DNA of 64,000 nucleotides from Burkholderiales bacterium (GTDB taxonomy: Bacteria > Pseudomonadota > Gammaproteobacteria > Burkholderiales > Casimicrobiaceae): NCBI GenBank assembly GCA_905339295.1, contig CAJPFI010000017.1, positions 1 to 64,000 on the forward strand, read 5' to 3'. Positions 1-64,000 of this stretch are shown piece by piece. A model generated the notes under the pieces. It saw only the letters and a program-made list of their open reading frames with translations, searched no databases and was not told the origin of the DNA. The number at the start of each line of letters is the position of its first letter. Positions within the stretch are counted from its first letter, which is position 1. The position numbers were made by a program, and so were the translations under genes.

Positions 1-1214
1 CGCACGCGGCGCGAGCGCACGTCGGCGAGGCGCGACTTCGCCTCGCGCAGGCGAGCCGCAGCTTCGTCCGGATCGATCGCGAGCTCGCGCGCGACCGCGT
101 CCATGGGCCTTGCGACGCGCAGGTGCCACGCATGTCCCTCGAAATTCGGCGGGCCGTCGAGGCCGAAATGGAGGCGCGCCACCGCGAAGTCGCCGGGAGA
201 CAGCGCCCCGCGCACCTCGTCGGGCGTCCACACGTAGAACCTGCCCTCCTCGCCATCGCTGTCGGCGTCGAGGCTCGAATGGAACGCGCCATCCGGCGCG
301 CGCATCTCGCTCGCAATCCAGCGGACGATGCCGCGCGCGACGTCCGCGTAGCGCACCTCGCCGGTGACGAGCGCCGTCTCGGCGAACAGCGCGAGGAGAG
401 GCCCGTTGTCGTAGAGCATCTTCTCGAAGTGCGGGATCGTCCACTGCGCGTCGACGCTGTAGCGGCAGAAGCCGCCGGCGAGATGGTCGTGGATGCCGCC
501 GTCGGCCATGCGGTCGAGTGTCGTGCGCACGATCGCGAGCGCCTCCGCGTCGCCGGTCCGCGCGTGCATGCGCAGGCAGAAGTCGAGCTCGAACGGGTGC
601 GGGAACTTGGGCGCGGCGCCGAAACCACCCCACTCGGGGTCGAACGTTCGCTTCAGCCCCGCGAGCGCGGCGCCAGCCGCGGCGCGCGGCAACGCGCCGC
701 CCGCGTCGGGCTCCAGCGTGCGCATCGCGTCGGCGAGCCGCTCGCTCTGCTCGGCGATGGCGGCGCCCTGCTCGCGGTACGCCGCCGCGACGCGAGGCAG
801 CATGTCGAGGAACCCGGGCAGCCCGTGGCGCCCGTGCTTCGGGAAGTACGTGCCGCCGAAGTACGGCGCGCCCGCCGGCGTCAGGAACATCGTGAGCGGC
901 CAGCCGCCCGAGCGCCGCGTGAGCAATGCGTGCGCGGTCTGGTAGATGCGGTCGAGGTCGGGGCGCTCCTCGCGATCGACCTTGATGTTGACGAAAAGCG
1001 CGTTCATCGCGCGCGCGACGTCCGCGTCCTCGAACGACTCGTGCGCCATCACGTGACACCAGTGGCACGCCGCGTAGCCGACCGACAGCAGGATCGGGCG
1101 GTCCTGCTCGCGCGCGAGCGCGAGCGCTTCGTCGCCCCATTCGTGCCACTCGACCGGATTCCCCGCGTGCTGGCGCAGGTACGGGCTCGATGCCGACGCG
1201 AGGCGGTTGGGCAT
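1..1214 (-). CDS. Thioredoxin domain-containing protein (DUF255/YyaL family), C-terminus outside the window
   Basis: The gene starts at the ATG at 1214 and runs off the left edge, so about 404 N-terminal residues are visible. The first part is a DUF255 thioredoxin-like domain: it opens MPNRLASASSPYLRQHAGNP and carries a C-H-W-C motif near residue 47 (YAACHWCHVMAHESF). It continues into the alpha/alpha-barrel region related to N-acylglucosamine 2-epimerases, with GGFCRYSVDAQW and PHFEKMLYDN segments. The family is usually 600-700 aa, so roughly a third is missing. The biochemical role of the family is not settled; a thiol-disulfide function is inferred from CxxC. The only open frames on the other strand are its shadows. 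Confidence 0.85.
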   Translation of the reverse strand, partial: MPNRLASASSPYLRQHAGNPVEWHEWGDEALALAREQDRPILLSVGYAACHWCHVMAHESFEDADVARAMNALFVNIKVDREERPDLDRIYQTAHALLTRRSGGWPLTMFLTPAGAPYFGGTYFPKHGRHGLPGFLDMLPRVAAAYREQGAAIAEQSERLADAMRTLEPDAGGALPRAAAGAALAGLKRTFDPEWGGFGAAPKFPHPFELDFCLRMHARTGDAEALAIVRTTLDRMADGGIHDHLAGGFCRYSVDAQWTIPHFEKMLYDNGPLLALFAETALVTGEVRYADVARGIVRWIASEMRAPDGAFHSSLDADSDGEEGRFYVWTPDEVRGALSPGDFAVARLHFGLDGPPNFEGHAWHLRVARPMDAVARELAIDPDEAAARLREAKSRLADVRSRRV

Positions 1215-1217
1215 GGG

Positions 1218-1243
1218 AATCGTAGGGGTCAATCGTAGGGGTC
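1218..1243. repeat. Perfect 13-bp tandem duplication
   Basis: The unit aatcgtaggggtc occurs twice back to back (1218-1230 and 1231-1243), just upstream of the start codon of the thioredoxin-domain gene. The second copy runs into the left arm of the inverted repeat that follows, so the duplication probably arose at the edge of that element. Confidence 0.75.
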
Positions 1244-1316
1244 AGAGCCGCAATACTCGCGTGCGCCGGCACCACGGCCGGCTGGTCGTGCATGCGAGTA
1301 TTACGGCTCTGACCCC
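1238..1316. repeat. REP-like inverted repeat of the GGGGTCAGAGCC type
   Basis: The left arm at 1238-1260 (ggggtcagagccgcaatact plus cgc) is the reverse complement of the right arm at 1294-1316, with one mismatch in 23 nt. The 33-nt loop contains a smaller GC-rich dyad (gccggc...gccggc). The element fills almost the whole gap between two minus-strand genes. Ends with the core GGGGTCAGAGCC resemble REP-type palindromes mobilised by IS200-like RAYT transposases in beta- and gammaproteobacteria; that assignment is from memory. No transposase gene is in the window. Confidence 0.7.
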
Positions 1317-1325
1317 CAGGACTCC

Positions 1326-2978
1326 CTAGGATTCCTCGAACGCGACACGCTCGAAGTCGGCGCCACGCTGGACAAGGCGCGTGAGCTTGTAGGTGCGCTC
1401 GGGACCGGGATCCATCGACCGCAGCGTTCGCCCCGGCGCGAACGTGCGCGGCGGCACGATCAGCGACGCGGGCTCCTCTTCCGTCTCGCCGAGCAGGATC
1501 GTGGGTATAGGCGGGTCCTCGGAGTACGACGTCGTGAACGGACGCATCGCGCGCGTCTTCGGCGTGCCGGGCCACAGGCGAATCGCGACGTCGAGCTCGC
1601 CATCCTGCCCGATCGAGATGCGTGTCAGGGCGCCGAGACGAATGCGGTCGGCGTCGCGCACGGCGACCAGCTGGTCGAGGAACCAGCGGTGCTGCGTGGG
1701 TGCGAGCCGCGTGACTCGCGCATCGCGCCAGCCGTAGCGTCCCTCGAAGCGCTCCCACGGCCAGCGCCGCTCCGCGTCCTCCTTGTGGCGGTCGTAGTCG
1801 GTGAGCGCGCCCAGCGTCGCCAGGTGCTGCGAGTTCGCGTAGGAGAGCCGGCCGAGCGGATCCTGCCGGTCGAACGTCCGGCCCGCGACGCGAAAGTAGG
1901 CGCCCGGAACGCCGCCGCCGCAGGCGTCGATCGCCGCGTGCGTCGAATCGTCGCGACGCTGCGCCTGGTACCAGTGCGCGTCGAGGTGCGACAGCAGCGC
2001 CACGCACTGCTCGACCGACGCGTCCTGGCCGAGCGCGAGCTCCGCCGGCGTGGCGCCGCCCGCGAGCCGCTTGAGCCGCCCGCGAACGCTGGTGGCGAGC
2101 TTGCCCGGGTACCCGAAGCGCAACGACGCCGGCGCGCCTTGAGGGACGTTCGCGACCAGCACACCCGCCGACGAGCCCTCGAGGTCGACGATGAACACCG
2201 GGCCCTCGGTCTCGCGCTGCTGCGCGTACGGGAACACCTTGCGCGCCCATTGCCCGAGCCAGCGGTCGGCGAGCTCGATCTGCCGCACGCTCATCGCGCA
2301 GGGGTCGGCGAGCGCGAGCAGCAGCGCGTGGCTGTAGGTCGAGTAGCACGAGATGCCGACCGCGCTGGGCGTGGTGTCGTCCGACACCGCGGTGACCGTG
2401 CAGTCGAGCATTTCGGCGAGCCTGTAGTAAGCATGCAGCTCCTGCCAAAGCGTGGGCGGAGGCACGCGGCGCGCGAGCCCGTGGACGAGCACGAGTTGCT
2501 TGCCGACGTGGATGCCGCGCTGCAGGAGCTTCGCCTTGACGCCGGCGAGCTCGCCGTCGCCTTCGAGCAGCGGCTTGAGGCAACTCGAGTAGAGCTCCCA
2601 CAGCGCCTGCCACAGCGCGATCGCCTGCTCGGCGGCCTCGCGCTCGCGCCCGATGGCGGGCTGAGGCTTGCCGGCGTAGCGCCGCGCCAGTTCGGTATGA
2701 AGGTGGCCGGCCGGGTCGCGCAGCACCTCGGCGATCGTGGCGCGCTCGCGCGCCGAGAAGCCGGCCGCGGTGACCGCCCTGAGCTGCCCTACGAGTCCCT
2801 CGAACGCCTGGCCGACGGTCGCGAACGGGAGCGCGTCGGCCCACTTGGCGGCACCCTCGGCGTCCACGAACGCCAGCGCCACCCCGTCCCCCGGCGGGCG
2901 CGCCGCGGCCGGCGCGACCCCGGAGTCCGGGGGGACGACCGGGGCCGCCGGGACGCCAGGCTCGGGATTCACGGCCAC
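1326..2978 (-). CDS. Conserved hypothetical protein (550 aa), function unknown
   Basis: A 550-aa soluble protein without signal peptide or membrane segments. The start is GTG at 2978 with a GAGGA ribosome-binding sequence about 10 nt upstream. After a Pro/Ala-rich tail (about residues 1-35) comes an alpha-helical region with ARERATIAEVLRDP near residue 100 and a conserved-looking block, LARRVPPPTLWQELHAYYRL, near residue 170. The C-terminal half has mixed alpha/beta character and several Trp/Tyr-rich patches. Proteins with this helical block occur in betaproteobacteria, but I do not recognise an assigned role. The gene stands alone, between the REP-like repeat and a 377-bp upstream gap. Confidence 0.7.
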   Translation of the reverse strand: MAVNPEPGVPAAPVVPPDSGVAPAAARPPGDGVALAFVDAEGAAKWADALPFATVGQAFEGLVGQLRAVTAAGFSARERATIAEVLRDPAGHLHTELARRYAGKPQPAIGREREAAEQAIALWQALWELYSSCLKPLLEGDGELAGVKAKLLQRGIHVGKQLVLVHGLARRVPPPTLWQELHAYYRLAEMLDCTVTAVSDDTTPSAVGISCYSTYSHALLLALADPCAMSVRQIELADRWLGQWARKVFPYAQQRETEGPVFIVDLEGSSAGVLVANVPQGAPASLRFGYPGKLATSVRGRLKRLAGGATPAELALGQDASVEQCVALLSHLDAHWYQAQRRDDSTHAAIDACGGGVPGAYFRVAGRTFDRQDPLGRLSYANSQHLATLGALTDYDRHKEDAERRWPWERFEGRYGWRDARVTRLAPTQHRWFLDQLVAVRDADRIRLGALTRISIGQDGELDVAIRLWPGTPKTRAMRPFTTSYSEDPPIPTILLGETEEEPASLIVPPRTFAPGRTLRSMDPGPERTYKLTRLVQRGADFERVAFEES

Positions 2979-3355
2979 GCCCGGTCCTCGCCGCCCGCGG
3001 AACTCCGGCCGGGACAGGACAACTGGCGCGCGGGGGCGTCCATCGGGAATTTATAGCACAAACGCATATTTGCCCGCCTGCCGCCCGGCGGTCGCGGCCG
3101 GCCGGCCATGGGGGGTTACGCTAATTTTCCGCAGTGCAGCAGCGGCTTTGTCTGGCGCCCTCGCCGGCGCGGGAAGAGCATGCTTTGCGCCATGGAACCC
3201 ACCGGCCCGGGACTGCTATCCGTCCCGGCTGCGGGGCAAGCCCTTCCTCTCCGCGTGGCGGCCGCAAGGTCGCGCCGCACCGGCCGACCAATCTGTCGCG
3301 CCGGCCGAGTTCCGGAGGAACGGATCCCCGCCCCTGCAACGCACACGAGACTTTC
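2979..3355. other. Intergenic region, divergent promoters
   Basis: This 377-bp gap separates the minus-strand hypothetical gene from the small plus-strand membrane protein. Apart from the AT-rich island near 3047-3072 and a short AT-rich patch near 3117-3130, no coding pattern, repeat or structured RNA is evident. Confidence 0.5.
3050..3055 (-). promoter_or_regulatory. Possible -10 element for the 550-aa hypothetical gene
   Basis: Read on the minus strand, TATAAA lies in an AT-rich island (3047-3072) of an otherwise very GC-rich gap, about 70 nt upstream of the GTG start of the hypothetical gene. No good -35 hexamer is seen at 16-18 bp, so this is only a candidate. Confidence 0.3.
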
Positions 3356-3598
3356 ATGAACGCATCCCATTTCCGCGCCACGCATCCGACGCAACGGCTC
3401 CGCCGCGCGATCGCCTTCGCGGTGGCGTTGCTGCTTGCTTCGCTGGCGTTCGGCGTCGGCCTTCCGTGGATCATCGTCGAGGCGCCCCCCGAAACCGAGA
3501 CGCTGTGGGCGCGCGAGGTGCAGTCGCGGGCGCCCGCCGCGACGCCCGTCGCGATGCCGGCGGTCATGCGGCCGGTGTCGCTCCGCGTGCCGCGCTGA
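3356..3598 (+). CDS. Small single-pass membrane protein, hypothetical
   Basis: An 80-aa protein starting at the ATG at 3356. It has a basic N-terminus (THPTQRLRRA) followed by one hydrophobic helix at about residues 19-40 (FAVALLLASLAFGVGLPWII) and a short Ala/Pro-rich tail with no Cys. The layout fits an inner-membrane or secreted peptide of a kind common in betaproteobacteria, often with the same HPxQRLRR opening. No partner gene is adjacent; the DNA just downstream looks decayed. Function unknown. Confidence 0.5.
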   Translation: MNASHFRATHPTQRLRRAIAFAVALLLASLAFGVGLPWIIVEAPPETETLWAREVQSRAPAATPVAMPAVMRPVSLRVPR

Positions 3599-3721
3599 GG
3601 CACACGCGCAACGTCGAGTGCAGCGTCGGCGGATCGACCGGCTTGCGCACGAGCGCGGCGGCGGCCAGGGCCGCGGTCGCGGAACGGATGCCCGCCGTCC
3701 CCGCGCTTTTAGACGGCCTCG
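3564..3721 (-). pseudogene. Possible remnant of a response-regulator receiver domain C-terminus
   Basis: On the minus strand this stretch reads ...ATAALAAAALVRKPVDPPTL followed by a short helix and a stop. That resembles the end of a REC domain, where the last strand carries the conserved Lys-Pro (here RKPVDP) before the final helix. Upstream the frame has no receiver-domain features (no DD pair, no phosphorylatable Asp), so at most a fragment survives. It overlaps the end of the small plus-strand membrane protein, which weakens the call. Confidence 0.25.
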
Positions 3722-3867
3722 CCTCGATGCTGCCGGACGTGCGCGTGCACCGGCTTCCGGGCGGCGACCACGTCGAGGCGCTCGCCTCGCCGGAGCGTGT
3801 CGTCGGCCGGATCGCGCATTTCCTCGCGGACGTGGACACCGCGCGCATGTGGCGCGCCGCGGCGTGA
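3688..3867 (+). pseudogene. Possible C-terminal remnant of an alpha/beta hydrolase
   Basis: The plus-strand frame ending at 3867 reads PALLDGLASMLPDV, then HRLPGGDHVEALASPERVV, then a final helix (GRIAHFLADVD). This looks like the last strand, the catalytic-His loop (GGDH) and the terminal helix of an alpha/beta hydrolase. No nucleophile elbow or N-terminal core precedes it in any frame, so it is interpreted as a truncated leftover of about 60 codons. Confidence 0.35.
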
Positions 3868-4030
3868 ACCGGGGAGGGCGCCGATGAGCGTCCCGGGCCC
3901 GTCGCGGCGCACGCGGCGCATGCCCGGGGCGAGGTTCGCGCCCGGCGCATCCCGCGGTTCGCGGCGGAACTCGCGTGCCTCGCCGCGATGAGGATGCTCG
4001 CCGGCTGCGCGGCGGCTTCCTGGCCCGGGG

Positions 4031-7000
4031 TCAGACCAGCACGCGCTCGATCCCGCCCGCGTTCGCCTTCGCGACGTACTCGCTCATCCAGTTCTCGCCC
4101 AGCACGCGCTTCGCGATCTCGACGACGATGTAGTCGGCCTCCGTGCCGGCGTCGTCCGCGAAGCGCGCGAGCCCCTGCAGGCAGGACGGGCACGACGTCA
4201 GGATCTTCACCGGGCCGCCGAACCCGTCGGCGCGCTGCGCGTCCGCGCCGCGCCGCATCTCCTCTTCCTTGCGGAAGCGCACCTGCGTCGACACGTCGGG
4301 GCGCGAGACGGCGAGCGTGCCCGACTCGCCGCAGCAGCGCTCGTTCAGCGGCACCTTCGTCCCCATCAGCTCGCCGACGACCCTGGCCGGCGCGTAGGTC
4401 TTCATCGGCGTGTGGCACGGGTCGTGGTACATGTAGCGGACGCCGGCGACGCCGTCGAGCTTCACGCCCTTCTCCATCAGGTACTCGTGGATGTCGAGCA
4501 GCCGGCAGCCCGGGAAGATCCTCCCGAACTCGTACTCGAGGAGCTGGTCCATGCACGTTCCGCAGGACACGATGACCGTCCTGATGTCGAGGTAGTTGAG
4601 CGTGTTGGCGACGCGATGGAACAGCACGCGGTTCGCCGTCGTGATCGCCTGCCCCTTGTCGTGGTCGCCCGAGGCGCTCTGCGGGTAGCCGCAGCACAGG
4701 TAGCCCGGCGGAAGCACCGTCTGCGCGCCCAGGTGATAGAGCATCGCCTGCGTCGCGAGGCCGACCTGCGAGAACAGCCGCTCCGATCCGCAGCCGGGGA
4801 AGTAGAACACCGCGTCGGACTCGTCGGTGACCTTCGCCGGGTCGCGGATGATCGGGACGATCGTGTCGTCCTCGATGTCGAGCAGCGCGCGAGACGTGCG
4901 CTTCGGCAGTCCGCCCGGCATCGGCTTGTTGACGAAGTGGATCACCTGCGCCTTGAGCGACGGCTTGCCGACGGTCGAGGGCGGCCGCCTCGCCTGCGCG
5001 CCCGCGAGGCCCATCCGCTTCGCGACGCCCCAGGCGAGCCGCTGAGCGCGGTATCCCAGTCCGATCATGGCGGCGCGCATCGCCTTGATCGTCGACGGGT
5101 CGGTCACGGTGAGAAATGCCATCGCGGCCGACGTGCCGGGGCTGAAGTTCCGCCTGCCCTCGCGGCGGAGCAGGTTGCGCATCGCGATCGAGACGTCGCC
5201 GAAGTCGATGTCCACGGGGCAGGGCGTCACGCACTTGTGGCACACGGTGCAGTGGTCGGCGACATCCGAGAACTCGTCGAAGTGCCGGAGCGAGACGCCG
5301 CGCCGCGTCTGCTCCTCGTACAGGAACGCCTCGGTCAGCAGCGACGTCGCCAGGATCTTGTTGCGCGGGCTGTAGAGCAGGTTCGCGCGCGGCACGTGCG
5401 TCGCGCACACCGGCTTGCACTTGCCGCAGCGCAGGCAGTCCTTCACCGAGTCGGCGATGCGGCCGATCTCCGAGGCCTCGAGGATCAGGCTCTCGGCGCC
5501 GATCAGCGAGAAGGACGGCGTGTAGGCGTTCGTGAGGTCCGCCGGGCGCGCCGCGTCGCGCAGGAGCTTGCCGGCGTTGAAGCGGCCCTCGGGATCGACG
5601 CGGCGCTTGTAGTCGGCGAACGGCGCGAGCTCGTCGTCGGTCAGGTACTCGAGCTTGGTGATGCCGATGCCGTGCTCGCCCGACACGACGCCGTCCAGCT
5701 TCCGCGCCAGCGCCATGATGCGCGAGACCGCGGCGGTGGCCTCGCGCAGCATCGCGTAGTCGTCCGAGTTGACCGGCAGGTTCGTGTGCACGTTGCCGTC
5801 GCCCGCGTGCATGTGCAGCGCCACGAACACGCGGCTGCGCAACACGCGAGCGTGCGTCGCGCGCATCGCCGCGAGCACCGGCGCGAACGCGAGCCCGTCG
5901 AACAGGTCCTCGAGCGGCGCCGCGAGCTCGGCCTTCCACGACACGACGGTCGAGTGGTCCTGCAGCGCGGGGAAGGTCTCGTCGATGCGGTCGAGCAGGT
6001 CCTGCCAGCGCGCCCGCACGACGGCCACGATTCCGCGCGCCTCCTCGAATCGCGCGTCGACCAGCTCCTGCGGCGGACGCACCTCGTCGTCCGGCCCCCA
6101 CGGATGCAGCGCGTCGGGGCGCTCGAACAGCGCGGCGAGCGCGTCGGCGAGCCTGAGCTTGTTGCCGATCGACAGCTCGATGTTGATGCGCTCGATGCCG
6201 TCCGAGTAGTCGCCGAGCCGGTCGAGGGGGATGACGACATCCTCGTTGATCTTGAACGCGTTGGTGTGCTTCGCGATCGCCGCGGTGCGCGCGCGGTCGA
6301 GCCAGAACTTCCTGCGGCTCTCCGGCGACACGGCGACGAAGCCTTCCGCGCCGCGCGCGGCCGCCATGCGCACGACCTCGCTCGCGGCGCGCGCCACCGC
6401 ATCGTCGGATTCGCCGACAATGTCGCCTATCAGCACCATCTTCGGCCGGCCGTGCCGCTTCGCCTTGGTGGCGTAGCCGACCGCCTTCACGTAGCGCTCG
6501 TCGAGGTGCTCGAGGCCGGCGAGGGTCGCGCCGCCCGGCCGCGCGTCGAGGTGGCGCTTGATCTCGACGATCGACGGCACGCTGTCGCGCACCTGCCCGA
6601 AGAACTCGAGGCACACGGTGCGAACCGCCGGCGGCATCCGGTGCAGCACGAAGCGCGCGCTCGTGACGATGCCGTCGCAGCCTTCCTTCTGGACGCCCGG
6701 AAGGCCGGCGAGGAACTTGTCGGTCACGTCCTTGCCGAGCCCGGCCTTGCGGAAGCGCGCGCCCGGCACCGCGATCGACTCGGCCGACACGACGGTGCGG
6801 CCGTCGCGCGCGAGCCGCCGGACCGCGAACGTCGCGACCGGCGCGTCGTGGATCTTGCCGAGGTTGTGGTCCAGTCGCTCGACCTCGATCCACTCGGCGT
6901 CGGGCGTCACCATGCGCCACGACAGCAGGTTGTCCACCGCGGTGCCCCACAGCACCGCCTTCTTGCCGCCGGCGTTCATCGCGACGTTGCCGCCGATGCA

Positions 7001-7885
7001 CGACGCGTCGGCCGAGGTCGGGTCGACCGCGAACACGAGGCCCTGCGCCTCGGCCGCCTCGATCACGCGCCGCGTCACGACGCCGGCGCCCGCATCGATC
7101 GTCGCCACGACCTCGGCGCGCCCCGGGATCGCGATGCGCTCGACCGCCGAGAGCCGCTCGAGCTTCTCGGTGTTGATGACCGCCGAGCGCGGCGTGAGCG
7201 GGCACGCGCCGCCGGTGTAGCCGGTGCCGCCGCCACGCGGGATGATCGTGAGGCCGAGCTCGATGCAGCCTTCGACCAGCCCCCGCACCTCGTCCTCGCT
7301 GTCCGGCGTGAGGACGACGAACGGGTACTCGACGCGCCAGTCGGTCGCGTCGGTCACGTGCGACACGCGCGAGAGCCCGTCGAATGCGACGTTGTCGCGA
7401 TGCGTGTGGCGGCCGAGCACGCGCCGCGCGCGCTTGCGCAGCTCCCCGGTCTCGGCGAACGACGCCGCGAAGCGGTCGATCGCGCGCGACGCGGTCGCCG
7501 CGAGCGTGGCGACCTTGGCGTCCCGGACGGCGTCGGCGCCGGACTGCGCCTCGCGGCGCTTCTCGATCTCGGCCATGCGGTGGCGCATCGCCTCGACCAG
7601 CAGCGCGAGCCGCCGCGGGTTCTCGGTGAGGTCGTCCTGCAGGTACGGATTGCGCTCGACGACCCAGATGTCGCCCAGCACTTCGAACAGCATGCGCGCC
7701 GAGCGCCCGGTGCGCCGCTCGCCGCGCAGCTCGTCGAGGACTCGCCATGCCTCGGCGCCGAGCAGGCGGATGACGATCTCGCGATCGGAGAACGACGTGT
7801 AGTTGTACGGAATCTCGCGCAGGCGCGGCGCGTCCGCACCAGCGGCGGCGTTGGCGGAAACGAAGCGGTCGGCCACGGCATTCAT
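4031..7885 (-). CDS. FAD-binding and Fe-S oxidoreductase, DUF3683 type (GlcD-GlcF-like fusion)
   Basis: A fused dehydrogenase of about 1284 aa. An N-terminal DUF3683 region begins near [20 protein letters not shown]. It is followed by the PCMH-type FAD-binding fold ([15 protein letters not shown], about residue 215; [10 protein letters not shown]) and the FAD-oxidase C-terminal domain ([25 protein letters not shown]). Next are two 4Fe-4S motifs near residues 815-890 ([23 protein letters not shown]) and a GlcF-like part with two CCG-type motifs (FPGCGSE...CCGYP near 1028; DPCH...CCGESG near 1153). Such proteins oxidise 2-hydroxyacids and pass electrons to the respiratory chain; the substrate here is unknown. 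The start chosen is ATG 7885 (MNAVADRF); ATGs at 7900 and 7939 are alternatives, none with a strong ribosome-binding site. Confidence 0.9.
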
Positions 7886-8047
7886 GTCGACGACGATCAT
7901 ACCGCAGCGCAACAAGGGACGCCGGAAATGCTGCGCCAAGTCCTTGATGTCAGTAGGGATCCGCGCGCGCCGCTGCGGCCGCCCTCGGGGTTCGGCGCGA
8001 GACGGAGGACCTGCGCGATGCCCGGCGCAACGAAGCCGTGGAGCGTC

Positions 8048-8329
8048 CTACCGCTTCCCCTGCCGCTCGGCGATGACCTCGGCCATCGCGCCGACGCTGG
8101 GACAGGCGAACAGGTCGCGCGGCGACAGCGCCACCGCGAAATCGCGCTGCACGCGCGAGATCACCGCGAAGGCATGCAGCGATTCGCCGCCCAGATCGAA
8201 GAAGTCGTCGTCCATCCCGATCGGTGAGATCGCAAGCACGTCTTCCCAGGCGCGAACCAGACGTGCCTCGAGCGCATTGCGCGGCGCAACGTACCCGGTT
8301 TCCAGCGGAGGCCGGGCGCCGGGCGTCAC
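8048..8329 (-). CDS. Free-standing acyl/peptidyl carrier protein of the NRPS-PKS locus
   Basis: A 93-aa discrete carrier protein. The core motif DDDFFDLGGESLHAF at about residues 40-54 contains the Ser (GGES) that should receive the 4'-phosphopantetheine arm. It is close in sequence to the carrier domain at the end of the neighbouring PKS (both have ISPIG-DDDF-DLGG), suggesting duplication. It is last on the minus-strand operon; its GTG start overlaps the thioesterase stop by four bases (GTGA), which implies translational coupling. It could carry a starter unit, an extender or the finished chain. No dedicated phosphopantetheinyl transferase lies nearby. Confidence 0.85.
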   Translation of the reverse strand: MTPGARPPLETGYVAPRNALEARLVRAWEDVLAISPIGMDDDFFDLGGESLHAFAVISRVQRDFAVALSPRDLFACPSVGAMAEVIAERQGKR

Positions 8330-9096
8330 GCGTGTTCCTCGAGCACGCGGCCGAGAATGCGTCCGACCGCCTCGACGTGCGGTGGCCGCAGCATCGAGAA
8401 CGTGTCGCCCGGCACCATCCGGCGCGTGAGCACGCCCGCCGCGATGTGCGTCCAGCGGTCGTCGACCGGGATGTCGGCGGCCCCGGTCTGCAGCAGGTGG
8501 ACCGGTGCACGCACAGGACGGGCGCGGTACCTGACCCCGGCATCGACGTGAAGCACGAGCATCGCACGCAAGCGCTCGAATACGTCGGGGCCGAGCGCCG
8601 GGTAGCTCCTAAGCGTTCGCTCGACCAGGCCTTCGAGGACGCTGCGCAGCGAGGGCCCGAACGCGTCGGGCGTGGCAGGCAGCTCGGCATCGCCCGGCCC
8701 GGGACCTTCGGTGGCGAGCAGCGGCGCGATCGAATCCAGCATCGCCAGGCACGAGACGCGCGCCCCGCGCGCCTCGAGCCGCAACGCCATGTCGAGGGCG
8801 ACCGCGCCGCCCAGGCAGTGCCCACTCAGCAGGTAGGGGCCGTGCGGCGCGACCGCGACGAGTTCCTCGACGTAGGCGCCGGCCATCGCCTCGAGCGTTT
8901 CGTGCGGCGGACGGTCGTCCTCGAGGCCCGCGTACGCGAACGCATGGACGGGTCGTGGCGGTGCGATCGAGCGCGCGAGGCGCACCAGCGAAAGCGGCGT
9001 CGTCCCGGCCGACGGCACAAGGAAGCACGGCGTCCCGGCCCTGCCCGGCGTCAACGGGCAGAGGAGCGGTGGCAGCCGCGGGCCCGCCACGCTCAT
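8326..9096 (-). CDS. Thioesterase with a Cys nucleophile, NRPS-PKS locus
   Basis: A 256-aa alpha/beta-hydrolase thioesterase of the type found with NRPS and PKS systems. After FLVPSAGTTPLSLVRLA comes the nucleophile elbow SGHCLGGAVALDMAL at about residues 91-105, where Cys replaces the usual Ser of GHSxGG. An Asp (CLAMLDS) and a late His (RPPHVEAVG) complete a plausible triad. The start is the ATG at 9096; the longer frame upstream overlaps the PKS gene out of frame. It lies 79 nt after the PKS stop and could release product from the PKS carrier or edit mis-primed carriers (type II role). Expression is probably coupled to the downstream carrier protein. Confidence 0.85.
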   Translation of the reverse strand: MSVAGPRLPPLLCPLTPGRAGTPCFLVPSAGTTPLSLVRLARSIAPPRPVHAFAYAGLEDDRPPHETLEAMAGAYVEELVAVAPHGPYLLSGHCLGGAVALDMALRLEARGARVSCLAMLDSIAPLLATEGPGPGDAELPATPDAFGPSLRSVLEGLVERTLRSYPALGPDVFERLRAMLVLHVDAGVRYRARPVRAPVHLLQTGAADIPVDDRWTHIAAGVLTRRMVPGDTFSMLRPPHVEAVGRILGRVLEEHA

Positions 9097-9175
9097 CGCG
9101 ATGCACCGTCGCGCGGATCCCGATGCCCGGCAGCGCAGGTCGCGATCGGCGCGCGTCTCCCCGACGGCGTCGAGG

Positions 9176-12100
9176 TCATACGGTCGCGGGCGTCGCCGCG
9201 GGGGCCCCGTGGTGACGTTTCGCGATAAGCCGCGCCAGCGCCGCGATCGTGGGCTCGGCCAGAAACTCGGTGTTCTTGATGCGCAGGTCGAAGTCCCGGT
9301 GGATGGCGTGCTGAATCTGGATCGCCTCGATCGAGTCTCCGCCGAGGTCGATGAAATCGTCGTCGATGCCGATCGGCGAGATGCCCAGCGTCTTCTCCCA
9401 CAACCCGGCGAGCGCCTTCTCGACGTCGGTCTCGGCCGCCCGGTACGCCGTGGCCAGGTGCTCGCGTCCGCGCCCTTCGCCGGCCACGCGGGACCGCATC
9501 GCGGTCGTCCCGACACCTTCCGCGGCCGTGCCCATCGCGAGCACGTAGGACGGGGACTCGCTCCACGACAGGATGCGCCGGAAGACGTCGAGCCCCCACT
9601 CGACCGGGACCCCGGAGCCGTATCGCTCCTCGAACGCGCGTGCGATCGCGGCGCGCGTGCTCGTATCCGCGCGAACCTGGAAGACGATCTTGCCGATGTG
9701 CTGCGCGCGCGCCATGCGGCGGAATCCCTCCTCGGCGCGCTCGAACGGCATGACGGCCGTGGGGATCGGCACGAGCTCGCCGCGCGCGAAACGGTCCATC
9801 AGCGCGTCGAACATCGCGGGCAGCATCGGATGCCGCGCGTCGACGATCGTGCCGAGGTCGAACGCCGTGAACGACAGGTTGCGGAGGAACGGCGCGAGGC
9901 CCAGCTGCGTGCCGGCGAGGAGATCGCGCTTCCCGATCTCGATGAAGCGCCCCTGCGAGCGCAGCAGGCCCAGGCTCGCCGGGATGAACTCGCCGGCGAG
10001 CGCGTTCAGCACCACGTCGACGCCCTCGCCCCCGGTGGCCGCGCGGATCTCGTCGACGAACGCGAGCGACCTCGAGTCGTAGACGTGCTTCACGCCGAGC
10101 GAGCGCAGGTAGTCCCGCTTGTCCGGGTGGCCGGCGGTCGCGTGGATCTCGGCGCCCCTGAGGCGCGCGATCTGGATTGCCGCGAGGCCGACGCCGCCGG
10201 CCGCCGCATGGATCAGGACGCGCTCGCCGGGCGCGACGCGCGCCAGCGTCTCGAGGGCGTATTGCGCGGTCAGGAAGACGATCGGCAGGCCCGCCGCGCG
10301 GTTGAAGTCGAGGTTCGCGGGCATCGCGACGACGCTGTGCGCGCCGGTCGTGGCATGCGTGCCGAGCGACGAGCGCGCGACGGCGACCACCGCATCGCCG
10401 ACGGCGAGGTGCCGCACGCCGGGCCCGACCGCGCTGATCACGCCGCTGCACTCGCCGCCGGGCGTCATGCCGTCGGCGACGTGAGGCATCTGCCCCAGTG
10501 CCGAGAGCACGTCGCGGAAGTTGAGGCCGGCGGCGCGCACCTCGATCTGCACTTCGCCGGGCCCGGGCTCGCGCGGCGTGAACGCTGCGACGCGAAGCGA
10601 ATCGAGCTCGCCGAGTTCACCGACGACGACCTGTCGCGGACCCGTGCCTTCGCTCTCCCGGGCATGTCGCCGCTCGTGGCTCGCCTGGTCGAGTTGCGAG
10701 CCGGCGAACGGGCGCATCACGTAGCCTTCGATCTCGACCAGCGTGTTGCCGTCGGGATCGGCGATCGTGATGTCCGTGGCGATCGATGTCCCCATCGCCC
10801 GATGGGCAGCGACGGCGAGCACCTCGGGCGCGAGCCCCGCGAAGAAGCGGATGCAATCGTAGGTGTGCGGAATCGCCTCCTCGTGGATGGCGCGCGACCC
10901 GCCGGCCGTCGCGCCGTCCATGAGCGCCGGGTGCACGTCGAACTCGTCGAGGTCGCCGACGAACTCGGCCGGAAGCACGAGCCGCCCCCACGGCCGGCCG
11001 TCGTGCTCGCTCTCCTGCCGGCGCCACTTCCACCGCGGTCCGCCCGACAGATGCACGTTGCCGAACGGCGGATTGGCCGGGCGCCCCTGCCAGCTCTCGC
11101 GCGGCGGGAGGGGCGGAAGCGGGCGCGGCGTCGCCGAGGTCCGTCGCGCATAGCCGCTCGAATGCTCCTCCCACTCGTCGCGCGTGCCGAGCGGGCGCGA
11201 GCGCAGCGTGAACCGCTCGTCGTCGCGGGAGGCCGCGAAGCGAAGCTCGATCTCGGTTCCCTGCTCCGCGGTGAACAGCGGCCGCTGGAATGCGACGCGC
11301 GTTAGCTCGACCGCACCCGTTCCGGTCGAGTGGTCGAGGAACGCGGTGCGGGCAAGCTGGACGTGCGTCGTGCCCGACAGCAGCGGGTATCCGTCCAGCC
11401 GGTGGTCGTCCACCAGCCAGTGGCCGCGGCGCAGCACGCCACGGTACACGATGTCGCCGTTCTGCTCGCGCGCGCGCGCCTTGAGGATCGGGTGGTCGAG
11501 GTGATCGAACGCGACGTCGCGCGCACTGCGGCCACGCGAGGCCGCGCGCTCGGCGCCTGCATCGAGCGAGTGGCGCAGGCGGTCCGCCGCGAGGCCGACC
11601 TCCTGCCACGGCCCCCAGCCGATGGCGCACGAGAGCCCCGGCGACCGCCGCGCCCGGTTCTGCGCCAGCGCGTCGAGCACGGCGTTCGCCGCCGCGTAGT
11701 CGACCTGCCCCGGCTCCGGAAACTGCGACGCCTGCGACGAGACGTGCACGAAGCAATCGAGCGGCTCGTCGGCGACGAGCTCGTCGAGATGGAACGCGCC
11801 CATCACCTTCGCGCCGAACACGCGCGCCGCGGCCTCGCGCGTCTTTTCGATCACCGGGCTCGGCTGCAGCGCGCCGGCCGCATGGACGACGCCATGCAGT
11901 GCGCCATAGCGCGCCCGGGTCGCCTCCAGCGCGCGCGCGACTTGCGCGCGATCCGCGGTGTCGCACGCGACGATGAACACCTCCGCGCCGCGCGCGCGCA
12001 GGGCGAGGACCGCGGCGAGCGAGCGACCGATCCTGTCGTCGCGCTTCGCACGCTCGGGCCAAGCCTCCTCGGGCGGCGGCGTCCACCGCGCGGTGAGCGC

Positions 12101-15100
12101 GAGGCGCGCGCGACAAAGGTCGAACAGCGAGCCGGCGAAGACCAGCCCGAGGCCGCCGGTGCCGCCGGTGATCAGGACCACGCCGCCCTCGCGAAGTCGC
12201 GGCGCCGACTCGGCCAGCGCCGGGATCGCGTAGAGCTGCTCCGCATGGCGCGCGCCCGGTCGCAGGCACACGAGCGCCGGCGCGCCCTGCACGCCGGACT
12301 CGCCGAGCACGGCATCGGTCAGCCAACCGGGCACCGCAGCATCGTCGTGGCTCGGAACGTCGACGACGCGCATGCGGAGCCCTGGAATCTCGAGCGGGAT
12401 GTCGCGGCTCGCGCCCAGGAGCGCCGCCTTCTCGGCGTGGCGCTGGCCGGGTTCGCCGTCCAGCTTCGCGATTCCGTCGCCGACCACCAGCACGTCGAGG
12501 CCGTGGCATATGCCCTGGTCGTGCGCGGCCTGCGTCAGCGCCACCAACGAGTGGAAGCCCGCGCGCGACGCCGTGTCGAATGCCGCCGCGGTGTTGTGCG
12601 GACCCGCGGTTCCGGTGATCGATCCGAGGTGGACGACGTGCGGCACTTTCCCGGCGCTCGTCGCCATGCAGCGGGCGAACACCTCGCTCCAGTCCTCGCG
12701 CGCATCGGGGCGGATGCGGAACCGATGCTCGTCGATGCGCTCGAACGCATCGCCTGGCACGAGCGTCATGACCGGGACGCCATCGGCGGCGAGCCGGTCG
12801 CGCAATGCGGCCGCGAGGCCCGGCTCCGCGCCGAGGACGATCCGCGGACGCGCGCGATCGGGCGGAGCCTCGGCGGAGAGCGGATCTTCGCGGAAGCCGC
12901 GCTCGTAGAGCATCTTGCGCGTGTCGGGCGGGGGGCTCGCTTCGCCGTCGCGCCAATGACGGATGCGCTGGAACGGGTAGGTGGGCAGCGTAACGAGGTC
13001 GCGCCGCTCGCCGGCTTCCGCGGCGCGCCAGTCGACGTCGACGCCCGCGCACCACAGGCCGCCGAGCGCCGCGCGTGCCGCCGCGCCCTCGCCGTCGCGC
13101 GATGTCGTTGGCAGGGCCGCGAAGACACGCGCCTGCGCGTCGTGCCTGCGGATCAGGTCGCCGAGCGCGGAGCCCGGGCCCAGCTCGACGAACGCGGGAT
13201 GGGACAACGCGAGCAGATGCTCCGCGCCCGGCGAGAAGCGCACCGGATGGCGGATGTGGTCGGACCAGTAGACGGGATCGGTCGCCTGCGCGGCCGTCAG
13301 CGGAACGCCCGTTGCATTGGAGATCACCGGGATCGTCGGCGCGGAAAGGGTGATGTCGGCGAGCACGCGCGCAAACGCGGGCAGCGCCGGTTCCATCATC
13401 CGCGAATGGAACGCATGCGAGGTCTCGATGCGTTGCGTACCGACGCCTTCGCGTTCGAGCGCCTCGCAGAAGTCCGCGACAGCCGGGGTCGGACCGGACA
13501 CCACCGAGATCGACGGCGCATTGACCGCGGCGATCTCGAGCGCAGCGGGGAGCCGCGGCGCGAGCTGCATCTCGGGCAGGAAGACGGCGGCCATCGATCC
13601 CGGCTCGCAATCCTGCATCAGCCGTGCGCGGGCCGCCACCAGCTTCAGGCCATCGGCGAGCGAGAACACGCCCGCGAGGCACGCCGCCACCAGCTCGCCC
13701 AGCGAATGGCCGAGCATCGCCGCGGGAGTCACGCCCCAGGACATGAACAGGCGCGCCGTCGCGTAGCCGACGACGAAAAGCGCGGGCTGCGCATTGGCGG
13801 TGCGGCGCAGGAACTCGCCGTTGTCGGCGTCGGCGCCGCGCGACTCGCCGTATCCCAGCAGCGCGCGGATGTCGACGTCCAGCGCGGGCGCGAGCGACTC
13901 CGCGCATTCGTCGACGATTCCGCGGAACAGCGGTTCCGCCGCGTAGAGCTCCCGCCCCGCGCCGCGCCGCTGCGATCCCTGCCCCGGAAACAGGAACACC
14001 GGCGTGGCGCCGGACGCAGGGGCGACGTCCGACGCAAGGGGACGGCGGAACGTGCGCCCGGCGGATGCCAGCGTCGGCCCGTCCGCGAGGAAGCATGCGC
14101 GGTGCGCGAACGCGCGGCGCCCGACCTGAAGCGTGTGCGCGACATCGGCTGCGAGGAGCTCGGGGTGGCCGTCGAGGTGCGCCTGGAGGTCGCCGACGCG
14201 ACGCGCGAGCGCCGACTGGCTGCGGGCGGAGACGGGCAACAGCGGCATCCCGCGCGACGAGGGACGCGACGGCTCGGGCCGATGCTCTTCGAGCACCACG
14301 TGGACGTTCGACCCGCCGAAGCCGAACGACGAGACGGCCGCGCGCCGCGGCGCCGATCCCGCGTCCCAGCGGCGCGCGTCGGCATGGACGAAGAACGGGC
14401 TCCCGGCGAAATCGATGCGCGGATTCGGGCGACCGAAGTTCGCGAGCGGCGGCAGCGTGCGATGCTCCAGCGCGAGGCAGGCCTTGATCAGGCTCGCGAC
14501 GCCGGCGCCGCAACGCAGGTGACCGACGTTCCCCTTCACCGATCCCAGCGAGCAGAATCCGGTGCGGCCGGTGTGGCGCCGGTAGACCTCGGTCAGCGCC
14601 GCGACCTCGACCGGATCGCCGAGTCGCGTTCCGGTGCCGTGCGCCTCGACGTAGCCGATCGTGTCCGGCGACACGCCGGCGTCGCGCAGCGCCGCCTCGA
14701 TCGCGATGATCTGGCCTTCGGCGCTGGGCGCGACGAAGCTTTCCTTGCCCGGCGGGTTGCCGTCGTTGCTCGACGCCGAGCCGCGGATGATCGCGTGGAT
14801 CGGATTGCCCGCGGCGAGCGCATCGGCGAGCGGTCGCAGCGCCACCACGCCCGCGCCGCTGCCGAAGATCGTCCCGTCGGCCTCCGCGTCGAACGGCCGC
14901 AACCGTCCGGATGGCGAATGCATGCCCTCGACGCCGGCGATGTATCCGGAAACGCGCGGCAGCAGGATGGTCGAGCCCCCGGCCAGCGCGACTTCGCATT
15001 CCCCGCGACGAAGGCTCTGCACCGCGAGGTCTACCGCCATCAGCGACGTGGCGCAGGCCGCCATCACGCCGAAGCTCGGCCCGGTCAGGTCGAGCTTGTG

Positions 15101-15622
15101 CGAGACCCGCGTCGTCAGGAAATCGAGCGAGTTGCCGATGCGAACGGGCAGGCTCAGGCCGACATCGCGGCGCACCTCGTCGTTCGTGTCGAGCACCAGC
15201 TGCTGGTAGTTGCCCTCGTATCCGCCGAAGACCCCGGTGACCGGCGCCGACCTTCCGGGTACGACGCCCGCGCTCTCGAGGCACTCCCAGGCGCACTCGA
15301 GGAACAGGCGGTGCGCCGGATCGGTGAGCCCCGCCTCGCGCGCGGACATGTCGAAGAACTCGGCATCGAAATGCTCGACGTCGTCCAGCGTCGGCTTCGC
15401 GCACACGTAGTCCGGATGCGAGAGGACCTCCTGACTCACCCCGGCGAGCCTCAGCGCCGCGGCCGTGGGGCGGCTCAGGCAGTCCCGGCCTTCGACCAGG
15501 TTGCGCCAGAAGCGCGCGAGCGTGGTCGCTCCGGGCACGCGCAGGCTCATGCCGATCACCGCGATCGGCGCGGCGGGCGAGGTTCCGGCGGGCGTTGCGG
15601 GCATGTCCGAGGATTCGTTCAT
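9176..15622 (-). CDS. Type I modular PKS, one fully reducing module: KS-AT-KR-DH-ER-ACP
   Basis: A 2148-aa single-module polyketide synthase. KS (about 1-440) has its Cys near residue 190 (MAACATSL) and both His motifs (EAHGTGT, GNVGHL). AT (about 515-830) has GHSLGE near 636 and HAFHS, which predicts malonyl-CoA. KR (about 1140-1340) has GGTGGLG near 1150 and the S/Y/N set (HVSSQAS, DYAAAN) but no LDD motif. DH (about 1375-1670) has His at DDHRLDG near 1407 and Asp at HPALMDG near 1566. ER (about 1690-2010) has AAAGGVGLAA near 1811. ACP has GGDS near 2097. The order KR-DH-ER is unusual; modular PKSs normally run DH-ER-KR. There is no loading module and no internal TE; a separate TE gene follows. 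Confidence 0.93.
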   Translation of the reverse strand: MNESSDMPATPAGTSPAAPIAVIGMSLRVPGATTLARFWRNLVEGRDCLSRPTAAALRLAGVSQEVLSHPDYVCAKPTLDDVEHFDAEFFDMSAREAGLTDPAHRLFLECAWECLESAGVVPGRSAPVTGVFGGYEGNYQQLVLDTNDEVRRDVGLSLPVRIGNSLDFLTTRVSHKLDLTGPSFGVMAACATSLMAVDLAVQSLRRGECEVALAGGSTILLPRVSGYIAGVEGMHSPSGRLRPFDAEADGTIFGSGAGVVALRPLADALAAGNPIHAIIRGSASSNDGNPPGKESFVAPSAEGQIIAIEAALRDAGVSPDTIGYVEAHGTGTRLGDPVEVAALTEVYRRHTGRTGFCSLGSVKGNVGHLRCGAGVASLIKACLALEHRTLPPLANFGRPNPRIDFAGSPFFVHADARRWDAGSAPRRAAVSSFGFGGSNVHVVLEEHRPEPSRPSSRGMPLLPVSARSQSALARRVGDLQAHLDGHPELLAADVAHTLQVGRRAFAHRACFLADGPTLASAGRTFRRPLASDVAPASGATPVFLFPGQGSQRRGAGRELYAAEPLFRGIVDECAESLAPALDVDIRALLGYGESRGADADNGEFLRRTANAQPALFVVGYATARLFMSWGVTPAAMLGHSLGELVAACLAGVFSLADGLKLVAARARLMQDCEPGSMAAVFLPEMQLAPRLPAALEIAAVNAPSISVVSGPTPAVADFCEALEREGVGTQRIETSHAFHSRMMEPALPAFARVLADITLSAPTIPVISNATGVPLTAAQATDPVYWSDHIRHPVRFSPGAEHLLALSHPAFVELGPGSALGDLIRRHDAQARVFAALPTTSRDGEGAAARAALGGLWCAGVDVDWRAAEAGERRDLVTLPTYPFQRIRHWRDGEASPPPDTRKMLYERGFREDPLSAEAPPDRARPRIVLGAEPGLAAALRDRLAADGVPVMTLVPGDAFERIDEHRFRIRPDAREDWSEVFARCMATSAGKVPHVVHLGSITGTAGPHNTAAAFDTASRAGFHSLVALTQAAHDQGICHGLDVLVVGDGIAKLDGEPGQRHAEKAALLGASRDIPLEIPGLRMRVVDVPSHDDAAVPGWLTDAVLGESGVQGAPALVCLRPGARHAEQLYAIPALAESAPRLREGGVVLITGGTGGLGLVFAGSLFDLCRARLALTARWTPPPEEAWPERAKRDDRIGRSLAAVLALRARGAEVFIVACDTADRAQVARALEATRARYGALHGVVHAAGALQPSPVIEKTREAAARVFGAKVMGAFHLDELVADEPLDCFVHVSSQASQFPEPGQVDYAAANAVLDALAQNRARRSPGLSCAIGWGPWQEVGLAADRLRHSLDAGAERAASRGRSARDVAFDHLDHPILKARAREQNGDIVYRGVLRRGHWLVDDHRLDGYPLLSGTTHVQLARTAFLDHSTGTGAVELTRVAFQRPLFTAEQGTEIELRFAASRDDERFTLRSRPLGTRDEWEEHSSGYARRTSATPRPLPPLPPRESWQGRPANPPFGNVHLSGGPRWKWRRQESEHDGRPWGRLVLPAEFVGDLDEFDVHPALMDGATAGGSRAIHEEAIPHTYDCIRFFAGLAPEVLAVAAHRAMGTSIATDITIADPDGNTLVEIEGYVMRPFAGSQLDQASHERRHARESEGTGPRQVVVGELGELDSLRVAAFTPREPGPGEVQIEVRAAGLNFRDVLSALGQMPHVADGMTPGGECSGVISAVGPGVRHLAVGDAVVAVARSSLGTHATTGAHSVVAMPANLDFNRAAGLPIVFLTAQYALETLARVAPGERVLIHAAAGGVGLAAIQIARLRGAEIHATAGHPDKRDYLRSLGVKHVYDSRSLAFVDEIRAATGGEGVDVVLNALAGEFIPASLGLLRSQGRFIEIGKRDLLAGTQLGLAPFLRNLSFTAFDLGTIVDARHPMLPAMFDALMDRFARGELVPIPTAVMPFERAEEGFRRMARAQHIGKIVFQVRADTSTRAAIARAFEERYGSGVPVEWGLDVFRRILSWSESPSYVLAMGTAAEGVGTTAMRSRVAGEGRGREHLATAYRAAETDVEKALAGLWEKTLGISPIGIDDDFIDLGGDSIEAIQIQHAIHRDFDLRIKNTEFLAEPTIAALARLIAKRHHGAPAATPATV

Positions 15623-15814
15623 GGGGAGGGGCTGTTACGGCCGGACCGGAGATGTCGCCGGACGCCGATTCGTTCGACGCGGATGGTACTGAGCCACGAC
15701 GCGGAACGCACGCCGTGCGGCAAAAGTAGTGGCGTGCGTACGCCGCGGCTCCCCCCGCTCCGTCCGGCCGGGAGACATCCTTCGCGCGTCCGCGTCGGGC
15801 TCGGCACCCGCCTG

Positions 15815-18800
15815 TTACGCCGGCACCTCGGACGCACGCTCGACGACGCCGCCGATCACGCGCGCGAGTTCCGCGAGATGGCGGGTGATCATCGTGACAT
15901 GCCCACCCGGGAGGACGTGGCCCTCCCAGGTCCGCACGAATCGGGACCATCCCGCGTCGGGCGCGGCAGCTCGCCACTCCTCCGCCTGCACGACGACCGC
16001 ATGGCCGTCCAACGGCGCGCCGGCGTAGGCGTCGATCGCACGAGTGTAGCGCAACTCGATCTCGGACAGGCGGTCGCGCGACGCGAGCACGTGCGCCCGC
16101 CCCGCGGCGTCGAACTTGACGTACGTGCCGCCGGCGGACGGCTCGGCGCCCGGTGCAGGCGCGCGCGACTCGATCAGCACGACGGCGGGGACCGCGTCGC
16201 CCGCGGCGACGAGCTGGCGCGCCATCTCGAAGGCGACCAGGGCGCCGTTGCAGTGCCCGCCGATCACGTAGGGCCCCGCGGGCCGGAACGTGCGCAACGC
16301 ACGGATGCGATCGGCGGCCATCGCCTCGATCGTCTCGGGCACCGCGTCGCCGGTGAGCCCGTGCGGATGCACGATCAGCGTCGGCTGATCGGGGCCAAGG
16401 GCGCGTGCCAGCGCGAGACTGTAGAAGCCTCCTGCCTGGAAGTCCCCGTGCAGGAACACGAACGGGGGTCTCGATCCCCGCCCGTTGACGACGACGATCG
16501 GCGCGTTCGCATCGGGCGCCCCGTCGCGCAGCGCATTCGCAAGGCCGGCGATCGTGTCGTCGGCGAACATCGCCGTGAGCGGCACGGCAAGCCCGGTCTC
16601 GCGCTCGATCGTGTCGACGAGGCGCGCGGCGAGCAGCGAGTGGCCGCCGATCTCGAAGAAGTGGTCGAACACGCCGATGCCGCGGATCCCGAGCAGGTCC
16701 TCCCAGATGCGGACGAGCACGCCTTCGAACATGTCGCGCGGCGGGACCGGGACGCCGTCGGCCGGACGCGCCGTGGCGCCGGGCTCCGGCAGCGCGCGAT
16801 GGTCGACCTTGCCGTTGGCGGTGAGCGGCAGCGCCGGCATCCAGACCGTCGCCGCGGGAAGCATGTAGTCGGGAAGCACGCGGCGCAGGTCACGGCGCAG
16901 GTTTGCCGGGGGCGGCCCCCCGGCGTTCGCGGACACGAGCCACGCGACGATCCGGCGCGTATCCGTGGTCGCGCCCCGAGCGAGCACCACCGCGTCGCGC
17001 ACGTAGGGAAGCCGCGCGATCGCGCTTTCGATCTCGGCGAGCTCGATGCGGTGACCGCGGATCTTCACCTGGCGATCGAGGCGTCCCATGAACTCGACGG
17101 CGCCGTCCGCGCGGCAGCGCGCGCGGTCGCCGGTGCGGTAGAGCCGGGCGGCAGGATCGGCGTCGAACGGGTGCGGCACGAACCGCTCGGCGGTGAGCTC
17201 CGGCGGGCCGAGGTAGCCGCGCGCGAGACCCGGCCCGCCGACGTGGATCTCGCCCGGGACGCCGACAGGGACCGGCTCGCGCTCGCCGTCGAGGATCACC
17301 ACCTCGGTGTTGGCGATCGGCCGGCCGATCGGGATCGTCGCCCGCTCGGCGTCGTCCGCGCGCACCTCGTGCCAGGTCGCGAACGTCGTCGCCTCGGTCG
17401 GGCCGTAGACGTGCACGAGCCGCGCGGGCGGTCCGGCGCGCATCACGTCGCGCACCCACCGCGGCTCGACAGCCTCCCCGCCGAACAACACCTGCCGGCA
17501 GCCCGCGAACGCGTCGGGGACCTCCCGCGCGACCGCGTTGAACAACGCCGTCGTCAGGAAAAGCGTCGTCACGCCGTTCGCGCGCAGCGCCGCGGCGAGC
17601 GATCGCGGCGCGAGCGCGGTGGCCTTGTCGACCGGCACGAGGGACGCGCCGTTGAGCAGCGCGCCCCAGATCTCGAACGTCGCCGCGTCGAATGCCGGGT
17701 TCGAGAGGTGGGCCACCACGTCGTCCGGGCCGAGCCGCACGTAGTCGGTGCCGCACACGAGGCGCACGACGGCGCGGTGCGGAATCAGCACGCCTTTCGG
17801 GTTGCCGGTCGAGCCCGACGTGTACATCACGTACGCGATGTCGTCGGCGCGGCCTCCGGTCTCGACGTTGCCGCCGCGTCGCCGCGCGATCCGCGTTGCG
17901 TCGCGGTCGATGCAGACGACGCGATGGCCGCCGACCGGCAGGCGCGACGACAGGCGCTCCGTCGTGAGCACCAGCGTGACCGACGCGTCCGCGAGCATCG
18001 CGCGCAGCCGCTCGACGGGAACCTCCGGGTCGAGCGGCAGGTAGGCGGCTCCCGCCTTGAGGGTCGCGAGCAGGCCGACGACGAGGTCCGATCCGCGCTC
18101 GAGGCAGACGCCCACGCGCCGCGGCGAGTCCAGCCCGGCGGCGTCGAGTTCGCGAGCGAGCCGGTTCGCCCGCGCGTCGAGCTCCCGGTAGGAGAGCGGC
18201 CCGTCCGCGTCGACCACGGCGACGGCGTCCGGCCGCACCGCGGCCTGGACCTCGAACAGCCGCTCGATCCGCGCCGTTTCCGGGTAGGGCGACCGCGTGC
18301 GCGTGCCTTCGGCCAGGCGCCGCTCGCGCTCCTCCGCGTCCTGGAGCGCCAGGCGCCCGATGCGCTGCCGCGGATCGGTCACGATCGACGAGAGCAGCGT
18401 CCTGAACTGGAGCGCCATGCGCTCGACGGTCGGCGCCTCGAACAGCGAGACGGCGAAGTCGATGCTTCCGCGAAGCACGCCCGCGGCTTCAGTCAGCGTG
18501 AGAGACAGGTCGAACTTCGCGTCGTCGCCGCCGAGGCCGTCGATCTCCTCGACGATCAGCCCGGGCAGGCGCCATGGCGCCTGCCCCGCGTTGTGCAGCG
18601 CGAACGACACCTGGAACAGCGGATGGCGCGATGCCGTCCGCACGGGCGCGAGCTCCATCACGAGCTTCTCGAACGGCAGCTCCTGATGCTCGTACGCCTC
18701 GAGCGCACGCCGACGCACGCGGCCGAGCAGCACGTCGAACCCCGGCTGGCCGCTCAGGTCCCCGCGCATCACGAGCATGTTGACGAAGAATCCGATCAGC

Positions 18801-19672
18801 GGCTCGAGCTCCGGCTCGCTGCGCCCCGCGATCGGCACGCCCACCGCGATGTCCTCCTGGCCCGTGTACCGGTGCAGCAGGACGTGGAAGGCCGCGAGCA
18901 GCGTCATGAACAGCGTTGCCCGCTCGCGCCGGGCGAGCTCCTTCAGCCGTCGCGTGAGATCGGCGTCGACGACGAACGTTACACGCGCGCCGGCGTGATC
19001 CGGCCTCGGCGGCCGCGGGCGGTCGGTCGGCAACTCGAGCTCCGGCAACCCTGCCAGCGCCCGCTTCCAGTACGCCACCGGCTTCTCCAGCGCATCCCCT
19101 TCGAGCCTCCCGCGCTGGCGTACCGCATGGTCGGCGTACTGCATCGGCAGCTCGTGCAGCGGCGACGGCCGTCCGGCATGGAAAGCGCCGTAGAGCGCGG
19201 CGAGCTCCGCCCACAGCACGCCCGCCGACCACGCGTCGGTGACGATGTGGTGCATCGTCAGCAGCAGCCAGTGCTCGGTGTCGCGCAGGCACACGAGCCG
19301 CGCCCGCAGCAGCGGCCCTTGCGCGAGATCGAAGCGCGCGCGGCGCTCCTCCTGCGCGAGGCGCCGGGCCGCCGTCTCGCGCTCGGCCTCCGGCAGCGCG
19401 CGCAGGTCCTGCACGTCGAGCGGGACGACGGACGCCGGCACGACCACCTGCACCGGCTGCGCGTCCTCGAGCATGTACCGCGTGCGAAGAATCGCGTGCC
19501 GCCGGACCACTTCGTTCAGCGATCGGCGCAGGGCGTCCCGGTCGAGCGTCCCCGACAGTCGCAGCGCCTGCGGCTCGTTGTAGACCGACTCACCCGGGTA
19601 CAGCCGGTCGAGCAGCCACAGCCGCTGCTGGGCAAACGACAACGGAGCGGATCGCGCGGTGTCCGGAGTCAT
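15815..19672 (-). CDS. Nonribosomal peptide synthetase, C-A-T-TE
   Basis: A single-module NRPS of about 1285 aa. The condensation domain (about 8-450) has HHIVTDAWS near residue 139. The adenylation domain (about 480-960) has YTSGSTGNPKG near 612, GEIHVGG and NGKVDHRALP. The thiolation domain has GGHS near 1010, and a thioesterase has GHCNGA near 1139 with a late GGHV. The ten specificity residues read approximately D-A-F-F-L-G-V-T-F-K, resembling aliphatic (Ile/Val-like) codes; this was aligned by eye. The TE nucleophile is Cys. The start is taken at ATG 19672 (MTPDTARSAPLSFAQQ) because C domains begin here; ATGs at 19708 and 19825 are in frame. A C domain first in the line suggests acylation of the amino acid by an upstream acyl donor. 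No MbtH gene is seen. Confidence 0.92.
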   Translation of the reverse strand: MTPDTARSAPLSFAQQRLWLLDRLYPGESVYNEPQALRLSGTLDRDALRRSLNEVVRRHAILRTRYMLEDAQPVQVVVPASVVPLDVQDLRALPEAERETAARRLAQEERRARFDLAQGPLLRARLVCLRDTEHWLLLTMHHIVTDAWSAGVLWAELAALYGAFHAGRPSPLHELPMQYADHAVRQRGRLEGDALEKPVAYWKRALAGLPELELPTDRPRPPRPDHAGARVTFVVDADLTRRLKELARRERATLFMTLLAAFHVLLHRYTGQEDIAVGVPIAGRSEPELEPLIGFFVNMLVMRGDLSGQPGFDVLLGRVRRRALEAYEHQELPFEKLVMELAPVRTASRHPLFQVSFALHNAGQAPWRLPGLIVEEIDGLGGDDAKFDLSLTLTEAAGVLRGSIDFAVSLFEAPTVERMALQFRTLLSSIVTDPRQRIGRLALQDAEERERRLAEGTRTRSPYPETARIERLFEVQAAVRPDAVAVVDADGPLSYRELDARANRLARELDAAGLDSPRRVGVCLERGSDLVVGLLATLKAGAAYLPLDPEVPVERLRAMLADASVTLVLTTERLSSRLPVGGHRVVCIDRDATRIARRRGGNVETGGRADDIAYVMYTSGSTGNPKGVLIPHRAVVRLVCGTDYVRLGPDDVVAHLSNPAFDAATFEIWGALLNGASLVPVDKATALAPRSLAAALRANGVTTLFLTTALFNAVAREVPDAFAGCRQVLFGGEAVEPRWVRDVMRAGPPARLVHVYGPTEATTFATWHEVRADDAERATIPIGRPIANTEVVILDGEREPVPVGVPGEIHVGGPGLARGYLGPPELTAERFVPHPFDADPAARLYRTGDRARCRADGAVEFMGRLDRQVKIRGHRIELAEIESAIARLPYVRDAVVLARGATTDTRRIVAWLVSANAGGPPPANLRRDLRRVLPDYMLPAATVWMPALPLTANGKVDHRALPEPGATARPADGVPVPPRDMFEGVLVRIWEDLLGIRGIGVFDHFFEIGGHSLLAARLVDTIERETGLAVPLTAMFADDTIAGLANALRDGAPDANAPIVVVNGRGSRPPFVFLHGDFQAGGFYSLALARALGPDQPTLIVHPHGLTGDAVPETIEAMAADRIRALRTFRPAGPYVIGGHCNGALVAFEMARQLVAAGDAVPAVVLIESRAPAPGAEPSAGGTYVKFDAAGRAHVLASRDRLSEIELRYTRAIDAYAGAPLDGHAVVVQAEEWRAAAPDAGWSRFVRTWEGHVLPGGHVTMITRHLAELARVIGGVVERASEVPA

Positions 19673-20131
19673 CGCGCGTTTCGGGATTCCGCCGTAGGTC
19701 CCGGGCATCCCGGCGTTGCCTGCCGCCTGGACGCTCGAACGATGCCGGAGCGATTGGCACCGGAGGTCGAACGGGGGTATGCGAGGCCGTGGGAGGCGTT
19801 CGGGAGAGTCGAAGGCATGGAACATCGCGCCGTTGCGCGCGTCGCCGCCTGCGGGCGCGGCATCGGGGCGGGAAGTCGAGCGTTCGGGATGACGCGGCGA
19901 ACGCGCCGGCCCGGAGGATGACGCGGCCCGCCGGGTTCCGCGCGGAAACGGATGCCGAACGACGGCAAGATAGAGCGAGACGTCGGCCGTGTCCAGAGGC
20001 GGCGCGCCTCGATCGCTTCCGCGCGCATGCTGGCGCCTATCGACGTCGCCGGGGCAAACCTGCCGGTCGCGACCCGGATCCGCTCCGGTCGCGACGACGG
20101 CTGCGCGCTGCCGGGACCCGAGGAGCGCCGG
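19673..20131. other. 459-bp intergenic region upstream of the NRPS gene
   Basis: No convincing gene is present on either strand; open frames here have no recognisable protein pattern. It contains one plausible minus-strand promoter (19967-19995) which, if used, would give an untranslated leader of nearly 300 nt for the NRPS-PKS operon. No strong inverted repeats or riboswitch-like elements were seen by eye. Confidence 0.5.
19967..19995 (-). promoter_or_regulatory. Candidate sigma-70 promoter for the NRPS-PKS operon
   Basis: On the minus strand TGGACA (19995-19990, five of six to TTGACA) is followed after 17 bp by TATCTT (19972-19967, four of six to TATAAT). It points toward the NRPS gene and lies in the only long gap upstream. 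The evidence is hexamer similarity alone. Confidence 0.3.
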
Positions 20132-20554
20132 TCACGTCACGATCCGCCGCACACCTTCGGCGACCGCGACATAGCGCGCGAACTTGCCCAGCGCGATCGC
20201 CGCGGCCGCCACGAACAGGTTGTGGCGCAGCCAGCCCGACGCCACGCAGAGCGCGTCGCCGATCAGCGGGACCCACGAGAGCAGCAGCGTCGCCACGCCG
20301 TAGCGCTGCGCAAGGGCAACCGCGCGCGGCGCGAGCCTGCGCCCGCCTTCGGCCGGCAACAGGCGACCGAGGCCGTACGAAGTGAGCCCGCCGAGTGTGT
20401 TGCCGACGGTCGCGACGCCGATCAGGGTCCACGCACCCGCCGACCGATCCGCCACGAGCGCGGCAAGAACGATCTCCGAATTGCCCGGCAGCAGCGTCGC
20501 CGACAGGAAGCTCGACGCGAAGAGCAGCGCGAGGGCGTCGGCCGACGGCGTCAT
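20132..20554 (-). CDS. yqaA: YqaA family membrane protein (DedA/VTT-related)
   Basis: A 140-aa inner-membrane protein with about four hydrophobic segments. It matches the YqaA pattern: LPGNSEIVLAALV at about residues 22-34, a VGNTLGGLTSYGLGR block near 50-65, and RYGVATLLLSWVPLIGDALC near 84-103. The family is a small relative of DedA/SNARE-associated (VTT) proteins; its role is unproven, with lipid scrambling or membrane homeostasis inferred from the superfamily. The ATG at 20554 is chosen because the upstream in-frame sequence is low-complexity and overlaps comM. It sits 25 bp after comM on the same strand and is probably cotranscribed with it. Confidence 0.85.
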   Translation of the reverse strand: MTPSADALALLFASSFLSATLLPGNSEIVLAALVADRSAGAWTLIGVATVGNTLGGLTSYGLGRLLPAEGGRRLAPRAVALAQRYGVATLLLSWVPLIGDALCVASGWLRHNLFVAAAAIALGKFARYVAVAEGVRRIVT

Positions 20555-20579
20555 CGCGGCCGCGCCGATCGGCGGCGCG

Positions 20580-22106
20580 TCAACTCGCCCGCCTGTCCGC
20601 CGTGGCGTCATCGAAGCGCCGGTAGCCGATCGCTTCCGCGACGTGCACCGACGCAATCGTGTCGTCGCCGGCGAGATCGGCGATGGTCCGGGCGACCTTG
20701 AGGATCCGGTGGTAGGCGCGCGCGGACAATCCGAACCGCGCCATCGCGCGCGTCGCGAGCAGTTGCGCGTCCGGCGTCGGCGTGCAGTGCCGCTGCAGCT
20801 CGGCGACCGACAGCCGCGCGTTGCATGCGCGCTGGCGCTCGAGCTGGCGCGAGCGCGCCGCAGCGACCCGCCCGCGGACGCGGGACGAGGTCTCGCCACC
20901 GGGCTCGCCGGCGGCGAAGGCGATCTCGCCGGGCGGCAGCGCGGGCACGTCGATCGCGAGGTCGATGCGATCGACGAGCGGTCCGGAGATGCGGCCGCGG
21001 TAGGCCGCCACGCGGTCGTGCGCGCACCGGCAGCGTCCGCTCTCGTGCCCCAGCCAGCCGCAAGGGCACGGGTTCATCGCCGCGACGAGCTGGAACTGCG
21101 CCGGAAACGTGCTCTGGCGCGCCGCCCTCGAGATCTGCACGACGCCCGACTCCATCGGCTCCCGCAGCACCTCGAGCACACGCCGCTCCCATTCGGGCAG
21201 CTCGTCGAGGAACAGCACGCCCCGGTGCGCGAGCGAGATCTCGCCCGGCCGCGGATGGCTGCCGCCGCCGACGATCGCGACCGCGCTCGCCGTGTGATGC
21301 GGCGCGCGGAACGGACGCTCGCGCCAGCGCGCGGGATCGAAGCGCCCCGCGAGCGAGGCGATCGCCGCGACCTCGAGCGCCTCGTCCTCGTCCAGCGGCG
21401 CGAGGAGCGACGGCAGGCGCCGTGCGAGCATCGACTTGCCTGCGCCCGGCGGACCGCAAAGCAGCAGCGAGTGGCCTCCCGCGGCGGCGATTTCGAGCGC
21501 GCGCTTCGCCTGGTGCTGTCCCCGGACCTCGGCAAGATCCGGCATGTTTGCCGGCGCGTCGCAGGCGGGAACCGCCGCGAGCCTCGCGAGCGGCGTGTCG
21601 CCGGTCAGGTGGGCACAAACCTCCAGCAACGACCGCGCGGGAAGGACCGCGGCATCCGGCACGAGCGCCGCTTCAGCGGCGCTCGCCAGCGGCAGCACGA
21701 ACGCGCGCCCGTCGTGGCGCGCCGAGAGCACCATCGCGAGCGCGCCGCGCACGGCGCGCAATTCGCCGGTCAACGCGAGTTCGCCCGCGAACTCGTGGCG
21801 GTCGAGCGGCGCCGCCGGCACCTGCCCGCTCGCGGCGAGGATGCCGAGCGCGATCGGCAGGTCGAATCGGCCGGACTCCTTCGGCAGGTCGGCCGGCGCG
21901 AGGTTGACGGTGACCTTGCGCGCCGGGAACGCGAAGTTGGCGTTCTGCAGCGCCGCGCGCACGCGGTCGCGCGCCTCGCGGACCTCGGTCTCGGGGAGTC
22001 CGACGAGATTGACGCCCGGCAGCCCGCCGGCGAGGTGGACCTCGACGCTGACCGGCGGCGCCGACAGCCCCGCGAGCGCGCGGCTGCGTACGACGGCGAC
22101 CGACAT
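20580..22106 (-). CDS. comM: YifB/ComM family magnesium-chelatase-like AAA+ ATPase
   Basis: A 508-aa protein with the full ComM layout. An N-terminal ChlI-like (Lon-protease-fold) domain opens MSVAVVRSRALAGLSAP and includes GLPETEVREARDRVRAAL. The AAA+ core follows with Walker A GPPGAGKSMLARRL near residue 215, a Walker B-like region VLFLDELPEW and the C-terminal Mg-chelatase helical domain. ComM is a hexameric helicase that promotes branch migration during natural transformation. Length is normal for the family. The neighbours ubiK upstream and yqaA downstream on the same strand look like a small operon. Confidence 0.92.
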   Translation of the reverse strand: MSVAVVRSRALAGLSAPPVSVEVHLAGGLPGVNLVGLPETEVREARDRVRAALQNANFAFPARKVTVNLAPADLPKESGRFDLPIALGILAASGQVPAAPLDRHEFAGELALTGELRAVRGALAMVLSARHDGRAFVLPLASAAEAALVPDAAVLPARSLLEVCAHLTGDTPLARLAAVPACDAPANMPDLAEVRGQHQAKRALEIAAAGGHSLLLCGPPGAGKSMLARRLPSLLAPLDEDEALEVAAIASLAGRFDPARWRERPFRAPHHTASAVAIVGGGSHPRPGEISLAHRGVLFLDELPEWERRVLEVLREPMESGVVQISRAARQSTFPAQFQLVAAMNPCPCGWLGHESGRCRCAHDRVAAYRGRISGPLVDRIDLAIDVPALPPGEIAFAAGEPGGETSSRVRGRVAAARSRQLERQRACNARLSVAELQRHCTPTPDAQLLATRAMARFGLSARAYHRILKVARTIADLAGDDTIASVHVAEAIGYRRFDDATADRRAS

Positions 22107-22176
22107 GGGGCCCGGCGCGACAGGCGGACGAATCGGGGAATGCGGCCGCGCCGCCCGCCGCCGCCGGCCGGCCTTT

Positions 22177-22422
22177 TCAGCGATCGCCGCCGACGCGGGC
22201 CTCGAGCTCGGCCACCTTCGCCTCGAGGGCGTCGAGCTTGTCGCGCGTGCGCGCGAGCACCTTCGATTGCACGTCGAACTCCGCGCGCGGCACGACGTCG
22301 AGCTTCGCGAGGCCGCCCTGCAGCAGCGCCTTCACGTTCTTCTCGATGTCCTTCGCGGGCGAGGCCTCGATCGCGCGTCCGATGCGCTTGGCGAGGTCGT
22401 CCAGGGTCGCGCTGCTGATCAT
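22177..22422 (-). CDS. ubiK: UbiK-type accessory factor (BMFP/YqiC family)
   Basis: An 81-aa protein from ATG 22422 with a good ribosome-binding sequence (GAGGAG) upstream. The first half holds two amphipathic helices (LDDLAKRIGRAIEASP); the C-terminal half is a coiled coil (KVLARTRDKLDALEAKVAEL) typical of the BMFP domain. In E. coli UbiK is a trimeric membrane-associated factor needed for efficient aerobic ubiquinone synthesis together with UbiJ. Length and architecture match. It is the first gene of the minus-strand group with comM, and diverges from the nitrogen operon across a 375-bp regulatory gap. Confidence 0.88.
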   Translation of the reverse strand: MISSATLDDLAKRIGRAIEASPAKDIEKNVKALLQGGLAKLDVVPRAEFDVQSKVLARTRDKLDALEAKVAELEARVGGDR

Positions 22423-22645
22423 CTCGTGCTCCTCGCCGCGGGCGTGCGTCGATGCGAGCCAGTCTAGCAAACGGGCGCGGCCGCCGCGTTCGGCCGTCCG
22501 GACGATGGGCGATCGAGGTCGCGTGCCCGGGGGCCACGCGGGCATCCGAGGAGCCGCCCCCGGTCCGGCCGCAACGCTGCGCCGGCGGAACCGACGACCG
22601 GACGCGACCACCCGCGCCGCATTGGTGCGAACGCCGCCCGTCGCC

Positions 22646-22660
22646 GCACCGGCGCGGTGC
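22646..22660 (+). promoter_or_regulatory. NtrC-like dyad upstream of torF-glnK-amtB
   Basis: The sequence gcacc-ggcgc-ggtgc is a perfect 5-5-5 dyad matching the NtrC enhancer core (GCACC-N5-GGTGC). It lies 75 bp upstream of the sigma-54 -24 element, a normal enhancer distance. A second half-site (ggtgc) is present at 22624-22628. Confidence 0.5.
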
Positions 22661-22734
22661 GCCCATCGCGCTCCTGTCCGCGCCGCCCGCACGAGAGCCA
22701 TGGCAACCCATTGTTTTCATGTGATTTGCTGCGA

Positions 22735-22750
22735 TGGCACACGAAATGCT
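22735..22750 (+). promoter_or_regulatory. Sigma-54 (-24/-12) promoter of torF-glnK-amtB
   Basis: tggcacacgaaatgct matches the sigma-54 consensus TGGCACG-N4-TTGCW. The invariant GG and GC are exactly 10 bp apart and TGGCAC is intact. The predicted start point is near 22762, about 36 nt upstream of the torF ATG. The location before glnK-amtB is where NtrC/sigma-54 control is expected. Confidence 0.65.
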
Positions 22751-22797
22751 GACGGACCGGGAGCAACCCGCAACCTCCACCCACCGAGGAACCTCTC

Positions 22798-23589
22798 ATG
22801 CACGGCATCAGAAGTCTCCGTCTCGCCGCTCTCTCCGCGGCGCTCGCATCGACCACCGCCTACGCGCAAGCGCCGGCGTCGGACTGGAGCGCGACCGCCA
22901 ATGTCGGTCTCTACAGCGAATACCTGTTCCGCGGCATCGCGCAGACCGCGGGCAAGCCGGCCCTGCAGGGCGGCTTCGACGTCGCGCACAGCGGCGGCTT
23001 CTACGCCGGCACCTGGGGCTCGAACATCAGCTGGCTCGAGGACTTCGGCGCCTACTCGCGCTCGAGCCTCGAGTGGGACTTCTATGCGGGCTTCAAGCAG
23101 AACTTCCCGGGCAGCGACTTCTACTACGACGTCGGCGCGCTCTACTACTACTACCCGGGGACGAAGAACCCCGGCGTCCTGTCGGTCGACACGTGGGAGG
23201 TCTACGGCGCGCTCGGCTGGAAGTGGGCGAGCGCGAAGTTCAGCTACAGCCTCGACGACTACTTCGGCGTTCGCCCGACCGGGAAGAAGACCGACGGCAC
23301 CTACTACATCGACCTCTCCGCCGCGTACCCGGTGGGCGAGACCGGCGTCACGCTGCTCGGCCACTACGGCTACCTCGACATCCGCCACGACGCGAGCGGC
23401 GACGCGAAGCTCTCGTACTCCGACTGGCGGCTCGGCGCCGCGTACACGATCCCCGAAGGCGTCCTCAAGGGGCTCGAGGTCGGCGCCTACTACAGCGGCA
23501 ACGACGCGAAGTCCGGACCGTACACCGACCTCACCGGCTACGACACGTCGAAGGACCGCGGCGTCGTCTACGTGAAGAAGACGTTCTGA
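22798..23589 (+). CDS. TorF family putative porin (TIGR02001 type)
   Basis: A 263-aa outer-membrane beta-barrel candidate. A signal peptide at about 1-24 ends TTAYA before QAPASDW. The mature part begins with the family hallmark (SATANVGLYSEYLFRGIAQT) and is rich in alternating aromatic strands (YYDVGALYYYYPG), ending in a terminal Phe (YVKKTF), as expected for outer-membrane insertion. Proteins of this type often accompany glnK-amtB in betaproteobacteria, suggesting passage of ammonium or nitrogen compounds across the outer membrane; this is inferred from context. It is first in the operon, behind the sigma-54 promoter, with an AGGA ribosome-binding sequence. Confidence 0.88.
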   Translation: MHGIRSLRLAALSAALASTTAYAQAPASDWSATANVGLYSEYLFRGIAQTAGKPALQGGFDVAHSGGFYAGTWGSNISWLEDFGAYSRSSLEWDFYAGFKQNFPGSDFYYDVGALYYYYPGTKNPGVLSVDTWEVYGALGWKWASAKFSYSLDDYFGVRPTGKKTDGTYYIDLSAAYPVGETGVTLLGHYGYLDIRHDASGDAKLSYSDWRLGAAYTIPEGVLKGLEVGAYYSGNDAKSGPYTDLTGYDTSKDRGVVYVKKTF

Positions 23590-23973
<384 letters not shown>

Positions 23974-23983
23974 GGGGACCCTC

Positions 23984-25507
23984 ATGAAGAAGCTGTTCGC
24001 AATGATCGCGCTCGTCGGCGCGTTCGCACTCGCCGCGCCCGCGGCGCTCGCGCAGGACAAGGCGCCCGCCGACGCCGCGCCGCCCGCCGCCACCGCTCCG
24101 GCCGACGCCGCGGCGTCGGCGCCCACCGCGACGCCCGCTGCCGCGCCGGCCGCGACCGCCGCGCCGGCGCCGACGCCGAACAAAGGCGACGTCGCGTGGC
24201 TGCTCGTCTGCACCCTGCTCGTCATCATGATGAGCGTGCCCGCGCTGGCGCTCTTCTACGGCGGCATGGTGCGGTCGAAGAACATCCTGTCGGTGCTGAT
24301 GCAGGTGTTCGTCGTGTTCTCGCTCATCACCGTGCTGTGGTGCGTCTACGGCTACAGCCTCGCGTTCACCGAGGGCAGCGCCTACATCGGCGGCTTCGAC
24401 CGGCTGTTCCTGTCGGGCACGTTCGATTCGGCCACCGGGACGTTCGCGAACGGCGCCACGTTCAGCAAGAACACGCCGATCCCCGAGCTCGCGTTCGTCG
24501 CGTTCCAGGCGACGTTCGCGGCCATCACCGTGTGCCTGATCGTCGGCGCGCTCGCCGAGCGCATCAAGTTCTCCGCCATCCTGCTGTTCTCGGTGCTGTG
24601 GTTCACGTTCGCCTACACGCCGATCGCGCACATGGTGTGGTTCTGGATGGGTCCGGACGCGTACACCGACCCGAAGCTGGTCGACGAGCTGACGGCCAGG
24701 GCCGGCCTGATCTGGCAGTGGGGCGCGCTCGACTTCGCGGGCGGCACCGTCGTGCACATCAACGCGGGCGTCGCGGGTCTCGTCGGCGCGTTCCTGCTCG
24801 GCAAGCGCCTGGGCTACGGCAAGGAGGCGATGCCGCCGAACAACCTGCCGCTGACGATGATCGGCGCCTCGCTGCTGTGGGTGGGCTGGTTCGGGTTCAA
24901 CGCCGGTTCCGCGCTCGAGGCGGGCAACTCGGCGGTGCTCGCGTTCATCAACACGTTCCTCGCGACCGCGTGCGCCGTGCTGGCGTGGTGCGTCGGCGAA
25001 TGGCTGATGAAGGGCAAGCCGTCGATGCTGGGCGCCGCGTCCGGCGCCGTGGCGGGGCTCGTCGCCATCACGCCGGCCGCGGGCAACGTCGGCATCCCCG
25101 GCGCGTTCGTCATCGGCACCGCGGCGGGCTTCGTCTGCCTGTGGGGCGTGAACGGCCTGAAGCACATGCTCGGCGCCGACGACACGCTCGACGTGTTCGG
25201 CGTGCACGCGGTCGGTGGCATCCTGGGCGCGCTGCTCACCGGCGTGTTCAACGACCCGTCGCTCGGCGGCCCCGGTTACGTGTCCGACTGGGTCACCGGG
25301 GCCGTCATCGCGGCGAAGGACTACTCGATCGCGGGCCAGCTGTGGATCCAGGCGAAGGGCGTGCTGGTCACGATCGTCTGGTCGGCCGTGGTCGCGTTCG
25401 CCGCGTTCAAGATCGTCGACATGGCGGTCGGGCTGCGCGTCTCGGAGGAAGACGAGCGCGAGGGCCTCGACATCGCGTCGCACGGCGAGTCGGCCTACCG
25501 CCTCTAG
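23984..25507 (+). CDS. amtB: Ammonium transporter AmtB with an Ala/Pro-rich N-terminal extension
   Basis: A 507-aa Amt/Rh channel. A cleavable signal peptide (ends AALAQD, about residue 24) is followed by an unusual tail of some 45 residues made almost only of Ala, Pro and Thr before the first membrane helix (NKGDVAWLLVCTLLVIMM). The Amt core of eleven helices follows, with the pore His pair in GGTVVHINAGVAGLV and DVFGVHAVGGILG. The C-terminal cytoplasmic tail used by GlnK is present (EDEREGLDIASHGESAY). Its role is ammonium uptake, gated by GlnK encoded 10 nt upstream. A large hairpin after the stop probably ends the operon. Confidence 0.96.
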   Translation: MKKLFAMIALVGAFALAAPAALAQDKAPADAAPPAATAPADAAASAPTATPAAAPAATAAPAPTPNKGDVAWLLVCTLLVIMMSVPALALFYGGMVRSKNILSVLMQVFVVFSLITVLWCVYGYSLAFTEGSAYIGGFDRLFLSGTFDSATGTFANGATFSKNTPIPELAFVAFQATFAAITVCLIVGALAERIKFSAILLFSVLWFTFAYTPIAHMVWFWMGPDAYTDPKLVDELTARAGLIWQWGALDFAGGTVVHINAGVAGLVGAFLLGKRLGYGKEAMPPNNLPLTMIGASLLWVGWFGFNAGSALEAGNSAVLAFINTFLATACAVLAWCVGEWLMKGKPSMLGAASGAVAGLVAITPAAGNVGIPGAFVIGTAAGFVCLWGVNGLKHMLGADDTLDVFGVHAVGGILGALLTGVFNDPSLGGPGYVSDWVTGAVIAAKDYSIAGQLWIQAKGVLVTIVWSAVVAFAAFKIVDMAVGLRVSEEDEREGLDIASHGESAYRL

Positions 25508-25520
25508 TTGTCCGCAACAG

Positions 25521-25559
25521 CTCACATGCCGGCGGGCTGCCCGCCCGCCGGCACGTGAG
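25521..25559 (+). terminator. Hairpin after amtB, probable terminator
   Basis: A stem of 11 perfect pairs (25527-25537 with 25543-25553) is extended by five more pairs (ctcac/gtgag) across one mismatch, with a 5-nt loop. It starts 14 nt after the amtB stop. No clear T-tract follows, so termination could be weak or Rho-assisted. Confidence 0.6.
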
Positions 25560-25712
25560 TCGGGGTCTCCTCCCCGATCGTTTCTCCTCGGTGGCCTCGC
25601 GGGGCGTCTCTCGGCGCCCCGCTTTCTTTCCGCGCGCGAGACGAGGCGACGGCGACGGAGAACCCGGTCGTCGCCCCGTGGCGCGGCACGCTGGCCGGCC
25701 GAAGGCTTGGGC

Positions 25713-25718
25713 TAGAAT
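25713..25718 (+). promoter_or_regulatory. Candidate -10 element of gshA
   Basis: TAGAAT (five of six to TATAAT) lies 28 nt before the gshA ATG, in the gap after the amtB hairpin. No convincing -35 hexamer is visible at the right distance. Confidence 0.3.
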
Positions 25719-25745
25719 GGCTCTCCGCCGCCGAAGGCCCCGCCC

Positions 25746-27053
25746 ATGGTTCCGCATCTCACGACCGCGCTCGCCGGACCGCTCATGGACCTCGAGCGGA
25801 CGTTCCTCGAACGCATGCCGGAGATCGAATGCTGGCTGCGGTCGAAATGGCACGAGCACGCGGTCCCGTTCTACGCGTCGGTGGACCTGCGCAACGCGGG
25901 ATTCAAGCTCGCGCCGGTCGACACGAACCTGTTCCCGGGCGGGTTCAACAACCTGAACCCGTCGTTCATGCCGCTTTGCGTGCAGGCGATGCAGGCCGCC
26001 GTCGAGCGCGCCTGCGCGGACGCCCGCGGCGTGCTGCTCGTCCCGGAGAGCCACACGCGCAACACGTTCTACCTGCGCAACGTCGCGACGCTCGAGGGCA
26101 TCCTGAAGCAGGCGGGCCTGCGCGTGCGCATCGGCACGCTGATCCCGGACATCGCCCAGCCGACGAGGGTCGACCTGCCCGACGGCACGTCGGTCACGCT
26201 CGAGCCGATCGTGCGCCGCGGCCGTCGCGTGGGCGTCGGCGACTTCGACCCGTGCATGGTGCTGCTCAACAACGACCTGTCGGCCGGCCAGCCCCCGATC
26301 CTCCAGGGCATCGATCAACCGATCGCGCCGCCGCTCGCGGCCGGCTGGTACAACCGGCTCAAGTCGCATCACTTCGAGGCCTATCACACGGTGGCCGACG
26401 AGTTCGGCGCGCTGATCGGCATCGACCCGTGGCTCGTCGACCCGTACTTCGGCGTCTGCGGCGAGATCAACTTCCAGGAGCGCGCCGGCGAGCAGTGCCT
26501 CGCGTCGAACGTCGACTGGCTGCTCGGGCGCCTGCGCGCCAAGTACGACGAGTACGGGATCGACGAGAAGCCGTTCGTGATCGTGAAGGCCGACGCGGGC
26601 ACCTATGGCATGGGGATCATGACGGTGCGCGACGCGTCCGAGGTGCAGGGACTGAATCGCAAGCAGCGCAACAAGATGGCGGTCGTGAAGGAGGGCCTCG
26701 AGGTCACGTCGGTGATCATCCAGGAGGGCGTGCCCACCTACGAGGCGATCAACGACGCGATCGCCGAACCGGTCGTCTACCTGATCGACCGCTACGTCGT
26801 CGGCGGCTTCTACCGCGTGCACGCATCGCGCGGGCGCGACGAGAACCTGAACGCGCCGGGCGCGGAGTTCGTGCCGCTCGCGTTCGAGTCGCCGTGCATC
26901 CCGGACCTCTCGGGTCCGGCGGGATGCCCGCCCAACCGCTTCTACGCGTACGGCGTGGTCGCCCGGCTCGCGCAGGTCGCGGCCGCGATCGAGGTCGGGC
27001 AGCTCGCGGAGCGCGACACCCGGGCCGCGGCGCCGCTGGCCGCAACCGTGTAG
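25746..27053 (+). CDS. gshA: Glutamate-cysteine ligase (Thiobacillus-type GshA)
   Basis: A 435-aa enzyme of the proteobacterial gshA class first described in acidophilic thiobacilli (TIGR02049 type), distinct from E. coli GshA. It shows the conserved blocks VDLRNAGFKLAPVDTNLFPGG near residues 43-63, ESHTRNTFYLRN near 103, KPFVIVKADAGTYGMGIMTV near 277-296 and VYLIDRYVVGGFYRVH near 340. It catalyses the ATP-dependent first step of glutathione synthesis. gshB is not in the window. The ATG at 25746 gives the family's usual N-terminus. The DinB-family gene 14 nt downstream is probably cotranscribed. Confidence 0.92.
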   Translation: MVPHLTTALAGPLMDLERTFLERMPEIECWLRSKWHEHAVPFYASVDLRNAGFKLAPVDTNLFPGGFNNLNPSFMPLCVQAMQAAVERACADARGVLLVPESHTRNTFYLRNVATLEGILKQAGLRVRIGTLIPDIAQPTRVDLPDGTSVTLEPIVRRGRRVGVGDFDPCMVLLNNDLSAGQPPILQGIDQPIAPPLAAGWYNRLKSHHFEAYHTVADEFGALIGIDPWLVDPYFGVCGEINFQERAGEQCLASNVDWLLGRLRAKYDEYGIDEKPFVIVKADAGTYGMGIMTVRDASEVQGLNRKQRNKMAVVKEGLEVTSVIIQEGVPTYEAINDAIAEPVVYLIDRYVVGGFYRVHASRGRDENLNAPGAEFVPLAFESPCIPDLSGPAGCPPNRFYAYGVVARLAQVAAAIEVGQLAERDTRAAAPLAATV

Positions 27054-27067
27054 CGTGCCCCGGGGCC

Positions 27068-27577
27068 ATGGTCGACGCCGATTACTGTCGGCTCCTGGCC
27101 CGCTACAACCGCTGGATGAACGAGCGGCTCTACGCCGCCGCGTCCACGCTGCCCGACGACGAGCGCAAGCGCGACCGCGGCGCGTTCTTCGGATCGATCC
27201 ACCGCACGCTCGCGCACATCCTGTGGGGCGACCGCATGTGGCTCGGACGCTTCACGGACGCGCCGCATCCGGTGCCCGCGTTCGGCGCCGACGCGCATCC
27301 GGACTTCGCGGAGCTCATGCGCGAGCGCGAACGGGCCGACCGCGACATCCTCGGCTGGGCCGGACAACTCGCGCCGGCCTGGCTCGCCTCGACGCTCGGG
27401 TACCGCGCGGCCGATGGCAGGCTTCGACGCCTTCCCGCGTGGATCGCGGCGACGCACCTGTTCAATCACGCGACCCACCACCGCGGGCAGGTCACGGCGC
27501 TGCTCATGCAGTCCGGCGTCGATCCCGGCGTGACGGACCTTCCGCGCCTGCCGGGCGTCATCGAGATCGCGGAGTGA
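27068..27577 (+). CDS. DinB family protein (possible thiol-dependent transferase)
   Basis: A 169-aa four-helix-bundle protein of the DinB/YfiT superfamily. The metal-binding His triad is visible: one in SIHRTLAHILWGD near residue 45 and two in NHATHHRGQVTALL near 138. The ATG at 27068 lies 14 nt after the gshA stop, implying co-expression. Related DinB proteins use mycothiol or bacillithiol as cosubstrate; next to a glutathione-synthesis gene a glutathione-linked S-transfer or detoxification role is a reasonable inference, not shown by the sequence. No membrane segment or signal peptide is present. Confidence 0.85.
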   Translation: MVDADYCRLLARYNRWMNERLYAAASTLPDDERKRDRGAFFGSIHRTLAHILWGDRMWLGRFTDAPHPVPAFGADAHPDFAELMRERERADRDILGWAGQLAPAWLASTLGYRAADGRLRRLPAWIAATHLFNHATHHRGQVTALLMQSGVDPGVTDLPRLPGVIEIAE

Positions 27578-27595
27578 CGGATCGGCGCGCCGCAG

Positions 27596-27624
27596 TTGTC
27601 GCGCCCAGTGCCAGCCATTAGACT
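27596..27624 (+). promoter_or_regulatory. Candidate promoter of the Mrp-like antiporter operon
   Basis: TTGTCG (27596-27601) and TAGACT (27619-27624) are separated by 17 bp, each matching four of six consensus bases. They lie in the gap before the ten-gene antiporter operon. Confidence 0.35.
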
Positions 27625-27702
27625 ACAGCGGACGTCGCCGGAAGGATCCGTGGCGACGCGTCCGCCGCCGTTCGACGTGACGCCGGCCCCGGGGAGGCCT
27701 TC

Positions 27703-28179
27703 TTGCTTCGCACCGTCAGCGCCGTCGCAGTGATGTTCGTCTTCTGGATCGTGCTGTCGGGCTACTTCACGCCGTTCCTGCTCGCCTCGGGGCTCGCGTC
27801 GTCGGTCGCCGTCGTGTGGCTCGCCCGCCGGATGGGCATGGTGGACGCCGAGGGACACCCGATCGGCCTCGTGCCGCGGACGGTGTTCTACTGGCCCTGG
27901 CTCGCCAAGGAGATCGCGAAGTCCGCCTGGGACGTCACGAAGGTCATCCTGTCCCCGCGGTTGCCCATCCGGCCCGCGCTGGTGCGTTTCCGGCCCACCC
28001 AGCGCACCGAGGTCGGCCTCGCCACGCACGCGAACTCGATCACGCTCACGCCGGGCACGATCACGATCGACGCGGGGCACGACGAGTTCCTGGTCCACGC
28101 CCTCACGTCCGCGAGCGCGGAGGGCGTCGTGAGCGGCGACATGGACGCCCGCGTCACGCGGTTCGAGCGCGGCGCATGA
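27703..28179 (+). CDS. mrpE: Na+/H+ antiporter subunit E (MrpE)
   Basis: A 158-aa MrpE/MnhE protein. Two N-terminal hydrophobic segments (about 5-40) are followed by a conserved motif (YWPWLAKEIAKSAWDVTKVIL) and a soluble C-terminal domain with ANSITLTPGTITID, the family hallmark. The start is TTG at 27703, supported by a GGGGAGG ribosome-binding sequence 6 nt upstream. It is the first gene of a tightly overlapping operon and its stop overlaps the mrpF start. MrpE supports assembly and activity of the multisubunit cation/proton antiporter. Confidence 0.9.
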   Translation: MLRTVSAVAVMFVFWIVLSGYFTPFLLASGLASSVAVVWLARRMGMVDAEGHPIGLVPRTVFYWPWLAKEIAKSAWDVTKVILSPRLPIRPALVRFRPTQRTEVGLATHANSITLTPGTITIDAGHDEFLVHALTSASAEGVVSGDMDARVTRFERGA

Positions 28180-28466
28180 TGTTCGCCGCCGCGACGCTCG
28201 CGATCATCGTCACGATGGCGCTCGCGATCGTCCGCGCGATCCGCGGCCCGACGGTCTTCGACCGCGCGCAGGCGGGAAACACGACCGGCACGATGGCGGT
28301 GATGCTGCTCGCGGTCATCGGCTTCCTCAACGGCCGGCCGGAGTTCCTCGACCTCGCGATCGTCTACGGGCTGCTCAACCTGGTCGGCACGATCGCGGTC
28401 CTCAAGTTCTTCCGCTACGGCGACCTCGGCGACCCGGGCGAGGGCGAGCCCCCACGCCAGCCATGA
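28176..28466 (+). CDS. mrpF: Na+/H+ antiporter subunit F (MrpF)
   Basis: A 96-aa protein with three membrane helices. It has the MrpF motif RAIRGPTVFDRAQAGNTTG at about residues 20-38 and YGLLNLVGTIAVLKFF near the end. The start is an ATGATG doublet at 28176/28179; the first overlaps the mrpE stop by four bases. Length is typical (80-100 aa). It is a small structural subunit of the Mrp complex. Confidence 0.9.
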   Translation: MMFAAATLAIIVTMALAIVRAIRGPTVFDRAQAGNTTGTMAVMLLAVIGFLNGRPEFLDLAIVYGLLNLVGTIAVLKFFRYGDLGDPGEGEPPRQP

Positions 28467-28792
28467 GCGCGGCACTCGACCTGGCGAGCTGGACGGCCCT
28501 GGCCGCAGGCGGCTTCTTCTGCCTGGTCGGCGGAATCGGCCTGCTGCGCATGCCGGACTTCTACACGCGCGTGCACGCGGCGAGCGTCGCCGAGACGCTC
28601 GGCGTCGGCCTGATGCTCCTCGGACTGATGCTGCAGTCGGGCTTCACGCTCAGCACGGTGAAGCTCGCGATCATCGGGCTCCTGTTCCTCTTCACCAGCC
28701 CGGCCGCGACGAACGCGCTGGCCAAGGCCGGCATGAGCCGCGGCATCCAGCCGCTGCTCGCCTCCCGGGAGCACGAGTCATCGAAGCGCTGA
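28463..28792 (+). CDS. mrpG: Na+/H+ antiporter subunit G (MrpG)
   Basis: A 109-aa MrpG/MnhG protein with three helices. The central family motif is GGIGLLRMPDFYTRVHAASV near residues 22-41, followed by ETLGVGLMLLGL and a final helix LAIIGLLFLFTSPAATNALAKA. Its ATG overlaps the mrpF stop by four bases. MrpG corresponds to MbhC in membrane-bound hydrogenases; the E-F-G order seen here matches both Mrp and MBH operons. Confidence 0.92.
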   Translation: MSAALDLASWTALAAGGFFCLVGGIGLLRMPDFYTRVHAASVAETLGVGLMLLGLMLQSGFTLSTVKLAIIGLLFLFTSPAATNALAKAGMSRGIQPLLASREHESSKR

Positions 28793-28812
28793 CCGTCAAT
28801 GTCCTGCTCACG

Positions 28813-29322
28813 ATGATGGCGGTGGTCGCCACCGCCATGGTGGTCCAGCGGAACCTCTTCGCCGTCGTCGTGCTGGGCGGCATCTACAGCTTCCTGATGG
28901 CGACGGCCCTCGTCGCGCTCGACGCGGTCGACGTCGCGATGACCGAGGCCTCGGTCGGCGCGGGCATCTCGACCGTCCTGCTGCTCGGCGCGCTGCACCT
29001 CGTGCGCGGCGACGAGGCGCGTCCGCTGGGCAGGCCGTGGTTCCCTCTCGCCGTGAGCATCGCGGCGGGAGGCGTGCTGGTCTACGGGACGCTGGGGCTG
29101 TCGGCGTTCTCGGACGCGGACGCCCCGATCCACAGGCACGTCGCGCCGCGCTACATCGAGCAGGCGATGAAGGAAACGGGCGTCCCCAATGTCGTCACCG
29201 CGGTTCTCGCGAGCTACCGGGGCTACGACACGCTCGGCGAGACGACCGTCGTGTTCACGGCCGGCATCGGCGTCATCGCGCTGCTCCGGCAGAGGCGGCG
29301 CAAGGACCGGGACCGGAAATGA
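28813..29322 (+). CDS. DUF4040 subunit (MbhD/MbhE-like, equivalent to the MrpA C-terminal region)
   Basis: A 169-aa membrane protein with about five helices. The first half (VLGGIYSFLMATALVALDAV, then DVAMTEASVGAGISTVLLL) is the DUF4040/MbhD pattern. The C-terminal half (VVTAVLASYRGYDTLGETTV) is the MbhE-like segment that ends MrpA in canonical Mrp systems. Here it is a separate gene, so the MrpA long chain is split as in MBH/MBX complexes. The start is uncertain: in-frame residues upstream (IEALTVNVLLT) look family-like but have no ATG/GTG/TTG, so ATG 28813 is used. Translational coupling to mrpG is possible. Confidence 0.85.
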   Translation: MMAVVATAMVVQRNLFAVVVLGGIYSFLMATALVALDAVDVAMTEASVGAGISTVLLLGALHLVRGDEARPLGRPWFPLAVSIAAGGVLVYGTLGLSAFSDADAPIHRHVAPRYIEQAMKETGVPNVVTAVLASYRGYDTLGETTVVFTAGIGVIALLRQRRRKDRDRK

Positions 29323-29750
29323 GAGGCTACCTCGTCCTCCGGGTCGTGGCGAAGATCATCGTCCCGTTCATGCTGCTGTTCGCGCTGTACGTGCAGTTCC
29401 ACGGCGACTTCGGCCCGGGCGGCGGCTTCCAGGCGGGCGTCATCGCCGCCGCCGCGATCATCTTCTACGCGCTGATCTTCGGCCTGCCCGCCGCGCGACG
29501 GGTCGTCCCCGATCGAGTCGTCGAGTCGGGGATCGCGGCGGGCGTGCTCGTCTACGCCGGCGTCGGCGTCGCCGGCCTGCTGCTCGGCGGCAACTACCTC
29601 GACTACTTCGTGCTCGACCCCGATCCGGTGTCCGGCCAGCACCGCGGCATCTTCTGGGTCGAGGCCGGCGTCTTCATCACCGTGTCGAGCGTGATGCTCA
29701 AGATCTTCTACATGTTCGCCGGCCGCCAGCGCAAGGGGGACGACGGGTGA
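29319..29750 (+). CDS. mrpB: Na+/H+ antiporter subunit B (MrpB/MnhB)
   Basis: A 143-aa protein with four membrane helices. The MnhB motif FHGDFGPGGGFQAGVIAA is at about residues 27-44 and GIFWVEAGVFITVSSVMLKI near 110-130. The start overlaps the stop of the DUF4040 gene by four bases (ATGA). In the MBH nomenclature it corresponds to MbhF. Confidence 0.92.
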   Translation: MRGYLVLRVVAKIIVPFMLLFALYVQFHGDFGPGGGFQAGVIAAAAIIFYALIFGLPAARRVVPDRVVESGIAAGVLVYAGVGVAGLLLGGNYLDYFVLDPDPVSGQHRGIFWVEAGVFITVSSVMLKIFYMFAGRQRKGDDG

Positions 29751-30118
29751 GCGCGCTCGACCACTACAGCTACTGGGTCACGATCTTCCTGCTCGTCGCG
29801 GGGCTGTTCATCGTCATTGCGCGCGGCAACTTCATCAAGAAGCTGATCGGCCTGTCGATCTTCCAGACCTCGGTCTACCTGCTCTACATCGCGCCGGGCA
29901 AGCTGATCGGCGGGACGGCGCCGATCGTCGGCGCGGGCTTCCAGGTCTATTCGAACCCGCTGCCCCACGTGCTCATCCTGACCGCGATCGTGGTGGGCAT
30001 CGCGACGCTCGCGCTCGGCCTCGCGCTCGTCGTGCGCATACGCGAGGCCTACGGCAGCATCGAGGAGGACGAGATCCTGCGCGCCGAGCAGTCCGCCGCC
30101 CGCGACGACGCGACGTGA
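29747..30118 (+). CDS. mrpC: Na+/H+ antiporter subunit C (MrpC, NuoK-like)
   Basis: A 123-aa NuoK-like subunit with three helices. It shows RGNFIKKLIGLSIFQTSVYL at about residues 23-42 and NPLPHVLILTAIVVGIATLA, the conserved P-H-x-L-x-L-T-x-I-V motif, near 75-95. The start is GTG at 29747 overlapping the mrpB stop (GTGA), preceded by AAGGGGG. It links the MrpB and MrpD subunits in the proton channel. Confidence 0.92.
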   Translation: MSALDHYSYWVTIFLLVAGLFIVIARGNFIKKLIGLSIFQTSVYLLYIAPGKLIGGTAPIVGAGFQVYSNPLPHVLILTAIVVGIATLALGLALVVRIREAYGSIEEDEILRAEQSAARDDAT

Positions 30119-31599
30119 TCGACGGCACCCATCTGCCGGTCCTGCAGGTCGTGGTGCCGCTCCTCTGCGCGCCGCTCATCGTGCTCGTCCGCGGCGGCCG
30201 GATCGGCTGGGCGATCGCCACCGCGGCGAGCGTCTTCTTCCTCGCCTCGTCGCTCGCGATCCTGCTCGAGGTCCAGCGCGTGGGCGTCATCAGCTACGCG
30301 ATCGGAAGCTGGCCGCCCCCCTGGGGCATCGAGTACCGGATCGACGCGGCGAACGCCTTCATGCTCGTGCTGCTCGGGCTCGTGGCCTCGGTGGTCGCGC
30401 CGTACGCGTGGGCGAGCGTGAGGGCCGAGATCCCCCGGGACAACCACTACCTTTTCTACGCGCTCTATTGCCTCGCGCTCGCCGGCCTGGGGGGCATCGC
30501 CGTGACCGGCGACGCGTTCAACCTGTTCGTGTTCCTCGAGATCTCGTCGCTCGCGAGCTACGTGCTGATCGCGCTCGACCGCGACCGGCGCGCGCTGCTC
30601 GCCGCCTACCAGTACCTGATCCTCGGGACGATCGGCGCAACGTTCATCGTGATCGGCGTGGGCCTGCTCTACCTGATGACCGGGACGCTCAACCTCGCGG
30701 ACATCGCCTCGCGCCTGGGCGACGTCCGCCAGGCCCGCCCGGTGCTGGCGGCCCTCGCGTTCCTGACGGTCGGCATCTCGCTCAAGGCCGCGCTGTTCCC
30801 GCTGCACATGTGGCTGCCCGGCGCGTACGCTCACGCGCCGTCGGCCGTGTCGGCGCTGCTCGCGGCGACGGCGACCAAGGTGTCGGTCTACGTGCTGCTG
30901 CGTTTCTACTTCTCTGTGTTCGGCACGACGGCCGTCTTCGCCGCGATGCCGATGGGCGACGTGCTGCTCGCGCTGTCGATCGCGGCGATGATCGTCGCCT
31001 CGGCCGCCGCCGCCTTCCAGACCGACCTCAAGCGCCTGCTCGCCTATTCGAGCGTGGCCCAGATCGGCTACATCACGCTAGGCGTCAGCTTCGCGACCGC
31101 GACCGGGCTCACCGGCGGGATCGTGCATCTGTTCAACCACGGCGTGACCAAGGGCGCCCTGTTCATGCTCGTCGGCGCGATCGCCTTCCGGCTGGGCAGC
31201 TCGCGCATCGACCGCATGGCCGGCCTCGCCCGGTCGATGCCGCTGACCTGCGCCGGCATCGTCGTCGGCGGATTGGGACTGATCGGCGTGCCGGGCACCG
31301 CGGGCTTCGTGTCCAAGTGGTACCTCGTGCTCGCCGCGATCGAGGCGGGCTCGTGGGTGATCGCGTTCGTCGTGGTGGCGAGCTCGCTGATCGCCGTGGC
31401 CTACGTCTGGCGCTTCGTCGAGGTCGCCTACTTCCGCCCGCCTTCCGAGGAGACCGCGCGCCTGAAGGAACCGCCCGCCGCGCTGCTCGTCCCCGCCGGC
31501 GTCCTGCTCGCCGCGTCCGTGTACTTCGGGGTCGAGCCCTCGTTGACGCTCGGCGCCGCGTACGGGGCGGCCGAGGCGCTGCTCGCGGGCCCCCGATGA
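30115..31599 (+). CDS. Na+/H+ antiporter subunit D, copy 1 (MrpD-like)
   Basis: A 494-aa protein with about 14 membrane helices, of the Nuo L/M/N-MrpD family. The channel Glu is in GDAFNLFVFLEISSLASYVL near residue 137; the Lys helix is in VGISLKAALFPLHMWLPGAY near 220. Later blocks DLKRLLAYSSVAQIGYITLG and GVPGTAGFVSKWYLV are intact. The start is GTG at 30115 overlapping the mrpC stop. It is predicted to carry proton/cation antiport. It is the first of three such subunits in this operon. Confidence 0.92.
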   Translation: MIDGTHLPVLQVVVPLLCAPLIVLVRGGRIGWAIATAASVFFLASSLAILLEVQRVGVISYAIGSWPPPWGIEYRIDAANAFMLVLLGLVASVVAPYAWASVRAEIPRDNHYLFYALYCLALAGLGGIAVTGDAFNLFVFLEISSLASYVLIALDRDRRALLAAYQYLILGTIGATFIVIGVGLLYLMTGTLNLADIASRLGDVRQARPVLAALAFLTVGISLKAALFPLHMWLPGAYAHAPSAVSALLAATATKVSVYVLLRFYFSVFGTTAVFAAMPMGDVLLALSIAAMIVASAAAAFQTDLKRLLAYSSVAQIGYITLGVSFATATGLTGGIVHLFNHGVTKGALFMLVGAIAFRLGSSRIDRMAGLARSMPLTCAGIVVGGLGLIGVPGTAGFVSKWYLVLAAIEAGSWVIAFVVVASSLIAVAYVWRFVEVAYFRPPSEETARLKEPPAALLVPAGVLLAASVYFGVEPSLTLGAAYGAAEALLAGPR

Positions 31600-33062
31600 A
31601 TCCCGAGACCGCCGTCCTGGTCGCCGTCTCCCTCCCGCTCGCGGGCGCGGCGCTGATCGCGCTCGCGCGCCGGTCGCCCGACGCGCGCGAAGGCGCGACG
31701 CTCGTCACCGGCGTCGCGCTGTTCGCGACGGTGGCGTCGCTGATCGCGCCGGTGCAGGCGGGCCTGCGTCCCTCGGTCGCGCTCGTCGAAATGCTGCCCG
31801 GAATGCCCATCGCGTTCACGGTCGAGCCGCTCGGGCTCCTGTTCGCGCTGGTCGCGTCCGGGCTGTGGATCGTGAACTCGCTCTACTCGATCGGCTACAT
31901 GCGCGCCAACGAAGAGCGAAACCAGACGCGCTTCTACGTGTGCTTCGCCGGCGCGATCGCGGCGACGATGGGCGTGGCGTTCGCCGCGAACGGACTCACG
32001 CTGTTCCTGTTCTACGAGATGCTCACGCTGGTGACCTATCCGCTGGTCACCCACCACGGCACCGAGGAGGCGAAGCGGGGCGGCCGCGTCTACCTCGGCG
32101 TGCTGCTCTCGACGTCGATCATGTTCTTCCTGTTCGCGCTCGTGATCACCTGGCACGCGGCGGGGACGCTCGACTTCGTCCCGGGCGGCATCCTCTCCGG
32201 CCGGCTCGGCAACGCCGCGCTCGGCGGCCTCCTCGCGCTGTACATGTTCGGCATCGGCAAGGCCGCGCTGATGCCGTTCCACCGCTGGCTGCCCGCGGCG
32301 ATGGTGGCGCCCACGCCGGTGAGCGCGCTGCTGCACGCCGTGGCGGTCGTCAAGGCCGGCGTGTTCACGGTGGTCAAGGTGATCGTCTACGTGTTCGGCG
32401 TCGATTCGATCCGGGGCCTCGCGAGCGTCGACTGGCTGCCCACGGTCGCGGCCTTCACGATCGTCGCGGCGTCGATCGTCGCGCTGCGCTCGGACAACCT
32501 GAAGCGGCGGCTCGCGTATTCGACCGTGAGCCAGCTTTCCTACGTGATCCTGGCTGCGGCGCTGCTCACGCCCCTCTCCGTCGTCGGCGCGGCGCTGCAC
32601 ATCGCCGCCCACGCGTTCGGCAAGATCACGCTGTTCTTCGCCGCCGGGGCGATCTACACCGCCGCGCACAAGACCGAGGTCAGCCAGCTCGACGGCATCG
32701 GCCGGCGCATGCCGTGGACGATGGGTGCGTTCGCCGTCGGCGCCGTGTCGATGGTCGGACTGCCGCCGACCGCCGGCTTCGTGAGCAAGTGGTTCATCCT
32801 GTCGGGCGCGTACGACGCCGGCCACTGGGTGGCCGTGGGCACGATCGCCGCGAGCACGCTGCTGAGCGCGGGCTACCTGCTGCCGATCGTGTTCCGCGCC
32901 TTCTTCCGCCCGGCCGGCGACGACGGCGGCCACGCGCACGGCGAGGCGCCGATGCCGATGGTCGTCGCGATGGTGGCGACGGCCGCGGCGACGCTGCTCA
33001 TGTTCGTCTTCGCCGACCTGCCGCTGTCGCTCGCGCGCCAGCTCGTCGGAGGCCAGGCATGA
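31596..33062 (+). CDS. Na+/H+ antiporter subunit D, copy 2 (MrpA-N/MrpD-like)
   Basis: A 488-aa proton-channel subunit with about 14 helices. It has SGLWIVNSLYSIGYMRANEE near residue 88, the channel Glu in LTLFLFYEMLTLVTYPLVTH near 138, and the Lys/His block GIGKAALMPFHRWLPAAMVA near 225. A His-rich loop (GGHAHGEAPMP) precedes the last helix. The ATG at 31596 overlaps copy 1 by four bases. It resembles the second D-like subunit of Mbh/Mbx-type or group-2 Mrp operons. Confidence 0.9.
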   Translation: MNPETAVLVAVSLPLAGAALIALARRSPDAREGATLVTGVALFATVASLIAPVQAGLRPSVALVEMLPGMPIAFTVEPLGLLFALVASGLWIVNSLYSIGYMRANEERNQTRFYVCFAGAIAATMGVAFAANGLTLFLFYEMLTLVTYPLVTHHGTEEAKRGGRVYLGVLLSTSIMFFLFALVITWHAAGTLDFVPGGILSGRLGNAALGGLLALYMFGIGKAALMPFHRWLPAAMVAPTPVSALLHAVAVVKAGVFTVVKVIVYVFGVDSIRGLASVDWLPTVAAFTIVAASIVALRSDNLKRRLAYSTVSQLSYVILAAALLTPLSVVGAALHIAAHAFGKITLFFAAGAIYTAAHKTEVSQLDGIGRRMPWTMGAFAVGAVSMVGLPPTAGFVSKWFILSGAYDAGHWVAVGTIAASTLLSAGYLLPIVFRAFFRPAGDDGGHAHGEAPMPMVVAMVATAAATLLMFVFADLPLSLARQLVGGQA

Positions 33063-33313
33063 GGGAACGAACGCATTGGCTCGTCCGTCCGCGCACGATC
33101 CGGACGCTGTGGGCGGTCTTCATCGCGGCGCTCGCGCTGACGGTGGCGGCCGGCGCGTTCGTCGGCGCGGAGGAACACGAGGGCCTGCCGGGCATGTTCG
33201 GCTTCGGCGCGTGGTTCGGCTTCGGCGCGTGCGCGGCGCTGATCCTGTTCGCCAAGGGACTCGGGGTCTTCCTGAAGCGTCCGGACACCTATTACGAGCG
33301 CCGCGATGATTGA
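33059..33313 (+). CDS. Small two-helix membrane protein within the antiporter operon
   Basis: An 84-aa protein with two predicted membrane helices (about 16-32 and 45-66, the latter GFGAWFGFGACAALILFAKG) and a charged C-terminus (KRPDTYYERRDD). Its start overlaps copy 2 of the D-like subunit, and its 3' end overlaps the start of copy 3 by 8 nt, so it is translated as part of the operon. I do not recognise a named family; it is a likely accessory subunit of the antiporter. Confidence 0.75.
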   Translation: MRERTHWLVRPRTIRTLWAVFIAALALTVAAGAFVGAEEHEGLPGMFGFGAWFGFGACAALILFAKGLGVFLKRPDTYYERRDD

Positions 33314-34988
33314 GCTCCTGCACCCCGGGCTGCTCCTCGTCGCCGCCGGCCTCGTGCTGGCGACGCTGTCCGGCCGCGCACGCGCCGTGCTGACGCTCGT
33401 CGCCCCGGCCGCGGCCGTGGCCCTGGTGCTCGCCGCGCCGGACGGCGTTGCCTGGCGCGGCACGTTCCTCGGCTACCCGGTCGTCCCCTACGCGCTCGAC
33501 GCGCTGTCGCGCCTGTTCGCCCTCGTCTTCGCGGTCATGGCGTTCGGCGGAGGGCTGTTCGCGCTCGGGCAGGCGAGCCGCGTCGAGGTTCCCGCGGCGT
33601 TCGTCTACGCGGGATCGGCGATCGGCGTGACGCTGGCCGGCGACCTGCTGACCGTCTTCGTCTTCTGGGAGTTGATGGCGATCGGCTCGACGCTCGTGAT
33701 CTGGAGCGCGGGAACGGCGTCCGCCTACCGGGCGAGCATGCGCTACCTGATGGTCCACCTGCTCGGCGGCGTCGTGCTCATGGCCGGCATCGCCGGACAC
33801 GTCGCCGACACGGGCTCCACCGCGTTCACGCGCATCGCGCTCGATTCTCCCGCCCACTGGCTCATCCTCGCCGGGTTCCTCCTGAACGCGGGGGCGCCGC
33901 CCCTGTCCGCGTGGCTGCCCGACGCGTACCCGGAGGCGTCGTGGAGCGGCACCGTGTTCCTGTCGGCCTTCACGACCAAGACGGCGGTCTACGTGCTGCT
34001 GCGCGCGTTCCCCGGCGCCGAGCTCCTCGTGTTCGTCGGGCTGTTCATGATCTTCTACGGCATCGTGTACGCGCTGCTCGAGAACGACATGCGCCGCATC
34101 CTCGCCTACAGCATCGTGAACCAGGTCGGATTCATGATCGTCGGCATCGGCATCGGGACCGAGATGTCGCTCAACGGCGCGGCCGCGCACGCGTTCACGC
34201 ACATCCTCTACAAGGCGCTGCTGCTGATGTCGGCCGGCGCCGTGCTCTACGAGACCGGGCGCCGCAAGTGCACCGACCTGGGCGGCCTGTTCCGCACGAT
34301 GCCGCTCACGATGGTCTGCGGCACGATCGGCGCGCTGTCGATCTCGTCGTTCCCGCTCACGTCGGGATTCGTGAGCAAGTCGATGGTCGCGCAGGCGGCG
34401 CTGGACGGGCATCTCGAGATCGTGTGGCTGCTTCTCGCCGCGGCGTCGGCAGGCGTGTTCCTGCACGCGGGCATCAAGTTCCCGTGGTTCGTGTTCTTCC
34501 AGAAGGACTCCGGGCTGCGCCCGCCCGACCCCCCGTGGAGCCAGCGCCTCGCGATGGTTCTCTTCGCCGCGCTCTGCATCGGGCTGGGCGTGTTCTACGC
34601 GCCGCTCTACCGCCTGCTGCCCTACCCGGCGGACTACGTCCCCTACACGGGCGCGCACGTCGTCGAGATGCTCCAGCTCCTGCTGTTCTCGGGACTCGCG
34701 TTCTTCGTCATGCTGCCGATGCTCAAGCGGACGCTGACGATCACGCTCGACACCGACTGGCTCTACCGCAGGGCAGGACCGGCGCTGGCAGGCGCGCTCC
34801 GGGCGGGAATCGGATCCATCGACCGCGCCATCCGGCGCGTCACCCTCGGAACACTCGGCGCCGGGATGGGCGTGCTGTCGCGCGGGCTGGGCGACCGCGG
34901 GCAACTCGCCCGCGCCTACAGCACCGGCAACATGGTGCTGTGGGTGGCGATCCTCCTGGTGTTCTACCTGATCCTCTACTTCGCCTGA
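33306..34988 (+). CDS. Na+/H+ antiporter subunit D, copy 3 (NuoN/MrpD-like)
   Basis: A 560-aa membrane protein, the most divergent and longest of the three. The channel Glu is in GDLLTVFVFWELMAIGSTLV near residue 122, Lys in SAFTTKTAVYVLLRAF near 225, and the block DMRRILAYSIVNQVGFMIVG near 262. An extra C-terminal stretch of about 80 residues contains an amphipathic segment and a final helix (NMVLWVAILLVFYLILYFA). It is last in the operon and runs toward xerC, leaving a 30-nt convergent gap. Together the operon encodes E, F, G, a DUF4040 subunit, B, C and three D-like subunits. Confidence 0.9.
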   Translation: MIELLHPGLLLVAAGLVLATLSGRARAVLTLVAPAAAVALVLAAPDGVAWRGTFLGYPVVPYALDALSRLFALVFAVMAFGGGLFALGQASRVEVPAAFVYAGSAIGVTLAGDLLTVFVFWELMAIGSTLVIWSAGTASAYRASMRYLMVHLLGGVVLMAGIAGHVADTGSTAFTRIALDSPAHWLILAGFLLNAGAPPLSAWLPDAYPEASWSGTVFLSAFTTKTAVYVLLRAFPGAELLVFVGLFMIFYGIVYALLENDMRRILAYSIVNQVGFMIVGIGIGTEMSLNGAAAHAFTHILYKALLLMSAGAVLYETGRRKCTDLGGLFRTMPLTMVCGTIGALSISSFPLTSGFVSKSMVAQAALDGHLEIVWLLLAAASAGVFLHAGIKFPWFVFFQKDSGLRPPDPPWSQRLAMVLFAALCIGLGVFYAPLYRLLPYPADYVPYTGAHVVEMLQLLLFSGLAFFVMLPMLKRTLTITLDTDWLYRRAGPALAGALRAGIGSIDRAIRRVTLGTLGAGMGVLSRGLGDRGQLARAYSTGNMVLWVAILLVFYLILYFA

Positions 34989-35018
34989 TCGCCCGCCCGG
35001 TCGCGAGCGCCTCCCGGC

Positions 35019-35969
35019 TCACTTGCCGCCGTCGGCGCTGCGTTTCTTCGCCCGCGGATGCGCCGCGTCATAGACCTTCGCGAGCGCCTGGAAGTCGAGG
35101 TGCGTGTAGACCTGCGTGCTCGCGATCGACGCGTGGCCCAGCATCTCCTGCACGGCGCGCAGGTCGCCCGACGACTGCAGCACGTGCGACGCGAACGAGT
35201 GGCGCAGCATGTGCGGGTGCACGTGTCGCCCCAGCCCCTGCTTCACCGCCCAGGCCGCGACCCGCTGCTCGATCGACCGCGTCGACAGCCTGCCGCCTCC
35301 GCGCCCGACGAACATCGCGGTCTCGCCGGGGCGCGCGATCGCCGCGCGCGCGGCGAGCCACGTGCGGATCGCGTCCAGCGCGGCGCGGCCGACCGGCACG
35401 ACGCGCTCCTTGGCGCCCTTGCCGATCACGCGCGCCTCGCCGCCCGCGAAGTCGACGCGCGCGACGTCGAGGCTGGCGAGCTCCGACAGGCGCAGGCCCG
35501 ACGAGTAGGCCAGCTCGAGGATCGCGCGGTCGCGCATCGCGAGCGGATCGTCGCCGGCGATCTCGACCAGCCGCGACGCTTCGTCGGGCGACAGCGCCGA
35601 CGGGAGGCGCCGCGCGGATTTCGGCGGCTTGAGGCCGGCCGTGGGATCCGCGTCGAGTCCGCGCCCGCGATCGAGCACGAAGCGATAGAGGCAGCGCCAC
35701 GCGGAGAGCATCCGCGCGAGCGAGCGCCCGGACAGTCCGCGTCCGTGCAGCGTCGCGAGGTGGCGCGCGAGCTCGGCGCGCGCGAGCGCCGTCAGCGGCC
35801 TTTCGCCCGCCAGCGCGGCGAGCACCGCGACGTCGCGCCGATACGCTTCGCGCGTCCGTGCGGGCCGCGCCGCAAGGTGCTCGTCGAACCGCGCCAGCAG
35901 GCGCGCATTCTCCGCCGACGCCACTGCCTCGGGCCGCGGCGCGGCGGCGGGCCGGGAGGCGCGGTCCAT
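35019..35969 (-). CDS. xerC: Tyrosine recombinase XerC
   Basis: A 316-aa tyrosine recombinase. The N-terminal SAM-like domain (about 20-110) is followed by the catalytic domain with the complete set: Arg in SSGLRLSEL near 167, Lys in VIGKGAKERVVP near 190, H-x-x-R in HPHMLRHSFASH near 262, His in LGHASI, and the Tyr nucleophile in STQVYTHLD near 294. XerC with XerD resolves chromosome dimers at dif. Its place after dapF-DUF484 is the usual xerC neighbourhood in proteobacteria, which favours XerC over a phage integrase, although it lies near a small island. Confidence 0.92.
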   Translation of the reverse strand: MDRASRPAAAPRPEAVASAENARLLARFDEHLAARPARTREAYRRDVAVLAALAGERPLTALARAELARHLATLHGRGLSGRSLARMLSAWRCLYRFVLDRGRGLDADPTAGLKPPKSARRLPSALSPDEASRLVEIAGDDPLAMRDRAILELAYSSGLRLSELASLDVARVDFAGGEARVIGKGAKERVVPVGRAALDAIRTWLAARAAIARPGETAMFVGRGGGRLSTRSIEQRVAAWAVKQGLGRHVHPHMLRHSFASHVLQSSGDLRAVQEMLGHASIASTQVYTHLDFQALAKVYDAAHPRAKKRSADGGK

Positions 35970-35979
35970 CGGCGTCGCG

Positions 35980-36633
35980 CTACCCGGGCGGCAGGTAGCG
36001 GGCCGTGGCCATGCTCGCGAGCTCGGCGAGCCTCACGAGGTAGACCGTGCCGATGCCGGCGCGGTAGCGTTCGGGGTCCCCGCTCGCGAGCGCGAGCACG
36101 CCGAACGTGTGCGACGTGCGCAGCGGAAGGAACGCGAACGAGCGCAGCGATTCGCCGTTGTCGAACCATTCGCGCGACTCGAACGGCGCCTCGGCGCCGC
36201 AGGCCGGCGCGGCCAGCGCGTCGGCCCACTCGCGCAGCTCGGACGAGGTGGCGGCGAGCTGCGGCAGGTAGGACCGCTCGGGGACGCGCCCCCACAGCCG
36301 CGCGGCGACGTCGGGCACGCCGAAGTCCTCCTTCAGGCTGTGGTCGAGGACGGCGAGCGTCGTCTCGAGGTCCGGCGAGGCGAAGAGCGCGAGCGTCGAG
36401 CGGTGGAGTTTCTCGCCGATCGCGTCGTTGTCGCGCCCGTTCGCGATCAGCTCGCGCAGCCGCCCTTCGAGGTCGGCGTTGCGCTCGCGCAGCGTCAGGA
36501 TCTGGCGCTCGGCGATCGGGATCGCGTGGCCGCCGTGCGGGTGCGGCACGAAGATCTCGGCGAGCACGTCGGCGTAATCCTCGAAGAACTTGGGATGCTG
36601 CTTCAGGTACTCGGCCACCGCCTTCGCGTCCAT
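35980..36633 (-). CDS. DUF484 family protein
   Basis: A 217-aa protein with the DUF484 N-terminus (YLKQHPKFFEDYADVLAEI), then HGGHAIPIAERQILTLRERN, and a GAF-like C-terminal domain (about 90-210). The start is ATG 36633; the stop lies 10 nt before the xerC start. The family is widespread between dapF and xerC in beta- and gammaproteobacteria and has no firmly established function. The GAF-like fold suggests small-molecule or protein sensing (inference). Confidence 0.9.
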   Translation of the reverse strand: MDAKAVAEYLKQHPKFFEDYADVLAEIFVPHPHGGHAIPIAERQILTLRERNADLEGRLRELIANGRDNDAIGEKLHRSTLALFASPDLETTLAVLDHSLKEDFGVPDVAARLWGRVPERSYLPQLAATSSELREWADALAAPACGAEAPFESREWFDNGESLRSFAFLPLRTSHTFGVLALASGDPERYRAGIGTVYLVRLAELASMATARYLPPG

Positions 36634-36713
36634 CCTCGCGTCCCGCCCCCTGTTGTCGCGGCCGCCGCAGCGATCGCGATCGTTGTCGTCGTCGCCGGTC
36701 CGCGCGCCGCGCG

Positions 36714-37556
36714 TCAGCCCGGCGGCGGCGTCCAGCGCCCTTCGAACACCGTCGTCGCGGACCCGGTCATCATCACCGGGGCGGCGTCGCCCGCCCACGC
36801 GACGGTCAGCTCCCCGCCGCGCACGCGCACCCGCACCTCGTGCGCCAGCAATCCGCGCCGGATGCCGGCGACGACCGCCGCGCAGGCGCCGCTGCCGCAT
36901 GCGAGCGTCTCGCCCGCGCCACGCTCCCACACCCGCAGCCGGATGGTAGCGCGATCGATCACCTGCATGTAGCCCGCGTTGACGCGATTCGGGAAGCGCG
37001 CGTGGCGCTCGATGCGCGGGCCCTGCGTCGTGACCGGCGCGGTCCCGACATCGTCCACCACCTGCACGGCGTGGGGATTGCCCATCGAGAGCGCGGAGAT
37101 CGTGACGACCGTCCCGTCGACGTCGAGCGGGTCGGTCGCGCCGCCCGATCCGCCGGCGAACGGCACCGCGTCGGCCGCGAAGCGCGGCACGCCCATGTCG
37201 ACGGTCACCTCGCCGTCGTCCCCGAGGCGCGGCGCGATGATCCCGCCGGCGGTCTCGACGCGGATCTCCCGCTTGTCGGTGAGTCCGCGCTCGCGCACGA
37301 ACCTGACGAAGCAGCGCGCGCCGTTGCCGCACTGCTCGACCTCGCCGCCGTCCGCGTTGAAGATCCGGTAGCGGAAGTCGACGTCGGGGCGCGTCGGCCG
37401 CTCGACCACGATCACCTGGTCGCAGCCCACGCCGAAGTGGCGGTCGGCGAGCGCGCGGATCTGCGGCGCCGTGAGCGTGAACGGGTGCGACGTCGCGTCG
37501 ACGACGACGAAGTCGTTGCCCAGCCCGTGCATCTTGGTGAACGCGAGCGGCGTCAC
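36714..37556 (-). CDS. dapF: Diaminopimelate epimerase DapF
   Basis: A 280-aa epimerase with both catalytic cysteines in place: [17 protein letters not shown] near residue 73 and [12 protein letters not shown] near 217. The opening [13 protein letters not shown] is also typical. It converts LL- to meso-diaminopimelate for lysine and peptidoglycan synthesis. The start is GTG at 37556, overlapping the stop of the LEA-type lipoprotein gene (GTGA). It forms an operon with DUF484 and xerC. Confidence 0.95.
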
Positions 37557-38005
37557 GGCCTGCCTGCCCCGGTTTCGCCGCGACGCCGGAACGCGAACCG
37601 GCGGCCGTCACCGAGCGTCGCCTCGCCCGCGACCTCGTAGCGAAGCGTGCGTCCGCTCCCGATCGCGCGTCCCACGCCCGCGAGCGTCGCCGCCGCGTCG
37701 CCCCGCGCCGCGAGCGTCACCGTGGCCGTCCCGTTGGCCGGCAGCATGACCGGCGCGGCGAGCGTCGCCTCCGCGACACGCTCGCCCTCGAGCGACACGC
37801 TCGCCACGAGCGCCTCCAGCGGCACGTCGACGGCGTTCGGATTGGCCAGCACGAGGTCGACCGTCATCCGCACCTCCGGCAGCGCGAGGCGCAGGTCGCG
37901 CACGCCCGCGGCGGTGACCTCGGGCGCCACGAGGCGGGGTCCGAAGGCCGCGCACGCGGCGAGCAGCGGGGTCAGTACCAGCGAGGCTGCCAGGCGCAGC
38001 GTCAC
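37553..38005 (-). CDS. LEA type 2 / WHy-domain lipoprotein
   Basis: A 150-aa predicted lipoprotein. The signal sequence ends in the lipobox LLAAC (Cys at about residue 18), followed by a WHy/LEA14-like beta-sandwich ([20 protein letters not shown], then [19 protein letters not shown]). Such proteins are linked to stress protection and occur beside dapF in betaproteobacteria. The start is GTG at 38005 and overlaps the stop of the upstream RelE/ParE-type toxin gene (GTGA), so the toxin-antitoxin pair appears coupled to this housekeeping operon. Its end overlaps dapF in the same way. Confidence 0.85.
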
Positions 38006-38412
38006 GACCGCCTCCGCGTGGGCTCACGGTTTGCCTGCCAGTACCCGTCGAAGTCGAACGACAGCTCGCGGCAATGGCGGATCGCCAGCATGTGGACGAC
38101 GGGAGGGCGCGCCACGGGGTCGAGTGCGTAGAGCATCGGGTAGTCGCCGGCGAGGTACTCGCGCAGGTCGAGGCCAGGGATCCGTCGTCGCAGGTTCGCC
38201 ATCCGGTCGGCCGCTTCCACCGATCGGGGCGCGCGGGCGAGAAAGTCGCGCCCCAGCCTCGGATGCCGCTCGAGTCTCGCGACCACGAGTTGGAGCTCGT
38301 CGAGGAGCTTGGCGATGCCCCGTGGCGCGCTCCGCTCACGCCACCACGTCTCGATGGCGGCGAGGTTCGCTTCGAAGTTGGCGGTGAAGCGAACAGTCGC
38401 CCCGGCGACCAT
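38002..38412 (-). CDS. RelE/ParE family toxin of a type II toxin-antitoxin pair
   Basis: A 136-aa protein of the RelE/ParE fold: an N-terminal strand (ATVRFTANFEANL) with a helix pair (IETWWRER...LLDELQLVVARLERHP), then LGRDFLARAP and C-terminal strands with the family's DYPMLYAL and VVHMLAIRHCRELSFDF segments. The ATG at 38412 is 7 nt after the antitoxin stop. It is longer than the usual 90-110 aa. It may act on ribosome-bound mRNA (RelE) or on gyrase (ParE); sequence alone does not decide. Its stop overlaps the start of the LEA-type lipoprotein gene. Confidence 0.82.
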   Translation of the reverse strand: MVAGATVRFTANFEANLAAIETWWRERSAPRGIAKLLDELQLVVARLERHPRLGRDFLARAPRSVEAADRMANLRRRIPGLDLREYLAGDYPMLYALDPVARPPVVHMLAIRHCRELSFDFDGYWQANREPTRRRS

Positions 38413-38419
38413 GCGGAAC

Positions 38420-38743
38420 TCAACGCTTGCGCGCGCCTCGCCGCGACGCGGACGCCTGCGCTTCCCGCCGCTCGAGCTCCGCCAATACGATGCGCGCGTC
38501 GCGGGTTCGCCCCGCTTCGACGTCCGATAGCCCCTTCTCGACCTCGTCAAGCAGAACCAGGTGGATGCGCTCCCGCTCCAGCCGGTGGTAGTAGTCGAGC
38601 CGATCCGCATCGATCAGCGCGACGTAGCTCTCACCGTTCTTCGTGATGATCTTCTCGGCGCCGGCCTTCACCTCGTCCGCCAGCTCGGATAGGTTCGCGC
38701 GCGCCTGCGTCAGCGGAACAATGTCGGAAGCGGTGAGCGGCAT
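38420..38743 (-). CDS. Phd/YefM family antitoxin
   Basis: A 107-aa antitoxin from ATG 38743. The N-terminal half is the Phd/YefM DNA-binding fold: ASDIVPLTQARANLSELADE followed by IITKNGESYVALIDADRLDY. The C-terminal half is charged and helical (LDEVEKGLSDVEAGRT) and should bind the toxin encoded next. The spacing to the toxin (7 nt) and gene order (antitoxin first) are typical. A TGTACA-type palindrome lies 28 nt upstream, consistent with autorepression. Some 40 codons of Arg/Ala-rich tail make it slightly longer than usual. Confidence 0.85.
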   Translation of the reverse strand: MPLTASDIVPLTQARANLSELADEVKAGAEKIITKNGESYVALIDADRLDYYHRLERERIHLVLLDEVEKGLSDVEAGRTRDARIVLAELERREAQASASRRGARKR

Positions 38744-38771
38744 GTCGGCAGCGACGGGAAAGGCGTGAATT

Positions 38772-38806
38772 CTGTACAGAGTACAGGTGCCCCGTCGAAC
38801 CGTCAA
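38772..38806 (-). promoter_or_regulatory. Toxin-antitoxin operator (TGTACA palindrome) and -35-like element
   Basis: ctgtac-aga-gtacag (38772-38786) is a perfect 6-3-6 palindrome containing TGTACA, the core bound by YefM-type antitoxins in E. coli. On the minus strand a TTGACG hexamer (38806-38801) is followed after 17 bp by TACTCT (38783-38778), inside the palindrome. Antitoxin binding would therefore cover the presumed -10. Confidence 0.55.
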
Positions 38807-38910
38807 TGCCAGGCGCACCCGGATACTGCTCGACGAGCCAAACCGGGCGGGAGTCAGGCGTGCAACTTGCTTCACCCGGGTTTCCTGTTTGAATCGGTGC
38901 CCGCGCTGTT

Positions 38911-38968
38911 GATTTGCACCGAAATCTGACCCACTTTCAGGGGTGATTTGCGTCGAAGTTTGACCCAC
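38911..38968. repeat. Two 24-bp direct repeats resembling IS21-family ends
   Basis: Copies at 38911-38934 and 38945-38968 share 20 of 24 bases and both contain gatttgc...tgacccac. Arrays with the TGACCCAC core occur at the ends of IS21-family elements as transposase-binding repeats (from memory). No istA or istB gene is present in the window, so this looks like a solitary end or remnant. Confidence 0.5.
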
Positions 38969-39037
38969 GTATAGACACTGTCCTGCTCGGGGTGCTGAGC
39001 GAGAGAAGGAGTGACACAACAGGGGCAGGAGACGAAA

Positions 39038-39265
39038 ATGACGATCTATATCGAGCGGCAATCTGGACAAACGGTCGAGCACCCGACGCACTGGATCTAC
39101 GGGCAGTCGTCTACCACGCTGTCGATTGCCGCCAACGAGGTGCAGGCGGATGATGTGCGTGATCACGCAGTTCCCAGCGCGACGCCGGCGTCCCTGTGGA
39201 ACGGCGTCTACTACATGCTGGAACTCGGCGACCTGCCGCCCGGCGTCCGCGTGGTCAAGACGTGA
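39038..39265 (+). CDS. Small hypothetical protein of the island
   Basis: A 75-aa protein from ATG 39038, supported by an AGGAG ribosome-binding sequence 7 nt upstream. The sequence (MTIYIERQSGQTVEHPTHWI ...) is polar, of mixed alpha/beta composition, without signal peptide or membrane helix. The stop overlaps the GTG start of the following HTH gene (GTGA), so the two are probably translated together. I do not recognise the family; small gene pairs of this kind are typical of phage or integrative elements. Confidence 0.6.
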   Translation: MTIYIERQSGQTVEHPTHWIYGQSSTTLSIAANEVQADDVRDHAVPSATPASLWNGVYYMLELGDLPPGVRVVKT

Positions 39266-39477
39266 CCACCCACCCCAATCGCCGCGTCTGGCGCGGCGAG
39301 CAGCCGCCAACCCCGGACGCGATCCGGGATTGGCGGCGCGAACGAGGGCTGTCGGCCAGCCAGGCGGCAGCCCTCGTCCACTCCACGCAGCGCGTGTGGC
39401 AGAAGTGGGAGGCGGGCGAGCGGCGGATGCACCCTGCGATGTGGGAGCTAGCTAAACTGAAAGCACCGAATGGCTAA
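39262..39477 (+). CDS. Small XRE-like helix-turn-helix protein
   Basis: A 71-aa protein whose GTG start overlaps the preceding gene (GTGA). Residues about 18-58 form a helix-turn-helix of the XRE/Cro type: IRDWRRERGLSASQAAALVH, then STQRVWQKWEAGERRMHPAM, where SASQAAALV and RVWQKWEAG are helices 2 and 3. It probably regulates the small island. The stop codon is followed by lower-GC DNA and the convergent truncated gene. Confidence 0.7.
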   Translation: MTTHPNRRVWRGEQPPTPDAIRDWRRERGLSASQAAALVHSTQRVWQKWEAGERRMHPAMWELAKLKAPNG

Positions 39478-39518
39478 TGTTAACGATTACGCCGACGAAG
39501 GCAACATGCTTTTCGATG

Positions 39519-40457
39519 TCAACGATATTGATCGTCCTGGTATCCCAAAAGTCCGGCTAACCCGAGGCCGCCGGCCCCAAGAGTCAGGCCAGAAAGCCCC
39601 TTGTGTAGCGGGTCAAATTTTGCCCTTTCGGCGTCCCGAGCGATCCCCGGATCGAGAATAGCTATCAACTCGGAGGGGTTCTTCCCTGACAGTGAAACGA
39701 CGCCGTTGGCAATGATCACTGCGTCATGTCCTTCCGCGCGCGCGTCCATCAACAACCCAGCTAGAAAACGCTGTCCGTTTTCGCTCCTGATAGGCGGAAG
39801 ATTTTTGCTCCACTGAATGTGTTTCGGATTATTTGGCGCAGCCGCGACGCGCATAACACTCCCGCCGCCAGTCGCGGCATTCTTCGCAAACTCGCCGGCA
39901 TCGTCGATGCTGCGCGTCGCAAAAAACGCCTCGCGCGCTGCCGGCGTCCCCGTTGTGTTCCCGTACTTCGATGGGTCTATCTTGTCGAACTTTTGTGATC
40001 CGCCGTGCCACCAATCTATATCGTACTTTTGCGCCTCGGCCCGCGCCAATCTGGCCGCGTCGTCCATCGGGAGCGACCGTGATCGCGCCCGAAGGGCTTC
40101 CGCTATAGCTTTTCGTTTGTTTACCTTCTGAGCCTTAACCTTCGGACCTGGTGATAACAGCCCGCCAAGGAGCTCCACGCCCACTTCCGGCAAGCTATCG
40201 CCGACGCCGAGCAGATCGGACAGATGCGCACTAGTGCCGAGTACGTTTGAGGGATCGACCATCTCCGGCAATTGATCGGTGCCGAGCAGCCCTGGCTTGT
40301 GCCCGCCATACCCATAGCCAGCACGCGCGAGGTTAGCCAGATTCACGGCCGTATCCATCGGCCAGCCGAGCAGGCCGCCGATGACGCCGGATGCGCCGGC
40401 ATTGTAGCTATCCGGGGTGAGAGAGGGAGCTACAACGAGGCGGGTCCGGGCGGGCAA
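39519..40457 (-). pseudogene. 5'-truncated phage/ICE polyvalent-type protein with ADP-ribosyltransferase-like domain
   Basis: About 305 codons without a credible start: the frame opens inside a hairpin (a TTG in its loop) and family-like sequence appears immediately (SLTPDSYNAGASGVIGGLLG). The middle (DIDWWHGGSQKFDKIDPSKY, then AAREAFFATRSIDDAGEFAK) resembles the ART-like domain of polyvalent proteins of phages and conjugative elements, where H-G starts the NAD-binding strand. Codon use and GC content are clearly lower than in neighbours, a sign of transfer. It is interpreted as the C-terminal part of a larger protein whose 5' portion was lost at the hairpin boundary. Confidence 0.55.
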
Positions 40458-40477
40458 GCCCGCCCGGACCCGCCTCG
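40436..40477. repeat. Perfect 20-bp inverted repeat with a 2-nt loop
   Basis: The arm 40436-40455 (cgaggcgggtccgggcgggc) is exactly complementary to 40458-40477, with only aa between. It lies 133 nt beyond the ychF stop and could end the rplY-pth-ychF transcript, although only a weak T-run follows on the minus strand. It coincides with the point where the island's truncated gene loses its 5' end. Confidence 0.75.
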
Positions 40478-40609
40478 GCGCGCTCGCGCGCGCGCCATCA
40501 GGAAGTTTCGCTTTGCAGAACGGCGGAATTCGCGGCTCGTCTCTCGGGTCGCGCGTGATTGCGGCTCACGAACACCAGGACCGAATGTCCGAGGTCGAAC
40601 TGCGCCCGT

Positions 40610-41704
40610 TCACACGTTGAACCGGAAGTGCATCACGTCACCGTCGCGCAGGACGTAGTCCTTCCCCTCGAGGCGCATCCTGCCCGCCTCCTTGGCGCCG
40701 TGCTCGCCCTTGAAGGCGACGTAGTCGGCGAACGCGATCGTCTCGGCGCGGATGAAGCCCTTCTCGAAGTCGGTGTGGATGGCGCCGGCCGCCTGGGGGG
40801 CGGTGGCGCCGACGGGCACCGTCCACGCACGGACTTCCTTCGGGCCGGCGGTGAAGAAGGTCTGCAGGCCCAGGAGCCTGTAGCCCGCGTGGATCACCCG
40901 GTCGAGCCCCGGCTCCGCCAGGCCCAGGTCGTCGAGGAAGGCCTGCCTGTCGCCTCCCTCGAGGTCCGCGATCTCGGCCTCGATCGCCGCGCACACCGGC
41001 ACGACCGGCGCGCCCTCGTTCGCGGCGTGGTCCTCGACGGCCGCGAGCAGCGGGTTGTCGCGGAAGCCGCGCTCCGCGACGTTCGCCACGTACATCGTCG
41101 GCTTCATCGTGAGCAGGAAGTACGGCTTCAGCAGCGCGCGCTCCTCGTCGTCGAGATCGGCGGCGCGCGCCGGCCGGCCATGGTCCAGCGTCTTCAGCAC
41201 CTTCGTCAGCGCCTCGAGGAGCCGTTTCGCCTCCTTGTCGCCGCCGGCACGCGCGAGCTTCTCGACCTTGGCGATCTGCTTGTCGACCGCCGCGAGGTCG
41301 GCGAGCGCCAGCTCGGTGTTGATCGTCTCGATGTCCGAGACCGGGTTCACCCTGCCCGTCACGTGCACGACGTTCGGATCCTCGAAGCAGCGCACCACGT
41401 GCGCGATCGCGTCGGTCTCGCGGATCGTGGCGAGGAACTGGTTGCCGAGGCCTTCGCCCTTCGACGCGCCGGCGACGAGCCCCGCGATGTCGACGAACTC
41501 GACGACCGCCGGGATCACCTTCTCGGGCTTCGCGATCGCCGCGAGCTGCGCGAGCCGCGGATCGGGCACCTCGACGACGCCGACGTTGGGCTCGATCGTG
41601 CAGAACGGGTAGTTCTCCGCCGCGATGCCGGCGCGCGTGAGCGCGTTGAAGAGCGTCGACTTGCCCACGTTCGGCAGGCCGACGATGCCGCATTTGAGGC
41701 TCAT
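40610..41704 (-). CDS. ychF: Redox-responsive ATPase YchF (OLA1 family)
   Basis: A 364-aa protein of standard YchF length. The P-loop [15 protein letters not shown] is near residues 8-22 and G3 is [19 protein letters not shown]. The G4 position carries the atypical N-x-x-E expected for ATP preference (YVANVAERG). The C-terminal TGS domain ends [15 protein letters not shown]. YchF/OLA1 binds ribosomes and acts in stress and redox control. The ATG overlaps the pth stop by four bases; pth-ychF is a highly conserved pair. Confidence 0.96.
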
Positions 41705-42294
41705 GGCGTGTCCCTGGTGTGCAGCTGCATCATCGCGCGCTCGAAGTCGCCGGCCGCGATCGCGGGCCATGCGTCGAGCGCGCGGTCGATCGCGCCGCGG
41801 ATCGCGTCGCGCTCGTCGCCGCGCGGCGGCTTGAGCACGTAGTCGACGACCTGCTGCCGGGGAGTGTCCGAATCGCGCGGGTGGCCGATCCCGATGCGCA
41901 GGCGCCAGAACCCGGGCGTCGCGAGGTGCGCCCGGACGTCCTTGAGCCCGTTGTGGCCCGCCACGCCGCCGCCCAGCTTGAGCTTCACGCCGCCCGCGGG
42001 CAGGTCGAGCTCGTCGTGCACGACGAGGATCTCCTCCGGCGCGATGTCGAGGAAGCGCGCGAGCGCGCCGACGCTGCGCCCGGACTCGTTCATGTACGTC
42101 GCCGGCTTGACGAGGCGCACTTCGCCGACGCGCGCGACGTCCCCGGAGTAGCGCGCGTGCGGCGCGAACGTCGCGCCGAGTCTCGCGGCGAGCGCGTCGG
42201 CGTACCAGTAACCCGCGTTGTGGCGCGTGCGCTCGTAGCCGCGCCCCGGATTGCCCAGGCCGGCGACGAGGCGAATCGGTGCGGAAGCAGCCAT
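41701..42294 (-). CDS. pth: Peptidyl-tRNA hydrolase
   Basis: A 197-aa Pth enzyme. It opens [20 protein letters not shown], with the catalytic His in RHNAG near residue 25. Also present are [30 protein letters not shown] and GHNGLKDV near 113. It recycles peptidyl-tRNAs released from stalled ribosomes. The stop overlaps the ychF start (ATGA) and the gene follows rplY by 93 nt. Confidence 0.96.
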
Positions 42295-42387
42295 CGGGTG
42301 GGCGGGCGCGGAAGCGGACCGGCCGCAACGAAAGGGCCCGCCGGCTTGCGGCTCGGCGGGCCCCGTCTCGCGGTCGGACCGGACGCG

Positions 42388-43089
42388 CTACTTCTTCTTC
42401 TCGTCCTTCTTGTCGCCGGCCTTCGCCTCGGGGGCCTTCGCCTCCGCGGGCTTCGCCTCGGCGACAGGGGCGGCGACGGCGGCGGCCGCGCCTTCCGCCG
42501 GCACCTCCTCGGTCTCGACGATCGCCTTCGGCACCACCGCGGTCGCGACGACCGGGTCCTTGCCATGCGTCACCACGGCGACGCCCTGCGGGAGCCTGAG
42601 GTCCGACGACTTGAACGCATGGCCGGTCTCGAGCGCCGAGAGGTCGACCTCGATGAACTCCGGCAGGTCCTTCGGCAGGCACACGACGTCGATTTCGTTC
42701 ATCACGTGGTTGACGACCGCGCCGCCGAGCTTCACCGCGGGCGACAGCTCGGCCTTCGTGAAGTGCAGCGGGACCTTCATGTGGATCTTCTTGTTCTCGT
42801 CGACGCGCTGGAAGTCGACGTGCAGCACCTGCGGCCGGTACGGGTGCATCTGCACGTCGCGCAGCAGGACCTTCTGCGCGGCGTCGCCGAGCTTCATCGT
42901 CAGGATCGACGCGTGGAACGCCTCGTTCCTGAGCGCGTGGACGAGCGCGTTGTGGTCGAGCTCGATCGGCGTGGGAGCGACGGTGCCGCCGTAGACGATG
43001 CCGGGGGCCTTGCCGCTCAGGCGCAGGCGCCGCGCCGCGCCGCGGCCTTCGCCTTCGCGCGGGAAGGCGGTGAATTCGATCGATGCCAT
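42388..43089 (-). CDS. rplY: 50S ribosomal protein L25 (Ctc form)
   Basis: A 233-aa long-form L25/general-stress protein Ctc. The L25 domain (about 1-95) starts [20 protein letters not shown] and includes [20 protein letters not shown]. The TL5 C-terminal domain (about 96-190) includes [19 protein letters not shown]. The last 45 residues are an Ala/Lys/Glu-rich tail. The ATG at 43089 has a strong ribosome-binding site (AAGGAGT). It binds 5S rRNA. Confidence 0.95.
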
Positions 43090-43264
43090 CGTTGCGACTC
43101 CTTCTTCGTGTCTGCGGCCTTCCGGCCCGGCGTCGAGCGCCTGCCGGTCGTCCGCGGGTGGCACCCGGCCGACTCGCCGGGAAAGCCTTGAATGATAACC
43201 GGATTTGCGCGCTCACCGCAAATCGCGCCGCCCCCTCGCCCCTGCCGCCCCTCACCCCGGTGCT

Positions 43265-43283
43265 TTCCCCGCGAGGCGGGGAG
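43265..43283. repeat. GC-rich hairpin in the rplY-SDR gap
   Basis: ttccccgc-gag-gcggggag forms a 6-bp perfect stem (ccccgc/gcgggg) with a 3-nt loop and further imperfect pairing. It sits in a C/T-rich then G/A-rich context (cctcaccccgg...ggagaggga), a pattern seen in dispersed intergenic repeats of betaproteobacteria. It may end the SDR transcript. Confidence 0.4.
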
Positions 43284-43377
43284 AGGGAGTTCCAGCCCGC
43301 GGCGTGCCGGCGCTCGATGCACCACCCCAGGAATCGCAGGCGCTACTGATCCCCGACGTCGGACCCCTGGTCCTTGG

Positions 43378-44154
43378 TCACGGCATGTACTGCCCGCCGT
43401 TCACCTCGATGATCTGACCGGTGACGTAGCCGGACAGCGCGTCGGACGCGAGGTAGAGGAATGCGCCGGCGCACTCGTCGGCGGTCCCGAGGCGCGCCAT
43501 CGGGATCGCGCCCTTGAACGTCTCGAGCATCTGCGGCGTCGAGTAGCGCTCGTGGAACGGCGTGGCGATGACGCCCGGCGACACCGCGTTCACGCGGATG
43601 TTGTCCCTGACGAGCTCCTTTGCCGCGCCGCGCGTGAACGTGCTGACGAATCCCTTCGCCGACGCGTACATCGACGCGCCCGCGCCGCCGCCGTTGCGGG
43701 CCGCGATGCTGGTCACGTTGACGATGTTGCCGCGGCCGGCGCGGCGCATGTGCGGCACGACGGCAGCGATCGCCATGACGACCGAGCGGACGTTCAGGTC
43801 CACCACCTCGTCGAAGAACGCGTCGTCGATCTCGGCGATCGGCACGCGGCGCACGAGCCCGCCGGCGTTGTTGATCAGGATGTCGATGCCGCCCATCGCC
43901 GCAGCCGCCTCGCCGACGACCCGGCGCACCGTCTCGCTGGCGGTGAAGTCGCCGCCCACCAGGTGCGCCTGCCCGCCGGCGAAGCGCACGTCCGCGGCGA
44001 CTTCCTCGGCGCGGTTGCGGCTCGCGTTGTAGTGGATCGCGACCTTGCATCCCGCGCGCGCGAACGCCTTGGCCGCGGCCGCGCCGATGCCCGTCGACGC
44101 GCCGGTGATCAGGACCGCCTTGCCCGCGAGATCGGGCACGATCGTCTCTTGCAC
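43378..44154 (-). CDS. SDR family NAD(P)-dependent oxidoreductase
   Basis: A 258-aa classical short-chain dehydrogenase. The cofactor motif TGASTGIGAAAAKAF is near residues 18-32, NNAGG near 95, and catalytic Ser and Tyr-x-x-x-Lys are in NVTSIAARNGG and MYASAKGF near 145-165. The C-terminal GYVTGQIIEVNGGQYMP is standard. It resembles FabG/3-oxoacyl-ACP-reductase-like SDRs; the substrate is unknown. The start is GTG at 44154, 91 nt after prs. It lies between prs and rplY, which are normally adjacent, so it looks like an insertion into a conserved block. Confidence 0.9.
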   Translation of the reverse strand: MQETIVPDLAGKAVLITGASTGIGAAAAKAFARAGCKVAIHYNASRNRAEEVAADVRFAGGQAHLVGGDFTASETVRRVVGEAAAAMGGIDILINNAGGLVRRVPIAEIDDAFFDEVVDLNVRSVVMAIAAVVPHMRRAGRGNIVNVTSIAARNGGGAGASMYASAKGFVSTFTRGAAKELVRDNIRVNAVSPGVIATPFHERYSTPQMLETFKGAIPMARLGTADECAGAFLYLASDALSGYVTGQIIEVNGGQYMP

Positions 44155-44245
44155 GTTGCCTCCTGCCTGTGGACTGCCTGTCCGGGGCTCGCACGACCGG
44201 ACGCCGCGCGGCCCGTCGCCCCCGGGTCCCGGGCCCGTTCCGCCC

Positions 44246-45196
44246 TCAGTCGATGAACAGCGAGGAGACGGACTCCTCGTTGCTGATGCGCGTCATGGTC
44301 TCGGCGATCAGCTGCGCGCACGAGAGCTGCCGGATGCGCGGGCAGCCGCGCGCCTCCTCGGAGAGCGGGATCGTGTCGGTGACCACGATCTCGTCCATGT
44401 CGGACGCGGCGATCCGCGCGACCGCGCCGCCGGAGAGCACGGGGTGCGTGCAGTACGCGACCACCTTCTGCGCGCCGTGCTCCTTCAGCGCCGTCGCCGC
44501 CTTGCAAAGCGTGTTCGCGGTGTCGACGATGTCGTCCATGATCACGCAGGTGCGGCCCTCGACGTCGCCGATGATGTTCATCACCTCCGCCACGTTGGCC
44601 TTCGGCCGGCGCTTGTCGATGATGGCGAGGTCGGAGTCGAGTCGCTTCGCGATCGCGCGCGCGCGCACCACGCCGCCCACGTCGGGCGACACGATCAGCA
44701 GGTTGTCGTAGTTCCGCTTCCACAGGTCGCCCAGGAGGATCGGCGTCGCGTAGACGTTGTCCACCGGGATGTTGAAGAAGCCCTGGATCTGGTCGGCGTG
44801 CAGGTCCATCACCATCATGCGGTCGACGCCCACCGTCGTCAGCATGTCCGCGACGACCTTCGCGCTGATCGGCACGCGCGCCGAGCGCGGGCGGCGGTCC
44901 TGGCGCGCGTAGCCGAAGTACGGCAGCGCCGCCGTGATGCGCGCGGCCGACGCGCGCTTCAGCGCGTCGACCATCACCATCACCTCCATCAGGTTGTCGT
45001 TGGTCGGCTGGCAGGTCGACTGCAGCACGAAGACGTCGCGGCCGCGCACGTTCTCGAGCAGCTCGACCATCACCTCGCCGTCGGAGAACTTTCCGACGAT
45101 CACCCGTCCGAGGCTCAGGTTCAGGTGCCGGCAGACCGCCTCCGCGAGCTTCGGGTTCGCGTTGCCGGTGAAGACGCGCATCCGTTCGTAGGCCAT
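44246..45196 (-). CDS. prs: Ribose-phosphate pyrophosphokinase
   Basis: A 316-aa PRPP synthetase. Motifs include the ATP-binding [20 protein letters not shown] near residue 95-114, the divalent-metal loop [11 protein letters not shown] near 130, and the PRPP loop [17 protein letters not shown] near 218. It makes PRPP for nucleotide, His, Trp and NAD synthesis. The start is ATG 45196 ([15 protein letters not shown]); an internal ATG five codons later is possible. It sits directly downstream of tRNA-Gln, the usual betaproteobacterial order. Confidence 0.96.
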
Positions 45197-45264
45197 GGTC
45201 CGGATCTCCAGACGCGACGCGGGCAGGTCGCCGGCCTTCCGGCGGCCTGCCCGACGCGTCAATG

Positions 45265-45341
45265 TGGCTGGGGAGGAAGGATTCGAACCCTCGAATGCCG
45301 GAATCAAAATCCGGTGCCTTAACCAGCTTGGCGACTCCCCA
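45265..45341 (-). tRNA. tRNA-Gln (anticodon TTG)
   Basis: The reverse strand folds as a 77-nt tRNA. The acceptor stem is tggggag/ctcccca with encoded CCA (45267-45265), the anticodon stem is ccgga/tccgg around the loop tttTGat giving TTG, and the T arm is ggGTTCGAAtcc. The weak first pair (U1-A72) is characteristic of tRNA-Gln. It lies between ispE and prs. Confidence 0.97.
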
Positions 45342-45424
45342 GCGGAAACCGGCGCACGACCCCGAACCGGGCCGACGCGCGCGGGGACCGCCGGATCCCC
45401 GCATCTCGTCCTGCCTCCGAGACT

Positions 45425-46261
45425 CTACGCGAACGCCGCGAGCGGATGCCGCGCAAGCGTCCGGACGACCCGGTGGCGCAATCCCGCGGGCAGCCCGCGG
45501 CTGGCGCCGCGCGCGTCGTCTTCGCGCGCGAACGGCGCGAACACGCACGCGCCGGAACCGGTCATCCTGGCCTGCGGCGACAGCCTCGACATTGCCGCGA
45601 GCGCGTCGGCCACGGCCGGATGCCGGACGCATGCGGCGCCCTCGAGATCGTTCCGGCCGTAACTCTCGGAAAAGACGTCCATTTTCGCCGACGGCGTCGA
45701 ACGTGTCAAATCCGGCGCCGCGAAAATGTTCGCCGTCGGGACGTGCGCGTCCGGAAACGCGAGCACGAGCCAGGTCGCGGGCATCGTCATCGCGGTCAGA
45801 CGTTCGCCGATCCCGCGCGCGAGCGCGGTCCCGCCGAACACGAAGAACGGCACGTCGGCGCCGAGTTCCGCGCCGAGAGCGACGAGCCGCGCGCGCGCGA
45901 GCCCGAGGTCCCAGAGCCGGTTGAGCGCGAGGAGCACGCTCGCCGCGTCCGAGCTGCCGCCGCCGAGCCCCGCGCCCGTCGGGATCGCCTTGTCGATCGC
46001 GATCGCCACGCCGGCGCGGCTGCCGGTGGCGTCCTTGAGGCGGCGCGCGGCGCGCAGCGCGAGATCCTCCTCGACCGCGACGCCGGGAACCTCGCCCGAG
46101 CGCACGATCGCGCCGTCGTCGCGCGTCTCCAGCGTGAGCGTGTCGGCGAGGTCGACGAGCGAGAGCAGCGACTCGAGCGTGTGGTAGCCATCCGCGCGCC
46201 GCCCGGTCACGTGCAGGAACAGGTTGACTTTCGCCGGCGCGGGAACGACGAGGCGGCGCAT
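45425..46261 (-). CDS. ispE: 4-diphosphocytidyl-2-C-methyl-D-erythritol kinase
   Basis: A 278-aa GHMP kinase. It opens PAPAKVNLFLHVTGRRADGY, with the ATP-binding PTGAGLGGGSSDAASVLLAL near residues 92-111 and the C-terminal RMTGSGACVFAPF near 240. It phosphorylates CDP-methylerythritol in the MEP isoprenoid pathway. It is followed by tRNA-Gln and preceded by lolB (13-nt gap), the canonical lolB-ispE-tRNA-prs order. Confidence 0.95.
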   Translation of the reverse strand: MRRLVVPAPAKVNLFLHVTGRRADGYHTLESLLSLVDLADTLTLETRDDGAIVRSGEVPGVAVEEDLALRAARRLKDATGSRAGVAIAIDKAIPTGAGLGGGSSDAASVLLALNRLWDLGLARARLVALGAELGADVPFFVFGGTALARGIGERLTAMTMPATWLVLAFPDAHVPTANIFAAPDLTRSTPSAKMDVFSESYGRNDLEGAACVRHPAVADALAAMSRLSPQARMTGSGACVFAPFAREDDARGASRGLPAGLRHRVVRTLARHPLAAFA

Positions 46262-46274
46262 GCGGGCCCGCGCG

Positions 46275-46820
46275 TCAGCGCCACGCGTCGATCACGACGC
46301 GGACCTCGAGGTCGGGATAGCTCGCGACGAGCCGCGACGGTCGCGTGGCGCCGTCCGCGTACGCAAACGCGACCGACCAGCCTCCCTGGTGCAGCATCGC
46401 GGCGCGGCCCGACGCGTCGCGCTCGATCGCGTGCGCGAGCCCCGGGCGCGGTGCGCCGCGGATCCACCACGAGAGGCTCTCCACGGGCAGCGGAAAGCCG
46501 AGCGCGCGATCGGCGAGCGTCGCGACGTCGGGAGCGCGCTCCACCGCCCCGTCGGCCTTCTCGATCGACGCGCCGTCCGCGGCGCGCTCGAGGCGCGCGA
46601 GCGTCGTGCCCATCGGCGTGGCGAGCGAGATGGTGTCGCGCTCCGCCGCGTGCTCCCAGAGGAAATGCGCAGCGACGCCTTCGGTGCCGCGCCGCGCGGA
46701 GAGCCGCCCGCTCACGTCGAACGGCGCGTCCGCGACGACCCCGACGTCCGGCGGCGGCGCGGGGAGGGTCGCGCACGCCCCGACGAGGAGCGCACAGGCG
46801 GCATGCGCGAGGCGACGCAA
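46275..46820 (-). CDS. lolB: Outer-membrane lipoprotein receptor LolB
   Basis: A 181-aa lipoprotein with signal sequence and lipobox LLVGAC (Cys near residue 16). The body has the LolB pattern: [20 protein letters not shown] near 34-53, [12 protein letters not shown], and [19 protein letters not shown] near 110. LolB inserts lipoproteins delivered by LolA into the outer membrane. The start is TTG at 46820. It lies between the TPR gene and ispE, as usual. Confidence 0.92.
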
Positions 46821-46845
46821 GGGGCGGGCCGGGGCCTGTCGGACC

Positions 46846-48621
46846 CTAGCGCGACAGCCGCCGCACGGTCTCGAGCAGGACCGGGTGGTCGGGCGCGTCC
46901 TTCAGTTGCGCCGCCCACACGTCCCTCGCGCGCTGGTGCTCGCCCTTGGCCCACAGCACCTCGCCCAGGTGCGCGGCGATCTCGGCGTCCGGCCGGCCCG
47001 CGAACGCGCGGCGCAGATACGCCTCGGCCTCGTCGTAGCGGCCGAGCTTGTAGAGCGCCCATCCCATGCTGTCGAGGATGAACGGGTCGTCGGGCGCGAG
47101 CTTCAACGCCTTCTCGATCAGCGCGCGCCCTTCCTCCGCGCGCGCCGTGCGGTCGACGAGCGTGTAGCCCAGCGCGTTCAGCGCCTGCGGGTCGTCCGGC
47201 TTGACCTCGATGAGCCGCTTCAGCCGCGATTCGGCGACGTCGAGCCGGTCGATCTTCTCGGCGACCATCGCGAGGTCGTAGAGCAGGTCCGGTTCGTCGG
47301 GATGCTCGACGAGGCCCTGCTCGAGCAGCGCGAAGGCGCCGGCCGGGTTTCCCGTTTCGCGCAGCAGCGACGCCTCGGCCTGGCGCACCTGGATGCGCTG
47401 CTCGATCGTCACCGCGGGCAGGTCCGCGAGCCAGCGGCGGCCCTCGTCGACACGCCCGAGCTTGCCGAGGACCGCGGCAACGCGCAGCTTCGCGAGCCAG
47501 CCGCGATCGCCCTCGCCGACGCCCTTGTAGCGCGCGAGCGCCTCGTCGTAGCGCTTCGTCTCCTCGGCGATCTGCGCGAGGTAGAGCTGCGCGGCACCGT
47601 CGTCGTCGCCCGCCGCGGCGAGCCTGGCGAACCGCGCCTCGGCGGCGGACCAGTCCTTCATCTGGTAGGCGAGGATCGCGGCGCCCATCGCGTATTCGCG
47701 CACCTCGGGCTCCTCGACCGCCAGCGCCTCGAAGATCGCGCGCGCCTCGGCGAGCCGCTTCTGCTCGACGTAGAACTGCGCGAGCGCCGCGCGCGCCGCA
47801 CGCGAGCCGGGCTCGGCCTTCAGGAACGACTGGAGCCACGCGACCGCCTCGGCGTCCGAGCGCTTGGCCAGGATCTCCGCCTTGAGCAGCGCGGCGCGTT
47901 CCCAGTCGGGCTTGAGCGCGAGCGCGCGGTCGACGCGCTCGAGCGCGGCGGTGACCCTCGCCGCGTCGGTCGGCCCGGCGTTGAGCGCGGCGAGCGCGAC
48001 GGCGAAATGCGCCTCGGGCGACGACGCGTACGGCGCCGCGAGGTCGCGGATCATCTCGTACACGGCAGCCTTGTCGTTCTGGCGCGCGAACGCGCGGTTG
48101 AGCTGCAGGAACGCGTCGGCGACGCCGGAACCCGTGAGCGCCTGGTCGGCGAGCAGCTTCTCGAGACGGCTCCTGAGGTCGACCGCGCCCGGCGAGCCGG
48201 GATCGCGCTCGACCGGCGCGCCGGACGCGAGCGCGGACAGGATCTGGCGCGGACGCTCCGCGTCGGGCGCGAGCTCCAGCCACAGCCGGGCGCCTGCCTC
48301 GGCCACCGCCTGCTGGCGCGTGGCGTACGCGATCTCGGTTGCCCGGCGCGCGAGGCGCGCATCGTTCAGCTCCCGCGCCACCTCGAGGTAGGCGCGCGCC
48401 GCCACGCCGGGGTCGCCGCGCTGCAGTGCGATGTCGCCCAGCAGGAGCCGGTAGAACAGGTCGGCGGGCAGACCGGTCGGCAAGCCGCCCGGCGCGGCGG
48501 GCGCTTCGCCCGCCTTCGGTTCGGCCGGCACGGGTTGGGCCAGCGCGACGGGCGGCGCGGCGAGCGCCCACAGCAGTGCCGCCGCGATCAGCGGGTGACG
48601 GAAGTTGCGGCTCGTCGACAT
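46846..48621 (-). CDS. Periplasmic tetratricopeptide-repeat protein
   Basis: A 591-aa protein with a signal peptide (ends PPVALAQP, about residue 28) followed by a long array of TPR units, for example [20 protein letters not shown] near 55 and [20 protein letters not shown] near 530. No enzymatic domain is evident. Proteins of this kind precede lolB-ispE in many betaproteobacteria; a role as an envelope scaffold is inferred. The start is ATG 48621; an in-frame ATG 14 codons upstream would spoil the signal peptide. It is transcribed divergently from mutM. Confidence 0.88.
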
Positions 48622-48738
48622 CGGGACAGGATTCCTTCCGCGCTCGCGCTCGCCGCGGTCCATTCGATCTTAGGCTATAGTCCGCGGCCCAACAAACGCG
48701 TGCGACGGGCGAGGACACCCGCGCAACGCCAGCGCCCA

Positions 48739-49578
48739 GTGCCCGAGCTCCCCGAAGTCGAGACCATCCGCAGGGGCGTCGCACCGGCACTCGTCGGCCG
48801 ACGAGTCGCCGCCGTGCAAGTCTACGACCGACGTCTGCGCTGGCCGGTTCCGTCCGGCCTCGAGAACGCGCTGCGCGGTCGCGACGTCGTCTCAGTCGAC
48901 CGTCGAAGCAAGTACTTGCTCTTCCGTATGGTCGCGCGGTCCGGCGCGACGACGGACGCCGGCACGCTTCTCGTCCACCTGGGAATGACCGGCAGCCTGC
49001 GGCTGCACCGCCCGGCGCCGGCGCCCGGAACGCACGACCATGTCGACCTGAGGTTCGACGACGGCTCGACGTTGCGCTACCGGGATCCGCGGCGATTCGG
49101 GACCATGCTGTGGATCCCGGGGGATGCCGCGGATCACCCGCTGCTCGCCCGTCTCGGTCCCGAACCGTTCTCGGCCGGGTTCGATGCCGCCACGACCCAC
49201 CGCGCGACCCGCGGGCGTCGGGTGGCGATCAAGCTCGCGCTCATGGACAACCGGCTGGTCGTGGGCGTGGGCAACATCTACGCGAACGAGGCGCTGTTCC
49301 GCGCAGGCATCCGGCCCACGCGCGCCGCCGGGAGGCTTTCCCGCGCGAGGATCGCCCGCCTGGTCGACGAAGTGCGCGCGACGCTCGCCGACGCCCTCGA
49401 CAAGGGCGGCAGCACGCTGCGCGACTACGTCGACAGCTCGGGCCGGCCTGGGGCGTTCCAGCTCGGGTACGCGGTCTACGGACGCCCGGGCGAGCCTTGC
49501 CCGGTCTGCGGGACGCCGATCCGGACCGTGCGCCAGGGGCAACGTTCGACGTTCTACTGTCCGACCTGCCAGGTCTAG
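48739..49578 (+). CDS. mutM: Formamidopyrimidine-DNA glycosylase MutM (Fpg)
   Basis: A 279-aa base-excision enzyme. After the GTG start at 48739 comes [12 protein letters not shown], giving the catalytic N-terminal Pro and Glu. The conserved Lys is in RRSKYLLF near 57. The helix-two-turn-helix region has [20 protein letters not shown] near 168-187, and the C-terminal zinc finger is CPVCGTPI...FYCPTC. It removes 8-oxoguanine and formamidopyrimidines. It is divergent from the TPR gene, with a TATAGT -10-like sequence at 48676-48681. Confidence 0.95.
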
Positions 49579-49750
49579 CGGGTCAGGGCCGCGATGGTCG
49601 GCACCCCGCCCGGCCGGTGCGGCAGGACCGCATCGCCATGGACAACTGCGGCTCCGGCCCCTTCCGCGCGCCCGGCACAACTCGTGCTTTCGACCTGTGT
49701 GATACAGTCGCCGCCGCCGATCGCGCGCCGGCGGCGCGCCAGGGGAGCCG

Positions 49751-51715
49751 ATGATTCACACCCGCGAGCTCGCAGCCCGATTCGAGGCCTACGGCGACTG
49801 GCGCCGGCGCCTGTCAGCGGGCGTCGCGGCGCTGCACGACTGGCTCGCGGACCAGGACCTCACCGACGCCCAGGCCGACCTGCGCATCCAGCGCCTGCTC
49901 GAGCGGCTGCACCAGGACAAGCTCGTCGTCGCGTTCGTCGCCGAGTTCTCGAGGGGCAAGTCCGAGCTCATCAACGCGATCTTCTTCGCGGATTTCGGGC
50001 AGCGGCTGCTGCCGTCGGCGGCCGGGCGCACGACGATGTGCCCGACCGAGATCCTGCACGACGCATCCCGGCCGCCGTCGATCCGGCTGCTGCCGATCGA
50101 GACTCGGCTGAAGGACGGCACGGTCTCCGAACTCAAGAACTACGCGGACGAGTGGGTGACGCTTCCGCTCGACCTCGCATCCGCGGAACGGATGTCCGAC
50201 GCGCTCGCGCGCGTGTCGCAGGTGAAGCGCGTACCCGTCGCGCTCGCCCGCCGCTACGGGCTGCACGACGAGGACCTCGTCGCGCCGCACGAACGCCGCG
50301 ACGAGGGCAGCGTCGACATCCCGTGCTGGCGCCACGCGGTCATCAACTTCCCGCACCCGCTCCTGAAACAGGGCCTCGTGATCCTGGACACGCCCGGATT
50401 GAATGCGGTCGGCACCGAGCCGGAGCTGACGCTCTCGCTGCTGCCGAGCGCCCACGCCGTGCTGTTCATCCTCGCGGCGGATGCCGGCGTCACGAAGACC
50501 GACCTCGAGGTCTGGAACGAGCACCTGGCCGGCGCCGACCCGGCGACGCTGGCGGGGCGGCTCGTGATCCTGAACAAGATCGACGGCCTGTGGGACGAGA
50601 TGAAGTCGGCCGCCGAGATCGAGGCGGAGATCGCGCGCCAGGTGCGCCTGTCCGCGGAGACGCTCGGGCTCCCGGTCGGGCAGGTCTTCCCGGTGTCGGC
50701 GCAGAAGGCGCTCCTCGCCAAGGTCGGCGGCGACGACTCGCTGCTCGCGCGGAGCCGCCTGCCGCCCCTCGAGTCGGCGCTGTCCGACAAGCTCCTGCCC
50801 GCGAAGCGCGATATCGTCGGCGCGTCGGCGCTCTCCGAGGTGAAGGCGATCGTCGGCGGCGTCCGGGCGATCCTCGCCGCGCGCGCCGCGGGCATCGCCG
50901 AGCAAATCGCGGAGCTCGAGGCGCTGCGCGGCAAGAACCAGGACGTCGTCGAGCACATGATGCAGCGCGTGCGCGAGGAGAAGGCCTCGTTCGAGCGCGG
51001 CCTCGCGCGCTTCTCGGCTCTGCGCACGGTGTTCACGCAGCAGACGACCGCGCTCTACGACCTGATCGGGCTCGAGGCGCTGCGTGCCAACGCGGGCCGC
51101 ACGCGCCGCGCGATCGAGGCGAGCCTGTTCACGAAGGGCGTGCGCGGCGCGATGAACGACTTCTTCGCGCAGATCCGCGCCGACCTCGATGCCGCGGGCA
51201 GGAAGTCGGCCGAGGTCCACGAGATGATGAGCGCGATGTACGCGCGCTTCGCGAAGGAGCACAGCCTCGAGCCGTTCTCGCCGCCCCCGTTCTCGATGCT
51301 CAAGTACATGAAGGAGGTCGAGCGGCTCGAGCGCGCGTACCAGCGGCACATCAACACGCTGTGGAACATGGCGAGCAAGGCCAAGTTCCCGCTGATGAAG
51401 CGCTTCTTCGAGACCGTCGCCTCGCGCGTGCGGCACCTCTACGACGTCGCCAACCGCGACGTCGACGCCTGGCTCAAGTCGGTGATGTCGCCGCTGGAGA
51501 CGCAGGTGCGCGAGCACCAGCTCCAGCTCAAGCGCCGCCTCGAGAGCATCAAGCGCATCCACCGGGCGAGCGACGAGCTCGACGAGCGCATCGACGAGCT
51601 CGGGCAGCAGGGTGACGCGCTCCGAGCGCAGGTCCGCGCGCTCGACGCGCGCGTCGCGGTCATCGAGGCAATCGCGCGCAGCCGGGACGAGCTGCCGCTG
51701 GCGGCGAACGCGTAG
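49751..51715 (+). CDS. Dynamin-like GTPase
   Basis: A 654-aa bacterial dynamin-type protein. The G1 loop is FVAEFSRGKSELINAIFF near residues 62-79, G3 is LDTPGLNAVG near 213 and G4 is ILNKIDGLWDE near 278. The C-terminal 300 residues are helical and coiled (a predicted stalk), with a LREHQLQLKRR-like coiled-coil tail. No clear membrane helix is visible. The start is ATG 49751 with an AGGGGAG ribosome-binding sequence. Such proteins remodel or protect membranes; the specific role here is unknown. It stands alone, 5 nt from a convergent ferredoxin gene. Confidence 0.88.
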   Translation: MIHTRELAARFEAYGDWRRRLSAGVAALHDWLADQDLTDAQADLRIQRLLERLHQDKLVVAFVAEFSRGKSELINAIFFADFGQRLLPSAAGRTTMCPTEILHDASRPPSIRLLPIETRLKDGTVSELKNYADEWVTLPLDLASAERMSDALARVSQVKRVPVALARRYGLHDEDLVAPHERRDEGSVDIPCWRHAVINFPHPLLKQGLVILDTPGLNAVGTEPELTLSLLPSAHAVLFILAADAGVTKTDLEVWNEHLAGADPATLAGRLVILNKIDGLWDEMKSAAEIEAEIARQVRLSAETLGLPVGQVFPVSAQKALLAKVGGDDSLLARSRLPPLESALSDKLLPAKRDIVGASALSEVKAIVGGVRAILAARAAGIAEQIAELEALRGKNQDVVEHMMQRVREEKASFERGLARFSALRTVFTQQTTALYDLIGLEALRANAGRTRRAIEASLFTKGVRGAMNDFFAQIRADLDAAGRKSAEVHEMMSAMYARFAKEHSLEPFSPPPFSMLKYMKEVERLERAYQRHINTLWNMASKAKFPLMKRFFETVASRVRHLYDVANRDVDAWLKSVMSPLETQVREHQLQLKRRLESIKRIHRASDELDERIDELGQQGDALRAQVRALDARVAVIEAIARSRDELPLAANA

Positions 51716-51720
51716 CGTGG

Positions 51721-52474
<754 letters not shown>

Positions 52475-52478
52475 GGCG

Positions 52479-53066
52479 TCAACGCTCCGCTGCGCGGCGT
52501 CGCCCGGCGGGAGCCCGCGCGAGCGCGCAGAGCAGATGATAATGCACGCGCCCGGCGCGCCCGGCGCGGACGACCGCGAGGCCGGTCGGAGCCTCGATGC
52601 GACGCGCCGCCTCCGCGTAGATGACGCCGCCGTCGGCCAGACGCGCGGCGCAGGCGGGCAGCAGCCACGCCCAGGGGTCGTCGGCAAACGGCGGGTCGAG
52701 GAACACGACGTCGAAGCGCCTCGTCTCGCGCTCGAGCCATGCCCGCGCGTCGGCACGGTGGACCTCGAGCCCCGCCGCGCCGATCAGGCGCGCGTTGTCG
52801 GCGAGCGCGCGGACGAGCACCGCGTCCCGGTCGAGCGCGACCGCGAGCGTCGCGCCGCGCGACAGCGCCTCGAACGACATCGCTCCGCTCCCCGCGTAGG
52901 GCTCGAGCGTCGCGCGGGCGGTCAGGTCCTGCCCCAGCCAGTTGAACAGCGTCTCGCGCACCCGGTCCGGCGTCGGGCGCAGGCCCGGCACGCCGGGAAA
53001 GCGCAGCACGCGGCCGCGATGGCGCCCGCCGATGATGCGCACGCGATTCGTCGTCGGGATCGTCAT
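52479..53066 (-). CDS. rsmD: 16S rRNA (guanine-966-N2) methyltransferase RsmD
   Basis: A 195-aa SAM-dependent methyltransferase. It has [16 protein letters not shown] near 10-25, [16 protein letters not shown] near 30-45, the SAM motif [19 protein letters not shown] near 54-72 and the catalytic DPPF ([13 protein letters not shown]) near 122. It methylates G966 of 16S rRNA. It forms a cluster with coaD and is divergent from ftsY, sharing a 60-bp promoter gap. Confidence 0.94.
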
Positions 53067-53126
53067 GCGTGAGGGCCGCCATGGCGCGCCGGGTAGAATT
53101 GTATTTCAGTGCCGACCGCCCCCACG

Positions 53127-54080
53127 ATGCTCGACCTGTTCAAGCGCAAGACCGAGGACGCCGCGCCGAAGCGCTCGTGGACCGAGCGGCTCGCGGGCGG
53201 GCTCGCCGCGTCGCGCGACCGGCTCTCGGGCGCGCTCGCCGGCGTGTTCCGCCGCCGCGCGCTCGACGACGAGGCGCTCGAGGAGCTCGAGGGCGCCCTC
53301 CTCACGTCCGACGTCGGCGTCGCCGCGACCGCACACCTGCTCGAGGACCTGAAGGCCCGCTACCGCCGCGCGGGAGCCGACGCGGATCCGCGCGCGCTGC
53401 TGCGCGAGTCGCTGCTCGCGCTGCTCGCGCCGCTCGAGCGCCCGTTCGCGATCGGGCCCGAACGCCCGTTCGTGATCATGATCGCGGGCGTGAACGGCGC
53501 GGGCAAGACGACGTCGATCGGCAAGCTCGCGAAATGGCTGCAGCAGCAGGGCCTCTCGGTTCTGCTCGCGGCGGGCGACACGTTCCGCGCGGCGGCGCGC
53601 GAGCAGCTCGCCGTGTGGGGCGAGCGCAACGGCGTCTCCGTGATCGCGCAGGCCGGCGGCGATCCGGCTGCCGTCGCGTTCGACGCGGTCGGCGCGGCCG
53701 CGGCGCGCGGCATCGACGTCGTGCTGGCCGACACCGCCGGGCGGCTGCCGACGCAGCGCAACCTGATGGACGAGCTCGCGAAGGTGAAGCGCGTGATCGG
53801 CAAGGCCCGGGGCGGCGCGCCGCACGCCGTGCTGCTCGTCCTCGACGCGAACACTGGTCAGAACGCGCTTGCGCAGGTCGCCGCGTTCGACCGCGCCGCG
53901 GGGCTGACCGGGCTCATCCTCACCAAGCTCGACGGCAGCGCGAAAGGCGGCGTGGTCGCCGCCATCGCGCGCGAGCACCCGGTCCCGCTGGCGTTCATCG
54001 GCGTGGGCGAGGGGATCGACGACCTGCGGCCGTTCGCGGCCGCCGAGTTCGTCGACGCGCTCCTGCCGGCCGACGCCTGA
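53127..54080 (+). CDS. ftsY: Signal recognition particle receptor FtsY
   Basis: A 317-aa SRP GTPase. The NG core has the helical N domain (about 25-105), P-loop GVNGAGKTTSIGKLAKWL near 122-139, ADTAGRLPTQRNLMDELAK near 203, TKLDGSAKGGV near 272 and the closing GVGEGIDDLRPF. It targets inner-membrane proteins to SecYEG and YidC. The acidic A domain of E. coli FtsY is absent, as usual in this group. ATG 53127 (MLDLFKRK) is preferred; an in-frame GTG lies at 53109. It begins the ftsYEX set. Confidence 0.95.
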   Translation: MLDLFKRKTEDAAPKRSWTERLAGGLAASRDRLSGALAGVFRRRALDDEALEELEGALLTSDVGVAATAHLLEDLKARYRRAGADADPRALLRESLLALLAPLERPFAIGPERPFVIMIAGVNGAGKTTSIGKLAKWLQQQGLSVLLAAGDTFRAAAREQLAVWGERNGVSVIAQAGGDPAAVAFDAVGAAAARGIDVVLADTAGRLPTQRNLMDELAKVKRVIGKARGGAPHAVLLVLDANTGQNALAQVAAFDRAAGLTGLILTKLDGSAKGGVVAAIAREHPVPLAFIGVGEGIDDLRPFAAAEFVDALLPADA

Positions 54081-54091
54081 CCGGTCCCGGC

Positions 54092-54775
54092 GTGGCGGCC
54101 ACGATCCGCTTCGCTGGCGTGACCAAGCGCTACCCGGGCGGGCACGACGCGCTCGTCGACGCGAGCTTCACGCTCGCCGACGGCGAGTTCGCCTACCTCA
54201 CCGGCCATTCGGGCGCGGGCAAGAGCACGGTGCTGAAGCTCGCCGCCGGGATCGAGCGGCCGACGCACGGCACCGTGCTCGTCAACCAGCAGAACGTCGG
54301 GCGCCTGTCGGCGCGCGCGATCCCCTGGCTGCGCCGGCACCTGGGCCTCGTGATGCCGGACGTGAAGCTGCTCGAAGGCCTGTCGGTCGGCGAGAATGTC
54401 CGGCTCCCGCTCGAGATCGCGGGCGTCGACCGGGCGGAGTCGTCGCGTCGCGTTCGCGCGGCGCTCGACAAGGTGGGACTCGCGGGCCGGGAGCGCGCGC
54501 GGCCGGCCGCGCTTTCGGGAGGCGAGCAGCAGCGCGTCGCGATCGCGCGCGCCATCGTGAATCGCCCGGCAGCGCTCCTTGCCGACGAGCCCACCGCGAA
54601 CCTCGACGCCGCGGCGGCCGATGCCGTGCTCGCGCTGTTCCGCGACTTCCACGCGGTCGGCGTGACGGTGATCATCGCGACGCACGACGAGGGCGTGATC
54701 GCGCGCCATCCGGGGCGCCGCGTGGTCCTCGACCACGGCCGCGTCATCGGCGCCGGCGCGGGCGAACCGCAATGA
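54092..54775 (+). CDS. ftsE: Cell division ATP-binding protein FtsE
   Basis: A 227-aa ABC ATPase. It has IRFAGVTKRYPGGHDALVDA, Walker A GHSGAGKSTVLKL near 38-50, signature LSGGEQQRVAIARAI near 140 and Walker B ALLADEPTANLD near 160. With FtsX it couples divisome assembly to peptidoglycan hydrolase activation. The start is GTG at 54092, 11 nt after ftsY; its stop overlaps the ftsX ATG (ATGA). Confidence 0.95.
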   Translation: MAATIRFAGVTKRYPGGHDALVDASFTLADGEFAYLTGHSGAGKSTVLKLAAGIERPTHGTVLVNQQNVGRLSARAIPWLRRHLGLVMPDVKLLEGLSVGENVRLPLEIAGVDRAESSRRVRAALDKVGLAGRERARPAALSGGEQQRVAIARAIVNRPAALLADEPTANLDAAAADAVLALFRDFHAVGVTVIIATHDEGVIARHPGRRVVLDHGRVIGAGAGEPQ

Positions 54776-55671
54776 GATGGCTGCGCATGCACCGGGCGGC
54801 GATCGCGAAGGCGGTCTCGCTCGCGACCGCGACGCCGGTCCTCTCGGCGCTGGTCGTCATCGCGCTCGCCACGGCGCTCGCGCTGCCGCTCCTCGCGGCG
54901 GCCGTCGCGGAAGGCCTGCTGGCAGCCATCGCGCGGATCGATGCGAAGCCGACGGTGTCGGTGTTCCTCGCGCCAGCCGCGGGAACGCGCGAGCGCGAAG
55001 CCGCGGAGCGCGCGCTGCGCGGACTTCCCGGGGTGTCGGCGGTCCGGTTCATCCCGCGCGACGCCGCGCTCGCGCAGCTCGCCGAGGTCGAGGGCATGGG
55101 CGACCTCGTCGCGGGGCTGGACCGCAACCCGCTGCCCGACACGCTCGTGGCGACGCTGGCCGACGCCGATCCCGGGACTGCCTCGACGGTGACCGGACGC
55201 GCCAGGTCGATTCCCGCGGTCGCTGGCGTCCAGTCCGACGTCGCATGGGTGGCCCGGCTCGACGCCGTCGCACGGGCCATCCGCTGGACAGGCGTGCTGC
55301 TGGGGGTGCTGATGGCGGCCGCCGTCGTGGCCGCGACGTTCGCCGCCGCCAGGTTGCAGGCGCTCACCCACCGCGAAGCCATCGTCGTGGCCACGTTGCT
55401 GGGCGCCACGCGCGCCTGGGTCTCCCGCCCCTACCTCTACCACGGGCTCCTGCAGGGGCTTGCCGCGGGACTGGGCGCCGCCGCGATCGTGGCCGGCGCG
55501 CTCGCCGGGCTGGGCGCGACGCTCGCCCCGGCATTCCCGGCGATCTCCGAGGGGGCGCCGGGCGTGGGCTGGCGCTGGATCGCATCCGGAATCCTGTCCG
55601 GTGGCGCCCTCGGCTTGATGGGCGCCTGGCTCGCGACGCGGGACCTCTCGTCGCGACCCGCCGCAGCCTGA
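54772..55671 (+). CDS. ftsX: Cell division permease-like protein FtsX
   Basis: A 299-aa inner-membrane protein. A first helix (about 20-42) is followed by a periplasmic loop of some 110 residues containing TVSVFLAPAAGTREREAAER and DLVAGLDRNPLPDTLVA. Three C-terminal helices include REAIVVATLLGATRAWVSRP. Topology and length match FtsX. It partners with FtsE, encoded with a 4-nt overlap, and activates murein hydrolases through adaptors. Confidence 0.94.
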   Translation: MRWLRMHRAAIAKAVSLATATPVLSALVVIALATALALPLLAAAVAEGLLAAIARIDAKPTVSVFLAPAAGTREREAAERALRGLPGVSAVRFIPRDAALAQLAEVEGMGDLVAGLDRNPLPDTLVATLADADPGTASTVTGRARSIPAVAGVQSDVAWVARLDAVARAIRWTGVLLGVLMAAAVVAATFAAARLQALTHREAIVVATLLGATRAWVSRPYLYHGLLQGLAAGLGAAAIVAGALAGLGATLAPAFPAISEGAPGVGWRWIASGILSGGALGLMGAWLATRDLSSRPAAA

Positions 55672-55729
55672 TCCCCGCCTGCCGCCGGCCGTCATACCCG
55701 ACTGGAACGGTCGAGAACTTTCGGGCAGC

Positions 55730-55759
55730 TTAGCACTCTCATTTACCGAGTGCTAAAAT
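55730..55759 (+). promoter_or_regulatory. CIRCE (HrcA operator) overlapping the presumed rpoH promoter
   Basis: TTAGCACTC (55730-55738), nine bases, then GAGTGCTAA (55748-55756): a perfect CIRCE inverted repeat. A TTAGCA -35-like hexamer (55730-55735) and TAAAAT -10 (55754-55759) are 18 bp apart and both lie in or against the operator, so HrcA would block RNA polymerase. The rpoH start codon lies about 60 nt downstream. Confidence 0.9.
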
Positions 55760-55820
55760 GGCGTCGGGTAAGGAGGATCCGGTGAACGGGTCCCCCGCCG
55801 CCCTCGAGAGGAGATTCGCG

Positions 55821-56681
55821 ATGACCGGTTCCGCGCTGGCGTTCCCGACCCCCGCTTCGCTGGGCAGTCTGGATCACTACATCCAGGCGGTGAATCGCTT
55901 TCCGCTGCTTTCCGCCGAGCAGGAAACCGAACTCGGGCGCCGCTGGCGCAACGAGGAGGACGTCGACGCTGCGCGGAAGCTCGTGATGTCGCACCTCCGG
56001 CTGGTCGTGGCGGTGTCGCGCAACTATCTGGGCTACGGGCTGCCGCAGGGCGACCTGATCCAGGAAGGCAACATCGGGCTCATGAAGGCGGTCCGCCGGT
56101 TCGACCCCGAGCGCGGCGTCCGGCTGGTCTCGTTCGCGCTGCACTGGATCAAGGCCGAGATTCATGAGTACATCCTTCGCAACTGGCGGCTGGTCAAGGT
56201 CGCGACGACCAAGGCCCAGCGCAAGCTGTTCTTCAACCTGCGCAGCATGAAGACCTCGTCGCACGCGCTCACGCGCGACCAGGCGGCCGCGATCGCCCGG
56301 GAGCTCGGCGTGAAGCCCGAGGAAGTGGTCGAGATGGAGACGCGGCTGTCCGGGCGCGACATCGCGCTCGACCCGGCGCCGTCGGACGACGACGAGCATG
56401 CGTTCGCGCCGATCTCCTGGCTCACCGATTCCGGGGACGGCCCCGCGCAGATCCTCGAGCGCAACCGCACCGAGCAGGACCTCCACGCGGGCCTCGGGCG
56501 CGCGCTGTCCAAGCTCGATGCGCGCAGCCGGCGGATCATCGAGGCGCGCTGGCTCCGGGAATCCGATCCGGCGACGCTGCAGGATCTCGCCGACGAGTAC
56601 GGCGTGTCGGCCGAGCGCATCCGCCAGATTGAGAGCAAGGCGCTGAAGCAGATGCGCGGCGCGTTCCCGACGACGTCCTGA
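55821..56681 (+). CDS. rpoH: RNA polymerase heat-shock sigma factor RpoH (sigma-32)
   Basis: A 286-aa group-3 sigma factor. Region 1.2 is LDHYIQAVNRFPLLSAEQE, region 2 is NYLGYGLPQGDLIQEGNIGL and VSFALHWIKAEIHEYILRNW, the RpoH box is AQRKLFFNLR near 133, and region 4.2 is YGVSAERIRQIESKALKQM. Start choice: ATG 55821 follows GAGAGGAG and gives the usual N-terminus; an in-frame GTG at 55782 has an even better AAGGAGG, so a form 13 residues longer is possible. A perfect CIRCE lies over the promoter, implying HrcA repression. A strong hairpin follows the gene. Confidence 0.96.
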   Translation: MTGSALAFPTPASLGSLDHYIQAVNRFPLLSAEQETELGRRWRNEEDVDAARKLVMSHLRLVVAVSRNYLGYGLPQGDLIQEGNIGLMKAVRRFDPERGVRLVSFALHWIKAEIHEYILRNWRLVKVATTKAQRKLFFNLRSMKTSSHALTRDQAAAIARELGVKPEEVVEMETRLSGRDIALDPAPSDDDEHAFAPISWLTDSGDGPAQILERNRTEQDLHAGLGRALSKLDARSRRIIEARWLRESDPATLQDLADEYGVSAERIRQIESKALKQMRGAFPTTS

Positions 56682-56701
56682 CGCGCGAGGTCGCGACCGC
56701 T

Positions 56702-56726
56702 GAACGCCGGCCCCGCGCCGGCGTTC
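56702..56726 (+). terminator. Intrinsic-type terminator hairpin after rpoH
   Basis: gaacgccggc-cccgc-gccggcgttc is a perfect 10-bp stem with a 5-nt loop, 20 nt after the rpoH stop, followed by ccgtttcc. The T-run is short, as is common in GC-rich genomes. Confidence 0.75.
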
Positions 56727-56899
56727 CCGTTTCCGGCATCCGGCGGCGACGCGGCCGCCAGGGACCTCGGCGAGTCCACGCGGCGCGCCGGCCCGCTTGA
56801 CACCCCTGGGTGCGGGGTCCGCCACGCCCCCAGGGGGCGGCGTCGCGCCGCCGTCCCCGGCGGGCGCGTCCCGCCGACGCGGGGCCGGGCGAGGCTTCG

Positions 56900-58786
56900 C
56901 TACAGCTCGACCTGCGTCCCGAGCTCGACGACGCGGTTCGTCGGGACGCGGAAGAAATCGCTCGCCTTGACCGCGTTCTTCGACATCGACGAGAACAGGT
57001 GCTCGCGCCAGCGGGCCATGCCGGGACGCTCGGTCGACACGAGCGTCTCGCGCGAGACGAAGAACGACGTCTCCATCATCTCGAAGGCGAATCCGGTGCG
57101 GCCGGACGCCTCGAGCAGCGTGGGCACGTCGGGATCGTCCTTGAAGCCGTAGTACGCGAGCATCCGGTAGAAGTCGCAGCCCAGCGACTTGACCTCGATG
57201 CGCTCGTCGGCCGCGACGTAGGGGATCTCGCGCGTCACGATCGTCAGGAACACGACCCGCTCGTGCAGGACCTTGTTGTGCTTGAGGTTGTGCAGCAGCG
57301 CGTGCGGCACGCGGTCGGGCGTCGAGGTCATGAACACGGCCGTGCCCTCGACGCGCACCGGCGGCGCGAGCTCGATCGACTGGATGAACTGGTCGAGCGG
57401 GAGCGCGTCCTCGGACAGCCGGTCGAGCAGCACCTTGCGCCCGCGCTTCCACGTCGTGAACAGCGTGAAGATCCCGGCGCCCACGACCATCGGGAACCAG
57501 CCGCCGTCGGGAATCTTGAGCGCGTTCGACGTCAGGTACGCGACGTCGATCGCGAGCAGCGGCGTCGCGACCGCGAGCGCCACGGGCAGCGACCAGTGCC
57601 AGATGCGCCGCATCACGACGAAGAGCAGGATGGAGTCGATCACCATGTTGAGCGTCACCGCGATCCCGTACGCGCCCGCGAGCGCGCTCGAGCTGCGGAA
57701 GCTCACCACCAGCAGGATCACCGCGATGAACAGCATCCAGTTGATGAACGGCACGTAGATCTGCCCGATCTCCCGGTCCGACGTGTGCATGATGCGCAGG
57801 CGCGGGCAGTAGCCCATCTGGATCGCCGCGCGGGTCAGCGAGAACGCGCCCGAGATCATCGCCTGCGACGCGACGACCGTCGCCATCGTCGCCAGGACGA
57901 CCAGCGGCACCAGCGCCCACTCGGGCGCGAGCAGGTAGAACGGGTTCTTGACCGCGGCCGGTTTGGCGAGGATCAGCGCGCCCTGGCCGAAGTAGTTGAT
58001 CACGAGCGCGGGCAGCACGAAGAACAGCCACGCGCGGCGGATCGGCTTGACGCCGAAGTGGCCCATGTCGGCGTAGATGGCGCCGACGCCCGTGACGGCG
58101 AGCACCATCGCGCCCAGCGCGAGGAAGGCCGCCATCGGATTCGCGGCCGCGAGCGACACGGCGGACATCGGGTTGACCGCCCACAGCACGGCCGGGTTCT
58201 CGACGATCTGCGCGGCCCCGAGCAGCGCGAGCACCACGAACCAGAGGCAGGTGATCGGGCCGAACAGCCTGCCCACGGTCCCGGTGCCCTTGCGCTGGAT
58301 CGCGAACAGGCCGACGAGGATCACCACCGCCACCGGGACGATGAACGGGTGCAGGTCGGGCGCGATGATCTCGAGGCCCTCGACGGCGGAGAGCACCGAG
58401 ATCGCGGGCGTGATCATCCCGTCGGCGTAGAACATCGACGCGCCGACGATGCCGAACCCGATCAGCCACCAGCGCCGGCGCGCGTTGCGCTCGAGGCCGC
58501 GCGAGACGAGCGCCGTCAGCGCCATGATGCCGCCCTCGCCGCGGTTGTCCGCCCGCAGCAGGATCGTGACGTACTTGACGGTCACGACGATGACGAGCGA
58601 CCAGAAGATGATCGACAGGACGCCGAGCACGTTCTCCGGCGTGAGCTCGAGCTTGCGCAGGCCGGTGAAGCATTCGCGCATCGTGTACAGCGGCGAGGTG
58701 CCGATGTCGCCGAACACGATGCCGATGGCGCCCAGCATCAGCATGCCCATCGGCTGGCGCGTGCCGGGCGTCGAAGGTACGCTCAT
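56900..58786 (-). CDS. kup: Potassium uptake protein Kup
   Basis: A 628-aa Kup/HAK/KT-family K+/H+ symporter with twelve predicted helices. It starts MLMLGAIGIVFGDIGTSPLY (GDIGTSPLY is the family hallmark), with RADNRGEGGIMALTALV near 78 and GASMFYADGMITPAISVLSA near 113. A cytoplasmic C-terminal domain spans about 470-628. The ATG at 58786 is 19 nt after the NtrX-like gene on the same strand, so it may be co-transcribed with the two-component pair; trkA occupies the comparable place in some betaproteobacteria. Confidence 0.95.
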   Translation of the reverse strand: MSVPSTPGTRQPMGMLMLGAIGIVFGDIGTSPLYTMRECFTGLRKLELTPENVLGVLSIIFWSLVIVVTVKYVTILLRADNRGEGGIMALTALVSRGLERNARRRWWLIGFGIVGASMFYADGMITPAISVLSAVEGLEIIAPDLHPFIVPVAVVILVGLFAIQRKGTGTVGRLFGPITCLWFVVLALLGAAQIVENPAVLWAVNPMSAVSLAAANPMAAFLALGAMVLAVTGVGAIYADMGHFGVKPIRRAWLFFVLPALVINYFGQGALILAKPAAVKNPFYLLAPEWALVPLVVLATMATVVASQAMISGAFSLTRAAIQMGYCPRLRIMHTSDREIGQIYVPFINWMLFIAVILLVVSFRSSSALAGAYGIAVTLNMVIDSILLFVVMRRIWHWSLPVALAVATPLLAIDVAYLTSNALKIPDGGWFPMVVGAGIFTLFTTWKRGRKVLLDRLSEDALPLDQFIQSIELAPPVRVEGTAVFMTSTPDRVPHALLHNLKHNKVLHERVVFLTIVTREIPYVAADERIEVKSLGCDFYRMLAYYGFKDDPDVPTLLEASGRTGFAFEMMETSFFVSRETLVSTERPGMARWREHLFSSMSKNAVKASDFFRVPTNRVVELGTQVEL

Positions 58787-58805
58787 CGCGGGCCGCCCGG
58801 GCGCG

Positions 58806-60098
58806 TCAGCCCGGCGTGTTGCCGTCGTCGCCGCGGCGCGCGAAGCGGATGCTGAGCTGCTTGAGCTTGCGGTAGAGGTGCGTCCGCTCGAGCCCGGCCT
58901 TCTCGGCCACCCGGCTCATGTTGCTCTGCTCGCGCCCGAGGAGCTGCTCGAAGTAGATGCGCTCGAACGCCTCGCGCGCCTCGCGCAGCGGCAGGTCGAA
59001 GAAGCGCGCGGTGAGCTCGGGCGCCACCGGCCCGCCGCCGGTCGCGGCGGCGGTCTCGCCGATCAGCCGCTTCGCGTGATCGGGCCCGATCTCGCCGCGC
59101 AGGAGCTTGAGGTTGGACACGACGCTCGCGAGCTGGTCGAGGTTGCCCGGCCAGTGCGCGTTCGCGAGCGTGGCGAGCGTCGACGGCGCGAGCGTCGCCA
59201 GCAGCGGCTCGCCCGTCCCCGCCGCGCGCCAGTGGCGCTCGATCAGCGGCGGAATGTCCTCGCGCCGCGCGCGAAGCGGCGGCAGCATCACCGCGCCGGC
59301 GGACAGCGCCGACAGCAACGCGGCATCGAACTTCCCTTCGGCGGCGAGCGTGCCGAGGGCCTCCGACGACGTGGCGACCAGCGTGACGCTGGCGCGCTCG
59401 AGCTTGGTCAGCAGGAACGCGAGGCCCTTCTGCTCGGCCTTCGAATACTGCCCGATCTCGGCGCAATAGAGGACGCCCTCGCGCGCCTCCTCGATCCGCG
59501 CGGCGGGGTTCGCCGCGAGCCGTGAGCCGTCGGCTAGCGCGATCCACGGCGCGTCGGGCATGCGCAGCGCGTGCGCGGCGATGTCGTGGCCGACGCCCGG
59601 CTCGCCCAGGATCAGGATCGGGCGGCGCGACGCGACGAGCGTCTCGAGCGCGCGCTCCGCCTCGCGCACCGGTGCGCTCGTGCCGAGCATGGCGAGCGAC
59701 ACCTTGCGGGGCTCGCGGGCGGCCGCGCTCTTCAGCGCGCGCGTGATCGTCCCCAGCAGCTTGGCGAGCCCGATCGGCTTCTCGAGGAAGTCGAACGCGC
59801 CGATGCGCGTCGCCTCGACGGCGGTCTCGATCGTGCCGTGGCCGGACATCATCACGACCGGCATCGTGAGCAGGCCGGAAGAGCCCCATTCGCGCAGCAG
59901 CGTGACGCCGTCCGTGTCGGGCATCCAGATGTCGAGCAGCACGAGCGCGGGCTGCGTCCGCGCACGATAGGCACGGGCCTCGTGCGCGTTCTCGGCGACG
60001 GCGACCCGGTAGCCCTCGTCCTGCAGGATCTCCGACAGGAGCTCGCGAATGCCGACCTCGTCGTCGACGACCAGGATCTCCCTCGCGTGGACGCTCAT
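58806..60098 (-). CDS. NtrX-like response regulator with a degenerate AAA+ domain
   Basis: A 430-aa NtrC-family regulator. The REC domain is intact (DDE near 12-14, phosphoacceptor Asp56 in LLDIWMPDTDG, Lys in FLEKPI). The central domain is degenerate: Walker A reads GEPGVGHDIAAH with the P-loop Lys replaced, Walker B reads YCAEIGQ with its first Asp missing, and there is no GAFTGA motif. The C-terminal Fis-type HTH (MSRVAEKAGLERTHLYRKLK) is intact. It cannot be expected to open sigma-54 promoters; it probably acts as an ordinary phosphorylation-controlled DNA-binding protein. The ATG overlaps the kinase stop by four bases. Confidence 0.88.
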   Translation of the reverse strand: MSVHAREILVVDDEVGIRELLSEILQDEGYRVAVAENAHEARAYRARTQPALVLLDIWMPDTDGVTLLREWGSSGLLTMPVVMMSGHGTIETAVEATRIGAFDFLEKPIGLAKLLGTITRALKSAAAREPRKVSLAMLGTSAPVREAERALETLVASRRPILILGEPGVGHDIAAHALRMPDAPWIALADGSRLAANPAARIEEAREGVLYCAEIGQYSKAEQKGLAFLLTKLERASVTLVATSSEALGTLAAEGKFDAALLSALSAGAVMLPPLRARREDIPPLIERHWRAAGTGEPLLATLAPSTLATLANAHWPGNLDQLASVVSNLKLLRGEIGPDHAKRLIGETAAATGGGPVAPELTARFFDLPLREAREAFERIYFEQLLGREQSNMSRVAEKAGLERTHLYRKLKQLSIRFARRGDDGNTPG

Positions 60099-62239
60099 GG
60101 CCTGGCCAGCGGCAGGGTGACGGTGACGCGCGCGCCGTGCGGCGGGGCGTTGGCGATGGCGACACGGCCGGCGTGCTCCTCGACGATCTTGCGCACGATC
60201 GCCAGCCCCAGGCCCGTGCCCTTCGCCTTCGTGGTCACGTAAGGCTCGAACGCGTGCGCGAGCACGTCGGGGGGAAAGCCCGGCCCGCCGTCGGTGAACG
60301 TCATTGCCGCCTCGCCTCCGGAGGACTCGATCGCGATCGCATAGGACGGGTCGCCGCGCTCCGATTGGGCGTCGATCGCGTTCTGCAGGAGATTGTGCAG
60401 CACTTGGCGCAGGCGGGTGGGTTCGCCCTGGACGACGACCGGGGCGTTGGGAAGGGTGAGGACGGCGTGGGGTCGCAGATTGTCGTACAGGGCGAGCACG
60501 TCGAGCAAGAGGGCCGACAGGTCGACCGCCTGCATCTGGCCGGGACGCGGCTGCCGCGCGTAGACCGCGAAATCGTCGACCATGTGCTTCATGGCGGCCA
60601 CCTGGTTGACGATCGTCTGCGTCCCCCGCTTCAGCGTTTCCTGGTCCGCGCCGTCGAGGCGGCCCTCGAGCTTCACGGCGAGCCGCTCGGCGGAGAGCTG
60701 GATCGGCGTGAGCGGATTCTTGATCTCGTGCGCGAGCCGGCGCGCGACCTCCGCCCACGCCGCGTCGCGCTGCGCCTGCACGAGCTCCGACACGTCGTCG
60801 AACACGACGACGTAGCCGTGCGGCGCGCCCGGCATCCGCGAGCCGCGCATCAGGAGCGTGCGCGACTGGTTCGCGACGCCGAACGGCGCCTCGCGCTGCC
60901 ACTGTCCCTCGCGCGCGCCGCGAAACCCCTCGGCGACCAGTTCGGCGAACGGGGCGAGCGCGGGCAGCCTGCGCCCCCAGTCGGCGAGCGCGACGCCCGC
61001 GAGCTCGGCGATCGGCTGCTGCAGGATGACGCTCGCACTCGGGTTCCCCATGCGCAGCCGATACCGATCGTCGAACGCGAGGACGCCGGCCGACAGGTTG
61101 CCTAGGATACTCTCGAGGTACGCGCGCGTCGTCTCGATCGCGCGCCGCGACTCCTCGTTCTTCTCCCGCGCCTCGGCGAGTTGCGCGGTCATGGCGTTGA
61201 ACGACTCGGTGAGCACGCCGAGCTCGTCACGCGAGGTGACCGGCTGGCGCCGCGTGAAATCGCCCTCGGCCACCGCCCGGGTCCCTTCCGCCAGCCGCGC
61301 GAGCGGCGCGCTGAAGTGCTCGGACAGCACGACCGCGAGGCCGAGCGCCGACGTGAGCGCGAGCAGCAGCGTGAGCGTCAGCGTGAGCGCGTAGAGCCGC
61401 TTCAGCGCGCCGCGCGTGTACGAGATCTCCTGGTAGTCGCGAAAGCCGGCCTCCGCCTTCTCGATCTCCTGCGCGAGCGAGCGCGGCACCGGCTCGATGA
61501 CCTGCAGGAGCCGCATCGGCTCGCGCTGGTCCGCGCTGTTGACCGGCACGACGACGCGGAGCTGGATGCCGCCGGTCGGGAGCTGCTCGATGGCCGAATA
61601 GGACTGCTGGAGGCGCGCGCGGCGCAGCGCCTGCGGCGGCGGCGGATCCGGCGACATCGAGTCGCGGGCGGCCCCCGCGACCGCGATGACGCCGCCCGCC
61701 ACGGTGAACAGCGCGGTCTCGGACACGCCGGTCTGCTCGGCCGCGCGCGAGAGCGCGATCGGCGCCTGGCCGGACGATTCGCCCACCTGCTCGGCGACCT
61801 GCGTGGCCTTGTTGGTCGTCTCGCGGATCAGGTAGTCGAGCGCGTTGCGCCCGAGCGCGAGGCCGCCCTCGAGCGCGCGGTCGACGCGCACGTCGAACCA
61901 GCTCTCGATCGAGCGCCCGAGGAACTGCACCGACACCGCGTACACCAGCGCGCCGGGCAGCACCGCGACGAGCGCGAACAGGAGCACCAGGCGCGCCGCG
62001 AGCCGCGAGCCGAACACGCCGCGATTGTAGTTGCGGCGCAGCTGCCAGAGCTGCCAGCCGACGAGCAGCATCAGGAGCGCCACCATCGCGAGGTTGATGA
62101 CGACCAGCGTGTCGTAGCCGCGCGCGAACAGGTCGGTGTTCTCGGCGGCGGTCGCGAGCAGGAACAGCCCGATCGCCGACAGGCACGCCGACGCGAGCAG
62201 GAGCCAGCGCAGTCCGCGCGAGGTCAGGATTCCGCTCAC
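60095..62239 (-). CDS. NtrY-like sensor histidine kinase
   Basis: A kinase of about 714 aa. Membrane helices near 8-30, 48-65 and 80-105 precede a periplasmic sensor loop (about 110-280), a further helix near 285-305, a HAMP domain (SEHFSAPLARLAEGTRAVAE), a PAS-like domain (about 380-480), the H-box RRLAHEIKNPLTPIQLSAER near 503 and an ATPase domain with N box NLLQNAIDA and G boxes FTDGGPGF and KGTGLGLAI. It matches NtrY of the NtrY-NtrX system (nitrogen, redox and envelope control). The start is taken as GTG 62239, overlapping the DUF4390 stop; ATG 62281 is an alternative. Confidence 0.9.
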   Translation of the reverse strand: MSGILTSRGLRWLLLASACLSAIGLFLLATAAENTDLFARGYDTLVVINLAMVALLMLLVGWQLWQLRRNYNRGVFGSRLAARLVLLFALVAVLPGALVYAVSVQFLGRSIESWFDVRVDRALEGGLALGRNALDYLIRETTNKATQVAEQVGESSGQAPIALSRAAEQTGVSETALFTVAGGVIAVAGAARDSMSPDPPPPQALRRARLQQSYSAIEQLPTGGIQLRVVVPVNSADQREPMRLLQVIEPVPRSLAQEIEKAEAGFRDYQEISYTRGALKRLYALTLTLTLLLALTSALGLAVVLSEHFSAPLARLAEGTRAVAEGDFTRRQPVTSRDELGVLTESFNAMTAQLAEAREKNEESRRAIETTRAYLESILGNLSAGVLAFDDRYRLRMGNPSASVILQQPIAELAGVALADWGRRLPALAPFAELVAEGFRGAREGQWQREAPFGVANQSRTLLMRGSRMPGAPHGYVVVFDDVSELVQAQRDAAWAEVARRLAHEIKNPLTPIQLSAERLAVKLEGRLDGADQETLKRGTQTIVNQVAAMKHMVDDFAVYARQPRPGQMQAVDLSALLLDVLALYDNLRPHAVLTLPNAPVVVQGEPTRLRQVLHNLLQNAIDAQSERGDPSYAIAIESSGGEAAMTFTDGGPGFPPDVLAHAFEPYVTTKAKGTGLGLAIVRKIVEEHAGRVAIANAPPHGARVTVTLPLARP

Positions 62240-62841
62240 GGCGTGAACGCAAAGCGCTGCCAGTCGCTCGCGAGCTGCCACTCGCGCGATGCGAGCGCGT
62301 TGACCTGGAACGGCTTCGGCAACTGGTTCACGTCGAGCCGCAGCCGCACCGCGGCGTCGTAGCGCGTTCCCTGCGCGAGCTCGCTCGCTCGCGCGACGGG
62401 ACGCGACGTCACGCGCCCGATCAGCCGCTCGACCTCGTCGATCGAGCCGAGCGTCTGCGCGAAGAGCCCGCTCGCGACGCGGTACTGCTGCGCGAGCGGC
62501 GCGTAGGAAACACGCCAGGTCGTCGCCGCCGAGACCACCTTCTCGTCCAGCCAGTACCAGCGCGGCCGCGAGATCTCCACCTCGAGCACGAAGTAGAGCG
62601 GAACGCCCTTGCGCAGCGCCTCCTCGAGCGTCGGGTTGAACGAGAACTCGAACTCGGCGTTGAGCAGGACCTCGCCGTCCTCGACGCGCAGTTCGGCGGC
62701 CTTGCCGGGGATCACGTCGGCCCGCGCGGGCGGCGCCGGAACGAGCGCGGCGAGCGCGAGCGCCGCGGCCAGCGCGAGCGCGCGCCGGCGCGGCGGCGCG
62801 GTCGGGAGATCGTCTCGGGTCGGTGGGGTCCGGGGCATCAT
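62236..62841 (-). CDS. DUF4390 family secreted protein
   Basis: A 201-aa protein from ATG 62841 (an ATGATG doublet). An Arg-rich then Ala/Leu-rich signal peptide ends PPARADV (about residue 42). The mature domain has VEDGEVLLNAEFEFSFNPTL near 53-72, GVPLYFVLEVEISRPRWYW near 80 and SYAPLAQQYRVASGLFAQT near 110. It is typically encoded between rsmB and ntrY in betaproteobacteria; function unknown, probably periplasmic. Confidence 0.88.
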   Translation of the reverse strand: MMPRTPPTRDDLPTAPPRRRALALAAALALAALVPAPPARADVIPGKAAELRVEDGEVLLNAEFEFSFNPTLEEALRKGVPLYFVLEVEISRPRWYWLDEKVVSAATTWRVSYAPLAQQYRVASGLFAQTLGSIDEVERLIGRVTSRPVARASELAQGTRYDAAVRLRLDVNQLPKPFQVNALASREWQLASDWQRFAFTP

Positions 62842-62906
62842 GACTGCATCGGAGAGGCCCCGCGGCGTGCGTCCGGCTCGCGCGATGCGCAATGCGCGGC
62901 CCTGCG

Positions 62907-64000
62907 TCACGCCTTGCGGAATCGCGCGTAGAAGAAGCCGTCCTGATTGTGGCGTGCGCCCGGCAGCGAAGGCAAGAGTTGGCCCCCGGACGCCTCGACT
63001 TCCGGCGGGAAGACGAGCATTTCGCGCAACGCGTCGGGCGTGCGGGCCGCGAACGCGCCGGCCTGCGCCTCGTTCTCCTCGACGAACACCGAGCAGGTCG
63101 CGTAGAGAAGCGTGCCTCCGCGGGCGAGGCAGCCCCAGAGCGCGTCGAGCATCGCGTGCTGCGCGGCCGCGAGCGCCGCGACGTCGGACGCGCGCCGCAG
63201 CCACTTCACGTCGGGGTGCCGACGCACGATGCCCGACGCCGTGCACGGGACGTCCGCGAGGATCCGGTCGTAGGGACGTCCGTCCCACCACGAGGCGGGC
63301 GCCGCCGCGTCGCCCGCGAGCACCTGGACGCGATCGCTCGCGAGTCGGAGCCGCGCGAGGTTCTCGGCCACGCGCGCGAGCCGCAATCCGTCGGTGTCCA
63401 GCGCGGTCAGCTCGACCGAGGCGCGCTCCAGGATGTGCGTCGCCTTGCCGCCGGGGGCCGCGCAGGCGTCGAGCACGCGTTCCGCGTCGCGCGCCCCCAG
63501 CAACGGGGCGGCAAGCTGCGCGCCCGCGTCCTGCACCGAGAACGCGCCGTCGTCGAACCCCGGGAGCTCGCGCAGCGGCCGCGGCGGCGCGACGATCAGT
63601 CCGGCCTCGCCCACCGGCTCGCACGCGATCCCCTGCGCGGCGAATCGCGAGGCGAGCCCGTCTCGCGCGCCCATGCGCACGTTGGCTCGCAGCGTGAGGG
63701 GCGGATGCTCGTTGCCCGCGGCGAGGATCGCCTCCCAATGCGCCGGCCAGTCGGCGCGCACGCGCCCGATCCACCAGCGCGGATGCGACCAGCGCGCGAC
63801 CGGCGTCGACGATGCGCGCGCGAGCACCGCCTCGCGCTCTCGCAGGAAGCGGCGCAGCAGCGCGTTGGCGAGTCGCTTCGCCTGCGGACGCACCGCGTCG
63901 CCGGCGGCGTCGACCGCGCGATCGACGACCGCGTGGGGCTCAGCGCGCATGTGCTCGAGCTGGTAGATCGCGACCGCGAGGATCGCGACCAGCCTCTCGT
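62907..64000 (-). CDS. rsmB: 16S rRNA (cytosine-967-C5) methyltransferase RsmB, N-terminus outside the window
   Basis: About 364 C-terminal residues are visible; the frame runs off the right edge (upstream residues AIYQLEHMRAEPHAVVDRAV match the NusB-like RsmB N-domain). Catalytic features: SAM motif DACAAPGGKATHIL, DVPCTASGIVRRHPDVKWLR with the motif IV Cys, and LLYATCSVFVEENE with the motif VI Cys. It methylates C967 of 16S rRNA. It probably heads the rsmB-DUF4390-ntrYX-kup transcription unit. About 60-70 N-terminal residues are missing. Confidence 0.94.
   Translation of the reverse strand, partial: ERLVAILAVAIYQLEHMRAEPHAVVDRAVDAAGDAVRPQAKRLANALLRRFLREREAVLARASSTPVARWSHPRWWIGRVRADWPAHWEAILAAGNEHPPLTLRANVRMGARDGLASRFAAQGIACEPVGEAGLIVAPPRPLRELPGFDDGAFSVQDAGAQLAAPLLGARDAERVLDACAAPGGKATHILERASVELTALDTDGLRLARVAENLARLRLASDRVQVLAGDAAAPASWWDGRPYDRILADVPCTASGIVRRHPDVKWLRRASDVAALAAAQHAMLDALWGCLARGGTLLYATCSVFVEENEAQAGAFAARTPDALREMLVFPPEVEASGGQLLPSLPGARHNQDGFFYARFRKA

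Follow-up and report, generated by a model that had tools for sequence, protein, structure and literature searches.

Genome G239 encodes an NRPS and, directly after it, a reducing PKS module with the domain order KS-AT-KR-DH-ER-ACP, and the protein ClbB is described in the accessible text of PMC5490422 as C-A-T followed by KS-AT-KR-DH-ER-T. Carrier-to-carrier transfer, in which a transferase or a thioesterase-like part works with a discrete carrier, is exemplified by CmaE/CmaD and PacP TE0/PacH. As far as the available sections of PMC8748450 report, CmaA activates isoleucine, which CmaE then passes on to the discrete carrier CmaD on the route to coronamic acid, and PacP TE0 is without a typical triad, while classical type II thioesterases have the triad Ser-Asp-His. 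Thioesterases with Cys in a GxCxG motif are described for ObiF1, SulM and AB3403, the last of these being a termination module (accessible parts of PMC6668435 and PMC11298585). Small hybrid NRPS-PKS lines with an isoleucine/valine module are represented by the miramide/rimosamide/detoxin group, for which the text available of PMC9503745 also mentions a C-A-T-TE protein.

The locus compared here with these systems lies in a 64,000-nucleotide stretch of contig CAJPFI010000017.1 of a Burkholderiales bacterium (the window). It consists of four adjacent genes on the minus strand, whose products Pfam identifies as a C-A-T-TE NRPS, a KS-AT-KR-DH-ER-ACP PKS, a free-standing thioesterase-like protein (TE2) and a discrete carrier. 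The KS of G239 shares 47% identity with that of the cassette. However, the NRPS parts of G239 and, by description, of ClbB end in a carrier, whereas the cassette NRPS ends in a TE, and the 28 kb read of G239 show no counterpart of the TE2/carrier pair. TE2 and its carrier are likened, again by description, to the CmaE and PacP systems, to which the cassette operon adds a C-A-T-TE NRPS and a PKS. The NRPS itself has the Cys-type TE of ObiF1, SulM and AB3403 and, like AB3403, is a termination module. A miramide/detoxin-type cluster was rejected because the architecture differs: such a line is described as A-T-C-A-T-KS and KR-T-TE, with AT absent and a dioxygenase gene present.

Among the best 25 of 105 matches for the NRPS and the best 25 of 108 for the PKS, none to a whole-protein NCBIfam equivalog passed the cut-off. 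Nor was a matching pathway found in the literature searched for domain order, architecture and product class, in which few subscription papers were covered; two PDB codes sought there gave no hits. Within this scope, the first-pass annotation, which had recognised no matching pathway, is borne out. We see the locus as a new pathway of known type, whose odd part is a stand-alone thioesterase-like protein lacking one catalytic residue.

Gene organization and neighbourhood

15815..19672, minus strand: NRPS, C-A-T-TE (Pfam Condensation, AMP-binding(+C), PP-binding, Thioesterase; orthologues in G004 and G015)
9176..15622, minus strand: PKS module, KS-AT-KR-DH-ER-ACP (Pfam; orthologues in G004 and G015; catalytic motifs)
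8326..9096, minus strand: TE2, discrete thioesterase-like protein, 256 aa (Pfam Thioesterase, alignment)
8048..8329, minus strand: discrete carrier protein, 93 aa, LGGESL (Pfam PP-binding)
20132..20554, minus strand: VTT-domain membrane protein, neighbour and not a cassette member (Pfam match below the curated cut-off)
4031..7900, minus strand: DUF3683/FAD-oxidase/Fe-S protein, neighbour and not a cassette member (Pfam)
19967..19995, minus strand: promoter-like site ahead of the NRPS gene (by consensus match alone)

The four genes occupy 11.6 kb, with 192 bp between NRPS and PKS, 79 bp between PKS and TE2, and a 4-bp overlap of TE2 and carrier. By its content the locus is a putative hybrid NRPS-PKS gene cluster, combining C-A-T with KS-AT-ACP, intact catalytic residues and a single direction of transcription. 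Genes were called with a codon-usage script trained on the large genes of the window itself, so some starts are uncertain; that of the G004 NRPS was truncated by such calling. The NRPS open frame reaches 19825; the end given in the first-pass annotation, 19672, corresponds to the ATG that immediately precedes the C domain. One promoter-like site was found in 7700-20800 against 0.3 expected.

Between 1 and 27577, gene calls and Pfam revealed no neighbour that would serve the locus as loading module, PPTase, MbtH protein, tailoring enzyme or regulator; the only transporter seen there was one for ammonium, and the only regulator was the P-II protein that goes with it. Pfam domains, coordinates and orthologues in two relatives thus confirm the initial view of NRPS, PKS, TE and free carrier on one strand. 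The absences noted with it hold beside the locus and, for MbtH, throughout the genome (0 matches in an assembly 98% complete), and the NRPS is not classed as MbtH-dependent. For the PPTase the absence does not extend to the genome, which contains two genes of the superfamily, one of them encoding a discrete 246-aa protein.

Conservation and boundaries in related genomes

The four genes are a bounded, conserved unit. They lie between the VTT and DUF3683 genes in relative G015, and likewise in G004 up to its contig end; the order NRPS-PKS-TE2-carrier is kept in the former and NRPS-PKS in the latter. Since orthologues in the same order occur in two relatives, the arrangement is not due to chance. 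Empty sites were found in three other members of the genus, G001, G016 and G002, where VTT is 82-94 bp from DUF3683 without the four genes. As both flanking genes are present at these sites, they are placed outside the cassette, and VTT was rejected as a fifth member despite its 4-bp overlap with the NRPS in G015.

Full-length PKS orthologues are present in 3 of the 22 genomes of the genus. Identity to the G004 and G015 orthologues is 59% and 55% for the NRPS, and 66% and 59% for the PKS. Internal stops are absent, and second codon positions are more conserved than third in 7/7 gene pairs (one pair being VTT), which is weak evidence given the high divergence and third positions that, with G+C at about 72%, are probably close to saturated.

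PKS and NRPS could be mere neighbours that make two unrelated products. The 192-bp gap contains a weak terminator-like hairpin, and the NRPS, like its paralogues, is complete in itself. However, terminator-like sites are not above chance level (2 found against 3.3 expected), and the two genes remain linked at one site across three genomes whose proteins are 34-45% divergent. We therefore regard two separate products as very unlikely.

NRPS domains and related loci

18323..19651, minus strand: condensation domain, HHxxxD motif HHIVTDA (Pfam; grouping with elongation-type C domains)
16808..18256, minus strand: adenylation domain, code DAFFLGVTF, predicted Ile/Val (Pfam, code comparison)
16529..16717, minus strand: thiolation (PCP) domain (Pfam)
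15854..16414, minus strand: C-terminal thioesterase domain, GHCNG with Cys nucleophile, His kept (Pfam, alignment)

The adenylation code is identical in 3/3 orthologues and is shared by 7 of the 9 C-A-T-TE proteins compared within genus and family. The same code is printed for the cyanopeptolin modules OciB-A5 and OciC-A7, whose peptides contain Ile or Val (accessible part of PMC2533009), and the A domain is predicted to activate Ile or Val.

In the alignment, an NRPS-type TE with Cys and His is present in 9/9 family members, and the acidic residue stands at the EntF/AB3403 position (Glu or Asp across the alignment). SulM-type, beta-lactam-forming TEs are characterised in the available text of PMC11298585 by a Gln-Cys-Asn motif and Asp at position II; the window has His-Cys-Asn and the acid at position I. 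As the acid is at the EntF/AB3403 and not the SulM/ObiF position, formation of a beta-lactone or beta-lactam is not indicated by the alignment.

The C domain groups with those of G025/G027 and not with those of the acyl-ligase-fed paralogues in its own genome, in a tree of 60 of 274 C domains from which curated references were absent and whose bootstrap had not settled. Many of its nearest relatives come after A-T, and we take its kind to be LCL (elongation). Donors of elongation-type C domains are usually aminoacyl or peptidyl.

C-A-T-TE relatives from the genus and family are encoded near, or fused to, acyl ligases, mostly with carriers. Such loci were found on contigs C10 and C21 of the same genome and in G004, G015, G001 and G025. 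They share with the cassette the terminal C-A-T-TE, an identical or near-identical A code and the Cys-type TE, and differ from it in the nearby or fused acyl ligase and in the absence of PKS and TE2 from the stretches read. Three of these acyl ligases were scanned, and their best matches were fatty acid-CoA ligase models, below the curated cut-offs.

PKS domains

14081..15571, minus strand: ketosynthase including its C-terminal linker, with the active-site Cys and both His (Pfam, motifs)
13070..13999, minus strand: acyltransferase, HAFH motif (Pfam, motifs)
11600..12184, minus strand: ketoreductase, Ser/Tyr/Asn/Lys present, ahead of DH and ER (Pfam, motifs)
10700..11494, minus strand: dehydratase with the catalytic His and Asp; last residue of HxxxGxxxxP is Ser, not Pro (Pfam, motifs)
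9677..10633, minus strand: enoylreductase, NADPH motif GGVGLAAIQIA (Pfam, motifs)
9224..9415, minus strand: acyl carrier domain, LGGDS (Pfam, motifs)

The catalytic motifs are present in 3/3 PKS orthologues. The HAFH motif is presumably of the malonyl type, and the only other AT match in the genome lies within a 312-aa frame. Full reduction by the PKS is not certain, because the final Pro of the DH motif is Ser in all three orthologues. The cassette order, which the first-pass annotation did not give, departs from the textbook KS-AT-DH-ER-KR-ACP of a reducing PKS. That the cassette order is unique was nevertheless rejected, since the G239 match is collinear over KR-DH-ER-ACP and that in G194 over KR-DH, and the description of ClbB gives it the order seen here; the search covered 398 genomes (own included), with two candidates scored per genome and E up to 1e-70. 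No docking domains were recognised by eye in PKS or NRPS.

In a tree of 40 rows, where the cassette KS forms a long branch (stem 0.99) and upstream context is available for all but several rows, this KS falls outside a 29-row set (96/90) that includes KSs following NRPS modules, and is weakly sister to one KS (92/62). A strong kinship to 7zma_A was rejected, as that score adds up 265 and 295 bits from two separate KS domains; by single domains, 4wky ranks first in the table, with 471 bits.

TE2 and the discrete carrier

TE2, initially annotated as a separate TE, does match Pfam Thioesterase and keeps Cys94 (8815-8817) and Asp121, but its catalytic His is replaced by Thr232 (8401-8403), so that the Nucleophile-Asp-His triad of type II (editing) thioesterases is not seen in the alignment. 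The two TE2 copies, 48% identical, both have the Cys and both have Thr for His (2/2), whereas His stands in 15/15 other aligned TE rows, two of which are the same sequence.

It might still be argued that TE2 is an ordinary editing thioesterase and the carrier a leftover, both being housekeeping. TE2 does lie at the operon end and has the Pfam match, and the carrier resembles the tail of a lost A-T protein: its G015 counterpart has an N-terminal extension that by eye is like an adenylation C-terminal subdomain, with a degenerate A10-like stretch. On the other hand, the nucleophile is Cys, both TE2 copies share the replacement of His, and the serine motif is retained in both discrete carriers. 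We consider the housekeeping explanation quite improbable; as Thr stands for the catalytic His in both copies, TE2 is probably no ordinary editing hydrolase.

That TE2 and the carrier would instead be a dedicated non-hydrolytic transfer pair, translationally coupled and ferrying the chain between a PKS and an NRPS that show no recognised loading or docking part, is a doubtful proposal. If true, the pair would be a further, trans-acting link between two assembly lines. The combination of a Cys protein, a discrete carrier and a predicted Ile-activating A domain is analogous to a CmaE-like aminoacyl shuttle. TE2 offers a test of what a thioesterase fold can do without the catalytic His.

Putative pathway

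Based on these observations, we suggest, with about even confidence for and against, that the four genes are one biosynthetic unit, making a small hybrid metabolite, in which a PKS acyl chain is passed to the NRPS, joined as an amide to Ile/Val and released by the NRPS TE. The PKS module would take its primer in trans, from an acyl-CoA or an acyl carrier, and would add malonyl-derived units and reduce them, perhaps iteratively. The chain would then move from the PKS carrier to the NRPS C domain, directly or via the discrete carrier. The NRPS, activating Ile/Val as its code match predicts, would form the amide, and its C-terminal Cys-type TE would release N-acyl-Ile/Val or a derived product. 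TE2 and the discrete carrier would be an accessory pair, with TE2 more likely to bind or shuttle acyl groups between carriers than to hydrolyse them, given its Cys without His in both known copies. The carriers would be activated by a PPTase encoded outside the locus.

The acyl-ligase-fed paralogues support this PKS-to-NRPS model. The N-acyl aliphatic amino acid put forward in the first-pass annotation has accordingly gained ground, through the A code in 3/3 orthologues and the acyl-ligase-linked C-A-T-TE relatives. Counting against it are the elongation-kind C domain and the position of the NRPS ahead of the PKS, as well as the insecurely placed KS, the Ser in the DH motif, the hairpin between the two genes and the lack of recognised docking domains. 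Neither order gains firm support from the KS or the C tree.

The opposite order had been called equally open. Here an (acyl-)aminoacyl thioester would be moved from the NRPS to the KS by the Cys TE or by TE2 and the carrier, the PKS would add one reduced C2 unit, and release would be by TE2 or spontaneous. The gene order fits, as do G239, with a PKS of the same domain order directly after an NRPS, ClbB as partly described in PMC5490422, and the transfer of isoleucine by CmaE in the available account of PMC8748450. However, the NRPS and its paralogues have their own TE with nucleophile and His kept, so an NRPS-bound chain is expected to come off before reaching the KS. TE2 is without the catalytic His, and the KS lies outside the supported set that holds NRPS-following KSs, which is a weak test. 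The claim of equal standing is thus weakened: NRPS-to-PKS seems less likely than PKS-to-NRPS, and we regard it as unlikely.

The cassette is an orphan pathway small enough for whole expression, with boundaries set by natural empty sites, and a compact test of chain exchange between PKS and NRPS without recognised docking parts. The genus carries several NRPS loci, with a common predicted Ile/Val-TE ending and different feeding parts.

Organization and boundaries of the cassette

Four consecutive genes, encoding an NRPS, a PKS, a discrete thioesterase-like protein (TE2) and a carrier, follow one another on the minus strand from 19672 to 8048. Their Pfam domains confirmed the gene set proposed in the first-pass annotation, i.e. 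a C-A-T-TE NRPS, one reducing PKS module, a thioesterase and a carrier protein on a single strand:

15815..19672 (-), NRPS: Condensation, AMP-binding, PP-binding, Thioesterase
9176..15622 (-), PKS: ketosynthase, acyltransferase, ketoreductase, dehydratase, enoylreductase, PP-binding, in that order
8326..9096 (-), TE2: thioesterase-like protein, 256 aa
8048..8329 (-), carrier protein, 93 aa, PP-binding

The NRPS and PKS genes are separated by 192 bp and the PKS and TE2 genes by 79 bp, while the TE2 and carrier genes overlap by 4 bp. The flanking genes are ordinary. Upstream lie genes for a VTT-domain protein (20132..20554 (-)), a Mg-chelatase/ComM-like protein, BMFP, a Gcw_chp protein, P-II and an ammonium transporter; downstream are a DUF3683/FAD/Fe-S protein (4031..7900 (-)), a frame that matched nothing in Pfam or NCBIfam at E 0.01, and a protein of DUF255/thioredoxin-like type. 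A run of membrane-protein genes at 27733-34988 (+) resembles, by eye, a multisubunit cation/proton antiporter operon.

Full-length PKS orthologues were found in three of 61 genomes, the host genome included, and the same three were recovered among 64 family genomes, in which a fourth matched only KS-AT. As both searches gave the same three genomes, orthologues are present in 3 of the 22 genus genomes. NRPS matches occurred in 14/61 genomes (E 1e-60).

VTT homologues are present in ten of the 22 genus genomes, three of which carry the cassette. The gene order in relative G015 is as follows: comM, an A-T-TE protein (opposite strand), VTT, NRPS, PKS, TE2, carrier and DUF3683. G004 has comM, a single intervening gene on the opposite strand, VTT, NRPS and PKS, where its contig ends. 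In G001, G016 and G002, DUF3683 follows VTT at 82-94 bp with no gene in between. Since VTT adjoins DUF3683 without the four genes in these genomes, the cassette is a bounded, conserved unit that starts after VTT and ends before DUF3683. In G003, G007, G009 and G010 the VTT gene is less similar (40-43%), with no DUF3683 within the 12-14 kb inspected. An A-T-TE gene of the opposite strand separates comM from VTT in both G015 and G001 (L119 15774-18419 (+); L133 447-2957 (-); coordinates within each contig stretch); its product has a Ser nucleophile, and the window has no such gene.

All seven gene pairs compared were stop-free, codon position 2 being the most conserved. Protein identity to the orthologues is 55-59% for the NRPS, 58-66% for the PKS, 48% for TE2 and about 51% for the carrier; DUF3683 is 88% identical to that of G015 across 1146 aligned residues. 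The cassette diverges faster than its neighbour genes. The nearest orthologue differs by tree, as C domains pair G004 with G015 and KS domains pair the window with G004; unequal rates or recombination may be the cause.

Predicted chemistry of the synthases

The A-domain code, with positions placed by GrsA numbering, is DAFFLGVTF in all three orthologues. Of nine C-A-T-TE proteins from the genus and family, seven have this code and the remaining ones DAFFMGVTF and DAFFIGGTF. In a report on a cyanopeptolin synthetase, OciB-A5 and OciC-A7 have the code DAFFLGVTFK, with Ile or Val at the matching peptide positions (PMC2533009).

The catalytic motifs of KS, AT, KR, DH, ER and ACP were found in 3/3 PKS orthologues; the last residue of the DH motif is Ser, not Pro, in all three, and Pro in G239. 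The AT motif is HAFH, which generally marks specificity for malonyl-CoA. AT-domain matches genome-wide numbered two, in the cassette PKS and in a 312-aa frame, presumably FabD.

The host assembly (60 contigs, 4.03 Mb, 98% complete) gave no match to MbtH. Two genes of the PPTase superfamily lie away from the cassette: a discrete one of 246 aa, above the Pfam cut-off and below that of its best NCBIfam model, HetI, and a second whose frame runs on, by eye, into acyltransferase-like sequence. At G000:C6:320615-320872 (L085, a stretch of the host genome) there is an AcpS-like domain, behind a ketosynthase-like gene, in a frame that by eye extends into a lysophospholipid acyltransferase-like part.

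Direction of the assembly line

The NRPS carries its own TE, which counts for the PKS acting before the NRPS. Related C-A-T-TE proteins of the host contigs C10 and C21 and of G001, G004, G015 and G025 are encoded near, or fused to, acyl ligases, mostly together with carriers; the three ligases scanned (C10, C21, G025) matched fatty acid-CoA ligases best in NCBIfam, with scores short of the curated cut-offs. As the NRPS TE and these acyl-fed paralogues are weighted most, we give the order PKS to NRPS a roughly even chance.

In G025 a second C-A-T protein sits between ligase and C-A-T-TE, so the terminal C domain would probably accept an aminoacyl chain. The C-domain tree (60 of 274 domains, bootstrap not settled) places the window C domain in a group with C domains from G025 and G027 (100/95) that leaves out the acyl-ligase-fed ones of the host's own paralogues. 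Many of the C domains nearest to that of the window come after A-T modules.

The opposite order, NRPS to PKS, agrees with the gene order of the cassette; an NRPS likewise precedes the PKS in G239 and, as described, in ClbB (PMC5490422). In the KS tree (40 rows), the three orthologues share a long stem (0.99) and fall outside a set of 29 rows (96/90) with NRPS-following KSs among its members; their sister is a single further KS, weakly supported (92/62). The first-pass annotation held this order to be equally open; we retain it as an unlikely alternative, ranked below PKS to NRPS on account of the TE and the acyl-fed paralogues.

The two thioesterases and the discrete carrier

Alignment showed that the NRPS TE retains its Cys nucleophile (GHCxG) and catalytic His in 9/9 C-A-T-TE proteins. 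TE2 retains GHCLG and Asp; its catalytic-His column holds Thr in both copies versus His in each of the other 15 rows of the alignment, one sequence being present twice. Judged by this alignment, TE2 is unlikely to be a standard hydrolytic editing enzyme. The copies are 48% identical, yet fully share the stretch GDTFSMLRPP. Among 399 genomes of the order, TE2 matches (E 1e-25) came from two, each time within this cassette; G004, whose contig stops after the PKS, may or may not belong to that sample.

Precedents for such a setting, likened by description, appear in PMC8748450: CmaE takes the isoleucine on CmaA over to CmaD, a discrete carrier, and PacP, with a TE0 devoid of the triad, spontaneously hands over its aminoacyl group to PacH, likewise a discrete carrier. 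The threonine-shuttling type II TE described there has an ordinary Ser-Asp-His triad, therefore a degenerate triad is not needed for shuttling.

The G015 carrier, in which Pfam detects PP-binding alone, has an N-terminal extension with an A10-like stretch (by eye), with Asn at the lysine position; the window carrier lacks an extension of this type. The resemblance of this stretch to the A10 motif suggests that the discrete carrier is what remains of the C-terminal end of an A-T protein.

Relationship to known pathways and other NRPS loci

Both the parts of the cassette and the way they are combined fall within known kinds, and the PKS domain order has precedents; the TE2-carrier pair might be new. 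Neither synthase had a whole-protein NCBIfam equivalog at cut-off among its best 25 matches, and literature searches found no characterised match; the genome collections used carry no product names. Within these searches, the initial statement that no matching pathway is recognised stands. The miramide cluster, as presented in PMC9503745, looks similar, but its architecture differs.

Another NRPS locus, in which acyl ligase-carrier proteins lead to a C-A-T-TE protein whose A code is identical or similar, is common to the host genome, G004, G015 and G001. At several loci, genes for TctC-type substrate-binding proteins are interspersed with those for NRPSs and acyl ligases (coordinates within each stretch):

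L115 (G000:C10:31000-50000) 9502-17209; L120, L121, L122: shared ligase-carrier NRPS locus
L116 (G000:C21:141000-160000) 7111-13535; L118 14392-15369; L120; L121: TctC-type genes (Pfam for L118 only, the others by sequence look)

An L-asparaginase II gene adjoins the C10 locus (Pfam). By eye, L-asparaginase II and rpoE/rseA/rseB-like genes accompany the NRPS locus in C10, G004 and G015; the G001 contig stops there.
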